NCBI RefSeq assembly: GCF_022179545.1
Contig: NZ_AP025518.1
Span: forward strand, 992,001-1,056,000
DNA length: 64,000 bases
DNA from: Mycolicibacterium fortuitum subsp. fortuitum
GTDB lineage: Bacteria; Actinomycetota; Actinomycetes; Mycobacteriales; Mycobacteriaceae
Reading direction: 5' to 3'
The notes under the pieces were generated by a model that searched no databases, was not told the origin of the DNA, and saw only the letters and a list, made by a program, of their open reading frames with translations. Position numbers and translations under genes: made by a program. Shown here piece after piece: positions 1-64,000 of this stretch. Every line of letters begins with the position of its first letter. Positions within the stretch are counted from its first letter, which is position 1.

Positions 1-1200
1 ATCACCGAGGCGTTGCCGCAGGACCAGTTCGACATGGTGGTGATCAACTCGGTAGTTCAGTACTTCCCGAGTGCCGGCTACCTCGCCGAGGTCATCGACA
101 AGGCCGTGGAACTGCTGGCCCCGGGGGGCACGCTGTTCGTCGGTGATGTGCGAAATCACAGCCTACAAGGTGCCTTCCAGACCGGTATCGCCTTGGCGCG
201 CAGCCGGAATGGGGCCGATACCGACGAGATCCGGCAACGTGTGCAGCGCGCCATGCTGGGCGAGCACGAGTTGCTGCTGGCACCAGAGTTCTTCACGACC
301 TGGGCAGCCGACCACCCGTCGGTGGGCGGGATTGGCATCCAGGTCAAGCGCGGTGAGGCCGACAACGAGCTGAGCCGGTACCGCTACGACGTGATCGTTC
401 GCAAGTCACCCACGCAGGTGTGCTCGCTGGCCGGCGCCCCGACATGGGCCTGGTCGGACTGCGCGGGTCTGAGCGGGCTGCATGCCGAGTTGACAGCTCA
501 GCGGCCGACCACCGTGCGCGTCAGCGGCATTCCTCGCGCCGGCGTCATCGCCGATGTGGTGACCGAACAAGCATTGGGCGCCGGGCTCCCACTCGCCGAG
601 GCGCTCGTTCATGCCGACTCCGTCGCCGAGGACGTCGTCACACCTGAGATGGTGTACCGGCTCGGTGAAGCAGCCGGATATCACGTGGCGGTGACCTGGG
701 GTAGCCAACCCGGCACCCTTGATGCCCTCTTCATCGCCTCCGACGGTGAGGCGCTGCCGGCGCTCACCGAGCTCTACCAGCCCGCCTCGGATGCTCGCCA
801 GCGCGGTGGCCACGCCAACGATCCGCACACCAACTCGAAGGTCACGGCGGTCCGCCAGTGGTTGGCCGAGCGGTTGCCCGAATACATGGTGCCCAGCCAG
901 ATCGTGGTGCTCGATGAGTTCCCGTTGACGTCCTCGGGCAAGATCGATCGCAAGGCGCTACCTGAACCCACCTTCGTCGCCACGTCTTTCCGGGCTCCTC
1001 AGACCGATACGGAAAAAATCGTCGCCGAGGTGTTCACCGAGGTCCTCGGACTCGGCAGGGCGGGGCTCGATGACGACTTCTTCGTCCTCGGTGGTGATTC
1101 CCTGATTGCCATCCGGGTCAGCGCGCGTCTGCAGTCAGCTCTCGGCCGGGACGTGCCGGTTCGTTACTTGTTCGACGCGCCCACGGTGGGCGGGCTGGCT
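1..1200 (+). other. NRPS1 partial module: N-methyltransferase end, A-domain end, T
   Basis: The window opens inside a methyltransferase domain inserted in an A domain. The text around NSVVQYFP and [13 protein letters not shown] matches the complete copy at about 10345-11500. The A-domain lysine motif [11 protein letters not shown] follows near 950, then the T domain with the acceptor serine codon at 1099-1101. The A-domain core lies outside the window, so the substrate cannot be read; the residue is predicted to be N-methylated. Confidence 0.85.
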
Positions 1201-4200
1201 GACTATCTCGACCGGCATCAGGACGGTGTGGCCCGACCGCCGCTGACTGCGCGGCATCGTCCGGCGGCCATTCCATTGTCGTATGCACAGCAACGACTGT
1301 GGTTCCTGGAGCAGCTGCAGGGGCCGTCACCGATCTACAACATGGCGGTGGCGCTACGCCTCAGCGGGCACCTCGACGAAGATGCCCTGGGTGCTGCACT
1401 GGCGGATGTGGTGGGCCGGCAGGAGACCCTGCGCACCGTGTTCACCTCGGTTGACGGGGTACCGCAGCAGGTGGTTCTCGGCGTCGAGCAAGCTGATCTG
1501 GGATGGCAAATCGTCGATGCCGCCGGATGGCCGGCGGCCCGGCTCGACGAGGAGATCGGCGCGGCAGCACGCCACAGTTTCGACCTCACGCGTGAAATAC
1601 CGATCAAGGCAACGCTTTTCCGTATCAGCGAGAATGAGCACGTACTGGCGGCGGTCGTACACCACATCGCCGCGGACGGCTGGTCGGTGACACCGCTGGT
1701 GGTGGACCTGGCGACCGCCTACGCCAGTCGGTGCGCCGGGCACGCCCCCGCTTGGGAACCGCTGCCGGTGCAGTATGTCGACTTCACCCTCTGGCAGCAG
1801 GAGTGGCTGGGTTCGGTATCTGACGCCGACAGTGTGATCGCCGACCAGTTGCGCTATTGGGAGGGCGAGCTGGCCGGTCTGCCCGATCGGGTGGAGCTGC
1901 CGACCGACCGGCCGTATCCGCCGGTGGCCGACTACCAGGGCTCCAGTGTGGCGGTGGAGTGGCCGGCCGAATTGCAGCAACAGATCGCCCGCGTGGCCCG
2001 GGAGCACGGCGCGACCAGCTTCATGGTGGTCCAAGCGGCGCTGGCGGCGCTGATGGCTCGACTGAGCGCGAGCACCGATGTGGCCGTGGGTATCGCGTCG
2101 GCTGGACGCGGTGAGCCCGCACTGGACGAGTTGGTGGGCTTCTTCGTCAACACCCTGGTGCTGCGCGTGGACCTGGCTGGGGACCCCACGGTTGCCGACC
2201 TGTTGGGCCAGGTGCGGCAGCGTAGCCTGGCGGCGTTCGAGCATCAGGACGTGCCGTTCGAGGTGCTGGTGGATCGGCTCAACCCGACTCGGAGTCTTAC
2301 CCATCATCCACTCGTACAGGTGATGCTGACCTGGCAGAACCTGCCATGGCAACACAGCGACCCAGCTGCCGCGTTGACACTGGGTGACGTCGGCGTGACG
2401 CGACTGGAGGCGGAGACCCGCACGGCCCGTATGGATCTGGTGTTCTCGCTGGCTGAACGCTTCAACGATGCCGGCGCTCCGGCCGGGATCGACGGATCGG
2501 TCGAGTTCCGCACCGACGTGTTCGACGCCGCCACGATCGAGACTTTGATCCAGCGTATGCAGCGAATGCTGACGGTGATGACTGCCGACTCGGCTCAGCG
2601 GTTGTCGTCGGTGGATCTTCTTGATGCTGCCGATTGTGCGCGGCTGGATGAGGTTGGTCATCGGTCGGTGTTGTTGCGGCCGGTGGTGGAGTCGTCGGTT
2701 CCGGCGTTGTTTGCGGTGCAGGTGGAGCGTGCGCCCGATGCGGTGGCGGTGCGGTTTGAGGGTCGTTCGTTGTCTTATCGGGAGTTGGATGAGGCGTCGA
2801 ATCGGTTGGCGCACTTGCTGGCCGAGTATGGTGCTGGGCCCGGTGAGTGTGTTGCGTTGATGTTGGAGCGCTCGGCGCAGGCTGTCGTGGCGATTTTGGG
2901 TGTGTTGAAGTCGGGGGCGGCGTATCTGCCGATTGATCCTGCCCATCCTGAGGCTCGGGTTGAGTTCATGTTGGCTGATGCACGGCCGGCGGTGGCGGTG
3001 ACTGCGGGTGGGCTTGCCGAGCGGTTGCTTGGATCGGGTGTGCCGGTGGTGGAGGTTGATGATCCTCGGATTGATTCTCAGTCGTGTGCTGGGTTGCCGG
3101 TTCCGGCTCCTGATGATGTGGCGCACATTATTTACACGTCGGGGACGACGGGGACGCCGAAAGGTGTTGCGGTTACTCATCAGAACGTGACGCGGTTGTT
3201 TGACGGCATGGATGTGGGTGTCGAGTTGGGGCCGCGGCAGGTGTGGGCGGCGTGTTCGTCGTTGGCGTTCGATTTTTCGGTGTGGGAGATCTGGGGTGCG
3301 CTGCTGCACGGTGGGCGTTTGGTGGTGGTGCCTGAGCAGACGACCCGTTCGCCGCAGGATTTGGAGGCGTTGGTTGTTGCTGAGGGCGTGACGGTGTTGA
3401 GCCAGACGCCTTCTGCGGTGGGTGTTTTGGATCCGGAGAAGTTGTCGTCGGTGTCGGCGTTGATGGTGGCTGCTGAGGCGTGTCCGCCGGATGTGGTGGA
3501 TCGGTGGGCGCCGGGGCGGGTGATGATCAATGGGTATGGGCCGACGGAGACGACGGTGTATGCCACGATCAGTGCTCCGTTGCAGGCTGGTTCGGGTGTG
3601 GTGCCGATCGGTGTGCCGGTGCCTGGTGCGGCGTTGTTCGTGTTGGATCGGTGGTTGCGTCCGGTTGCTCCGGGTGTGGTGGGTGAGTTGTATGTGGCCG
3701 GCCGGGGTGTGGGCGTGGGCTACGTACGCCGGCCTGGTTTGACCGGGTCGCGGTTTGTGGCGTGTCCGTTCGGGGCGCCGGGTTCGCGGATGTATCGGAC
3801 CGGGGATCTGGTGTCGTGGGGTCCGGATGGGCAGTTGCGGTATGCCGGTCGGTCCGATGAGCAGGTCAAGGTTCGTGGTTACCGCATCGAGTTGGGTGAG
3901 ATCCAAGCAGCGTTGGCTGATCTGGATGGTGTTCAGCAGGCTGTGGTGGTCGTTCGGGAGGATCAGCCTGGTGACAAGCGGCTGGTCGGCTATATCACCG
4001 GTAGCGCGGACCCGGTGCACGTGCGTGCGGCCTTGGCCGAGCGGCTGCCGGTCTACATGGTGCCCGCAGCCGTCGTCGTTCTCGATGCGTTGCCGTTGAC
4101 GGTCAACGGCAAGCTGGACAAGCGCGCCCTGCCCGCACCGGAATACGCCGACACCGATCACTATCGGGCGCCCAGCACCGCTACCGAGGAAATCCTGGCC

Positions 4201-7200
4201 GGCATCTACGCCCAGGTGCTCGGCCTGGAACGCGTCGGCGTCGACGACTCCTTCTTCGACCTCGGCGGCGACTCCCTGACGGCGATGCGACTGATCGCAG
4301 CCGTCAACGCCGGCTTCGAGGCCGAAGTCAGTGTCCGTACCTTGTTCGACGCGCCCACCATCGCCCAGCTGGCGCCGCACATCAAGGCCGGTTCGGGTGG
4401 ACGTCCGCAGTTGGTCGCCCAACAGCGACCAGACGTCATTCCGCTGTCGTACGCGCAACAGCGGTTGTGGTTCTTGGAGCAATTGCAGGGGCCGTCATCG
4501 ATCTACAACATGGCGGTGGCATTGCGGCTGGACGGCAACCTGGACGCCGCCGCGCTCGGACAGGCATTGGCCGATGTGGTGGGGCGGCACGAGAGCCTGC
4601 GCACGAAGTTCGGGGCCGTCGACGGGATTCCTCAGCAGTTGGTGGTGCCCGCCGGGCAAGCGGAACTCGGCTGGCAGGTTGTCGACGCCAGTGGGTGGTC
4701 TGCGGATCGGTTGAAGGAGGAAGCAGGAGCTGTCGGGCGGCGGCACTTTGACCTCACGCAGGAAATCCCCTTGCGGGCAACACTCTTCCGGGTCGCTGAG
4801 GAGCAACACGTACTGGTGGCGGTGGTTCACCACATCGCTGCCGATGGTTGGTCGATCACGCCATTCGTGGCGGATCTGGGCTCGGCCTACGCCAGCCGCT
4901 GTGCCGGCCGGGCGCCAGAGTGGGCGCCGTTGTCAGTCCAATATGCCGATTACACGTTGTGGCAGCAGGAGTGGTTGGGGTCGACATCTGACCCGGACAG
5001 CGTGATCGCCACGCAGCTGGCCTATTGGGAACAAGAACTAGCCGATCTGCCCGAGCGTCTCGAGCTGCCAACCGATCGGCCGTATCCGCCGGTGGCCGAC
5101 TACCAGGGCTCCAGTGTGGCGGTGGAGTGGCCGGCCGAATTGCAGCAACAGGTCGCACGTGTCGCCCGGGAGCACGGTGCGACCAGCTTCATGGTGGTCC
5201 AGGCCGCGCTGGCAGCGTTGCTCGCAGAGCTGAGCGCCAGTTCCGATGTGGCAGTGGGAATCGCAACCGCGGGCCGCAGCGATCCGGGCCTCGATGAACT
5301 GGTCGGCTTCTTCGTCAACACTCTGGTGTTACGGCTGGACCTGGGCGGGGACCCCACAGTTTCGGATCTGCTCGACCAGGTACGCCGGCGCGGCTTGGCG
5401 GCGTTCGAGCATCAGGACGTGCCGTTCGAGGCACTTGTGGAGCGACTCAACCCCGCCCGTAGTCTGACCCACCATCCGCTCGTGCAGGTGATGGTGTCAT
5501 GGCAGAACTTCGCCGCCGAGCAAGCTACGAGTCTGCGCCTGGGTGATGTCCAGGCCACACCGCTGGATGCGGAGACCCGCACGGCCCGTATGGATCTGGT
5601 GTTCTCGCTGGCTGAACGCTTCAACGATGCCGGCGCTCCGGCCGGGATCGGTGGCGTGGTGGAGTTCCGCACGGACGTGTTCGACGCGGCGAGCGTTCGC
5701 ACACTCGTAAAGAGGCTGCAACGGGTATTGGCGGCGATCACGGCTGACACTGCTCAGCGGTTGTCGTCGGTGGATCTTCTTGATGCTGCCGATTGTGCGC
5801 GGCTGGATGAGGTTGGTCATCGGTCGGTGTTGTTGCGGCCGGTGGTGGAGTCGTCGGTTCCGGCGTTGTTTGCGGTGCAGGTGGAGCGTGCGCCCGATGC
5901 GGTGGCGGTGCGGTTTGAGGGTCGTTCGTTGTCTTATCGGGAGTTGGATGAGGCGTCGAATCGGTTGGCGCACTTGCTGGCCGAGTATGGTGCTGGGCCC
6001 GGTGAGTGTGTTGCGTTGATGTTGGAGCGCTCGGCGCAGGCTGTCGTGGCGATTTTGGGTGTGTTGAAGTCGGGGGCGGCGTATCTGCCGATTGATCCTG
6101 CCCATCCTGAGGCTCGGGTTGAGTTCATGTTGGCTGATGCACGGCCGGCGGTGGCGGTGACTGCGGGTGGGCTTGCCGAGCGGTTGCTTGGATCGGGTGT
6201 GCCGGTGGTGGAGGTTGATGATCCTCGGATTGATTCTCAGTCGTGTGCTGGGTTGCCGGTTCCGGCTCCTGATGATGTGGCGCACATTATTTACACGTCG
6301 GGGACGACGGGGACGCCGAAAGGTGTTGCGGTTACTCATCAGAACGTGACGCGGTTGTTTGACGGCATGGATGTGGGTGTCGAGTTGGGGCCGCGGCAGG
6401 TGTGGGCGGCGTGTTCGTCGTTGGCGTTCGATTTTTCGGTGTGGGAGATCTGGGGTGCGCTGCTGCACGGTGGGCGTTTGGTGGTGGTGCCTGAGCAGAC
6501 GACCCGTTCGCCGCAGGATTTGGAGGCGTTGGTTGTTGCTGAGGGCGTGACGGTGTTGAGCCAGACGCCTTCTGCGGTGGGTGTTTTGGATCCGGAGAAG
6601 TTGTCGTCGGTGTCGGCGTTGATGGTGGCTGCTGAGGCGTGTCCGCCGGATGTGGTGGATCGGTGGGCGCCGGGGCGGGTGATGATCAATGGGTATGGGC
6701 CGACGGAGACGACGGTGTATGCCACGATCAGTGCTCCGTTGCAGGCTGGTTCGGGTGTGGTGCCGATCGGTGTGCCGGTGCCTGGTGCGGCGTTGTTCGT
6801 GTTGGATCGGTGGTTGCGTCCGGTTGCTCCGGGTGTGGTGGGTGAGTTGTATGTGGCCGGCCGGGGTGTGGGCGTGGGCTACGTACGCCGGCCTGGTTTG
6901 ACCGGGTCGCGGTTTGTGGCGTGTCCGTTCGGGGCGCCGGGTTCGCGGATGTATCGGACCGGGGATCTGGTGTCGTGGGGTCCGGATGGGCAGTTGCGGT
7001 ATGCCGGTCGGTCCGATGAGCAGGTCAAGGTTCGTGGTTACCGCATCGAGTTGGGTGAGATCCAAGCAGCGTTGGCTGATCTGGATGGTGTTCAGCAGGC
7101 TGTGGTGGTCGTTCGGGAGGATCAGCCTGGTGACAAGCGGCTGGTCGGCTATATCACCGGTTCAGCTGAGCCCGCGGTGGTCCGCGCGCAGCTGTCGCAG

Positions 7201-10200
7201 CGGCTGCCGGCCTACATGGTGCCCGCAGCCGTCGTGGTCCTTGATGCGTTGCCGTTGACGGTCAACGGCAAGCTGGACAAGCGCGCCCTGCCCGCACCGG
7301 AATACGCCGACACCGATCACTATCGGGCGCCCAGCACCGCTACCGAGGAAATCCTGGCCGGTATCTACGCCCAGGTGCTCGGCCTGGAACGCGTCGGTGT
7401 CGACGACTCCTTCTTCGACCTCGGCGGCGACTCCCTGTCTGCCATGCGACTACTCGCGGCGGTGAACAGTCACCTCGACGTCGATATGGGTGTCCGCACC
7501 TTGTTCGACGCACCGACAGTCGCCCAACTCGCGCTGCGCCTCGTTTCGGGCTCGAGCGGACGTCGACCGCTCGTGCCCCAACAGCGCCCGGACATCATCC
7601 CGTTGTCATACGCGCAACAACGTCTGTGGTTCCTCAACCGGTTCGAGGGCGGAGTGGCGACGTACAACATGCCGATCGCGTTCCGGATCAACGGGGCGTT
7701 GGACCTCGGCGCGCTCGAATCGGCGCTTGATGATGTGATCGATCGCCACGAGTCGCTGCGCACCGTGTTCCCCGACATCGACGGGGTGCCCTCACAAAAG
7801 GTTCTGCCCGCACAACCGGGGCTGTGGCGCCGCGGGGGTGCGGCAGTGGTGACGGTGGCAGCAGACCAAGAAGATGCCGTCATGCGCGAGTTGGTCGCCT
7901 TGGCGGGCTATCGGTTCGATTTGGCAACCGAGATCCCGATCCGCGCCCAGATCTACTCCGTCGGCCCCGAGCAGTACGTCCTGGGAATCGTCCTGCACCA
8001 CATCGCCTTCGACGGATGGTCGATGGCGCCCATGGTCAAGGACGTCGGTGTCGCGTACGCGGCCCGCTGCGCGGGACAGGTCCCCGCCTGGACGCCGCTG
8101 CCGGTGCAGTACGCCGACTACTCGCTGTGGCAGCGCGAGCATCTGGGAGACCTGGAGGATTCCGGCAGCCGGATCGCCGAGCAGTTGTCCTATTGGCGTA
8201 AAGAGCTGGCGGGCCTGCCCGAGGTGGTATCACTGCCCACCGATCGGCCCCGTCCTCCAGCGCCGAGTTACCGCGGCGACGGCGTCGACCTGCGTATCGA
8301 CCCCGACGCCTGGGCGGGTATCAAAGCGGTTGCCGCAGAACACAACGTCACCACATCGATGGTCTTGCAGGCCGTCATGTCCGTCGTACTGCACCGGGCC
8401 GGTGTCGGTGAGGACATCGCGTTGGGGACACCGATCGCCGGACGCAACGATCAGGCTCTGCAGGAGCTGGTCGGGTTCTTCGTCAACACCTGGGTGCTGC
8501 GGGTCGGGCTGAACTCGCAGCAGAGGTTCAGCGACGTGCTCGATCAGGTGCGGCAGAAAGCGCTGGACGGATACAGCAATCAGGATGTGCCCTTCGAGTT
8601 GCTGGTGGAGCAACTCAACCCGACCCGGTCCACATCGCACCATCCGCTGTTCCAGGTCGCCCTGGTGTTCCAGAACAACGTGCGCCCCGAGGTGGCCTTG
8701 GAAGGCGCCGGCATCGAGCCGATGTCGATGGTCACCCGCACCGCCAAGTTCGACCTCGACGTGGACATCAGGGAGGTTCCCGACGAGCTTTCGGGTGCCC
8801 CGATGGCTGCAGGTGTGCTGACCTACGCCACCGACCTGTTCGACCGGTCCACCATCGAGCGTCTGGTGGGCTGGTTCGGCAAGGTGGTTTCAGCCGTGGT
8901 GGCTGACTCGTCGGTGGTGGTAGGCGAGGTCGGCTTGCTCGATGACGCTGAGCGCAATCTGGTGCTCCACCAGTGGTCTGGTGCCGGGATCGATGCGCAG
9001 GTGGGTCTGGCTCCGGAGTTGTTGGCGACAGCCGTCGCCGCGGATCCTGACGCGCTGGCGGTGGTGGATCACCCGCGGGAATACACCTATCGCCAACTCG
9101 ACGAGATCTCCAACCGGTTGGCACGGGTGTTGATCGAAGCAGGCGTTGGCCCCGAGCGCGCGGTCGGAGTGGCGATGGGCCGATCTGCCGAGTTGGTGAT
9201 CGCTTGGTGGGCGGTACTCAAGGCCGGCGGCGTGTATGTGCCGGTCGACCGCACCCACCCGGCCGAGCGGATCACCACGGTGCTGGACACCGTCGAAGCG
9301 GTGTGTGTACTGACTCGTGGCGGTGACCCCGTGGCCGGAACCGGGGCTCGCCCGGTGATCGACGTCGAGGCGCTGGACCTGTCGAGCAGGTCCGCGGAGC
9401 CGGTTACCGACGCTGATCGCTTGGCGCCGTTGACTATTGACGATGCTGCATACGCGATCTTCACCTCAGGATCCACCGGTACGCCGAAGGGGGTGGCGAT
9501 CAGCCACGCCGGTGTTCTGGGAGTGGCTGCGGCTCATCGTGAGTTGTTCGGTGTGACTCCGGGAGCTCGGGTGTTGATGGTGGCCGCGCCGACGTTCGAT
9601 GCCTCGGTCTTCGAATGGCTGTGGGCAGTGGCCTCGAGGGCGGCGCTGGTGGTGGCTCCGCCGGATTCGTACGCCGGGGACGCGCTGACGGCGGTGATCG
9701 AGGAGCAGCGGGTTGAGGCCGCGTTGATCACCCCGACCGTGGTGGCCACTCTGGATCGGAGCCGTCTGTCCGGATTGACAACGTTGGTGACCGGTGGCGA
9801 GGCGTGCCCGGCTGAGTTGGTGGCTGCGTGGTCCCCCGGTCGACGGATGTTCAATGCCTACGGTCCGACCGAGGTGACCATCTGGGCCACCTGGAGTGCG
9901 CTGTCGGCTGGGCAGCCCGTGCGCATCGGCGCCCCGGTTCCCGGCACGTGTGCGTTGGTGTTGGACGCCCGGCTCAATCCGGCTCCCGTCGGGGTGGTGG
10001 GCGAGTTGTACCTGGCCGGACCGGTGCTGGCTCGCGGTTATGTTGGTCGTCCCGATTTGACTGCGGATCGCTTCGTGGCCAACCCGTTCGGGGCTCCGGG
10101 GTCGCGGCTGTATCGCACCGGTGACCTGGTGCGCTGGACCGAATCGGGCAGCCTGGAATACCTCGGACGCGCGGACGCTCAGGTCAAGCTGCGTGGGCAG

Positions 10201-13200
10201 CGCCTGGAGCTGGGCGAGATCGAGAACACCCTGCTGGCCTGCCCGCAGGTGAATCGGGCTGCCGCCGCGGTATTCCACACGGACGCGGCGGACCACTTGG
10301 TCGCGTATGTCGCACTAGAGCGGGCCAGCAATGCTGACCACGATGCGGAAGTCGTCGATCAGTGGCAGCACGTCTACGACGAGCTCTACGATGCCGACCT
10401 CGACGCGGTGGAATTCGGAAGCGATTTCCGCGGCTGGAACAGCAGCTACACCGGTGATCCGATTCCGCTGGATCAGATGGAGGAGTGGCGCTCTGCGGCG
10501 GTGAACCGGATCCTGGCACTGCGACCACAGCGAGTACTGGAGCTAGGCGTCGGCTCGGGCCTGGTACTTTCACAGATCGCTCCCAAGTGCGGGGAGTACT
10601 GGGGCACAGACTTTTCCGCGCCGACCATACGGACGCTCGAATCGGCAGTGGCCGGACAACCGTGGGGGGACCGGGTCCGGTTGCGGGTGCAGCCGGCGGA
10701 CGTGGTCGACGGGCTGCCTGCCGGGTACTTCGACACGATCATCATCAACTCGGTCATCCAGTACTTCCCGAATTCGGTGTACCTCACCGAGGTGATGGAC
10801 AACGCCATGGGTCTGTTGGCCCCTGGCGGAACGCTGTTCGTCGGCGACGTGCGCAATCACAGCCTGCAGGGCGCCTTCCAGACCGGTATCGCTTTGGCGC
10901 GCACCGGACCTGACACCGATACCGACGATCTCCGTCAGCGAGTTCAACGCGCAGTCCTCGGTGAGCCGGAGCTGCTGCTGGCCCCCGAGTTCTTCACGAC
11001 CTGGGCAGCTGAGAACCCGTCGGTGGGTGGGATAGGCATCCAGGTCAAACGTGGTGAAGCCGACAATGAGCTGACCCGTTACCGCTATGACGTCATCATC
11101 CACCGGTCAGCCGACGGAGTCCTCTCGCTCGAGGAGGCGCCCACGTGGGATTGGGCCGAGTGCGCAGGGCTGAGCGGACTGCACGCAGAGTTGGCGGCCC
11201 GGCGACCCGACACCGTGCGGGTCACCGCGATTCCGCGTGCCGGCGTGATGGCCGACGTGATCATCGAACAAGCCCTTGCTGCTGGGCGTTCGGTCACCGA
11301 TGCCTTGGCTGAGGCGGAGATTGCCGCCAACCCCGCCGACGCCGTCACACCCGAACTGCTGTACCGGCTCGGTGAGGATGCGGGATACCGGGTGGCGGTC
11401 ACGTGGGGACCTGAACCCGGTACCGTCGACGCGGTTTTCGTCGCCGGCACCGAGGACGGGGACGTTCCGGTACTGACCGACCTCTATCTGCCGCCGGCCG
11501 GTTCCCGCGAGCGCAGCACCTACGCCAACGATCCTGATACCAACAGCAAGGTCAGCGAGGTGCGCCAATGGTTGGCGGCTCGCTTGCCCGAATACATGGT
11601 GCCCAGCCAGATCGTGGTGCTCGACGAGTTCCCGCTGACTTCCTCTGGCAAGACGGACCGCAAGGCGCTTCCAGAACCGGTCTTCACCGCTGCCACGTTC
11701 CGGTCACCTCAGACGCCGACGGAGAAGACCGTCGCCGAGGTCTTCGCCGAGGTTCTGGGCCTGGATCAGGTCGGGCTCGACGACGATTTCTTTGCCCTCG
11801 GCGGGGATTCGCTCATCGCGATCCGCGTCAGCGCACGCCTTCAGTCTGCTCTCGGCAAGGACGTGCCGGTCCGCTACCTGTTCGATGCGCCGACAGTGGC
11901 ACGGCTGGCGGTCTGCCTGGACCGGCAACAGGGCGACGCGGCACGGCCCCCGCTGCAGGTGATGCCGCGTCCGCAGAGCATCCCCTTGTCGTACGCCCAG
12001 CAGCGGCTGTGGTTCTTCGACCAATTGAACGGCCCGTCACCGGTTTACAACCTGGCCGTGGGCTTGCGTCTGAGCGGCGATCTCGACACCGCCGCGCTCG
12101 GCCAGGCGCTGGTCGATGTGGTGGGTCGGCACGAGAGTCTGCGCACGCTGTTCACCCTCGCAGGTGAGGCACCCCAGCAGCTCGTGGTGCCGGCCGAAGA
12201 TGCCCGCATGAGCTGGGAAGTGGTGGATGCAGTCGGCTGGGCGGCGGACCGCCTGGCCGAAGCGGCCGGCGCAGTAGCGCGCCATTCGTTCGACCTGTCA
12301 ACGGAATTGCCGTTGAGGGCAACGCTGTTCCGGGTTGCAGACGACGAGCATGTTCTGGTTGCCGTGGTACACCACATTGCTGCCGATGGCTGGTCGGTAA
12401 CCCCGCTGGTGGCGGACCTCGGCGCCGCTTACGCCAGGCGGAGCGAGGGCGAGGCGCCCGATTGGTCACCGTTGCCCGTGCAGTACGTGGACTACACCCT
12501 CTGGCAGCGTTCGTATCTGGGAGATCTCGACGACCGCGACAGCCGCATCTGCGGACAACTGGCGTATTGGGAGAATGCGTTGGCCGGACTGCCGGAGCGG
12601 TTGGAGTTGCCGACGGACCGGCCGTACCCGCCGGTGGCCGACTACCGGGGCGCGAGCCTGATGGTTGATTGGCCGGCTGACCTGCAGCAGCGCATCGCCC
12701 GGCTGGCCCGTCAGCAGAACGCGACCAGTTTCATGGTGGTGCAAGCCGGGTTGGCGCTGTTGCTGTCGAAACTCGGCGCGACTTCGGATGTCGCGGTGGG
12801 TATTTCGATCGCCGGTCGTAATGATCCTGCGTTGGACGACCTGGTGGGATTCTTCGTCAACACGCTGGTGCTGCGGGTCGACTTCTCCGGAGACCCGACG
12901 ATCGGTGAGCTGCTCGAGCAGGTGAGACAACGAGGCCTGGCAGCCTTCGAGCACCAGGACGTGCCGTTCGAGCTTGTGGTGGACCGGCTCAACCCGACCC
13001 GAAGCTTGACCCATCACCCGTTGGTGCAGGTCATGCTGTCGTGGCAGAACCTGGCCTGGCAGCACAGCGCGGACACCGCAGGTGGTCTGACGCTGGGCGA
13101 CGTGCGGGTGACGCCGTTGCCCGCTCAGACCCACACTGCACGTACGGATCTGACATTTGCGTTGGGAGAACGCTGGACTGAGACCGGCGAGCCTGCCGGG

Positions 13201-13320
13201 ATTGGAGGGACTGTGGAATTTCGCACCGACGTTTATGACGAGGCCACTGTTGTGCGGTTGATCGATCGGTTGCGAAAAGTCTTGGTGGCGATGACGGCCG
13301 AGGTGGAGGCCTCATCGTGA
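1..13320 (+). CDS. Giant non-ribosomal peptide synthetase NRPS1, 5' end outside window
   Basis: Multimodular peptide synthetase; the frame is open from base 1, so at least 4439 residues are seen and the start is missing. Domain order read from motifs: partial N-methyltransferase (MT) and A-domain end with T; C-A-T; C-A-T; C-A-MT-T; terminal C. Each T shows the LGGDSL phosphopantetheine site. Each C domain shows the SYAQQRLWF start and an HHxxxDG centre. The A domains show YTSGTTGxPKG or [21 protein letters not shown] and the NGK or SSGK lysine. No epimerisation domain is present. The protein ends directly after a C domain, and the stop overlaps the NRPS2 start in a GTGA. Two A domains are encoded by a perfect 1410-base repeat. 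It belongs to the same type of locus as mycobacterial mps genes but is not a simple match, so no symbol is given. The product and full module count are unknown. Confidence 0.95.
1255..4400 (+). other. NRPS1 module C-A-T, code DFWSMAGVYK
   Basis: C domain about 1258-2590 with the HHIAADG centre at 1660. The A domain, about 2640-4140, lies mostly in the perfect repeat. T domain around 4264-4281. The ten specificity positions aligned by eye to GrsA read D-F-W-S-M-A-G-V-Y-K. I do not recognise a firm substrate for this code. Confidence 0.8.
2593..4002. repeat. Perfect 1410-base intragenic repeat, copy 1
   Basis: By eye this segment is identical to 5752-7161, at a constant offset of 3159 bases. 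Translations in other frames on both strands are also identical, which supports identity at the base level. It covers the C-A linker and the A-domain core. Third positions are richer in T than in the flanking C-domain sequence. Confidence 0.92.
4432..7560 (+). other. NRPS1 module C-A-T, same code DFWSMAGVYK
   Basis: C domain about 4435-5750 with HHIAADG near 4831; A domain about 5790-7300; T domain near 7423-7440. The A domain is identical over its core to that of the previous module, so two identical residues in a row are expected in the product. Confidence 0.8.
5752..7161. repeat. Perfect 1410-base intragenic repeat, copy 2
   Basis: Second copy of 2593-4002. Similarity continues with a few differences into the T domain (to about 7436), while the surrounding C domains differ. 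This suggests a recent A-T replacement or gene conversion and not duplication of a whole module. Confidence 0.92.
7591..11930 (+). other. NRPS1 module C-A-MT-T, aliphatic-type code with N-methylation
   Basis: C domain about 7591-8900 (centre HHIAFDG). The A domain begins near 8990 and differs clearly from the others (FTSGSTG in place of YTSGTTG). Its code reads about D-A-F-L-V-G-A-I-W-K, which suggests an aliphatic residue. A methyltransferase is inserted after the [10 protein letters not shown] region, about 10345-11500, with the SAM-binding motif VLELGVGSG near 10540 and LLAPGGTLF near 10820. The A-domain end and T follow. An N-methyl aliphatic residue is predicted. Confidence 0.8.
11974..13317 (+). 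other. NRPS1 terminal condensation domain without partner A domain
   Basis: Complete C domain with the [10 protein letters not shown] start near 11990 and HHIAADG near 12371. The protein ends about where the C-A linker starts, so the amino-acid acceptor for this C domain must sit on another protein. NRPS2 and NRPS3 both start with A-T and could supply it. Confidence 0.85.
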
Positions 13321-15195
13321 CTGCCGACCTGAGCCGGCGGTTGTCGTCGATGGATTTCCTCGATGAAGACGAGCACGTCCAGCTCTACGCATGGGGCAAT
13401 CGCGCGGTACTGAACGAGCCGGTGACGGCGTCGGCGTCGATTCCTCGGTTGTTCGCAGTCCAGGTGGCTCGGGCGCCTGAGGCGGTGGCGGTGGTCTTCG
13501 ATGGCCGCTCGATGACCTATGCCGAGCTCGACGAGGCGTCGAACCGGCTGGCGCAGACGTTGATCGGTCGCGGAGTGGGCCCGGGTAAGCGAGTGGCGTT
13601 GCTCTTTCCCCGTTCCATCGAGGCCATCGTTTCCATTGTCGCGGTATTGAAGGCAGGTGCGGCGTATCTGCCGATCGATCCGATGCATCCCGATGCACGT
13701 ATTCAGTTCATGCTCGCCGATGCCGAACCCGCTGTGGCAATCACGACAACCGCGTTGACGGGCCGTTTCGCGGAGTGTGATCTGGAAGTCCTCGATTTCG
13801 ACGAGGTACGCGAGCACGACGGGCAGAGGCGGGAATTTCCCACACCGGCGGATGACGATGTCGCGTATCTGATCTACACGTCGGGGACGACGGGGCGTCC
13901 GAAGGGTGTGGCGATCACCCACCGTAATGTGGTCCGGCTGCTGGAGACGCTGGATGCGGAGTTGGGCCTGGCGGGTCAGGTGTGGACGCAGTGTCATTCG
14001 TTGGCGTTCGACTATTCGGTGTGGGAAATCTGGGGCGCGCTGCTGTTCGGTGGCCGGTTGGTCGTGGTGCCGGAGACGGTGACGCAGGCACCAGAGGACT
14101 TGTACGCCCTGCTGGTTGCCGAGCAGGTCACCATGTTCAGCCAGACGCCGTCGGCGTTCTATGCGTTGCAGGCTGTGGATGCATTGCAGCCCGGGCCAGG
14201 CGGTCAGTTGAAGCTGGAGACGGTGGTCTTCGGCGGGGAAGCTCTTGAGCCGCAGCGGCTTCGAGGCTGGTTGGATCGTCATCCGGGTTCGCCGCGGTTG
14301 ATCAACATGTACGGCATCACGGAGACGACGGTGCACGCGTCGTTCCGGGAGATCGTCGCCGGTGATGTCGAGGGCAGTGTCAGTCCGATCGGTGTGCCGT
14401 TGGCTCATCTCGGGTTCTTTGTGCTGGATTCGTCGTTGCAGCCGGTGCCGGTCGGTGTGGTCGGTGAGCTGTATGTGGTCGGCGCGGGTTTGGGGTGCGG
14501 CTATTGGCGCCGTGGTGGACTGAGTGCGACGAGGTTTGTGGCGTGCCCGTTCGGTGGGGCCGGTGCGCGGATGTATCGGACCGGCGATCTGGCGTCGTGG
14601 GGTGCCGATGGCCAGTTGCGGTATGGCGGGCGTGCTGATGAGCAGGTCAAGATTCGTGGCTATCGGATCGAGTTGGGGGAGATACAGACCGCTTTGGCGG
14701 AGGCCGACGGGGTGGGCCAGGCGGCGGTGATCGCCCGGGAGGATCGTCCCGGCGATAAACGCCTGGTCGGCTACATCACCGGCAGCGCAGACCCGCTCGA
14801 GGTCCGTGCGGCCCTGTCGGAGCGCTTGCCCGGTTACATGGTGCCGGCCGCGATCGTGGTGCTGGACAGTTTGCCGTTGACGGTGAACGGCAAGCTCGAC
14901 CGCCGAGCGTTGCCTGCGCCGGAGTACGTCGACGTCGATCGCTACCGGGCCCCCAGCACACCGAACGAGGAAATCCTCGTCGGGATTTATTCGCAGGTGT
15001 TGGGTCTGGAACGGGTCGGGGTCGATGACTCATTCTTCGACCTCGGTGGGGATTCGCTGTCGGCGGCGCGGTTGATCAATGCGATCAATGCCAGTTTGGA
15101 CGCTGATCTGGCGGTGCGGGCGGTATTCGAGACCCCTACTGCGGCCGAGCTTGCCGCCCGGGTGGGTGAGAGTGCGGGTGGGCGTGAACCGTTGG
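13317..15195 (+). other. NRPS2 module 1: A-T, threonine-like code
   Basis: A domain with [11 protein letters not shown] near 13876, code D-Y-W-S-V-G-M-V-H-K, then T with the acceptor serine codon at 15054-15056. There is no C domain in this protein; the terminal C of NRPS1 is the likely partner. Confidence 0.8.
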
Positions 15196-18100
15196 TCGCC
15201 CAGCAGCGCCCAGAGGTCATTCCGCTGTCCTACGCCCAGCAGCGGCTGTGGTTCCTCGACCAGCTGGAGGGACCATCACCGATCTACAACATGGCGGTCG
15301 CACTGCAGATCACCGGACAGCTGAACACGGACGCGCTCGGTGCGGCGCTGGCCGACGTGGTGGAACGCCATGAGTCTCTGCGCACGGTGTTCCGGTCGTC
15401 CGAGGGCGTTCCGGAGCAGGTGGTGATACCCGCCCAGGATGCCGATTGCGGTTGGCGAGTGATCGACGCCGGCGGATGGTCGACGACCGAATTGCGCGAG
15501 GCCATCGGCGAGATGGCCGGCCATGCCTTCGATCTGGGCAGCGAGATACCGTTACGGGCGGCGCTTTTGCGGTTGAACGACGACGCGCATGTTCTGGTGG
15601 CCGTGGTGCACCACATCGCTGCCGACGGCTGGTCCGTGGCCCCGCTGGTCGCCGATCTGCAATCGGCGTACGCCGGCCGGTCTGCGGGACGCGCGCCGGG
15701 CTGGGCTCCGTTGCCGGTGCAGTATGTGGACTACACCCTGTGGCAGCGCGCGCAGCTGGGCGACCTGGCCGACACCGACAGCCACATCTCGGGTCAGGTG
15801 GCGTATTGGGAGCAGGCGCTGGCCGGGCTGCCCGAACGTCTGGAACTCCCCACCGACCGTCCCTACCCGCCGGTTGCTGATCACCGCGGTGCCAGCATGC
15901 CGGTGTCATTGCCGGCCGAATTGCACAGGGCGCTGCGTGAAGTGGCGCGCGAACACAACGCCACGACGTACATGGTGCTTCAGACCGCGTTGACGATGTT
16001 GTTGTCGAAGCTCAGTGCGAGCCGTGATGTGGCGGTCGGAGTTCCGATCGCGGGTCGTGGCGATGCGGCGCTGGATCAGCTGGTGGGATTCTTCGTCAAC
16101 ACCCTGGTGCTGCGGGTGGACCTGGCCGGCGACCCGACTGTTGCCGAGCTGCTGGCCCAGGTGCGCAAGCGCAGCCTGGCCACGCTCGAGCACCAGGATG
16201 TGCCGTTCGAAGTACTTGTGGATCGGCTCAAGCCGACCCGGTCACTGGCCCATCACCCGCTGGTCCAGGTGGCGCTGGCCTGGCAGAACTTCACCACCGA
16301 CACCCCGACCGAAGCCACTCTGGGTGAGGCACAGGTCAGCCCACTGCCGGTGGACACCCAGGTGGCCCGAATGGACCTCACGTTCTCGTTGGCGGAGCGG
16401 TGGGACGACGCCGGCAACCCCGCAGGGATCAGCGGCACGGTGGAGTTCCGAACCGACGTGTTCGACGCGGCCAGCATCCAGACCATGATCGAGAGGCTGG
16501 CGCGGGTCGCCGAGGCGTTGATCGAAGATCCGGCCCGGCGGTTGTCGTCGGTCGATGTGCTGGATGCCGTCGAGCATGGCCGTCTCGACGATGTGGGTAA
16601 CCGGGCTGTGCTGGCCGAGTCCCCGGTGCCTGCGCTGTCGATCCCGCGGCTGTTCGCTGCTCAGGTGGCTCGCGCGCCTGAGGCGGTGGCGGTGAGTTTC
16701 GATGGTCACTCGATGACCTATCGCGAGCTCGACGAGGCGTCGAACCGGCTGGCGCACTGGCTGGTTGGCTTCGGCGCGGGCCCGGGTGAATGTGTGGCGG
16801 TGTTGGTGCCACGATCGGTCGAGGCGATCGTCGCGATTCTGGGCGCGTTGAAGTCGGGGGCGGCATATGTGCCGGTCGATCCGATGCATCCTGATACCCG
16901 GATCCAGTTCATGCTCGGCGATGCGGCCCCGATTGTCGCGGTGACCACCGCCGCATTGCGCATGCGGCTGGAAGGTATCGACCTGACAGTCGTCGACGTC
17001 GCCGATGCGGCGATCGATGCGCAACCCAGTACCGCACTGCGGGGGCCGGTTTCAGATGACGTCGCGTATCTGATCTACACCTCAGGGACGACGGGCGTTC
17101 CCAAGGGTGTGGCGATCAGCCACGGCAACGTGGCTCGGTTGCTGGGCACCTTGGATACCGAGTTGGGCCTGGCGGGTCAGGTGTGGACGCAGTGTCATTC
17201 GTTGGCGTTCGACTATTCGGTGTGGGAGATCTGGGGTGCGCTGCTGTTCGGCGGCCGCCTGGTGGTGGTGTCAGAGTCGGTGACTCGATCCCCGGAGGAC
17301 CTGCTGAGCTTGCTTGTCGCCGAGCAGGTGACGGTGCTGAGCCAGACGCCGTCGGCGTTCTATGCCTTGCAGTCGGCTGACGCGTTGCAACCCGAACTGG
17401 GCCGTCAGTTGAAGTTGGAGACGGTCGTCTTCGGCGGAGAAGCCCTTGAACCACAACGCCTTCGACCCTGGTTCGAGGGACATTCAGGTTCCACCCGGTT
17501 GATCAACATGTATGGCATCACGGAGACGACGGTGCACGCGTCGTTCCGGGAGATCATGGCCAGTGACGTCGAGGGCAGCGCGAGCCCGATCGGTGTGCCG
17601 TTGGACCACCTCGGGTTCTTCGTCCTGGATTCATCGCTGCAACCGGTGCCGGTTGGTGTGACGGGTGAGTTGTACGTCGTCGGAGCCGGGCTGGGATTCG
17701 GTTACTGGCGTCGCGGTGGACTGAGCGCGACGAGATTCGTGGCGTGCCCGTTCGGCGGGACAGGGACCCGGATGTATCGGACCGGCGATCTCGCCTCGTG
17801 GGGCCCTGACGGCCAGTTGCGCTATCTGGGACGTGCTGATGAGCAGGTCAAGATTCGCGGGTACCGCATCGAGCTGGGCGAAATCCAATCTGCCCTGGAA
17901 GATCTGGACGGGGTGAGACAAGCCGAGGTCATAGCCCGAGAAGACCGCCCCGGCGACAAACGCCTGGTGGGCTACATCACCGGCAGCGCGGACCCGGTCG
18001 CGGTTCGTGCGGCATTGTCGGAGCGGTTGCCCGGTTATATGGTGCCCGCGGCGGTGGTGGTGCTCGACGCCTTGCCCTTGACGGTGAACGGCAAACTCGA

Positions 18101-21100
18101 CAAACGCGCTCTGCCTGCCCCCGACTATGCCAACGGTCAGGAATACCGCGCTCCGGCGACTCCCGTGGAGGAACTGCTGGCCGGCATCTATGCGCAGGTG
18201 CTCGGTCTGGAACGGGTCGGGGCAGATGATTCCTTCTTCGACCTGGGCGGCGACTCGCTCTCGGCGATGCGGTTGATCAACGCGGTCAATGCCAGTTTGG
18301 ATACCGATCTGGCAGTGCGGACAGTGTTCGAGGCGCCCACGGTGGCACAGCTTGCGTCACATGCACATCAGAGTTCGGGGCGGCGTGAACCGCTGGTGGC
18401 CCGACAACGCCCCGAAGCCCTGCCGCTGTCGTATGCCCAGCAGCGACTGTGGTTCCTCGACCAGCTCGAGGGACCGTCACCGATCTACAACATGCCGACC
18501 GCATACCGGATCACCGGCGGGCTTGATGTCGATGCCCTCGGTGCGGCACTGGTGGATGTGGTCGAGCGCCACGAGTCTCTGCGCACGGTGTTCCCGGCGG
18601 TCGACGGTGTGCCCAGACAGGTCGTGGTGCCTGCGGAGCAGGCCGATCCGGGGTGGCAGGTCGTCGACGCGGAGGACTGGTCGGCGGATCGACTCCACGA
18701 CGCGATTCGCGAGACCGTCGGATACAACTTTGATCTGTCCGCGGAGATCCCGTTGAGGGCAACCCTTTTCCGGATGGGCGAGGGTGAGCATGTGCTGGTC
18801 GCAGTGGTCCATCACATTGCCGGTGATGGCTGGTCGATCGGTCCGCTCGTGCGTGACATCGGGATCGCCTACGCCAACCGGTGTGCGGGACAGGCGCCGG
18901 ACTGGGCGCCGCTGCCGGTGCAATACGCGGATTACACGCTGTGGCAGCGCTCGTATCTCGGTGATCCGACCGATCCGGACAGCCGGATTTCTGGTCAGCT
19001 GGCGTACTGGGAGCATGCGCTGGCCGGGCTGCCCGAGCGTCTGGAGCTGCCCACCGACCGGCCGTATCCGCCGGTGGCCGACTACCACGGCGCCAGTCTC
19101 ACGATGGAGTGGCCGGTCGAGTTACAGCAGCAGATCGCGCGGGTAGCCAGTGAGCACAACGCCACCAGCTTCATGGTGGTACAGGCCGCCCTGGCCGTGT
19201 TGTTGTCGACTCTCAGCGGGAATTCGGATGTTGCAGTGGGGTTCCCGATCGCGGGGCGTAGCGATCCGGCATTGGATGAGCTGGTCGGCGTCTTCATCAA
19301 CACCCTGGTGCTACGAGTCGAGCTCGACGGCGATCCGTCCGTCGCTGAGCTGCTGGCCCAGGTGCGGCGACGCAGTCTGGCTGCCTACGAGCACCAGGAT
19401 GTGCCCTTCGAGATGGTTGTCGACCGGCTCAACCCGGCGCGCAGTTTGACCCACCACCCGCTGGTCCAGGTGATGATGGCGTGGCAGAACCTGGCCGCGC
19501 AGAACGACGATCACACGGCGTCGACGAGTTTGGGCGGGCTGCAGGCCACCCCGCTGGAAGCAGACACTCAGACCGCACGCATGGATCTGATGATCTCGCT
19601 GGCCGAACGCTGGAGTGCCGGCGAGCCTGCGGGCATCACCGGGGCCGTGGAGTACCGCACCGATGTGTTCGATGCCTCCACCATCCAGAGCTTTGTCGAG
19701 CGGCTCACCCGCGCGGTCGAAGCCCTGACAGCTGATCCTTCAGCGACGTTGTCGTCTGTGAACCTGCTCGCGGCAGGCGACCATGCCCGCCTCGACGGAT
19801 GGGGCAATCGGGCGGTGCTTTCCGAGTCGGTGGCCGCCAAGTCGATTCCGGCCGTGTTCGCCGAACAGGTGGCACGGGACCCGGCCGCCGTGGCCGTGGT
19901 GTGCGGTGAGAGTTCATGGACATATCGGGAGCTCGACGAGGCGTCGAATCGCTTGGCGCACTTGCTCGTCGGCCAGGGTGCTGGATCGGGCGAATGTGTG
20001 GCGTTGCTGCTCAACCATTCGGCAGAGGCGATCGTCGCGATCCTGGCGGTGCTGAAGTCAGGGGCAGCCTATCTGCCCATCGATCCGATGGTGCCGGACG
20101 CACGGGTCGAGTTCATGCTGGCCGACGCCGGCCCGGTCGCGGCGGTCACCACCGCTGCGTTGCGGACACGGCTGGATGGGTGCGACCTGACCGTCATCGA
20201 CATCGCTGACGCGCGGATCGAGACGCAACCCAGCACGGCATTGCCAGGCCCGGCTGCCGATGACCTCGCCTACCTGATCTACACCTCGGGAACCACCGGC
20301 GTTCCGAAGGGCGTGGCGATCACTCACCAGAATGTGACGCAGTTCCTCGGCGCCGTGGATCCGTCCCTGGTCGGACCGGGAACCGTTTGGTCGCAGTGGC
20401 ATTCACTGGTGTTCGACGTCTCTGTGTGGGACATCTTCTGCGCCCTGCTGCACGGCGGCCGGTTGGTGGTGGTGCCGGAGGAGGTGGCTCGTTCGCCGCA
20501 GGATCTGCATGACCTGCTGGTGAGCGAGAAGGTCAGCGTCTTGAGCCAGACACCGTCGGCGGCGGGGATGCTCTCGCCGGACGGCCTGGAATCCACCACG
20601 TTGGTGGTTGCCGGAGAAGCCTGTCCGACCGAGTTGGTACAACGGTGGGCGCCGGGTCGGGTGCTGATCAACGCCTATGGGCCGACCGAAGCCACGGTGT
20701 ATGCCACGATCAGTGCGCCGTTGAAAGCCGAACCGGCGGCGCCCAACATCGTTCCGATCGGTTCGCCGGCACCCGGGGCCGCACTGTTCGTCCTTGATCG
20801 CCGGCTGCGGCAAGTGCCTCCTGGTGTCGTTGGCGAGTTGTATGTGGCGGGCCGCGGCGTCGGAGTGGGGTACGTCGGTCGGTCCGGATTGACCGCATCT
20901 CGTTTCGTCGCCTGCCCATTCGGCGGCGCGGGCGCGCGGATGTACCGGACCGGCGATCTGGTGCGCTGGGGCAGTGACGGACAGATGCAGTATCTCGGCC
21001 GCGCCGACGAGCAGGTGAAGATCCGCGGCTACCGGATCGAACTCGGCGAAATCCAAGTCGCGCTGGCTGACCTGGACGGTGTGGAACAGGCTGTCGTCGT

Positions 21101-24100
21101 CGCCCGCGAGGACCACCCCGGCGAGAAGCGACTCGTCGGCTACGTGACCGAGACGGCGCCCGGCTTGATCGACTCCGGTAAGGCGCGAGCCCAGCTGGCT
21201 GAGCACCTTCCGGCGTACATGGTTCCTGCCGCCGTGATGGTGGTCGAGGCAATACCGTTGACTGTCAACGGCAAACTGGACAGACGCGCGCTGCCGGCAC
21301 CGGAATACGTCGATGCCCACAGCTATCGTGCCCCGACCAACCCGACCGAGGAGATCCTCGCGGGCATCTTCGCTCAAGTATTGGGTTTGGACCGGGTCGG
21401 AGTCGACGACTCGTTCTTCGATCTCGGCGGTGACTCCCTGTCAGCCATACGGTTGATCAATGCCGTCAACACCGCGTTCGACAGTGATCTGGCAGTCCGC
21501 GCGGTATTCGACGCACCGGCTGTGGCGCAGCTCGAATCGCGAATCGCGGCGGGTTCAGGCGGACGGACGCCGTTGGCCCCCATGCCTCGGCCTGCTGTGG
21601 TGCCGTTGTCATACGCCCAGCAGCGACTGTGGTTCCTGGACCAGCTGCACGGTCCGTCCCCGATTTACAACATGCCGATGATGTACCGGGTCACCGGATT
21701 GGACGTCGATGCGCTCCGCCTGGCCCTGGCCGATGTGGCAGCCCGGCACGAGAGTCTGCGTACCGTCTTCCCCGAGGTGGACGGTGTGCCCCGGCAGCTG
21801 GTCCTCCCTGCCGACCAGGCGGATTTCGGGTGCCAGGAGGTGGACGCTGCGGATTGGCCGGTCGACCAGTTGGCGAGTGCCATCGATGCAGCAGTACGGC
21901 ACCCCTTCGATCTGAACAACGAGATCCCGATCTGGGCAAGGCTTTTCCGCGTATCCGAAGATGAGCATGTGCTGGTTGCGGTGGTGCACCACATCGCCGG
22001 GGACGCTTGGTCGTTCGCACCGCTGGCCCGTGATGTGGCCGTCGCCTACGCCGCGCGCTGTGGCGGCCAGGCGCCGCAGTGGTCCTCGCTGCCGGTGCAG
22101 TACGTTGACTACACATTGTGGCAGCGGGAGCAGCTCGGTGACCTCTCCGACCCCGAGAGCCGGATCTCGGGGCAACTGGCTTACTGGCAGGACGCGCTCG
22201 CGGGCCTGCCTGACCGCCTCGAGTTGCCGACGGACCGCCCGTACCCGGCGGTCGCCGATCACCGCGGGGCTGTCGTCGAAGTGGAGTGGCCGGCGGAATT
22301 GCAGCAGCGGGTGGCCGCGGTTGCGAGGGAGCACAATGCGACCAGCTTCATGGTGGTGCAGGCTGCGCTGGCCGTGCTGTTGTCGAGTTTGAGTGCAAGT
22401 TCCGATGTGGCGGTGGGTTTCCCGATTGCAGGGCGCAATGATCCCGCCTTGAATGATCTGGTCGGGTTCTTCGTGAACACCTTGGTGCTGCGAGTCGACC
22501 TGGCCGACGACCCCACCGTAGGTGAGCTGCTGGGGCAGGTGCGTCAGCGCAGTTTGGCCGCGTACGAGCATCAGGACGTGCCGTTCGAGGTGTTGGTGGA
22601 CCGGCTCAACCCGAGCCGTAGCCTGAGCTATCACCCATTGATCCAGGTGATGTTGGCCTGGCAGAACCCTGCGAATGCAACCGGTTCCGAGCCGGTGGCG
22701 GGAGATGTGCACGCTGCGGCGCAGATGGCCGAAACCCATACCGCCCGTATGGATCTGGTCTTTGCTCTCGGAGAAAGGTACGACGCCGAGGACGCTTGGG
22801 CCGGGATCGGCGGGTCGGTGGAATTTCGCACTGACGTGTTCGACGCCGGCACAATCGAGGTGATCGTCGGGCGGTTGGAGCGGATTCTGGCGGCCATGAC
22901 GGCCGATCCGGCGCAGCGCTTGTCGTCCATCGATGTGTTGGACACCGACGAGCGTGCTCGCCTCGATGAGCTCGGGAACCGGGCCGCGTTGACCGCACCG
23001 GCTAGGGTGGCGGCCTCGATTCCGGAGGTGTTCGCCCAGCAAGTGGCTCGGGTGCCGGATGCCCCGGCCGTGACCTTCGACGGCAGGTCCATTTCGTATC
23101 GAGAACTCGACGAAGCCTCGAATCGGTTGGCGCACCTCCTTGCCGGCCACGGTGCCGGGCCCGGTGAGTGTGTGGCGTTGGTGCTGAATCGTTCGGTTGA
23201 CGCGATTGTGGCGATTCTGGCGGTGTTGAAGACAGGGGCGGCGTATCTGCCGTTGGATCCGGCGTATCCGGATGCACGGATCGCCGTGGTGGTCGGCGAT
23301 GCCCGACCGGTGGCCGCGGTGACGGCAGGTGCGTTGGCGGGGCGGCTGGACCAGCTGGGTGTGTCCGTTGTCGACGTGGCGGACCGGCGGATCGCCATGC
23401 AACCGAGCAGCGCATTGTCAATGCCGGCTGCCGATGATGTGGCGTACGTGATCTACACGTCGGGCACGACGGGGGTGCCGAAGGGAGTGGTCGTCCCGCA
23501 CAGCAATGTCACCGGGTTGCTGACGTCGTTGGATGTGGGGTTGCCGACCGCGGGGGTGTGGTCGCAGTGGCACTCGTATGCCTTTGACGTGTCGGTGTGG
23601 GAGATCTTCGGTGCGCTGTTGAGCGGTGGCCGGTTGGTGGTGGTGCCTGATGCGCTGGTGGGTTCACCAGATGAGTTGCACGACTTGCTGGTTGCAGAGC
23701 AAGTGACGGTGCTGAACCAGACGCCGTCGGCAGCTGCGGCGCTGTCGTCGGAGAGTCTGGAGTCTGCGGCGTTGGTGGTGGCCGGTGAGGCGTGCCCGGC
23801 CGAGTTGGTGGATCGGTGGGCACTGGGCCGGTTGATGATCAACGGTTACGGCCCGACGGAGACGTGGTACACGTCGTTCAGTGCCCCGTTGGTGGCAGGG
23901 TCGGGTGTGGTGCCGATCGGAAGGCCGGTGCCGGGTGCGGCGTTCTTCGTGTTGGACCGGTGGTTGCGTCCGGTGCCCGCCGGTGTGGTCGGGGAATTGT
24001 ATGTGGCCGGGGCCGGCCTGGCCGCCGGGTACCAGCGTCGGGGTGGGTTGACGGGGTCGCGATTCGTCGCGTGTCCGTTCGCAGCGGGGCAGCGGATGTA

Positions 24101-25565
24101 TCGCACCGGGGATCTGGTGCGTTGGGGTGCCGACGGTCAGTTGCAATATCTGGGCCGGGCTGATGAGCAGGTAAAGATCCGCGGGTATCGCATCGAGTTG
24201 GGTGACGTGCGAGCGGTGCTGGCCGGTCTGGAGGGGGTGGATCAGGCGGCCGTCATCGCTCGAGAAGATCGCCCCGGCGACAAGCGGCTGTTCGGATACA
24301 TCACCGGTAAGGCAGACCCGGCCGAAATCCGGGCTGCGATGGCGGCACGGTTACCGGCCTATATGGTGCCTGCGGCGGTGATGGCGGTCGACAGTTTGCC
24401 GTTGACGGTGAACGGGAAGTTGGATCGTCGCGCACTCCCGGTGCCGGAGTATGTAGATGCTCGGCGTTACCGTGCCCCGGAAACGCTCACCGAGGAGATT
24501 CTGGCCGGTATCTACGCCGAAGTCCTCGGCCTGGAGAGGGTCGGGGTCGACGATTCGTTTTTCAACCTCGGAGGGGACTCGCTGTCGGCGATGCGGGTGA
24601 TCGCCGCCGCCAACTCCAGCCTCGGCGCCGAGTTGGCGGTGCGAGTCATGTTCGATGCGCCGACGGTGCGTGGTTTGGCCCAGCAAGTGGGTCGTGCCGA
24701 GAGTTCGCGGGAAGTGGTCCCGGTCGAGGTGCTCAAGCAGGGCAACGGCGTGCCGTTGTGTTGCGTGCACGACGGATTCGGGTTGAGTTGGTCGTACCGG
24801 GCGTTGGGCCAGTACGTGGAGGGCCCGATCGTCGGAATCAACCGGGCGCCGGCCGATGGCGAATCCGAGGCACAGTCGATCCACGCCATGGCGGAAAGCT
24901 ACGCTGACCGGCTTCAGAAGCTGTATCCCGTTGGGCCATACCGGATTCTGGGCTGGTCGTTTGGTGGAGTGGTGGCTCATGCGTTGGCCGTTGAGCTTCA
25001 GCGGCGTGGGTGTGAGGTTCAGCGTCTGGTGCTGCTCGATGGCTTGCTGAACCCGAACAGGTTCTGGAAACGCATCACCCGCAGGATTGCGAAGAATCGG
25101 GCGGTGGCCGAAGGGTGGGTTCTGGATTACATCCTGCGGACCAACAAGGTCCGGGTGCCCGTGCATTTCGGGTTGCTGTCCTATTCGCGGGTGGCCGACA
25201 TCATTGCCCGGCACGGGGCCAGTCCGCCGTCGCGACAGTTGGTGAAATTCATGGCCCGCAGCGTGAGTGCGGGGCAGTTGTTCCTTCTCGATCATCAGCC
25301 TGAAGTTTTTGACGGTGATGTCGTGATGTTCTCAGCGGCCCGACCTCGATGCGAGGAGACCGACGGGAACGGGCTCATGCCGAGGGTGGCGCGTCTGCGT
25401 AACCGCAGGGCAGCCGGAGCACTGCTGCACAGTTGGCGCCCTTACGTTTCCGGGAAGATCACGGTGCTACCGGTTGGCTGCACCCACTTCGAGATGTTCA
25501 CCCCCGAAGCATTGAGTGAATACGTCGAACAGCTGAAGTCTGTCCTGGAAAGTGATTCGGAATAG
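13317..25565 (+). CDS. Four-module non-ribosomal peptide synthetase with thioesterase, NRPS2
   Basis: 4082-residue peptide synthetase. It starts with GTG at 13317, overlapping the NRPS1 stop in GTGA, so translation is probably coupled. Order: A-T, C-A-T, C-A-T, C-A-T, TE. The first residues (RRLSS, FLDEDEH) are the normal C-A linker sequence, so the module is split between the two proteins exactly at the linker. A domains 1 and 2 read D-Y-W-S-V-G-M-V-H-K, close to the threonine code DFWNIGMVHK. A3 reads about D-V-W-S-V-A-A-V-Y-K and A4 about D-V-W-N-V-A-G-W-Y-K; these are unassigned. Odd points: the third C domain has HHIAGDA in place of HHxxxDG, and A4 is one residue short just after YGPTET. 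The TE carries GWSFGG with Ser3881. It probably continues the chain of NRPS1 and releases the product. Confidence 0.95.
15205..18375 (+). other. NRPS2 module 2: C-A-T, threonine-like code
   Basis: C domain with HHIAADG at 15609, A domain with the same threonine-like code as module 1, T around 18241-18262. Confidence 0.8.
18412..21560 (+). other. NRPS2 module 3: C-A-T, code DVWSVAAVYK
   Basis: C domain with HHIAGDG near 18808, A domain core about 19840-21300, T near 21421-21445. The substrate is not assigned. The same code occurs in NRPS3 module 2. Confidence 0.75.
21592..24690 (+). other. NRPS2 module 4: C-A-T with variant motifs
   Basis: The C domain centre near 21987 reads HHIAGDA, with alanine where glycine is usual. 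The A domain at about 23010-24450 has a shortened A5 region, [12 protein letters not shown] in place of the longer TTVYATIS pattern. The T domain reads FFNLGGDSL near 24561. Function is probably retained, since both histidines, the aspartate and the carrier serine are present. Confidence 0.75.
24718..25562 (+). other. NRPS2 C-terminal thioesterase
   Basis: Type I thioesterase with the conserved [14 protein letters not shown] opening and a GWSFGG nucleophile elbow; the serine codon is at 24957-24959. The C-terminal CTHFEMF region supplies the likely catalytic histidine. It would release the peptide by hydrolysis, cyclisation or transfer; the sequence does not say which. Confidence 0.85.
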
Positions 25566-25637
25566 ATCGGAATAGATGCGTGACGATGCTATTGCGCACC
25601 AGCGTTGAGCGGCTGACGTGGGGACGGTGATCGCCAA

Positions 25638-27029
25638 ATGGGTACCACTTACGAGCACGAGGCGCGCGAATCCAACACGGATACAGTTCTGAAAACAAGC
25701 AACGTCCTCGACGTACTCGACCAGCGCACGTTCGATCTCGGGTTGGCGATCGGCGTCAACAGTCTCCTGCAGAGCGCCTGGATATATGACCGCCCGGTCG
25801 ATATCGAAGGCCTTCGCCAGTTCCACGACCACCTTCGGCGGGGACGGCTGTCCCGCGGCATCGAGCGTTCACCGCTGCCCTTCGGTCGGCACCGCTGGGT
25901 GGCGTCGGACAATACGTCCGAGCTGGAGATCGTCGAGACACCCAGGCCTCGTGAAGAGTTCGATGACTGGCTCGGCGAGCAGATCAACACTCCGCTCGAT
26001 TGTGAGCGCGGACCCGGCTGGCATCTCGCAATGCTCCCGTTCACCGACGGCGGCTCAGGTGTGAGCTTGGTCGTCTCACATTGCCTCATCGACGGAGTCG
26101 GTCTCTGTGAGGCGCTGGCTGATGCCGCACTCGGCCGCGACGATCCGATCAGCTGGCCTGCTGCCGAAACGCGCGGTCGCTGGCGAGCTGTGAGCCAGGA
26201 CGCCTGGCAAACCGTGCGCGACATCCCCGCCATGGCGCGGGGTGTTGTCGCGGCGATTCGGCTGGCTCGGCGCAGTCGGGAAGGGGCAACGGCCCCGGCC
26301 ACTTCGACGATCACCACCTCACCTGCGCCGGCCGCCCTTTCTGACGAATCGATACCGGTCCCGATGGCGACGATCCTCGTCGATGCGGACGAATGGGATT
26401 CTCGCGCAGAGGCGCTCGGGGGGACCAGTAACACCCTTCTTGTGGGATTGGCGGCTCGGCTGGCCCATCGCGCAGGACGTGTCGGCGCAGACGGGTCGGT
26501 GATGGTCATGATGCCGGTCAACCAGCGCGCCGACGGAGACACCCGTGCCAACGCGCGAAGCAGTGTCGCCGTCACGGTGGATCCCGCACTGGCGACCACG
26601 GATCTGCGGGAGATCCGGGCTGCTGTCAAAGAAACGCTGATCCGTCACGGGCAGGTGCCTGATGAGGAACACGCGGTGAATGCCATCATCCCCCTGCTGC
26701 CGAAGCGGTTCCTCGGAGCCACATCGCGTGTCGGTTCACCCAACCAAGTCGGTTCATCGAACCTCGGTGTGGTCAACCCGGCCGCCACCCGGGCCGATGG
26801 TACGGAGGCCGACCACTTCGCCGTGAAGGTTCTCCCGTACCTGGGATTGACTGAGGCGATGCTCCGCCGGTTCGGCGGGACCCAGTCATTTCTGTCCGGG
26901 AGAGCGAACGGGCGAGTGTTCGTTTCGGCGCATTCATACCTCCCGGGTGGAACCAACTCGAACGAGCGCCTGCAACAGAACCTTTCGAATGCGCTGAATG
27001 ACTTCTCCCTTACCGGAACACTTTTCTGA
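25638..27029 (+). CDS. Condensation-superfamily acyltransferase (WS/DGAT- or PapA-like), copy 1
   Basis: 463-residue protein of the chloramphenicol-acetyltransferase/condensation fold. It carries the catalytic pattern SHxxxDG (His148, Asp152, Gly153) and a later GLAARLAHRAG-MMPVNQR region typical of WS/DGAT- and PapA-type acyltransferases. It lies 72 bases after NRPS2 and just before an ICMT-like gene, in the same direction. It therefore probably acylates the peptide product of this locus, perhaps on a threonine or sugar hydroxyl; that role is inference. A close homologue occurs at 41825-43231 on the other strand. The ATG start at 25638 has only a weak ribosome site (GGGACGG). The donor is unknown, and a noncatalytic or docking role cannot be excluded. 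Confidence 0.8.
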   Translation: MGTTYEHEARESNTDTVLKTSNVLDVLDQRTFDLGLAIGVNSLLQSAWIYDRPVDIEGLRQFHDHLRRGRLSRGIERSPLPFGRHRWVASDNTSELEIVETPRPREEFDDWLGEQINTPLDCERGPGWHLAMLPFTDGGSGVSLVVSHCLIDGVGLCEALADAALGRDDPISWPAAETRGRWRAVSQDAWQTVRDIPAMARGVVAAIRLARRSREGATAPATSTITTSPAPAALSDESIPVPMATILVDADEWDSRAEALGGTSNTLLVGLAARLAHRAGRVGADGSVMVMMPVNQRADGDTRANARSSVAVTVDPALATTDLREIRAAVKETLIRHGQVPDEEHAVNAIIPLLPKRFLGATSRVGSPNQVGSSNLGVVNPAATRADGTEADHFAVKVLPYLGLTEAMLRRFGGTQSFLSGRANGRVFVSAHSYLPGGTNSNERLQQNLSNALNDFSLTGTLF

Positions 27030-27057
27030 ACACTGGATCAACTTTCAGGAGGATGGC

Positions 27058-27732
27058 ATGAGCACCGATCTTCGGGTGGCGATTCAATCCGTACTCGGCC
27101 TGGTTGCGTTGGGAGCGCTGCTGTTCATACCGGCGGGGACGCTCGACTACTGGCAGGCGTGGGTCTTCCTGTCGGTGTACGCGGTACTGGCAATCGCCTC
27201 CACCGTCTACCTGTTGAGGAAAGACAAGGCGATCGTCGAGCGGCGCATGCGGGTCGGGCAGAAGGCCGAATCGCGACCGGTGCAAAAGGTCGTGGTGCTC
27301 GTCATCGTGAACCTGTCCATCGCCCTGCCGGTGTTCTGTGCGCTCGACCACCGCTTCGGCTGGTCTCCGGTGCCCACCGCGGTATCCCTGATCGGTAACG
27401 CGATGTTCGCCGTCGGCCTTGGCATCACGATGTTCACCATGCTCCAGAACAGTTATGCGTCGGCCAACATCACCGTGGAGTCGGAGCAGAAACTGGTCTC
27501 CACCGGGCTCTACGGGCTTGTGCGACACCCCATGTACATGGGCGCCTTGATCATGGTCGCGGGGATGCCTCTGGCCCTCGGATCATGGTGGGGCCTGGCC
27601 GTTCTCATTCCCGTGTTGGCCCTTTACGCCTTCCGTATCCACGATGAGGAAGAGCTGCTCGGACAGCAACTCGCGGGTTACGGCGAGTACATGCAGAAGG
27701 TGCACTATCGACTGGTGCCGCTCGTTTGGTGA
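27058..27732 (+). CDS. ICMT-like integral membrane methyltransferase, copy 1
   Basis: 224-residue membrane protein with about five hydrophobic segments. The C-terminal signature GLYGLVRHPMY (RHPMY at residues 156-160), followed by an acidic HDEEEL, is typical of isoprenylcysteine carboxyl methyltransferase and PEMT-like SAM-dependent enzymes. The ATG at 27058 was chosen because a perfect AGGAGG lies at 27047-27052, five bases upstream. A longer in-frame ATG at 26998 would lie inside the preceding gene. It is the last gene of the NRPS2 block and is followed by a stem-loop terminator. It probably O-methylates a product of the locus, for example a carboxylate or hydroxyl; substrate unknown. A paralogue follows NRPS3. 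Confidence 0.85.
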   Translation: MSTDLRVAIQSVLGLVALGALLFIPAGTLDYWQAWVFLSVYAVLAIASTVYLLRKDKAIVERRMRVGQKAESRPVQKVVVLVIVNLSIALPVFCALDHRFGWSPVPTAVSLIGNAMFAVGLGITMFTMLQNSYASANITVESEQKLVSTGLYGLVRHPMYMGALIMVAGMPLALGSWWGLAVLIPVLALYAFRIHDEEELLGQQLAGYGEYMQKVHYRLVPLVW

Positions 27733-27784
27733 CGATGAAGCTGATCGTCACGGCGGCTGCATCTTCCTAGACCGCCAACTGTTG

Positions 27785-27830
27785 AGGACTACCGCACCGA
27801 ACTGAGTCCAGACGGTGCGGTAGTCCTTTG
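27785..27830 (+). terminator. Stem-loop terminator after the NRPS2 block
   Basis: A perfect 15-base stem (27785-27799 with 27813-27827) around a 13-base loop, followed by CTTTG. It lies 53 bases after the ICMT-like stop. The U-tract is short, as is usual in mycobacteria. Confidence 0.8.
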
Positions 27831-28735
27831 TCTATGGCCGGTCGGATGCAGACCCATTGGCAGAATCCGCTCTCCAGCCGGCGACAGGATCCCGGTGACC
27901 GCCGTGCATCCGCACCGGCGGTGCGTTGTCGTTCGCCTGCGCTTTTCGCAAGATCTTGAAAATTCGCTACTGATTGCAATCGCAAACTAATGAACTTTGA
28001 ATCGCGGCCGAATGCCCACTCGTTCCGGGGGTGCGTCACCAAGTCGCTCTTCGTCGCCGCGCGCGCGGGAAGGTCGTGCTGAACAATATTTGCTGAAATT
28101 GCAAATACCTTGCGCTCTCGACGTCTGTCATCTCTTGTCGACGGAGTGAGGTCGGCTGATTTCGGGTAGCGGTGCAGTCGACTTCGCTGAAGTGAACTAC
28201 ATCGGCGTCATGCACAAACCTGTGGTCGGCGGTCTTTCTGGGGAGCTTTCGAGCGCGGACATGCAGATCAGAGTGCCGTGACGGTCTTGGAGGTGGCGAC
28301 AACGGTCCACGTTCCAGTCGGCGCGAGCCGTTGGGGTGACCCGCGGGGGCGTCAGTCCTCATGCTGTCTGAGTTTGCCATCGGCATTTGCTGAACTTGAT
28401 TGGTTCGTCAACGACGGTGCGACACCGTCAGGTTGCGGTCGGCTCACATTCCTGGATTCACAATTTCTACGTCCACTCGACGCCGACTGGATATGCTGAT
28501 TTTCTGCAATTACTGAATCCATAGCTGGAGTAGGCCACAGGAAACAAGATCGCATTGGGCAGGGCGCGGGGCGGGATTGTCCCTGCTTCCGGATACCCGA
28601 ACGTTTTCACTGGTCGACTCGACGATGGGGGGCCGGGTGAACGTTGACCAACAACGCTGCCTGTCGGCGACCGCCGCCGAGATCCCCGTAGGCCGGGCAA
28701 CCGGTCGCAGGAGGCCACGCGGGTGGGAGATTCCA
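27831..28735. other. Intergenic region before NRPS3, no convincing gene
   Basis: About 900 bases with lower GC than the flanks and no ORF with credible codon use on either strand. It holds a small inverted repeat at 28087-28107 and presumably the promoter of NRPS3. I could not fix a promoter by eye. Confidence 0.5.
28087..28107. promoter_or_regulatory. AT-rich inverted repeat, possible operator
   Basis: Seven-base arms TATTTGC and GCAAATA around a seven-base spacer, in the gap upstream of NRPS3. It could be a binding site for a regulator; chance occurrence is possible. Confidence 0.3.
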
Positions 28736-28861
28736 ATGAAGATCGATGAACAGTCACTGCCTGCCGTACGCGTGCAGCTCGACGAGTACTCGGCCAAGAG
28801 CCGCCTCCGCACCGCCTCGTCGGTGTGCGTCCCCAAGACACTGCGGGAGGCGTTGTCGTGA
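28736..28861 (+). CDS. Possible 41-codon ORF overlapping the NRPS3 start
   Basis: ATG at 28736 with GGGAGA at 28725-28730, five bases upstream. It ends in TGA at 28859-28861, which overlaps the NRPS3 GTG in the same GTGA arrangement as NRPS1/NRPS2. The frame can be extended to 28577. The 41-residue product is basic and polar and resembles nothing I know. It may be a real leader that couples translation to NRPS3, or a leftover of the upstream gene from which the NRPS3 cassette was copied. Coding status is uncertain. Confidence 0.35.
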
Positions 28862-30715
28862 CTGCAAACTTGACGCGACGATTGTCGTCGATCGACTTTC
28901 TGGATGAGGATGAGCACGCTGAGCTGTTCGACTGGGGCAACCGGGCTGTTCTGACCAACGCGGCGCGCGTGTCGGCTCCTGTGACGGAGTTGTTCGCGGC
29001 CCAGGCAACCCGTTCACGGGATGCGGTGGCGGTTGCATTCGATGGCCGGCAGATGTCGTATGGCGAACTCGATGAATTGTCGAATCGTCTGGCCCACCAT
29101 CTGGTTGGCCTTGGCGCTGGGCCGGGTCAGCGTGTCGCGGTGCTCTTGCCCAGATCGGCTGATTCCGTTGTGGCGATTCTGGCGGTGTTGAAGTCGGGGG
29201 CGGCGTATCTGCCGATCGATCCGCTGCATCCTGATGCGCGCATTCGGTTCATGCTCGCCGATGCTGAACCGACCGTAGCGGTGACGACTACGGAATTGGC
29301 TGGTCGCTTGGACGGTTGCGATATCCACGTCGTCGATTTCGCCGAGTTACGTCAGCACAACGAACAGAGTGCAAGCTTGCCTGTGCCGTCGGCTGATGAT
29401 GTGGCGTATTTGATCTATACGTCGGGGACGACGGGGCGTCCGAAGGGTGTGGCGGTTACGCATTCCAATGTGGTTCGGCTGTTGGAGACGTTGGATGCGG
29501 AGTTGGGTCTGGCGGGGCAGGTGTGGACGCAGTGTCATTCGTTGGCGTTTGACTATTCGGTGTGGGAGATCTGGGGTGCGTTGTTGTTCGGTGGCCGGTT
29601 GGTGGTGGTGCCGGAGGCGGTGACGCGGGCTCCAGAAGAGCTGCTGGCCTTGCTGGTCACCGAGCAGGTAACTGTGTTGAGTCAGACACCGTCGGCGTTC
29701 TACGCACTGCAGTCTGTTGATTCCCTGCTGCCCGCGGCAGGCCGCCAGCTGAAGGTGGAGACGGTGGTGTTCGGCGGGGAAGCTCTTGAGCCGCAGCGTC
29801 TTCAGCCGTGGATGGACAGCCATTCGGATTCGCCGCGGTTGATCAACATGTATGGCATCACCGAGACGACGGTGCATGCCTCGTTCCGGGAGATCGGTGC
29901 TGAGGATGCTCAGGGCAGTGACAGCCCGATCGGTGTGCCGCTGGCGCACTTGGGCTTCTTTGTGCTGGATGCGTCGCTGCATCCTGCGCCGGTCGGTGTG
30001 GTGGGTGAGCTGTATGTGACCGGTGGTGGGCTGGCATGTGGGTATTGGCATCGCGGCGGATTGACCGCGTCGCGGTTTGTCGCCTGTCCGTTCGGCGGTG
30101 CGGGTGCGCGCATGTATCGGACCGGTGATCTGGCGTCCTGGGGTTCCGATGGGCAGCTGCGGTATGCAGGTCGCGCTGATGAGCAGGTCAAGATCCGCGG
30201 ATATCGCATCGAACTGGGGGAAATCCGGTCTGCGCTTGCGGAACTGGACGGAGTGAGACAAGCCGAGGTCATAGCGCGCGAGGATCATCCAGGCGACAAA
30301 CGTCTCGTGGGGTATGTGACCGGTGTGGTGGATGCCGGGGTTGTGCGTGCTGCGTTGTCGGCGCGGTTGCCTGGTTATATGGTGCCGGCTGCGATCGTGG
30401 TGCTGGACAGTTTGCCGTTGACGGTGAACGGCAAGCTGGACAAGCGTGCGTTGCCGGCTCCGGATTATGCCGAGGGGCAGCGGTATCGTGCTCCGGTCAG
30501 TGCTGTGGAGGAGGTACTGGCCGGGATCTATGCCCAGGTGTTGGGTTTGGATCGCGTGGGGGTCGACGATTCGTTCTTCGACCTGGGCGGCGACTCGCTC
30601 TCGGCGACCCGCTTGATCAACACGATCAACAGTGACCTGGATTCTGATCTCGCGGTTCGTGCGGTGTTCGAGGCGCCGACGGTCGCGGAGCTGGCGATGC
30701 GTGTCGCTGAGAGTT
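28858..30715 (+). other. NRPS3 module 1: A-T, threonine-like code
   Basis: A domain with [11 protein letters not shown] near 29416 and code D-Y-W-S-V-G-M-V-H-K; T around 30581-30600. No C domain precedes it. Confidence 0.8.
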
Positions 30716-33700
30716 CGGGCAGGCGGGCGCCGTTGGTGGCTCAACGGCGGCCGGACGTCATTCCGTTGTCGTATGCCCAGCAGCGGTTGTGGTTCCTGGA
30801 GCAGCTGCAGGGCCCGTCGTCGATCTACAACATGGCGGTGGCGTTACGGATCAGTGGGTGTCTGGACACTGACGCGCTGGGTCTCGCCCTCGCCGATGTC
30901 GTGGACCGCCATGAGAGCCTCCGAACACTGTTTGCGGCACCCGACGGTGTGCCGCGGCAGGTGGTGGTGCGGTCAGAGGATGTTGACTTCGGTTGGCAGG
31001 TTGTCGATGTGTGTGGTGCGTCGGCGGCTGAAGTCGCCGAGATCATTGAAGGTGTGGCTGGTCATGCGTTTGATCTGAGTTGTGAGATCCCGCTTCGTGC
31101 AGTGCTTTTGCGGACTGGTGTTGATGAGTTCGTGTTGGCTGCGGTGGTGCATCATATTGCTGCTGATGGTTGGTCGGTGGCTCCGTTGGTGGCTGATTTG
31201 CAGTTGGCGTATGCCGCTCGTGCGGTAGGCCGGGGGCCGCAGTGGTCGCCGTTGCCGGTGCAGTATGTCGATTACACGTTGTGGCAGCGTGAGTGTCTGG
31301 GCGATCTTGCTGATCCTGAGTCCAGGATTTCGGGACAGGTGGCGTATTGGGAGCAGGCGTTGGCTGGGTTGCCTGAGCGCCTTGAGTTGCCCACTGATCG
31401 TCCTTATCCTGCGGTGGCTGATCATCGGGGGGCCAGCATCCCGGTGTCGTTGCCCGCCGAACTGCACAGACGCGTTCGTGCAGTCGCTCGTGAACACAAC
31501 GTGACGACGTACATGGTGGTGCAGGCGGCACTGGCGATGTTGTTGTCGAAGATGAGCGCGAGTTCTGATGTGGCGGTGGGTGTTCCGATCGCCGGTCGCG
31601 GGGATGTGGCTCTGGACAAACTGGTGGGGTTCTTTGTCAACACGTTGGTGTTGCGGGTCGACCTGACCGGCGACCCCACTGCAACCGAGGTACTGGGACA
31701 GGTTCGCCGGCGGAGCTTGGCTGCGCTTGAGCATCAGGACGTGCCGTTCGAGGTGTTGGTAGACCGCCTCAACCCGACCCGGTCGCTGGCTCATCATCCG
31801 TTGGTCCAGGTCGCCCTGGCCTGGCAGAACTTCATCGACGACTCTGCAGCTCGCTCTACCTCCGGTGGCATTCAGGCCGAGCCGCTGGAAACGACGACGC
31901 GAACTGCCCGGATGGATCTGACGTTCTCGCTTTCGGAACGCTGGGATGACGCCGGTGAACCCGCAGGCATCGGCGGCAGCGTCGAGTTCCGCACCGACGT
32001 ATTCGACACCGCCAGTACCGAACTGCTGGTGGAGCGGTTGCACCGCGTGTTGGATGCCGTCACCACTGATCCGCGGAGGTCGTTGTCGTCGATCGATGTG
32101 TTGGATGTCGTCGAGCACGCCCGCCTCGACGAAATGGGTAACCGGGCTGCGTTGGCCAGGCCGACCACAGCGTCGTCGGTTCCGGCGATGTTCGCGCAGC
32201 AGGTCGTCCGCACCCCGGACACGGTGGCACTGGTCTGCGGGCAGCGTTCGCTGACATACCGCGAACTGGATGAGACGTCGAACCGCCTGGCACACTGGCT
32301 GGTTGGACTTGGAGCGGGGCCCGGCCGGTGCGTGGCTCTGTTCCATTCGCGTTGTGCCGAAGCGATTATCTCAATCGTCGCGGTCCTGAAGTCCGGAGCC
32401 GCGTATGTGCCGATCGACCCCATGCATCCCGATGCCCGGATCCGTTTCATGCTCGATGATGCCGCACCTGTCGCCGTCTTGACTTCAGTGAGTTGGGCCG
32501 ACCGGCTTTCGGAATGCGAGGTGCATGTCGTCGACGTCGGCGATCCGCGGATCGAGACGCAGCCAAGCACCGCGTTGCCGATGCCCGCTGGCGATGACAT
32601 CGCCTACCTGATCTACACATCGGGAACCACAGGTGTCCCGAAGGGAGTCGCAGTTCCACACCGGAACGTCGCGCAACTGCTCGTGCCGTTGAATCGAAAC
32701 TTGTCACCAGAGGTGTGGTCACAGTGGCATTCCTATGCCTTCGATGTTTCGGTGTGGGAGGTGTGGGGCGCTCTTCTGCACGGCGGACGACTGGTGGTGG
32801 TGCCGGAGACAGTGGCGAGTTCACCGGACGATTTCCACGCCCTACTCATGGCCGAGAAGGTGAGTGTGCTGAGCCAAACCCCTTCTGCGGTGGGAGTTCT
32901 CTCGCCGGAGGGGCTGGAATCGGCGGCGCTGGTGGTAGCAGGCGAAGCCTGCGCCGCCGAGGTGATGGACCAGTGGGCATCCGGTGGGCGGGTGATGATC
33001 AACGCTTACGGACCGACCGAAGCCACGGTGTATGCCTCGATCAGCGCTCCGCTGCAGGCCGGTTCGAATGTCGTTCCGATAGGTTCGCCGGTCCCGGGCG
33101 CGGCGTTGTTCGTGCTGGACAGGCTGCTTCGGCCGGTTCCTGTCGGTGTGGTCGGGGAACTGTATGTGGCCGGTCAGGGAGTGGCCTACGGATACGCCCG
33201 TCGCGCGGGGTTGACTGCTTCGCGATTCGTGCCCTGCCCGTTCGGGGTGCCGGGCTCGCGGATGTATCGCACCGGTGATCTGGCATTGTGGGGGCTCGAT
33301 GGGCAGTTGCGGTATCTGGGACGTGCTGATGAGCAGGTCAAGATCCGCGGATATCGGATCGAGTTGGGTGAAATCCAAACGGCGTTGACTGCCGTGGAAG
33401 GCGTCCGGCAAGCCGCCGTGATCGTGCGGGAAGACGCGCCGGGTGACAAGCGCCTGGTCGGATATGTGACCGGGACAGCGGATCCGGCCGCCGTCCGACT
33501 GGCGTTGGCCGAACGCTTGCCCGGCTACATGGTGCCCGTAGCGGTGGTGTTGGTCGACGCTCTGCCATTGACCGTCAACGGCAAACTCGACCGGCGTGCG
33601 CTACCAGCACCGGAGTACGCCGACGCCGACGCCTACCGCGCCCCGAGCACGCCAAAAGAAGAGATCCTGGCCGGGATATATGCCCAAGTCCTGGGATTGG

Positions 33701-36700
33701 AGCAGGTCGGGATCGACGACTCGTTCTTCGATCTGGGTGGCGATTCGCTGTCCGCCATGCGACTGCTCAATGCGATTCACGCAAGCTTGGATGCCGGTCT
33801 TCCCGTTCGAGCCGTCTTCGATGCGCCTACCGTGGCTGAACTGGCGGTACGTCTCGGTGAGAATGGGAGCGGACGCGATCCATTGGTGGCCCAGCCGCGC
33901 CCAGAGGTCCTCCCGTTGTCCTATGCGCAACAACGGTTGTGGTTCCTTGATCATTTGCAGGGACCTTCACCGGTGTACAACATGCCAGTGGCGCTGCGGT
34001 TGCGTGGCCGTTTGGATACCGATGCGCTGGGCCATGCCCTGATGGACGTGGTGGGCAGGCATGAATCGCTGCGCACTGTGTTCGCCGAGTCCGACGGGGC
34101 GCTTCGACAAGTGATCATCCCCGAAGCGCAGGCCGACTTCGGTTGGCGGGTAGTTGATGCCACCGGTTGGACCGGCGCCGAATTGGCCGAGGCGATCGAA
34201 CGTGTGACCAGTCACGCCTTCGATCTGGCCAGCGAGATCCCGTTGCGCGCAGAGCTGTTCCATATCGGAGAGGGCGATGACGTCTTGGTGGCGGTGGTGC
34301 ATCACATTGCGGGTGATGGCGCTTCCGTCGGTCCGTTGTTGGCAGGTCTCGGTGCAGCCTATGCGTGTCGTTGCCAGGGGCGGGCACCGGATTGGTCGCC
34401 TCTGCCGGTGCAGTACGTGGACTATGCGCTGTGGCAACGTTCGTATCTGGGTGACCTGGCCGATCACGACAGTCGGATATCCGGGCAGGTCGCGTATTGG
34501 GAAGAGATGCTGGCCGGCCTGCCGGAGCGGTTGGAACTGCCAACGGATCGGCCGTATCCGCAGGTTGCCGGTCACGAAGGCGCCCGGGTGCCGGTCTCGT
34601 GGCCGGCCGAATTGCAGCGCCGGATCCGCAGCGTCGCCCGGGAGTATCGTGCGACACCGTTCATGGTGGTTCAGGCCGCCCTGGCTGTTTTGCTGTCGAA
34701 ACTCAGTGCGAGTCCTGATGTGGCTGTGGGCTTCCCGGTGGCAGACCGGGTGGACCCTGCCTTGGACGAACTGGTCGGTTTCTTCGTCAATACTCTGGTG
34801 TTGCGGGTGGATCTGTCCGGCGATCCGACAGTCGGGGAGGTGCTGGAGCAGGTTCGCCATCGCAGCCTCACCGCACTCGAGCATCAAGACGTGCCGTTCG
34901 AAGTTTTGGTAGATCGACTCAACCCGACTCGATCCCTGGCCCATCACCCGCTTGTGCAGGTGGAACTGGCCTGGCAGAACTTCACCAGAACTGAAGGTGC
35001 TGAATCGGCGTTGGGAGATGTCGAGGCAACTCCTTTGGAAGCCGAGACCGGAACCGCGCGTATGGATCTGACATTGTCGATGTCGGAACGGTGGGATGAG
35101 GCCGGCGAACTCGCCGGAATAGCAGGGATGGCGGAATTCCGGACGGACATCTTCGATACGGCCAGCATCGAAACCCTGATCCGCCGGCTCGAGCGCGTGC
35201 TCACGGCGATCACGGCCGACGTCGACCAGCGGCTGTCGTCGATGGACTTCTTGGACGAGGACGAGCACACCGAGCTGTTGGGATGGGGCAACCGAGCGGT
35301 GCTGGACGAATCGGTGGCCGCGTCGGCTTCGATTACGGACTTGTTCGCTGCGCAGGTCACTCGCTCCCGCGAAGCGGTCGCAGTGTCATTTGACGGCCGA
35401 TCGATGTCGTACGCGCAGCTCGATGAGTCGTCAGACCGTTTGGCCCGCTTGCTGGTAACCAAAGGCGCCGGGCCCGGCAGGTGCGTCGCGGTGCTCTTGC
35501 CCAGATCGGCTGATTCCGTTGTGGCGATTCTGGCGGTGTTGAAGTCGGGGGCGGCGTATCTGCCGATCGATCCGCTGCATCCTGATGCGCGCATTCGGTT
35601 CATGCTCGCCGATGCTGAACCGACCGTAGCGGTGACGACTACGGAATTGGCTGGTCGCTTGGACGGTTGCGATATCCACGTCGTCGATTTCGCCGAGTTA
35701 CGTCAGCACAACGAACAGAGTGCAAGCTTGCCTGTGCCGTCGGCTGATGATGTGGCGTATTTGATCTATACGTCGGGGACGACGGGGCGTCCGAAGGGTG
35801 TGGCGGTTACGCATTCCAATGTGGTTCGGCTGTTGGAGACGTTGGATGCGGAGTTGGGTCTGGCGGGGCAGGTGTGGACGCAGTGTCATTCGTTGGCGTT
35901 TGACTATTCGGTGTGGGAGATCTGGGGTGCGTTGTTGTTCGGTGGCCGGTTGGTGGTGGTGCCGGAGGCGGTGACGCGGGCTCCAGAAGAGCTGCTGGCC
36001 TTGCTGGTCACCGAGCAGGTAACTGTGTTGAGTCAGACACCGTCGGCGTTCTACGCACTGCAGTCTGTTGATTCCCTGCTGCCCGCGGCAGGCCGCCAGC
36101 TGAAGGTGGAGACGGTGGTGTTCGGCGGGGAAGCTCTTGAGCCGCAGCGTCTTCAGCCGTGGATGGACAGCCATTCGGATTCGCCGCGGTTGATCAACAT
36201 GTATGGCATCACCGAGACGACGGTGCATGCCTCGTTCCGGGAGATCGGTGCTGAGGATGCTCAGGGCAGTGACAGCCCGATCGGTGTGCCGCTGGCGCAC
36301 TTGGGCTTCTTTGTGCTGGATGCGTCGCTGCATCCTGCGCCGGTCGGTGTGGTGGGTGAGCTGTATGTGACCGGTGGTGGGCTGGCATGTGGGTATTGGC
36401 GTCGCGGTGGATTGACCGCGTCGCGGTTTGTCGCCTGTCCGTTCGGCGGTGCGGGTGCGCGCATGTATCGGACCGGTGATCTGGCGTCCTGGGGTTCCGA
36501 TGGGCAGCTGCGGTATGCAGGTCGCGCTGATGAGCAGGTCAAGATCCGCGGTTACCGCATCGAACTGGGCGAGATCCAAACAGCCTTGGCCGATCTGGAT
36601 GGCGTGGACCAAGCTGCGGTGGTCGCCCGGGAGGACCGCCCGGGGGATAGGCGTCTGGTGGGTTATGTGACCGGTGTGGTGGATGCCGGGGTTGTGCGTG

Positions 36701-39700
36701 CTGCGTTGTCGGCGCGGTTGCCTGGTTATATGGTGCCGGCTGCGATCGTGGTGCTGGACAGTTTGCCGTTGACGGTGAACGGCAAGCTGGACAAGCGTGC
36801 GTTGCCGGCTCCGGATTATGCCGAGGGGCAGCGGTATCGTGCTCCGGTCAGTGCTGTGGAGGAGGTACTGGCCGGGATCTATGCCCAGGTGTTGGGTTTG
36901 GATCGGGTGGGGGTCGACGATTCGTTCTTCGACCTGGGCGGCGACTCTCTTGCTGCGACCCGCTTGATCAACACGATCAACAGTGACCTGGATTCTGATC
37001 TCGCGGTTCGTGCGGTGTTCGAGGCGCCGACGGTCGCGGCGCTCGCTGAACGGGCGGTGGAAAGTTCAGGACAGCGCCGGCCGCTGGTGGCTCAACGGCG
37101 GCCGGACGTCATTCCGTTGTCGTATGCCCAGCAGCGGTTGTGGTTCCTGGAGCAGCTGCAGGGCCCGTCGTCGATCTACAACATGCCGGCGGTTTATCGA
37201 GTCAGCGGACCCCTGGACACCGATGCGCTGGGTCTCGCGTTGTCAGATGTCGTGGAACGCCATGAGTCGTTACGCACGCTGTTCAGATCGGTTGACGGTG
37301 TGCCGCGGCAGGTGGTGGTGCGGTCAGAGGATGTTGACTTCGGTTGGCAGGTTGTCGATGTGTGTGGTGCGTCGGCGGCCGAAGTCGCCGAGATCATTGA
37401 AGGTGTGGCTGGTCATGCGTTTGATCTGAGTTGTGAGATCCCGCTTCGTGCAGTGCTTTTGCGGACTGGTGTTGATGAGTTCGTGTTGGCTGCGGTGGTG
37501 CATCATATTGCTGCTGATGGTTGGTCGGTGGCTCCGTTGGTGGCTGATTTGCAGTTGGCGTATGCCGCTCGTGCGGTAGGCCGGGGGCCGCAGTGGTCGC
37601 CGTTGCCGGTGCAGTATGTCGATTACACGTTGTGGCAGCGTGAGTGTCTGGGCGATCTTGCTGATCCTGAGTCCAGGATTTCGGGACAGGTGGCGTATTG
37701 GGAGCAGGCGTTGGCTGGGTTGCCTGAGCGCCTTGAGTTGCCCACTGATCGTCCTTATCCTGCGGTGGCTGATCATCGGGGGGCCAGCATCCCGGTGTCG
37801 TTGCCCGCCGAACTGCACAGACGCGTTCGTGCAGTCGCTCGTGAACACAACGTGACGACGTACATGGTGGTGCAGGCGGCACTGACGATGTTGTTGTCGA
37901 AGATGAGCGCGAGTTCTGATGTGGCGGTGGGTGTTCCGATCGCCGGTCGCGGGGATGTGGCTCTGGACAAACTGGTGGGGTTCTTTGTCAACACGTTGGT
38001 GTTGCGGGTCGACCTGACCGGTGATCTCACTGTGGGTGAATTGTTGGACCAGGTTCGCCGGCGGAGCTTGGCTGCGCTTGAGCATCAGGACGTGCCGTTC
38101 GAGGTGTTGGTGGACCGTCTCAACCCGACCCGGTCGCTGGCTCATCATCCGTTGGTCCAGGTCGCCCTGGCCTGGCAGAACTTCATCGACGACTCTGCAG
38201 CTCGCTCTACCTCCGGTGGCATTCAGGCCGAGCCGCTGGAAACGACGACGCGAACTGCCCGGATGGATCTGACGTTCTCGCTTTCGGAACGCTGGGATGA
38301 CGCCGGTGAACCCGCAGGCATCGGCGGCAGCGTCGAGTTCCGCACCGACGTATTCGACACCGCCAGTATCGAGGTGCTGGTCGAGCGGTTCAATCGAATG
38401 CTGGCGGCAATGGCAGTGGATCCCAACCGCCGCTTGTCTTCTGTGGACTTCCTGGACGAGGACGAATACAACCGGTTGGATGCCATGGGCAACCGGTCGG
38501 TGCTCGCGGAGTCAGTGGTGCCGGTGTCTGTTCCGGCGGTGTTCTCGCGGCAAGCGGCATGCACGCCCGACATGGTGGCGGTGAGTTTTGAAGGCCGCTC
38601 TTTGACGTATGAGCAGCTGGATGAGGCGTCGAACAGGCTGGCGCACCTGTTGGTCTCGCAAGGCGCACAGGCCGGCCGGTATGTGGGTTTGTTGATGGGA
38701 CGTTCTGCTGATGCGATAGTCGCGATCCTGGGTGTGCTCAAGTCCGGAGCAGCATACGTGCCGATCGACCCGGCGGTACCCGACGACCGAGTCCAGTTCG
38801 TCTTGGCTGATGCCGAACCGGTGGTGATGCTGTGCTCAGGTGGTACTGCCGGCCGATTGGCCGAATGCGATGTGCCTGTGATCGACGTCTGCGATCCGCG
38901 TATCGCTGATCAGCCCGCTACGCCGTTGCCGGCGCCCGCACCTGATGACGTCGCCCACGTCATCTATACGTCGGGCACGACCGGCATACCGAAAGGTGTT
39001 GCGGTTACCCATCAGAACGTGACGCGGTTGTTCGACGGATTGGACATCGGTGTCGAGATGGGCCCCCAGCAGGTGTGGGCAGCGTGTTCGTCGTTGGCAT
39101 TCGATTACTCGGTGTGGGAGATCTGGGGGGCTCTCCTGCACGGCGGTCGTCTGGTGGTGGTGCCGGATTCGGTCACCCGATCGCCTGAGGACCTGCAGGC
39201 GCTGTTGGTTGAGCAACAGGTGTCGGTGCTGAGCCAGACACCTTCTGCGGTAGGCGTTCTGGATCCGAAGCTGTTGGGTTCGGTGTCGGCGTTGATGGTG
39301 GCTGCTGAGGCGTGTCCGCCGGATGTGGTGGATCGGTGGGCGCCGGGGCGGGTGATGATCAACGGGTACGGTCCGACGGAGACGACGGTGTATGCCACGA
39401 TCAGCGCGCCGCTGAAGGAGGCCGGCTCAGCTGGTCCGGCCGTTGTGCCGATCGGGTTCCCGGTCCCGGGTGCGGCGTTGTTCGTACTGGATCGATGGTT
39501 GCATCCGGTGCCTCCGGGGGTGGTGGGTGAGCTGTATGTGGCCGGCCGCGGTGTGGGCGTGGGCTACGTACGCCGGCCAGGTTTGACCGCATCACGGTTT
39601 GTGCCATGCCCGTTCGGAGCCCCGGGTTCGCGGATGTATCGGACCGGGGATCTGGTGTCGTGGGGTCCGGATGGGCAGTTGCGGTATGCCGGACGCGCCG

Positions 39701-41103
39701 ATGAGCAGGTCAAGATCCGCGGCTACCGCATCGAATTGGGCGAGATCCAAGCAGCGCTGGCCGATCTCGAAGGTGTGCAGCAAGCAGCGGTGATCGCCAG
39801 GGAAGATCGTCCGGGCGACAGACGTCTCGTCGGCTACATCACTGGCACGGCAGATCCGGTAGAGGTCAGGACGCTCCTGGCTGAGCGGTTGCCCGGCTAT
39901 ATGGTGCCGGCAGCGTTGGTGCAGCTCGACTCCCTGCCGCTGACCGTCAACGGCAAGCTGGACAGGCGTGCTCTGCCTGCGCCCGAATACAGCGACAGTG
40001 ACGGATACAACGCGCCGTCGAATCCTGTCGAAGAGATGCTGGCCGCAATTTACGGCCAAGTGTTGGGGTTGGAGCGCGTCGGTGTCGATGATTCGTTCTT
40101 CGATCTGGGTGGCGATTCGCTGTCCGCCATGCGGTTGATCAATGCGATCAACGCCAGCCTTGACGCCGATCTGGCAGTAAGCGCCATATTTGACGCACCG
40201 TCGGTGCGGCAGCTCGCACAGCGAGTCGGTAAGGCAGGCGGCACCGAGCAGGTGGTACCTGTCGAAGTACTCAAGGAAGGCAGCGGTGTTCCGTTGTGGT
40301 GCATCCATGACGGTTATGGCCTGAGTTGGTCTTATCGGGCGCTGGGTGACTACGTGGACCGTCCGATCATCGGTGTGAACCAGATTTCCAGAGTCGGTGA
40401 AGCCGCAGACTCAACAATTCGGAGTATGGCCGAAAGCTATGCCGACAGACTCCAGACCCTTCACGGGCGTGGGCCGTATACGCTCCTTGGCTGGTCTTTC
40501 GGCGGAATCGTCGCGCATGCACTGGGAGTGGAACTCCAGCGCAGAGGTTGCGAGGTCCGGCGTCTGGTACTGGTCGATGCGGTATTGAGTACCAGCAAAT
40601 TCAGAGCCAGCGTAGTGCGGGCAATAGCCAACAACCGCAACGCGATCGAGGGCTGGGTACTGGATTATCTTCTGCAGACCAACAATATCGCCGTGCCGTT
40701 GCACTGGGGCCCGCTCACCTACCGACGGGCTGAAGAACTTGTTCGGCGCCAGAACGCGTCTGGATTCAGCCTACCTCCGAAGGCGCTGATCGAATTCATG
40801 GCGCAGAGTGTCAGCACCGACCAGATATGCCTGTTGAAGCATGTGCCCGAGGTATTCCACGGAGATGTGGTCGCCTTCTCCGCACTGCGGCGGGTGAGCC
40901 ACGGAAACGCCGGTACCCGCTCACGCTCGGGATGGAGCAGGTTCCGGAGTCGGGTGGCCATCAGGTCCTGTCTGAAGAGTTGGGGACCATTCGTCGACGG
41001 TGATATCGAGGTGACCACTGTCGACTGCACGCACTTTCAGATGTTCAATGCCGAGTCGCTGAGTGAGTATGGCCGGCACCTTTCGACTTCACTGGATTGC
41101 TGA
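28858..41103 (+). CDS. Four-module non-ribosomal peptide synthetase with thioesterase, NRPS3
   Basis: 4081-residue peptide synthetase with the same plan as NRPS2: A-T, C-A-T, C-A-T, C-A-T, TE. The GTG at 28858 was chosen because its first residues ([17 protein letters not shown]) align with the start of NRPS2; an upstream GTG at 28825 would add eleven unmatched residues. A1 and A3 read D-Y-W-S-V-G-M-V-H-K (threonine-like), A2 about D-V-W-S-V-A-A-V-Y-K, and A4 about D-Y-W-S-M-A-G-V-Y-K, close to the repeated NRPS1 code. The A-T-C segment from module 1 recurs at module 3 as a 2.9-kb mosaic repeat. There is no C domain before the first A, so it needs an upstream partner (possibly the terminal C of NRPS1) or starts its own chain. 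The TE has GWSFGG with Ser3880. The product is unknown. Confidence 0.95.
29134..32017. repeat. 2.9-kb mosaic repeat in NRPS3, copy 1 (A-T-C)
   Basis: Aligned with 35485-38368 at a constant offset of 6351 bases. The first 916 bases look identical. Short divergent patches follow (about 30200-30305, 30690-30740, 30830-30940), alternating with near-identical stretches through the C domain. The pattern fits a duplication later reshaped by point changes or conversion. Confidence 0.88.
30754..33870 (+). other. NRPS3 module 2: C-A-T, code DVWSVAAVYK
   Basis: C domain with HHIAADG near 31149, A domain about 32170-33610, T near 33730-33750. The substrate is not assigned; the code equals that of NRPS2 module 3. 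Confidence 0.75.
33898..37075 (+). other. NRPS3 module 3: C-A-T, threonine-like code
   Basis: C domain with HHIAGDG near 34300. The A domain core lies inside the second copy of the 2.9-kb repeat and carries the same threonine-like code as module 1. T near 36930-36960. Confidence 0.8.
35485..38368. repeat. 2.9-kb mosaic repeat in NRPS3, copy 2 (A-T-C)
   Basis: Second copy of 29134-32017. It covers the A domain of module 3, its T domain and the C domain of module 4. Single-base differences are scattered, for example at 36401 and 36408. Confidence 0.88.
37105..40235 (+). other. NRPS3 module 4: C-A-T, code DYWSMAGVYK
   Basis: The C domain is nearly identical to that of module 2. A domain about 38525-39990, with stretches identical to the NRPS1 repeat around 39281-39410. 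T near 40099-40120. Its code differs from the NRPS1 repeat only at the second position (Y for F), so the same or a similar residue is likely. Confidence 0.78.
40249..41100 (+). other. NRPS3 C-terminal thioesterase
   Basis: Paralogue of the NRPS2 thioesterase: [14 protein letters not shown] opening, GWSFGG with the serine codon at 40495-40497, and the C-terminal CTHFQMF region. Confidence 0.85.
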
Positions 41104-41142
41104 CACAGCCGGTCCAACTCTCGCGTCGACCCAGGAGGGGTG

Positions 41143-41808
41143 ATGAGGAACATTTTCAGAATGCTGTTCACGGGCACGCTGGGGCTGGTGTCCTACGCAT
41201 TGTTCGTGTTTGTGCCGGCCGGCACGCCGAACTACTGGCAGGCCTGGGTTCTCTTGGCCGTCATCGCAACCACCGGATGGGTCTCGAGCATCTATTTCCT
41301 GCGGACAAACCCCGAAGTGTTGGAGCGGCGAATACCGACTGCTGAGAGCCGCCCGTTTCAAAAAGTGGTCGTGAGCGGAGTGTTTCTGCTCGGTGCGGCA
41401 ATGCTGATCGTCAGTGCCCTCGACCACCGATTTGGCTGGTCCGCAGTGCCGACAGCGATGTCCATAGTCGGAAACATCCTGGTCGCGATCGGAATCACGA
41501 TTGTCCAAGTGGTGCTCGTCCAGAACAGCCATGCGGCGGTCACGGTGCGGGTGGAAGCCGGCCAGCAACTCGTCTCCACGGGTCTCTACGGGCTGGTGCG
41601 GCACCCGATGTACACGTGCAACGCATTTCTTCTGGTAGGCGTGCCTCTGGCGCTCGGATCCTACTGGGGGTTGATCTTCATCGTCCCGTCCGTACTCGTC
41701 TTCGCGTTCCGCATCCACGACGAAGAAGCGCTGCTTCAAGAAGAGTTGGCCGGCTATCGCGAATATATGCAGAAGGTTCGCTATCGCCTGGTGCCAGGCG
41801 TTTGGTAA
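41143..41808 (+). CDS. ICMT-like integral membrane methyltransferase, copy 2
   Basis: 221-residue paralogue of the gene at 27058-27732, with the same FVPAGTxxYWQAW start, ALDHRFGWS segment, GLYGLVRHPMY signature (RHPMY at 153-157) and HDEEALL acidic end. The start is ATG 41143 behind AGGAGG at 41133-41138; a GTG at 41140 is also possible. It follows NRPS3 by 39 bases in the same direction and is convergent with the acyltransferase copy, with only 16 bases between the two stops. It probably methylates the NRPS3 product; substrate unknown. Confidence 0.85.
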   Translation: MRNIFRMLFTGTLGLVSYALFVFVPAGTPNYWQAWVLLAVIATTGWVSSIYFLRTNPEVLERRIPTAESRPFQKVVVSGVFLLGAAMLIVSALDHRFGWSAVPTAMSIVGNILVAIGITIVQVVLVQNSHAAVTVRVEAGQQLVSTGLYGLVRHPMYTCNAFLLVGVPLALGSYWGLIFIVPSVLVFAFRIHDEEALLQEELAGYREYMQKVRYRLVPGVW

Positions 41809-41824
41809 GTCGTGGCGTCGCCCC

Positions 41825-43231
41825 TCACAGAAAAGTGCCGCTGAGTGAGAACTCCTTCAACGCGGTAGAAAGGTCAAGGCGCAGTTCGTCATTCGAGTTG
41901 GCGCGTCCGGGTAGGTACGAAATCAGCGAGATGAAGAACTGTCCGTTCACGGTTCCCGAGAGCATGGTCTGAACACCGCCGTACCGGTGCAGCGTCGACG
42001 CGGACACACCGAGGTGATGCAACCTCAAGGCGAAAAACGCGGCGTCGGTTCCATCTGCCCGGCCCGCGGCGGGATCCACCTCGCCGACGTTCGACGCTCC
42101 GACGAGATTGAAGGGGTTTCCTCTGGTCGCCCCCCGGGCGGCTCTGAGGACTCTTTCAGACATCAGGGGTACCAAGGCATTCAGGACCTGCTGAGGGTCA
42201 GGCTCCTGCGAGTGCCGAATGAGTTCCTGCTTGACTGCAGCTCGGATATTGCGCAGGTCAGTCGTCGCGGATGCGGGATCGACGGTGGCGCGGACGCCGC
42301 CGATAGCGTTGGCGCGGGTATCTCCCGGGGTGCGTTCGTTGACCGGGAGCGTGACGACCACCGAACCGTCCGACGCAACACGTCCGGCACGTTGGGCGAG
42401 ACGAGCCGCCAGTCCCACCAGCAGCGTGTTGCGAGTGCCGCCGAGTGCGTGGGCGCAGGCGTCCCATTTGTCGACGTCGATGAAGATGGTTGCCGTAGGG
42501 AGAAGATGAGATTCGTCAGTTTCCGCAGGCGCAGGGGAAGCAGTGGTGGGTGGCGTCGCTGCACCGGCGGCGTTGCGCCCTTGCTGCCCCAGACGTATCG
42601 CTCCCACGATCGCACGGCCTATGGCCGGAATATCCCTCACAGTTTGGCCGGCATCTTGCCGGATGGCCTTCCACCGTCCACGCGACCCGGCAGACGGCCA
42701 GTTGATCGGGTCGTCCTGGCCCAGCGCCGCCTCCGCCATCGCCTGCCACAGCCCGACACCGTCGGCCAGACAGTGTGAGACGACCAAACTCACGCCCGCC
42801 CCGCCGTTGGTGAACGGCACGGTAGCGAGATGCCATCCCGGACCGTGCTCGGAGTCCAGCGGGCGGTTGACCTGCTCGTCGAGCCAATCATCGAATGCCT
42901 CACGCGGGCGCGCCAACTCGACGATCTCCAACTCCGATGAGTTCTCGGGTTTCACCCACCGGCTGCGCCCGAACGGCAATGGCGACCGGGCGATGCAGCG
43001 AGAAAGCCGTCCTCGCTGGATGTGGCCGTGGAAGCGCTGCAGACCGGCGATGTCGATCGGATGGTCGTACTCCCAGACAGACTGCAGCAGAGTGCTCGAT
43101 CGAGTGGCTTGGTTGATGTCGTACATGGTCTGATCGAGCAGATCGAGTACGTTGCTCATTTTTGTACGGTACGAGGCCGAACGCCGATTTGCCTGGCAAT
43201 TGCCGCGAAATGTCCCGGAACCGGCTGCCAT
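41825..43231 (-). CDS. Condensation-superfamily acyltransferase (WS/DGAT- or PapA-like), copy 2
   Basis: 468-residue homologue of the protein at 25638-27029, with the SHxxxDG catalytic pattern (His153, Asp157, Gly158). ATG 43231 was chosen because AAAGGTG (43234-43240 on the minus strand) lies directly before it and touches the htpG stop codon. That arrangement suggests translational coupling to htpG. A second ATG at 43159, which fits the length of copy 1 better, has no ribosome site. Relative to copy 1 it is inverted and separated from its NRPS. It probably decorates the same family of lipopeptides; donor and acceptor are unknown. Confidence 0.8.
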   Translation of the reverse strand: MAAGSGTFRGNCQANRRSASYRTKMSNVLDLLDQTMYDINQATRSSTLLQSVWEYDHPIDIAGLQRFHGHIQRGRLSRCIARSPLPFGRSRWVKPENSSELEIVELARPREAFDDWLDEQVNRPLDSEHGPGWHLATVPFTNGGAGVSLVVSHCLADGVGLWQAMAEAALGQDDPINWPSAGSRGRWKAIRQDAGQTVRDIPAIGRAIVGAIRLGQQGRNAAGAATPPTTASPAPAETDESHLLPTATIFIDVDKWDACAHALGGTRNTLLVGLAARLAQRAGRVASDGSVVVTLPVNERTPGDTRANAIGGVRATVDPASATTDLRNIRAAVKQELIRHSQEPDPQQVLNALVPLMSERVLRAARGATRGNPFNLVGASNVGEVDPAAGRADGTDAAFFALRLHHLGVSASTLHRYGGVQTMLSGTVNGQFFISLISYLPGRANSNDELRLDLSTALKEFSLSGTFL

Positions 43232-43239
43232 TTCACCTT

Positions 43240-45195
43240 TTACACCGTGCCGGCCAAGCGGTCGGCGAGTATTGCGGCGAACTTGGCCGGATCGTCGGGC
43301 ACCCCGCCTTCGGCAAGAAGAGCTGTGCCGTAGAGCAATTCGGCAGACTCGGTGAGCCGATGAGAACCGGCGTCATCGCTGCTCGCCGAATGTGCCTGAC
43401 GTAGGCCGATGACCAGCGGATGGCTCGGGTTGAGCTCGAGAATCCGCTTGCCGATCGGAACGGTCTGTCCGGAGGCCCGGTACATGCGCGCCAATGCCGG
43501 CGTGATTCCGAACGTGGGGGTGATCAGACAGGCCGGAGACTCGGTCAAGCGGCTGGACAAGCGCACTTCGGAGACCCGATCGCTCAGCGCCTCCTTCAGC
43601 CAGGCCATGAGTTCGGAGAACTCCTGTTTCTGGGCCTCGCGTTCGGCCTCATTGGCGGCCTTGTCTTCCTCGGAGTCCAGATCCACCTCACCCTTGGCGA
43701 CCGACTGCAGTGCCTTGCCGTCGAATTCGGGTACCGAGCCAACCCAGACCTCGTCGACCGGGTCAGTGAGCAGAAGCACCTCGTAGCCTTTGGCCTTGAA
43801 CGCTTCCAGATGTGGGGACTTTTGGAGTTGCTCTACCGAGGGGCCCGTCGCATAGAAGATCTGTTCCTGTCCGTCCTTCATACGCGCGACGTACTCCGGC
43901 AGCGTCGTCACGCCCCCGTCGCCGTTCTCGGCGTCCGAGAATGTCGAGGCGAAGGACGAAATTCGCAGCAGCGTGTCCTGATTGTCCATATCAGACATCA
44001 GACCCTCTTTGAGGACGGCGCCGAATTGCGTCCAGAAGGTGCGATAGTCTTCGGGCTTGCTCGACTGGAGATCCGCGATGGTCGTCAGGACCTTCTTGGT
44101 CAGCCGACGACGTATGGCGGTGACCTGCCGGTCCTGTTGCAGGATCTCGCGAGAGACATTCAGTGACATGCCCTGTGCGTCAACGACACCCTTGACGAAG
44201 CGCAGATAGCCGGGCATGAGCTCTTCGCAATCTCCCATCACGAAGACGCGTTTGATGTAGAGCTGGACACCGGCTTTGGCGTCCCTGGTGAACAGATCGA
44301 AGGGGGCATGTGACGGGATGAACAGCAGAGCCTGATATTCGAAACTGCCCTCGCCCCGCATCGAGATGACGGCCAGCGGATCGTCCCAGGCATGGGCGAT
44401 GTGCTTGTAGAACTCGTGGTATTCCTCTTCGGAAACCTCGTCTTTGGGCTTGGCCCACAACGCCTTCATCGAGTTGAGCGTCTGGGTTTCAACCGTGACG
44501 GTGTCCGGGCTGCCGTCCTCGTCAGCCGGCGTGTGTCGTTCGACCTGCATGCGGACCGGCCAGGCGATGAAGTCGGAGTATTTCTTGACGAGCTCGCGGA
44601 TCTTCCACTCAGCGGTGTAGTCGTGAAGCTGGTCTTCGGTGTCCTCGGGTTTGAGGTACAGCGTGACCGACGTGCCCTGCGGTGCGTCATCGACCGATTC
44701 GATGGTGTAGGTGCCGTCACCGCTCGACACCCAGCGAGTGGCCCCACTCTCGCCTGCCTTGCGGGTGAGCAGTTCGACCTTGTCCGCGACCATGAACGTG
44801 GAGTAGAAACCGACGCCGAACTGCCCGATCAATTCCTCGGAGTCGGCTGCTTTCTTGGCTTCCTGTAGTTGCCGGCGCAGCTCGCCGGTGCCGGATTTGG
44901 CGAGGGTGCCGATCAGGTCGACCACTTCTTCGCGCGTCATCCCGATGCCGTTGTCGCGCACGGTCAGCGTTCGCGGATCCCGCCCGACCTCGATGTCGAT
45001 GTGGAGGTCGGAGATGTCGGCCGTCAGGTCCTTGTTCCGCAGTGTTTCGAGGCGGAGCTTGTCCAAGGCATCGGACGCGTTCGAGATCAGCTCTCGAAGA
45101 AACGAGTCCTTGTTGGAATAGACCGAGTGGACCAGCAGGTCCAGGAGTTGGCGTGCCTCCGCCTGAAACTCCAACTGTTCGACACGTGCAGACAT
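43240..45195 (-). CDS. htpG: Molecular chaperone HtpG (Hsp90 family)
   Basis: 651 residues, the usual length for bacterial Hsp90. ATP-dependent cytoplasmic chaperone. The N-terminal GHKL ATPase motifs are clear: NASDALDKLR around Asn39-Asp42, DNGIGM from Asp81, GTLAKSGT near 96-103 and QFGVGFYS at 125-132. The middle and C-terminal dimerisation regions are complete. The start ATG 45195 has GGGGATGG upstream. Its stop lies eight bases before the acyltransferase start on the same strand. Hsp90 is a housekeeping family, so its tight linkage to a secondary-metabolism gene is unusual. It may be an old chromosomal neighbour or may aid folding of the very large synthetases. Confidence 0.97.
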   Translation of the reverse strand: MSARVEQLEFQAEARQLLDLLVHSVYSNKDSFLRELISNASDALDKLRLETLRNKDLTADISDLHIDIEVGRDPRTLTVRDNGIGMTREEVVDLIGTLAKSGTGELRRQLQEAKKAADSEELIGQFGVGFYSTFMVADKVELLTRKAGESGATRWVSSGDGTYTIESVDDAPQGTSVTLYLKPEDTEDQLHDYTAEWKIRELVKKYSDFIAWPVRMQVERHTPADEDGSPDTVTVETQTLNSMKALWAKPKDEVSEEEYHEFYKHIAHAWDDPLAVISMRGEGSFEYQALLFIPSHAPFDLFTRDAKAGVQLYIKRVFVMGDCEELMPGYLRFVKGVVDAQGMSLNVSREILQQDRQVTAIRRRLTKKVLTTIADLQSSKPEDYRTFWTQFGAVLKEGLMSDMDNQDTLLRISSFASTFSDAENGDGGVTTLPEYVARMKDGQEQIFYATGPSVEQLQKSPHLEAFKAKGYEVLLLTDPVDEVWVGSVPEFDGKALQSVAKGEVDLDSEEDKAANEAEREAQKQEFSELMAWLKEALSDRVSEVRLSSRLTESPACLITPTFGITPALARMYRASGQTVPIGKRILELNPSHPLVIGLRQAHSASSDDAGSHRLTESAELLYGTALLAEGGVPDDPAKFAAILADRLAGTV

Positions 45196-45222
45196 GTGAT
45201 TCCATCCCCACAGATCAACCTA

Positions 45223-45237
45223 CGTTGGCTACCAACG
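45223..45237. promoter_or_regulatory. Inverted repeat upstream of htpG
   Basis: CGTTGG-CTA-CCAACG, six-base arms and a three-base loop, between the htpG start and the gap stop. It could be a small operator for htpG or part of a gap terminator. It does not match the HAIR or CIRCE heat-shock operators. Confidence 0.3.
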
Positions 45238-45264
45238 AGGAGAATACCGAGCCGCCGTGATCGC

Positions 45265-46077
45265 TCAGAGGCCTCCCATGCCCCTGGCCATGAGTGACAG
45301 CCCCACCACGGCGAGGATGGCCGCAACGAACTTTCGGCGGTGGGTGTGTGCCCATTCGTGCAACCGCCGGAGTACCGCCTGGGTTCTCGCAGGTGCGACG
45401 ACGTTGCTGATGAGGATGAACTCCTCCACGAGCAGTACGCCGAAGACGAAGGCGATCAGAGCGATCAACTGAACTTCGAACGAAGCACCTGAGGCGACAA
45501 CGATGGCGAGCGCGAACAGAATCCCGTCGAGCGGAGGGACCACGATGATCCCGATGACGAACGGGATCCAGGGAGAGCCGTTCTGCCAGGCCTCGCGGAA
45601 GCGCCCGATCAACCGCCGTGATTTCGGATCGGCATCGGAATCGGCTGGGGTGGAGTACAACAGCCGGGTGATGGCCGGGGGTGCGCCCGAGTCATCCACG
45701 AGCGTCGAGGTGGCGCCCGCTCCGTCTCCCGCCACCCTCCGATGACTGCCCACGGCAACCGGTTTGCGCATCAAGCCGCGGGCCACCATGAACGCGGCGA
45801 TCGCCAGGAGCAGCACGCCGATGCCGATGGTGATGCGCTGCGTGAGCGGGTCGGCGGTGGGATGAGCGAATTTCTTGGCGAATGCGGACGACGCCGGAGT
45901 GGAGTGGAGCACGATCAGGGGAATGACGAGGCTGGCCATTCCGATCAGCACTGCGCCGGCCCAGTAGGCGAGCAGATTCTGCACGGGCCGCGGACGCGAG
46001 AGCACCAAGAGGATGATTCCGAGGCGTACCGGATTGATGGTGGTCAAAAGCGCTAGTACTACCAACGAGCCCCACAT
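45265..46077 (-). CDS. gap: Gap/Sap-type lipid-addressing membrane protein
   Basis: 270-residue integral membrane protein of the family that includes Gap (GPL-addressing protein) and Sap (sulfolipid-1-addressing protein). It shows a hydrophobic N-terminal half starting LLTTINPVRLGIILLVLSRPRP, a central hydrophilic loop (about residues 125-165), and a second half with the VVPPLDGILFALAIVVASG segment. About six membrane segments are expected. Family members are required for surface delivery of lipopeptides or sulfolipids, which fits the PKS and MmpL neighbours. The ATG start has GGTAGGA upstream. The symbol is given by family resemblance; the cargo here is probably not a classical GPL. Confidence 0.85.
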   Translation of the reverse strand: MWGSLVVLALLTTINPVRLGIILLVLSRPRPVQNLLAYWAGAVLIGMASLVIPLIVLHSTPASSAFAKKFAHPTADPLTQRITIGIGVLLLAIAAFMVARGLMRKPVAVGSHRRVAGDGAGATSTLVDDSGAPPAITRLLYSTPADSDADPKSRRLIGRFREAWQNGSPWIPFVIGIIVVPPLDGILFALAIVVASGASFEVQLIALIAFVFGVLLVEEFILISNVVAPARTQAVLRRLHEWAHTHRRKFVAAILAVVGLSLMARGMGGL

Positions 46078-46527
46078 GACGGGAATCCTACCTTGTGTGC
46101 TATTTGCTGCGGGGATTCTTGAAACTTGATCATGTCAATTTTTGACGCGTTCGGCCGTGCGGATTTGCGGGGCTGTGCGAGTCATGGTGCGCAGACTCTC
46201 GACTGCACGTCCCTCTCCGCATCGGCTCCCGCTGCTATCGGCGTTATTCTGTTGTTCTTCCCCGCCGTTTCGGCAACGAATCATCCAAATTGACTGTGAA
46301 GTAAGCTATTTCGTCCCGAGTCGGTCCGCATTCGCCGAACCGGGGAATGGTCGAGGGCGAACGGCTCGGGGCCTTCCGCGGGATCCGGATGTGAGTGCCG
46401 ACGATGGCGGCCGATCGCCACACAGGGCTCGGACTCACCCCTGGTGCTCCTGTGGCCCTGGCGTTCGATGAGCCGGCTTTCGAATTTGCTATGGGCGATC
46501 TGACCCAACCGCTTCCCGCCCGGCATG
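46078..46527. other. Intergenic region between PKS end and gap start
   Basis: 450 bases without a credible gene; short ORFs here have poor codon use. It probably holds the gap promoter. An AT-rich inverted repeat GTCAA-TTT-TTGAC lies at 46134-46146. Confidence 0.5.
46134..46146. promoter_or_regulatory. Inverted repeat upstream of gap
   Basis: GTCAA-TTT-TTGAC, 57 bases before the gap start. On the minus strand it supplies a TTGACA-like -35 element, but no clear -10 follows at the right distance. Confidence 0.25.
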
Positions 46528-49500
46528 TCAGGCAGCCCCTGCGGGCAGGAGCTTTTCGCACAGCAGATCTGCCAAGCCGTGCACGGTCGTGATTCCTGTT
46601 GCCGAGATCCGTATTCCGGTTTCGTTCTCGATGCGGGTGCGGAGTTCAAGTGCTCCCAGTGAATCCATGCCGTATTCCGAGAGTGGCCGGTCCGGGTCGA
46701 CACTGCGGCGCAGGATCACGCTGACCTGGTCGGAGATGACATGCCGCAACTTTCCTGCCCACTCTTCCGGGGGCAGCTCGTCAAGCTCGGCGTGCAGCTT
46801 GCTTGTGCCCGTGGAACTCTGGCCGGTCGAGCGGAACGCCTCGGCGAACGGGCTGCGTTCGGCGAACACGCTCAACCACGGTGCGCCCGTGATCGGCGCA
46901 TAGCCGGTGTACGCGCGGTCGTGACGCAACAGCGCTTCGAACGCATACGCCCCTTCGTCGGGGGTGATGGCGACTCCCGCACTTTCGGCCAGGTCGGTCC
47001 CCTTGCCGATCTGTCCCCACGCTCCCCACGCGATCGCCGTTCCGGGTAGTCCCTTCGACCGGCGCCACAAGCTGAAGGCGTCCAGCCAGCTGTTGGCCGC
47101 GGCGTAGGCGCCCTGCCCGGGGGAACCGACCAGCGCTGCCGCCGACGAGAACGAGCAGAACCAGTCCAGCGGCTGGTCCGCGGTCGCGGTGTGAAGATTC
47201 CAGGCGCCGTAGACCTTTGGAGCCCAGTCCCGCTCGATGAGCTCATCGGTGATGTTGGTCAGCGCGGCATCCTCGATCACGCCGGCCGCGTGCAACACGC
47301 CCCGCACCGGAAGCCCGTCTGCGGTCGCCACCGCAACCAACCGTTCCGCCGTTTCGGGCTCCGCGATGTCGCCGCACTCGACGACGAGGTCGACCCCGGT
47401 CGCGCGGATGCGATCGAGGATCTCGGCCACCGATGCGCTCGGCTGCGAACGTGAGGACAACACGATCCGCCCGCATCCGTTGGCTGCCATTCTCTCGGCC
47501 ATGAACAGGCCGAGTCCACCGAGGCCGCCGGTGACGATGTACGCGCCGTCGGGCCGGTACACCTGCACCTGTGACGGCGGAACCACAAGCCTGCTGGAAC
47601 CGGTGTGCGGGATGTCGAGCACGAGCTTGCCGGTGTGTTGGGCGCCGCTCATCATGCGGATGGCGGTCGCCGCGTCGGCGAGCGGGTAGCGGGTGAACTC
47701 CGGCATCGGCAGGTCGCCTTCGGCAGTCAGCAGGTACACCGTGGACAGCAGCTCCCGGAGCCGGTCCGGATGGCTGACGGACATCAGCGCGAGATCGACG
47801 GCGTAGAACGAGAGATTGCGCCGGAAGGGGAACAAGCCCAGCCGGGTGTCACCGTAGATGTCGCGCTTGCCGATCTCCACGAATCGTCCACCGAACGCCA
47901 GCAATTCGAGGCCGGCCCGCTGCGCGGCGCCGGTCACTGAATTGAGCACGATGTCCACGCCATACCCCTGGGTGTCCTCGCGTATCCGATCGGCGAAGTC
48001 CAGGTTGCGTGAGTCGTAGACATGCTCGACACCCATGTCCCGCAACAACTGCCGGCGCTGCTCACTTCCGGCCGTCGCGAAGATCTCCGCACCGGCGGCA
48101 CGGGCGATGGCCATCGCGGCCTGACCGACGCCTCCCGTCGCGGAGTGGATCAGCACCTTGTCGCCTGCCTTGATCCGGGCCATGTCGTTCAGTCCGTAGT
48201 AGGCCGTCGCCGTCGCGATGGTCAGCGCCGCCGCCTCGGCGTCGGACAATCCGGCAGGCAGGGTGGTGGCCAGACGTGCGTCGCAGGTGACGAACGTGCC
48301 CCAACAGCCGTCGGCGCACAGGCCGCCGACGTGGTCACCCACCTGGTGGTCGGTGACATCGGGGCCGACCGCGGTGACCACCCCGGCAAAGTCGATGCCG
48401 AGCTGGGGAAGCCGGCCGTCGAAGGCGGGGTAGCGGCCGAAGGCGACCAGCACATCGGCGAAGTTGATGCTGGACGCGGTGACTGCGACCTCGATCTGGC
48501 CCGGCCCCGGCGGAACATGTTCGCAAGCCACGAGTTCCATGGACTCCAGATCCCCGGGCGTGCGGATCTGCAGCCGCATCCTGTCGCGTTCGTGATGGGC
48601 GATGGTGGTCTGGCGCTCCTCGGGACGCAGCGGCGCGAGGCACAACCGCGCGGTGTACCACCGGCCGTTACGCCATGCGGTCTCGTCCTCCTCGGACCCG
48701 CTCAGCAACTGGGCGGTCAACTGATCCACGTCGACGGTCTGATCCAAGTCGATCTGGGTGGCGGCCAGATGTGGGTGCTCGGTCCCGATCACCCGGATCA
48801 GCCCGCGCAGCTCGGCCTGTTCGAGGTTGGCCACGTCGCCGGCCACCACTGTCTGCGCGTTGCGGGTGACGACGAACAGCCGCGGAAGCTCACCACGGAT
48901 CTCGGGCAACTCCCGAGTGATGTGCACGAGATGGCGAACGTATTCGCGCCCCAACACAGGAGACTGCTCGGCGTGGTCACCGTCGTTCGGTGCGGTCACG
49001 ATGACCACGCCGGTGAAACGGCCGGCTCGCAGATGGTTGCCGAGCTGCTCGCAGGTGAGTGAGTCATCGGCCTGGTTTGGCCAACTCATGCTGGTGCACA
49101 GCGCGCCGCGACCTTTCAGTGCGTCGCACAGCTTGTCGGCAACGACGTCCGGTCCGGCGGCGGCGCTGATCACCAGCCAGGAGCCGGCATCGGCGTATTC
49201 CACCTCCGGCAACTCTCGCTGACGCCATTCGACGGCGAGCAGCCTCTCACTGAGAACCCGATCATCGTGCGCACCTACCGATGCGCCCGTGCCCAGGCGC
49301 AGACCCTGCACGCTCAGCAGCACCGCCCCTGCCCCGTCGAGCACGTCGATGTCGGCCTCGACACCAGTGGCGTCAGCGGTGGTCAATCGCGTATAGCAGT
49401 AGCGCGCGTTGCGGGCCGGGCCGTACGTGCGTAGCCGTCGCACCGCCAGTGGCAACCCCAGCACGTCCCCGCCGAGGGCCTGCACGTCGGGATGCGCCTC

Positions 49501-52500
49501 AACCGATTGGAAACACGCATCCAGGAGCGCTGGATGCACTCCGTATGCGTCCTGCTGTGAGCGGATGGAACGGGGCAGCGCCACCTCGGCGAGTACCGTG
49601 CGCGCCTCTGCTTCGCCGGTATACACGGTGAGGAGACCGGTGAACGCCGGGCCGTACTGAATACCGTGCTGTCCCACCCGGTTACGTACCTCGGAACCAT
49701 CCTCGGCGCAGGGATGGGCGGCCAGGATCGCGGATATGTCGTAGCTGGGCGGAATCTCATCCGCTGCGGCTCGCAGGACAGCGGTCGCGTGCCTAGCCTG
49801 CTGGCCCTCCTCGTCGGTCTCGACGGTGAAATCGGCGACGCCGGGAGACGATATCGTCGCCGACGCCCCGAGTACCGTCTCCTCGTCCAACAGCAGCGCC
49901 TGTTCGAACCGGATGTCGCGGACCTCGGAGACCTCACCCACCACGGTCCGCGCCGCAGCCAGCGCCATCTCGCAGTACGAGGCACCCGGAAGCACTGCGA
50001 CCGAACGAACTTGGTGATCGGCGAGCCACGGCTGGGCGGCAGTGCCGACATCGGCCTGCCACACGTAGCGTTCCGGTTCCTCGCGCAGCCGGACGTTGGC
50101 GCCCAACAGCGGGTGAACCGCGATGGTGCAACCGCCGTGCGTCGGAGCTTCCTGACCACCGCCGCTGAGCCACAGCCGCCGATGCGTCCAGGTCGGCAGC
50201 GGCGCGTCCACCAACTGACCGCTCGGGCACAGCAGCGAGAAATCGACCTCGGCGCCGGCGCTGTACAGGTCGATCAGCAGCCCCCGCAAACCGTTGGGCA
50301 TCGATTGTTGTCGACGCATCGCAGCCAGGGCGGCCATCGGCGTCTCTCGACCTGCAGCGGTCTGTTCGAGGGCCCTCATGAGCAGCGGGTGCGGCGATAG
50401 TTCGGCGAAGACGCGGTGGCCGTCCTCGAGCGCAGCTTGTACCGCGGTGGCGAAGCGCACCATCTTGCGCATGTTGGTCACCCAGTAGCCGGCGTCGCAC
50501 ACCGGCTGCTCTCTCGGGTCGAACAGGGTCGCAGAATAGAACGGGATTTCTGGCGTCATGGGTTTGAGATCCGCGAGTGCCTCGGTCAGCTCGCCGACGA
50601 TCGGTTCCACCTGAGGCGAATGGAAGGCCACGTCGACGGGGACCTCGCGGGCCATGATTCCGCGCTGTTCCCAGTCGGCCACCAGGTCTCGCACCGTCTG
50701 AGTGGTACCCGCGACGACCGTGGACTGCGGTGAGGCCACCACTGCCACCACGACATCGTTGATGCCGCGACCGGTCAACTCCGAAAGTACCTGTTTGGCA
50801 GGCAATTCCACGGCCGCAGTGGCGCCCTTGCCCTCGATTCTGGTCATCAGCCGCGACCGGCGGCAGATGAGCCGCAGCCCGTCCTCGAGCGAAAGTGCTC
50901 CGGCAACGACGGCGGCGGCGCCCTCGCCCAATGAGTGGCCGATGACCGCACCGGGGTGGACCCCGTGGGCCCTCATGGTGGCGGCCATGGCGACCTGCAT
51001 GGTGAACAACGTCGGCTGCAACCGGTCCTGGCCGGTTACGGTCTCCGGCGCCGACATCGCCTCGGTTACCGAAAACCCCGATTCTGCGGCGATGATCGGC
51101 TCGGCCTGCGCCACGGTGGCGGCGAACACCGGCTCGGTCGCGAGAAGTTCGGCGCCCATTCCCGCCCATTGCGAACCCTGGCCGGAGAACACCCACACCG
51201 GCCCCCGGTCGTCGCGTCCGACGGAGGCCTGATGCGGGTTGTCGCCCTCGGCGACCTCGCGCAGGGCCGCAACAAGTTCCGTTCGGCTGCCCGCGCTGAC
51301 GGCGGTACGCACCGGACGGTGTACCCGGCGGCGCGCCAACGTGTATGCCAGATCCGTCAGATCGACGTCATCGTGTGCCTCTACCCAGTCGGCCAGCCGG
51401 TTCGCGGTGCGGCGCAGCTCCTCGGCAGAAGTGGATGACAGCGGAAACAGCAAGAGCGCAGACGAATCCACCGAGCCGGTTGCCGGTGCGGCGGCGGGGA
51501 CCGGCGCCTGTTCGACGATCGCGTGAACATTGGTCCCCGAAAGTCCGTAGGAGGACACTGCTGCGCGCCGGGGATGGTCACCGTTGGTGCACCACGGTGT
51601 CGTCGCCTGCGGGACGAAGAGGTTGGTCTGGATCTCGGCGAGTTTGTCGGGTAGGCGGGTGAAATGAAGGTTCTGCGGAACCTCGCCGTGCTGCACGGCG
51701 AGCACTGCCTTCATCAGCCCGACCGCCCCCGAGGCCGCCTGCGCGTGACCCAAGTTGGTCTTCACCGATGCGAGTGCGCAGGGGCCTTCGATGCCGTAAA
51801 CCTTGGCCAGGCTGGCATATTCGATCGGGTCCCCGACCGGGGTCCCGGTGCCGTGGGCCTCGACCATTCCGACGGTGCCGGGGTCGACGCCGGCCGCCGC
51901 CAGCGCCGCCCGGTAGACGGCGGTCTGAGCGGCATCGGAGGGCGTGGCGATGTTCACGGTACGACCGTCTTGATTGGCGGCCGTTCCACGTATGACTGCG
52001 AGGATCCGATCGCCGTCCCGCACGGCGTCGGACAGCCGCTTGAGCAACACCACGACACAGCCTTCGCCGCTGACGAATCCGTCGGCCGCGACGTCGAACG
52101 CGTGGCAGTGCCCGGTTGCCGAAAGCATTCCCTCTGCCGAACCCGAAGCGAACTTGCGTGGATCCAGCGCCAGCGTGGCGCCCCCCGCCAGGGCGAAATC
52201 GCTCTCACCTTCGTGGAGGCTGCGGCACGCCAGGTGCACCGCCGTCAGACCCGAGGAACACGCAGTGTCCACCGTGAGCGCGGGACCATGCACTCCGAGT
52301 GCATAGGCGATCCGGCCGGACGCCAAACTGAAATTGTTGCCGCTGAAGCCATATGCCGCTTCCAGTACCTGGGCGTCGGCTGCCAGCATCTGGTAGTCGG
52401 CATGCGTCATTCCGACGAACACACCGGTCAGCGAGTCGGCGAGCGCCTCCCGCGTGAGTCCGGCATGCTCCATCGCCTCCCAGGCGGTCTCCAGCAACAA

Positions 52501-52857
52501 CCGTTGCTGCGGATCGAGTGCGGCGCTTTCTCGTTCGTTGATGCCGAAGAACTCGGCGTCGAACCCCGCGACGTCGTCGAGGAATGCGCCCCACTTCGAC
52601 ACCGACCTGCCGGGCACCCCTGGTTCGGGGTCGTAGTATTCGTCGGCGTCCCACCGGTCCGACGGAACCTCGGTGACGAGGTCGTCGCCTCGGATCAGTG
52701 CCTCCCAGAGGCGTTCGGGGGAGTCGATGCCGCCGGGGAGCCGGCAGGACATTCCGATGACGGCCACCGGCGTGACGGGAGTGGACGGCGTGTGGGTCGC
52801 ATTGGTACCGGCGCCCGCTCCCGGAAAATCCCCGCCCGCGATTTCGAATGCATTCAA
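46528..52857 (-). CDS. Highly reducing type I polyketide synthase (KS-AT-DH-ER-KR-ACP)
   Basis: 2109 residues with a full reducing set, as in mycobacterial Mas-like and GPL-locus PKSs. KS: DTACSS with Cys200, His335 and His371. AT: GHSLGE with Ser642 and the VAFHS motif near 743-747, which points to malonyl-CoA and not methylmalonyl-CoA. DH: His948 and Asp1113. ER: NADPH motif HSATGGVGQ near residue 1570. [11 protein letters not shown] near 1775. ACP: YGMDSLG near 2065. The start is TTG at 52857 with GGGAGGAG upstream; the only nearby ATG is in another frame. It is divergent from the FAAL gene, the likely supplier of its starter acyl-AMP. It probably makes a straight long acyl chain for the lipopeptide. 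It has no TE, so the chain must be handed over. Confidence 0.95.
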
Positions 52858-53269
52858 TTGCTACTCCTCCCGGCAAGCTTTTACGTGGTTTCATCCGCGA
52901 CAAGACCCGATGCCTGCATTCGTACGCCGAGCCGCAGAATTCGACCGCTGGTAAGCGGGCGTCCATAAGCTGCTCAACGCCCGTCGCGGGCGCTCACAAT
53001 CATTAACAGTATGTTCGCTGCGCAAAGTTGTCTCGCGATCTGATCAAACCACAGGTGAGATGCGGGCGATTTCAACTACTTCCGGCCTTATCCGCTGGTC
53101 AGGCCTTAACAGTCAAGATCAGAGGCGTTTCGCCGGGTTCGATTCACGGTTTCGCTCTTTTCGACCGATTGGGGCGAAATGACGTGGATGTGATTCATAA
53201 GGCTACTCAAATATAGTTTGCTGGCTGTTCCGGATATGTAGGCGTGCTTACCGCGATACTCTGACTGCC
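52858..53269. promoter_or_regulatory. Divergent promoter region between PKS and FAAL genes
   Basis: 412 bases, AT-richer than the flanks and with no convincing ORF. It must drive the PKS leftwards and the FAAL gene rightwards. See the -10 element at 53257. Confidence 0.55.
53257..53262 (+). promoter_or_regulatory. Candidate -10 element for a leaderless FAAL transcript
   Basis: TACTCT fits the mycobacterial TANNNT -10 pattern and ends eight bases before the GTG start at 53270. No ribosome site precedes that GTG, so transcription may begin at or next to the start codon. Confidence 0.45.
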
Positions 53270-55006
53270 GTGGGTGAGGCATCTATTCTGACGCTGCTGC
53301 AAGAGCGAGCTGGTCTGCAGGGCGACGACACGGCGGTGACGTTTGTTGACTATGAACGTAATTTGGAAGGCTCGGCTGAGAGCCTGACGTACTCCCAGCT
53401 GTATCGGCGTGCGTGCAATGTTGCGAGGGAACTCGGCAGCTTCGGCGCACCCGGGGATCGCGCCCTCATCCTGGCGCCCCAGGGATTGGACTACATCGTC
53501 GCCTTCTTCGGCGCGCTACAGGCGGGCCGGATCGCGGTCCCGCTGGCGGTGCCGATGGGAGGTGTCAGCGACGAACGCGTCAGCTCGGTACTGCAAGACG
53601 CGGAGCCGACGGTCATCCTCACCACGTCGGCGGTCTCCGGTGCGGTAACCGATTACCTGCAGACGAATTCCCTGGCTGCTCCGGCGATCGTCGAGGTGGA
53701 CACCTTGGACCTCGATGCTCCGGCCGGCTCCGGATCGCACAGTGAAAACCCCACGGATACCGCGTATTTGCAGTACACGTCCGGGTCGACGCGATTGCCG
53801 GCCGGGGTCATGATGTCCCACCGAAACCTCTTGGCAAATTTCGAACAGCTGATGTCGGGCTACTTCGCGGAGTTCGGAAACGTCGTTCCCGAGGGCTCGA
53901 CCATCGTCTCGTGGCTGCCCTTCTACCACGACATGGGTTTGTACCTCGGTGTCTGCGGGCCCGTGCTGGCGGGCGTCCCCGCCGTGCTGATGAGCCCGGT
54001 GGCGTTCCTGCAGCGGCCCGCGCGATGGATTCAGATGCTGGCGACCCACGGCCGCACGTATACGGCCGCACCGAATTTCGCGTTCGAACTGGCGGTCCGC
54101 AAGACATCGGATGCCGACATGGCAGGGCTCGACCTCTCCGACGTGCTCGTCATCATCACCGGCAGCGAGCGTGTGCATCCGGCAACGCTGGAGCGGTTCA
54201 CGCAGCGGTTTGCCCGGTTCAACCTTGACCCGGCGGTGATCCGGCCTTCGTACGGAATGGCCGAAGCCACGGTGTACATCGCGACCCGGGAATCGGGCGA
54301 GGCGCCGGCCATCGTTCGCTTCGAATCCGAACCGCTGACCGCCGGTACCGCTCAGCGCTGCTTGAACGGAGCGGGTACACCCCTTGTCAGCTACGGCATC
54401 CCCGTTGCGCCTTCCGTCCGGATCGTGGACTCCGAGACCCACACCGAGTGCCCTCCCGGTGCCATAGGGGAGATCTGGGTGCACGGTGACAACGTTGCCA
54501 GTGGCTATTGGAACCGGCCCGACGAGAGCGAGTCGACCTTCGGTGCGCGCCTGGTGGCGCCGTCGGCTGGCACACCTGAAGGGCCCTGGTTGCGCACGGG
54601 GGACTCGGGATTCATGTTCGACGGTGAGCTGTACGTCATCGGCCGGATCAAGGACCTGCTGATCGTCTACGGGCGCAACCACTCTCCCGACGACATCGAG
54701 GCGACGATCCAAGAGATCAGCCGGAGCCGCTGCGCGGCCATCGCGGTGCCCGACGGGCCGACTGAGAAACTGGTTGTGATAATCGAATTCAGGAAGCCGT
54801 CCGAGTCCCCTGAGGCGCCTGCGGAGCAACTGTCGGCCGTCAAGCGAGATGTGACCTCGGCGATCTTCAACACGCACAGCCTGGGGGTGGCAGACCTGGT
54901 GCTCGTGCCACCTGGTTCCATCCCGATCACCACGAGTGGCAAAGTCCGGCGGGCGGCCTGTGTCGACCAGTACCGGCAGGGCGAATTCGCCCGGCTGGAC
55001 GCCTGA
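53270..55006 (+). CDS. Fatty acyl-AMP ligase (FAAL, FadD-type)
   Basis: 578 residues, typical FAAL length. It activates a fatty acid as acyl-AMP and passes it to a PKS carrier domain and not to CoA. Motifs: [18 protein letters not shown] (P-loop-like A3, about residue 168), [17 protein letters not shown] (A5), RTGDSGFM, and the FAAL-type [20 protein letters not shown], followed by a short C-terminal domain with TSGKVRR. It is divergent from the PKS, as in mycobacterial lipid loci where FadD and Pks act as a pair, and resembles FadD23-type proteins of GPL and sulfolipid loci. GTG start, apparently leaderless. The fatty acid chain length cannot be read. Confidence 0.93.
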
Positions 55007-55027
55007 GTCCTGTCCAGGGAACCGAAA

Positions 55028-55822
55028 GTGAACCTTGCCTACGCCGATCATGGCGGCGACGGGGAGCCGGTGTTGTTCATCGCCGGTCAGGGCGGCCTGG
55101 GGCGCACGTGGGACCTCCATCAGGTCCCCGCATTCCGCGCCGCGGGATATCGGGTCATCACGTTCGACAACAGGGGAGTGGGTGCGACGTCGCACGCCGA
55201 CGGCTTCACCTCGGCGACCATGGTCGCCGACACGGCAGAGTTGATCGAGCGACTCGGCATTGCCCCGGTACGGGTGGTGGCCGTCTCGATGGGCTCATAT
55301 ATCGCACAGGAACTCATGCTGTCCCGCCCCGAACTGGTCTCGCAGGCGGCCCTGATGGCGACCCGGGCACGTCACGATCGGACGCGGGAATTCTTCCGTA
55401 CCGCCGAAGAGGATCTGGCCGGTTCAGGGCTGCGACTACCGGCCACCTATGATGCGAAACTGCGCTTACTTGAAAGCTTTTCACCGAGAACACTGAATGA
55501 CGAGGATGCTGTTCGTGACTGGATCGACATGTTCACGCGGTGGCCGGCCAAGGTGACGCCGGGTATTCGCGCCCAGTACGGCGTCGCGCCGCAGAGCGAC
55601 CGGAGACCGGCCTACCGGTCGGTCACGACCGACGTCCTCGTGATCGGATTCGCAGACGATCTCGTGATGCCGCCGCATCTGGGAGCCGAGGTGGCAGACG
55701 CGTTGCCCAACGGGCGATATCTCGAAATCGCCGCTGCCGGGCATCTCGGTTTCCTGGAGCGGCCCGACACGGTGAACGCGGCAATTCTGGATTTCTTCGC
55801 CGATACCCGTGCTCATGACTAG
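55028..55822 (+). CDS. Alpha/beta hydrolase
   Basis: 264-residue single-domain alpha/beta hydrolase. The nucleophile elbow is AVSMGS with Ser87. The likely triad partners are Asp210 or Asp211 (FADDLVMP) and His239 (AAGHLGF). The FDNRG motif typical of the fold lies near residue 47. GTG start with AGGGAA upstream, 21 bases after the FAAL gene, so it is probably cotranscribed. A thioesterase-like editing role for the FAAL/PKS pair, or hydrolysis of a lipid ester, is possible, but the substrate is not evident. Confidence 0.85.
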   Translation: MNLAYADHGGDGEPVLFIAGQGGLGRTWDLHQVPAFRAAGYRVITFDNRGVGATSHADGFTSATMVADTAELIERLGIAPVRVVAVSMGSYIAQELMLSRPELVSQAALMATRARHDRTREFFRTAEEDLAGSGLRLPATYDAKLRLLESFSPRTLNDEDAVRDWIDMFTRWPAKVTPGIRAQYGVAPQSDRRPAYRSVTTDVLVIGFADDLVMPPHLGAEVADALPNGRYLEIAAAGHLGFLERPDTVNAAILDFFADTRAHD

Positions 55823-56177
55823 AAACTGCCCAAATGCCATGGCTCACAGCTATCCCGCAGCGGTCGCTCAGATGCCCGAGGCTATTAGCTGCATTAAATT
55901 CCGTTCCCGCTTCGACCGGGTGCGATATGGATTACGATCCCGTATCACCTTGGGAATGGACCGATATGGAGGTGACCTGAATGATCTACTTGTCAGGTTC
56001 GAACTGTCCTGCCCGAGCTACTGTGTGGCTGCCGTGAACACACTGCCCGGCTGGATTCGAACGCCAACCGCATCAGTATTGCCGATGCCTCGCCGAGGAT
56101 TGCGGTCGATGTATGTCGCCGGATCCTTCGGCGTGGATGGTCCGGTCTAGACCGCGGATTCAGGGGGTACTTGAAAA
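55823..56177. other. Intergenic region before mmpS, nothing clear
   Basis: 355 bases. A 113-codon ORF here (55809-56150) overlaps the hydrolase end, has unusual composition and resembles nothing. The region may carry an mmpS promoter; no element could be fixed by eye. Confidence 0.45.
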
Positions 56178-56606
56178 GTGGGGGTTCTGAAGCGGGTGTG
56201 GATTCCGCTGTTGGTTTTGGTGGTCCTCGGTGCCGGGGCCTTCACGGTGCTGAGACTGCATCGCGTGTTCGGCTCCGAGACCCGGCCCGCCTACGCTGAC
56301 ACCGAACTCGAGGAACGCAAGCCGTACGACCCGAAGCAGTTGGTGTACGAGGTGTTCGGGCCGCCCGGGACAGTCGCGAACATCAGCTACTTCGACGTCG
56401 ATGCCGAACCGCAGTTCGTCGAAGGGGCAAGCCTGCCATGGTCGTTGAAGTTCCCCATGTCCGAGGCCACCTCGATGGTCAATGTGATCGCGCAGGGAGA
56501 CAGTAACCGAATCGGCTGCCGCATCATCATCGATGACAAGGTCAAGTCGGAGAGGGTCGAGAACGGCGAAAGCGCCTTCACCTACTGCCTCCTGAAGGCC
56601 GCATGA
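56178..56606 (+). CDS. mmpS4: MmpS-family transport accessory protein
   Basis: 142-residue MmpS protein. It has one N-terminal membrane segment (about residues 6-25), then a periplasmic domain with the family signature [25 protein letters not shown] near 88, and C-terminal IGCRI and FTYCLLKAA. MmpS proteins work with MmpL transporters; MmpS4 has this role in GPL export. GTG start. The stop overlaps the mmpL start in ATGA. The symbol reflects resemblance to MmpS4 and the order mmpS-mmpL-mmpL. Confidence 0.9.
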
Positions 56607-59494
56607 GCAGCCCGACAAGCCCGGTCACCGGGACCAAACCACCGTTCATCGCGCGGATGATCCGCGTGCTGGCGATTCCGATCATCATCGGCTGGTTGGT
56701 GATCGCTTATGTGCTGAGTGCGATCGTCCCTCCGCTGGAACAGGTGGAGAAAGAGCACTCGGTATCGCTGATCCCCAATGACGCACCGTCGTTCGAGGCG
56801 GTCCAGCGGATGGGCCGCAACTTCAACGAAGCCACCTCGAACAGCGCGGCGATCATCGTGCTGGAGGGCGAGCAACCACTCGGCGACGAGGCGCACCGTT
56901 ACTACAACGATCTGGTTCGTCAGCTCAAGGCCGACCCGGCCCATGTACAGCATGTGCAGGATTTCTGGGGAGATCCGCTGATGGCCGGCGCGGCGCAGAG
57001 CGCCGACAACAAGGCCGTGTACGTCCAGATGGGCCTTGCGGGCGACCTCGGCCAGGCGCTGTCGAACGAGTCCTTGGAAGCGGTCCGGGGCATCGTCGAC
57101 CGGAGCACACCTCCCCCGGGGGTCAAGGCCTATGTCACCGGTCCCGCGGCGATGGTCGCCGACCTGAGCGCGAGCGGCAACAAGACCGTCCTTCTGGTCA
57201 CCGGCCTGAGCCTTGCGGTGATCCTGACGATGCTGTTGTTCTTCTTCCGCTCCATCTTCACGGCCGTGATCCTGCTGTTCCTGGTAGGCATCCAGCTCCA
57301 GGTGGCCCGAGGTGTGGTGGCACTTCTCGGCGATCAGGGCCTCATCGGACTTTCGACCTATGCGGTGAACCTTCTGGTCACACTCGGAATAGCGGCCGGA
57401 ACGGACTACGGCATATTCTTCGTCGGGCGCTACCAAGAGGCCCGGCAGGCCGGCGAAGACCGTGAAATGTCCTTCTACACCACATATCGCAGCGTCGGCA
57501 AGGTGGTGCTGGCGTCCGGTCTGACCATCGCCGGCGCCGTTTTCTGCCTCAGCTTCACCCGGTTGCCGTACTTCCGGACACTCGGTATCCCATGTGCCCT
57601 AGGCATGGTGGTGGCGGTAGCGGTGGCACTGACGCTGATTCCGGCGGTGCTCGCGCTGGGCAGCCGAATCGGGCTGTTCGAACCCAAACGCAAGATCATC
57701 GTGCGCCGCTGGCGGCGCATCGGCACTGCGATCGTTCGGTGGCCTGCCCCCATACTCGTCGCCGCCTGCGCGGTGTCACTGATCGGGTTGTTGGCGCTTC
57801 CCGCCTATCAGGCGGGCTACAACGACCAGAACTATCTGCCCAAGGACATCCCGGCCAATGCCGGATATGAGGCCGCCGGCAGGCATTTCCAGCAGTCGCT
57901 GATGGCCTCACCCGACGTGTTGCTCGTCGAGGCCGACCATGACATGCGGAACCCGTCCGACTTTCTGGTGCTGAACAAGCTGACCAAGGGAGTTCTGGCG
58001 GTTCCCGGGGTGGCCCGCGTACAGGCCGCAACCCGCCCGGAGGGTATCCCCCTCAAGCACACCACGATTCCGTTCATCATCAGTTCCTCGAATGCGAGTC
58101 AGTTGCAGCTCTTGCCGTTCCAGAAGGCTCGCATGAACGACCTGCTCACCCAGGCCGACGAGATCTCGAAGACCATCGCGGTGATGCAGCGCATGTACGG
58201 GTTGATGCAGCAACTCGCCATCACGACCAACGACCTGGTGGGCAAGACGCACGAACTCGAAGACACCACGCTCGAGCTGCGGGACCACATGGCGGATTTC
58301 GACGACTTCTGGCGTCCCGTCCGCAATTACCTGTACTGGGAGCCGCACTGTTTCAACATCCCGCTGTGCTGGTCCATCAAATCGCTGTTCGAGGCGCTCG
58401 ACGGGGTCGACAAGCTGACCGTCTCCATGCACCGGTTGATCGGCAACCTCGATCAGCTCAATGCGCTGATGCCGCAGATGATCGCCCAGTTCCCGGCCAT
58501 GATCGCGACGATGGAGAGCACGCGGACCATGATGCTGTCGATGCGCAGCACCATGGCGGGAATCCTGGCGCAGATGGACGAAATGTCCGATGGCGCAACC
58601 GCTATGGGCCGTGCCTTCGACGATGCCCAGAATGACGATTCCTTCTACATCCCGCCTGACGTGTTCAAGAACGCGGACTTCAAGCGCGTCATGGACGTGT
58701 TCTTGTCGCCGGACGGGAAAACGGCGCGTCTGCTCATCTCGCAACGCGGGGATCCGGCTACACCCGAAGGCATTTCGCGGGTCGATCCGATCAGGACCGC
58801 AGCCGAGGAAGCTCTCAAGGGAACACCGTTGGAGAACGCCAGGCTCTATCTGACCGGCAGTTCAGCGATGGCGAAAGATCAGGTCGACGGGTCAACCTAT
58901 GACCTCCTGATCGCCGGAATCGCCGCGCTGTGCCTGATCTTCATCATCATGCTGATCATGATCCGAAGCCTGGTCGCGGCGATGGTGATCGTGGGAACCG
59001 TCGCGCTGTCTCTGGGGGCGGCGTTCGGCCTGTCTGTCCTGATCTGGCAGCACATTCTCGGCATCCAGTTGAACTGGATCGTGCTCGCGATCGCGCTCAT
59101 CATCTTGTTGGCGGTCGGTTCCGACTACAACCTGTTGCTGGTATCCCGGATGAAGGAGGAAATCCCGGCGGGTATCAACACCGGAATCATCCGCGCGATG
59201 GCGGGAAGCGGAAAGGTGGTGACGATCGCCGGTCTGGTGTTCGCCTCGACCATGTTGGCGATGTTGGCCAGCGATGTGCGCACCATCGGCCAGGTCGGTT
59301 CGACCATCGGCATCGGTCTGCTCTTCGACACCTTGGTCGTACGTGCGTTCATGACACCGTCCATCGCGGCCCTGCTGGGCCGGTGGTTCTGGTGGCCGTT
59401 GCACGTCCGGCAGCGGCCGGCCAGCGCGCTGCTGCGGCCCATCGGTCCCCGACCGCTGGTCCGTTCCCTGTTGCTCAATCCCGACGAACGCTGA
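56603..59494 (+). CDS. mmpL4a: MmpL-family RND transporter, first of pair
   Basis: 963 residues with the MmpL plan: an N-terminal membrane segment, a periplasmic domain, a block of membrane segments with [16 protein letters not shown] (Asp268-Tyr269), a second large periplasmic domain with a helical region (about residues 500-680), and a second membrane block with [12 protein letters not shown] (Asp841-Tyr842). The two Asp-Tyr pairs are the proton-relay residues of the family. It exports lipids or lipopeptides across the inner membrane. The ATG overlaps the mmpS stop. A second mmpL follows after two bases, an arrangement known from the GPL locus. The cargo is probably the lipopeptide made here. 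Confidence 0.93.
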
Positions 59495-59496
59495 CC

Positions 59497-62364
59497 GTGG
59501 TGCGCAACGATCCACCGCGCATTGCGAGGATGATTCACCGGTTCTCGGTGCCGATCATCCTCGGCTGGTTGGTGTTCGTCGCGATTGCGACCTTCGCCAT
59601 CCCGTCGCTCGAACATGTCGGCCGGCAGTACTCGGTGTCGCTGGTCCCCAAGGACGCCCCGGCGTTCCACGCGATGCAGCGCATCGGCAAGAACTTCGGG
59701 GAGTCCGATTCCGACAGCGTCGCGATGATCGTCGTCGAGAGCCAACAACCTCTGGGCGACGAGGCGCATCGCTACTACGACGACCTGGTGCGGCAGTTGA
59801 AGGCGGACACCCGCCACGTGCAGCACGTGCAGGATTACTGGGGCGACCCACTCACCGCTCCCGCAGTCCAGAGCGCAGACGACAAGGCGGTCTACGTCCA
59901 GCTGAATCTGGCTGGTAACCAAGGCGAATCGCTGGCGAACGAGTCGGTGGAAGCGATCCGCGGCATCGTGGCCCGGACGCCGCCTCCCGACGGGCTGAAG
60001 GCCTACGTCACCGGTCCCGCACCGTTGGTCGCCGACATGAACCACGCCGGTGACAAATCCATCATCAAGATCACCATCGTCACCCTCGTGGTGATCCTGG
60101 GCATGCTGCTGCTGGTCTACCGTTCGGTGGTCACCGCGGTCCTGCTTCTCGCGATGGTGGGTGTCCAGGTTCAGGCAGCCCGTGGGGTGGTCGCGTTCCT
60201 GGGTCTGCATCAGGTCATCGGGCTTTCGACATTCGCAGTCAACCTGCTGGTGTCGCTGGGAATCGCTGTCGGAACCGACTACGGCATATTTTTCCTCGGC
60301 CGATATCAGGAGGCGCGGCAGGCCGGCGAAGACCGGGAAACCGCGTTCTACACCACATACCGAAGTGTGGCCAAGGTCGTCCTGGGCTCTGGGTTGACCA
60401 TCGCCGGAGCGATCTTCTGCCTGAGCTTCGCCCGGTTGCCCTACTTCCAGACGATGGGTATTCCGACCGCCGTCGCGATGGTGGTCGCCGTCGCAGTCGC
60501 ACTGACACTGGTTCCCGCCGTGCTCGCGGTGGGCGGCCGTTTCGGCCTTTTCGAACCCAAGCGCAAGATCATCGTCCGGCGGTGGCGGCGGCTGGCGACG
60601 GCGATCGTGCGCTGGCCGGCACCCATACTCGTCACCGCCTGCGCGATCGCGCTGACCGGGCTGCTGGCGCTACCGGCATATCAGACCAGCTACAACGACC
60701 GCCTGTATGTGCCCGCCGACATTCCTGCCAACGTCGGGTACGCAGCGGCCGAGAGACACTTCCCGCAGTCCCGGATGACGCCGGACATCCTGATGCTCGA
60801 AGCCGACCACGACATGCGCAACCCGGCAGACCTGCTGATATTGAACAAGGTGGCGAAGGGGATCTTCGCCGTCCCCGGCATATCGCGTGTGCAGGGGATA
60901 ACCCGGCCGGAGGGCAACCCGATCGACCGGACCTCGATACCGTTCCTGCTCAGCTTGCAGAATGCCAATCAGCAACAGGTGATGCCGTTCCAGAAGGACC
61001 GCATGAAGGACCTGTTGAAGCAGGCCGACGACATCACCACGCTGATCAACATCACGCAGCGGCTGTACGGCGTGGGGCAGCAAATGGCCACCACGACGCA
61101 TCGAATGACGCAGGACACGCGTGAATTGGAAGCCGCCACCGACGAGCTCCGTGATCACGTCGCTGATTTCGACGACTTCTTCCGGCCGATCCGCAACTAT
61201 TTCTATTGGGAACCTCATTGCTTCGACATCCCGTTCTGTTGGTCGACGAGATCGCTGTTCGACTCGATCGACGGGGTCGACGCCGTCTCTGACAAATTGC
61301 GTGAGCTCAGTCAGGAGACCGACAAGCTCGATGTGCTCATGCCCCAGTTGATGGCGCAGTTCCCGAAGATGATCGCGAGCATGAAGGTGATGCGCACGGC
61401 GATCCTGACCATGCACAGCACAATGGCCGGCACCTTCTCGATGATGGACGAGATGAGCGCGAACGCCACTGCGATGGGCCAGGCATTCGACGCCGCCCGC
61501 AACGACGATTCGTTCTACCTGCCACCGGAAGTCCTGCAGAACGAGGACTTCAAGCGTGCCATGACGCTGTTCTTCTCGCCCGACGGCAAATCAGCCCGGT
61601 TCATCATTTCGCACCGGGGAGACCCGGCGACGCCCGAAGGCATCTCGCGCGTCGACGCGGTGGTCAAGGCGGCCGAAGAAGCGCTGAAGGTGACTCCGCT
61701 GGAGAGCGCAAAGATCTACCTGGCCGGCACCGCACCGACCTTCAAGGACATGCGGGACGGCTCGACCTACGACCTGCTCATCGCGGGAGTCGCCGCGCTG
61801 TGCCTGATCTTCATCATCATGTTGCTGGTGACGCGCAGCCTCATCGCCGCGCTCGTCATCGTTGGCACGGTGGCACTTTCGCTGGGCGCAGCCTTCGGGC
61901 TCTCGGTCCTGATCTGGCAGCACATTCTCGGGATCGACCTGCACTGGCTCGTGCTCGCGATGTCCGTGATCATCCTGTTGGCGGTCGGTTCGGATTACAA
62001 CCTGCTGCTGGTGTCCCGGATGCGGGAAGAGATCGGCGCCGGGATCAACACCGGGATCATCCGCGCGATGGGTGGCAGCGGCAAAGTGGTGACGGCTGCG
62101 GGCCTGGTGTTCGCTTTCACCATGATGTCGATGGTGGTGAGCGACCTGCGGATCATCGGGCAGGTGGGTTCCACGATCGGCATCGGCCTGCTGTTGGACA
62201 CCCTGGTCGTGCGCGCGCTCATGACGCCCGCCATCGCCGCGCTACTGGGGCGTTGGTTCTGGTGGCCGCAGCAGGTACGTCAGCGGCCGGCCAGCGCGCT
62301 GTTGAGGGACACGGCTCCTCGGCCGGTGGCGCGTTCGCTATTGCTTCCGCCGGACGAACACTGA
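59497..62364 (+). CDS. mmpL4b: MmpL-family RND transporter, second of pair
   Basis: 955 residues, paralogue of the preceding MmpL, with Asp261-Tyr262 and Asp833-Tyr834 in the two membrane blocks. GTG 59497 was chosen because it lies two bases after the previous stop and gives the family N-terminus ([18 protein letters not shown]). The frame is open further upstream to 58930, but that part lies inside mmpL4a and is not MmpL sequence. A GTG at 59500 is equally possible. Two MmpLs may form a heteromeric exporter, as both are needed for GPL in known loci. Confidence 0.93.
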
Positions 62365-62513
62365 TTTGACTGCCCCCGTTCTGCGCCGGACGCGCATATC
62401 GCCGAATTCAGCAAATGGATTAATTGGCGGTCTGCGTAGCAAATGGCCAAAACCCCAAGCGCATTCACTTTGGGCGGGTAGAGTCCGGACATCGGGGGGA
62501 GGAGGTTTTACCC

Positions 62514-62840
62514 ATGATTGAACTATCGCCGATCAAAGTCGCTGCAGCCGCCGGCGCATTGGCAATGTCCCTGTCCGCCGGCGCGGGAATAGCGTCTGCA
62601 GACCCCAGGCTCGATTCGGCCGTCAACACCACCTGTAGCTACTCGCAGGTGATGGGTGCGCTCAATGCGCAGAGTCCCATGGCCGGCGCATCGCCTGCCG
62701 TGCAGTCGGTTCTGGGGCAGTTCCTGGAATCGCCGCGCGATCAACGCCAGCGCATGGCCGAGGGTATCGCCGCTCAACCGGCCAACCAGCCTTATCTGGG
62801 ACTGCTGCAGACGGTCTTCGACACCTGCAACAACTTCTGA
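62514..62840 (+). CDS. Small secreted hemophore-related protein
   Basis: 108 residues. A signal peptide (residues 1 to about 29) ends in GAGIASA, followed by a mature domain starting DPRLDSAVNTTCSYSQVMGAL and ending VFDTCNNF. The two cysteines and overall pattern match the mycobacterial hemophore-related family around Rv0203. The ATG has AGGAGG at 62500-62505, eight bases upstream. A longer ORF from 62424 is rejected for lack of a ribosome site and because it would bury the signal peptide. Known members bind haem outside the cell; this is family knowledge and haem ligands are not evident here. It converges on the IclR gene with six bases between them. Confidence 0.8.
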   Translation: MIELSPIKVAAAAGALAMSLSAGAGIASADPRLDSAVNTTCSYSQVMGALNAQSPMAGASPAVQSVLGQFLESPRDQRQRMAEGIAAQPANQPYLGLLQTVFDTCNNF

Positions 62841-62846
62841 CCGGCT

Positions 62847-63755
62847 TCAGCGCGTCGGTTTGATGCCGCCGAGCTGCTCGGTCAGCGCGTCAGCCGTCGC
62901 CACCAGTGCCCGGGCCCGGTCGGAGATCTCGTCGTCGGTCAAGGCTGTGCCGATGTGCAGCGACGCGGCCATGACCTGACGTCGGTAGTGGTCGAAGACC
63001 GGTGCTGAGATGACGCTGATGTCCCAGCGGTCATGTCCGTCGCTCCCGCCTTCGTCGCGCAGATACACCCGCTCGCCGATGTCGGACACGAGCTCACTCA
63101 GCAGCGCGCGCAGCTCGTCGGGCAGGTTGGTCGACATGCCCGCCATCAGCGCGTAGAGCCTGCGGCCGCCGGGGGTCAAGCGTTCCACCAGATATCCGTC
63201 ATCGCGGCAGTTCTCGATCACTCGCTGGAGCCGGGTCGATTCCGTGCGCAGCGGGATCGTCGGAGCCTTGGCCAGCCAGGCCTGCAGCGCCTCGTCGTCC
63301 CACAGCACGAACATCAGTCCGACCGGCGGGGCGAACGGGTAGCTCTGCCCGACCCGAACCCCGGGGTCCCGGCCGGGCGGGCCGACCAGCTCGAGCACGG
63401 TGATCCTGTCATCGACCACCGCGGTCAGGCCCGCGGAAGTGTTGAATGTGGCTGACAGGGCATGTAACTCGGCGCGGGCGGCCGGGTTGACGCGCATCGA
63501 CTCCTGGGCAGCGTGACCGAGCGAGATCAGGCCCGGCCCGAGGCGGTACGTCTTGTCGCCGCTGTCCCGGATCAGGTAGCCGGAGTCGGCGAGTGTGCTC
63601 AGGATGCCCAGGCACGTCGGCTTGCTCAGCCCGACCCGGCGAGTGAGTTCGGAGAGGCCGAACCGCTCCTGCGGATGGCGCGACAGGAACTCCAGGATGG
63701 CCACCACGCGAGCAGTGGGTGGTGATGCGCGGCCTGCCGGTTCGGCGTCAGGCAT
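62847..63755 (-). CDS. IclR-family transcriptional regulator
   Basis: 302 residues. N-terminal winged helix-turn-helix (about residues 15-75, with LSELTRRVGLSKPTCLGILSTL and YRLGPGLISLG), followed by an IclR effector domain. The start ATG 63755 has GGGAGG five bases upstream. It is divergent from the gene entering at 63872. IclR regulators often control the divergent neighbour, and an 18-base palindrome lies between them. The effector is unknown. Confidence 0.93.
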   Translation of the reverse strand: MPDAEPAGRASPPTARVVAILEFLSRHPQERFGLSELTRRVGLSKPTCLGILSTLADSGYLIRDSGDKTYRLGPGLISLGHAAQESMRVNPAARAELHALSATFNTSAGLTAVVDDRITVLELVGPPGRDPGVRVGQSYPFAPPVGLMFVLWDDEALQAWLAKAPTIPLRTESTRLQRVIENCRDDGYLVERLTPGGRRLYALMAGMSTNLPDELRALLSELVSDIGERVYLRDEGGSDGHDRWDISVISAPVFDHYRRQVMAASLHIGTALTDDEISDRARALVATADALTEQLGGIKPTR

Positions 63756-63796
63756 TTCGACCTCCCGGGCTGCTGCGATCTGGCGTTGACTCGAAT

Positions 63797-63810
63797 TGGA
63801 ACACGTTCTA
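63797..63810. promoter_or_regulatory. KstR-type operator TGGAACACGTTCTA
   Basis: Matches the published mycobacterial KstR consensus TnnAACnnGTTnnA at every fixed position. It sits between the IclR gene and the divergent gene. KstR represses sterol-catabolism genes, so one or both neighbours may belong to that regulon. Confidence 0.6.
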
Positions 63811-63836
63811 GTGTCAGGTAGGAAACTCTACCACTG

Positions 63837-63854
63837 CGGTCCATTATTGGACCG
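63837..63854. promoter_or_regulatory. Palindrome CGGTCCA-N4-TGGACCG, possible IclR site
   Basis: Perfect seven-base arms with a four-base spacer, 17 bases before the start of the gene at 63872. A good candidate operator for the divergent IclR regulator. A weaker repeat GGTAG-N6-CTACC lies just upstream at 63817-63832. Confidence 0.55.
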
Positions 63855-63871
63855 AGAGAGCAGATGCTGAG

Positions 63872-64000
63872 ATGTACTCACAACCACTGGCCGACGCCAT
63901 CGCCGAGGCTGAACACCTGGTGACCACCGCACCCTTCATCTCATCGGAGGCCGATCTCCTCGAAGGTCTGCAGTACCTGGCCGGATGCATCGCGGCGTGC
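63872..64000 (+). CDS. 5' end of unidentified gene, cut by window end
   Basis: The frame starts at ATG 63872 and stays open for 43 codons to the window edge. The visible residues (MYSQPLADAIAEAEHLV and on) are not enough for a family call; a DUF1214-type or sterol-related enzyme is only a guess. It is divergent from the IclR gene and has both a KstR-type box and an 18-base palindrome upstream, so it is likely a regulated catabolic gene unrelated to the lipopeptide locus. Confidence 0.6.
   Translation, partial: MYSQPLADAIAEAEHLVTTAPFISSEADLLEGLQYLAGCIAAC

Follow-up and report, generated by a model that had tools for sequence, protein, structure and literature searches.

The window analysed here is a stretch of 64,000 nucleotides (C1:992001-1056000) of the 6.4 Mb, one-contig genome of Mycolicibacterium fortuitum subsp. 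fortuitum, referred to as G000, and positions are those of the window unless stated otherwise. Three NRPS genes lie on its forward strand. The first, NRPS1, begins 6.3 kb 5′ of the window, where it is preceded by an mbtH gene, and extends from -6284 (genome C1:985717) to 13320, with 1..13320 as the part inside the window. Its domains were ordered as C-A-T, C-A-MT-T, C-A-T, C-A-T, C-A-MT-T and then a lone C, giving 5 A, 6 C and 2 N-methyltransferase (MT) domains, the latter in modules 2 and 5. The last T motif was found at 11797 and the last C motif (HHIAADG) at 12370, and the frame runs on to its stop at 13320 with no A domain. NRPS1 does end in a C domain that no A domain follows, as a sequence-only reading of this DNA had proposed.

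NRPS2 (13317..25565, forward) overlaps the NRPS1 stop by 4 bases and NRPS3 (28858..41103, forward) follows further downstream; both show the order A-T C-A-T C-A-T C-A-T-TE, with an A domain first and, per protein, four A domains, three C domains and one TE. For NRPS3, the GTG at 28858 is the most likely start, while the longest frame would give 28825. The same reading had placed both starts at one point of the C-A linker and had given each tail a TE of its own; the two leaders share 24 of 31 positions, and the motif GWSFGG was detected in both TEs. The locus holds 12 of the 32 Condensation matches of the genome, and the A domains served number 13, so that NRPS2 and NRPS3, both A-first, have one C domain between them. 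The C motifs of NRPS1-3 all read HHxxxDG, except the third C of NRPS2 (HHIAGDA). The latter, at 20-25 kb of the window, is kept in all eight genomes compared and sits before a module with an odd Pro-like code.

Downstream of NRPS2, AT1 (25638..27029, forward) encodes a WS/DGAT-type acyltransferase (Pfam PF03007 at 25.5 bits, cut-off 23.6), a candidate Thr O-acyltransferase, and MTm1 (26998..27732, forward) a membrane methyltransferase of the PEMT/ICMT kind, the candidate maker of a C-terminal methyl ester. NRPS3 lies 1.1 kb beyond MTm1 and is followed by a second PEMT/ICMT-type methyltransferase, MTm2 (41140..41808, forward), a paralogue of MTm1, and by AT2 (41825..43231, reverse), a paralogue of AT1 (62% over 450 residues) which by itself falls below the Pfam cut-off (21.5 versus 23.6). 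Further genes encode a type I PKS (KS-AT-DH-ER-KR-ACP; 46528..52857, reverse) as candidate source of the acyl chain, a FadD-type acyl-AMP ligase (53270..55006, forward) as candidate for chain activation, and two MmpL transporters (56603..62364, forward) as candidates for export. An Hsp90 gene of the HtpG type (43240-45195) is also found within the lipopeptide locus, and its position is kept in several relatives and outgroups.

A-domain codes and the comparison with fortuitine

Nine-position A codes were read with hand-set anchors on a MAFFT alignment. In NRPS1, modules 1, 3 and 4 share the code DFWSMAGVY, while modules 2 and 5, those with the N-methyltransferases, share DAFLVGAIW. NRPS2 carries DYWSVGMVH twice (Thr), then DVWSVAAVY and DVWNVAGWY, and NRPS3 carries Thr, DVWSVAAVY, Thr and DYWSMAGVY. 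The codes bear out the endings that had been suggested from the sequence, which for NRPS2 were Thr-Thr-X-X and for NRPS3 Thr-X-Thr-X. The NRPS2 code DYWSVGMVH is one letter off DFWSVGMVHK, a code placed in the Thr section of PMC12283262.

Fortuitine, a compound of M. fortuitum, is an "acylnonapeptide methyl ester" according to the title of Barber 1965. Read as one line, NRPS1 and NRPS2 supply nine consecutive modules; those numbered 2 and 5 carry the N-methylation, the codes of 1, 3 and 4 are equal, as are those of 2 and 5, and Thr codes stand at 6 and 7. The sequence of fortuitine is reportedly acyl-Val-MeLeu-Val-Val-MeLeu-AcThr-AcThr-Ala-Pro-OMe, with which this arrangement agrees in length, repeat pattern and methylation sites, and the candidate methyltransferase (MTm1) and acyltransferase (AT1) genes would fit the methyl ester and the O-acetyl groups. 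On the other hand, the code of module 9, which would be Pro, is non-standard, and the second tail (NRPS3) is without counterpart in a fortuitine of this sequence. Val, Leu, Ala and Pro were matched by no reference code at the NRPS1 and NRPS2 modules; it is the repeat pattern and the Thr codes that fit.

On these grounds, the NRPS2 branch very probably makes a fortuitine-type compound. NRPS1 would build an N-acylated pentapeptide X-NMeY-X-X-NMeY, and NRPS1 and NRPS2, together with AT1 and MTm1, would most likely yield a fortuitine-type acyl nonapeptide methyl ester. If so, genes would be assigned to fortuitine, for which no gene assignment was found in the literature searched (most subscription journals lie outside it).

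Distribution and origin of the second tail

The search for MTm1 took in 396 genomes of the genus, and the closest loci were compared. Among named records, M. peregrinum 852002-10433 came nearest in acyltransferase identity (92%). The whole locus was read in seven relatives (G124, G231, G239, G273, G297, G300 and G328) and, in part, in G337. NRPS2-AT1-MTm1 and a second A-first synthetase were identified in all seven, and NRPS1 was of full length in six; in G300 it was short and split, perhaps through the assembly of near-identical modules, and this genome was left out of the nine-module count. NRPS2 of G239 was split in two overlapping frames. With the NRPS3 TE as query, two TEs of this kind were returned in 9/9 close genomes. 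Across the genus, 92 of the 396 genomes gave a TE match within the limit chosen; copies per genome are lower bounds there (best six candidates each).

The predicted NRPS2 residues are identical in 8/8 genomes, and among the same eight there are four types of NRPS3 tail: Thr-Ala?-Thr-X in G000; Thr-Ala?-DFWTLGAVY-DFWSLGAVW in G124; DYWSMAGVY-Ala?-NMe(DIWGLGQMW)-DVWNVAGWY in G231, G239 and G273; and Thr-Thr-Thr followed by a DVWN-type code in G297, G300 and G328. The compared stretches held two AT-like genes in five genomes and four, five and six in G300, G328 and G297, respectively; the higher numbers occur with the all-Thr front and would be in keeping with an acyl group on every Thr, as a correlation in one subgroup. 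Four outgroup loci were also compared. NRPS1 has a single tail in G281, G119 and G280, and G252 has two tandem tails with different codes. Similar TEs occur in three further outgroups (G135, G021 and G193), whose loci lie outside the comparison. No such locus was found in the stretches compared from G264, G148, G005 and G237, nor was any such synthetase in those of M. colombiense and others (L078-L085), where related acyltransferases were present; L077 holds an NRPS of another build.

The 750 bases 5′ of NRPS3 were aligned locally with the 5′ region of NRPS1 of the same genome and compared with 100 dinucleotide shuffles. Relics of the NRPS1 5′ region were detected before NRPS3 in 8/8 genomes (scores 74, 301, 129, 263, 67, 144, 98 and 118 against best shuffles of 28-32), and in G124 and G273 the match included an mbtH copy. 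In G000, a relic of the NRPS1 promoter region lies at 28488..28631 on the forward strand (108/149 aligned positions; score 74 versus 30 for the best of 100 shuffles), and a relic of the NRPS1 start at 28723-28761 (33/39 bases). The latter opens a frame of 41 codons (28736..28861, forward) whose stop overlaps the NRPS3 GTG. As a conserved peptide this frame is unsupported; over three genomes the frame (41-42 codons) is near neutral (pN 0.184, pS 0.243), and chance alone would keep it open in 32% of shuffles.

A relic of the NRPS1 3′ end was found before NRPS3 in G239 (45 versus 29) and G273 (113 versus 25; 116/155, ending at the NRPS3 start) and was not recognisable there in the other six of the eight genomes, while the outgroup G252 had a 3′ relic only (56 versus 28). 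The relics indicate that NRPS3 once stood behind an NRPS1 of its own, and hence that NRPS1 is its ancestral partner. We suggest that a promoter-mbtH-NRPS1-NRPS2 unit was duplicated, that the NRPS1 copy was then deleted, and that NRPS3 afterwards traded A domains with NRPS1 and NRPS2.

On the tree of TEs, those of NRPS3 from six relatives group with TEs of NRPS2, and the one of G000 sits on a long branch together with the tails of the outgroups (100/99). On the tree of first A domains, the two tails of G252 are each other's closest partner (100/99), pointing to a separate fork or to gene conversion. In G231 and G328, A cores were identified that match another synthetase of their own genome at 97-100% identity. 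Within G000, NRPS1 A1, A3 and A4 (-4469 to 6295) are almost letter-identical and NRPS3 A1 and A3 are 99.5% identical, pointing to gene conversion between modules. Tentatively, and with a little less than an even chance, the constant front and NRPS2 tail would make the same fortuitine-type lipid throughout the group, while the second tail, rewritten by A domains swapped in from the neighbouring synthetases, would make a surface lipopeptide specific to species or subgroup, forking having happened more than once, separately in G252.

The proposed fork and known systems

It is probable that the three synthetases form a bifurcated line, at which the NRPS1 chain is finished by either NRPS2 or NRPS3. 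The free terminal C of NRPS1 would join the pentapeptide to the aminoacyl residue that the first T domain of one or the other carries, the split point lying inside one module, between C and A, with the same short linker on both tails. The second product, made by NRPS1 and NRPS3 with MTm2 and AT2, would then be a lipopeptide predicted as X-NMeY-X-X-NMeY-Thr-Ala?-Thr-X. Such a fork had been put forward in the sequence-only reading and is supported by the count of 12 C domains for 13 A domains, by the NRPS1 relics (8/8), by purifying selection on NRPS3 (dN/dS 0.15-0.19) and by the presence of the second tail in 9/9 genomes. Architecture, codes, relics, selection and distribution can be read off the DNA; what we infer from it is that the chain passes from NRPS1 to NRPS3, which amino acids are used, how the peptides are tailored and what the products are. 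Against the fork, no docking domain was seen, a second free C domain occurs in this genome and in most relatives, the NRPS3 TE is broken in G124, and the relic frame is near neutral. In addition, NRPS3 opens with an NRPS1-like instead of a Thr-like A domain in 3/8 genomes, and the lone C would thus need to take residues of two sorts. A lone C specific for Thr only is ruled out by these three codes.

For the wollamide/desotamide line of Streptomyces sp. MST-110588, Booth et al. 2022 (PMC9205934) proved that an NRPS line is bifurcated, with terminal genes that were duplicated and with recombination inside the genome. There, one upstream line is served by duplicated terminal NRPS genes (wolG1/wolG2) with differing A specificities; likewise, a single upstream line is followed here by two terminal synthetases that are homologous but differ in their A codes. 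Duplication of the terminal gene is found in both as well (here with 5′ relics in 8/8 genomes and 3′ relics in G239, G273 and G252), and the near-identical A cores at our locus may reflect a change by intragenomic recombination like that of the wollamide A domains (PMC9205934). The MbtH gene is duplicated in the wollamide line, here only in some relatives (G124, G273 and, weakly, G297). By anatomy, the locus would work like the wollamide line.

The two differ in where the line is divided. The wollamide terminal proteins attach through docking domains that follow a full module, and this was put to the test by engineering and biochemistry (PMC9205934), whereas our locus is split between the C and A of one module. 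It also holds relics of the lost upstream gene and shows four forms of second tail in eight genomes. The within-module split, the deleted-upstream-gene relics and the spread of second tails are thus what appears to differ from the proven Streptomyces fork. The earlier statement that no such mycobacterial locus is known stands for mycobacteria, as no forked mycobacterial NRPS was found in the literature searched (most subscription journals being outside it), and fails in general, given the Streptomyces case (PMC9205934).

If the fork is real, it would be a natural one inside a module, with C in one protein and A in the next. The four kinds of second tail in eight genomes, the single-tail outgroups and the lost-gene relics would together form an unusually complete record of forking and diversification, and the tails would offer studies of NRPS interfaces a series of C/A partners matched by nature.

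The glycopeptidolipid synthetases Mps1/Mps2 of mycobacteria have E domains that make D residues. Their lipopeptide locus resembles ours in its MbtH, PKS, FadD, MmpL pair and Sap genes. Unlike it, our locus has TE release, a longer peptide and two terminal synthetases, and no E domain was found in it, the 12 C-type matches being one per module step.

Other explanations of NRPS3

NRPS3 could instead be a separate tetrapeptide synthetase, its first A-T an ordinary loading module and only its ancestry common with the NRPS1 line. A-T loading modules are common in NRPSs, NRPS3 so built would need no C domain, an NRPS1 promoter copy of its own has left relics in front of it, and its first residue varies. 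The C-A linker, however, is under purifying selection even where the A core has been swapped. Over the first 18 residues from RRLSS, the NRPS2 and NRPS3 leaders are alike at 11-17 within each of the eight genomes, and over these genomes the leader pN/pS is 0.118/0.557. In G231, G239 and G273, the NRPS3 leader stays NRPS2-like (16, 13 and 11 of 18), while the closest own A domain to the first NRPS3 A core is one of NRPS1 (97, 87 and 92%, the first of these being NRPS1 A1 of G231). An NRPS2-like leader on a swapped A core fits selection for the lone-C interface, or merely the place of the breakpoint. Moreover, the relatives of NRPS3 in G281, G119 and G280 are the only tail and overlap the NRPS1 stop, and MTm2 and AT2 are paralogous to the tailoring genes of NRPS2. 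A separate synthetase is thus unlikely, and NRPS3 as a second tail of NRPS1 is preferred.

Rather less likely still is the reading of NRPS3 as a duplicate in decay that makes no product. In G124 its TE is interrupted by an insert encoding an ISL3-family transposase (L046:13879-15249), and therefore NRPS3 is dispensable there; relic DNA also surrounds it. Against decay, the frame is open over about 4,100-4,500 codons in 7/8 genomes with the catalytic motifs kept, and dN/dS, by simple counting, is 0.152-0.190 in six pairs, compared with 0.107-0.144 for NRPS2 in four pairs.

A free C domain elsewhere, which the earlier reading had named as a finding that would tell against the fork, does exist near 3.14 Mb, at the end of the first protein of a second NRPS locus (3.12-3.15 Mb), and it is directly followed by an A-first partner of its own that overlaps its stop. 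This locus is also split between C and A, so the split is not special in this genome. Among 13 genomes searched, the free C had a counterpart of at least 74% identity in 11 (in two pieces in G231) and none above 38% in G124 and G328, the latter with an intact NRPS3. Of the 19 Condensation matches of G328, twelve belong to NRPS1-3, a mycobactin-type cluster accounts for five, and small proteins for two. The sole terminal C-type domain of that cluster is weak (37.5 bits) and ends a 1493-residue protein, the second C of the MbtE-type protein has a T after it, and the two small C-like proteins are PapA5-like only weakly or have no NCBIfam match; NRPS1 is accordingly the best candidate donor for NRPS3 in G328. 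That NRPS3 is partnered by another free C, above all that of the second locus, is hence the least probable explanation and a very remote one: the shared C/A split speaks for it, while its own partner at the stop, the NRPS3 leader being nearer that of NRPS2 (24/31) than that of this partner (16/31), and the lack of a close counterpart in 2/9 genomes, G328 included (two small C-like proteins aside), speak against it and make it unlikely as a required partner.

The second NRPS pair (C1, about 3117-3152 kb; L011-L013) encodes proteins of 8178 and 2720 residues with E domains, divided between C and A like NRPS1 and NRPS2. Its last protein ends in C-T with neither A nor TE, and its product is likely another lipopeptide or a cyclic peptide.
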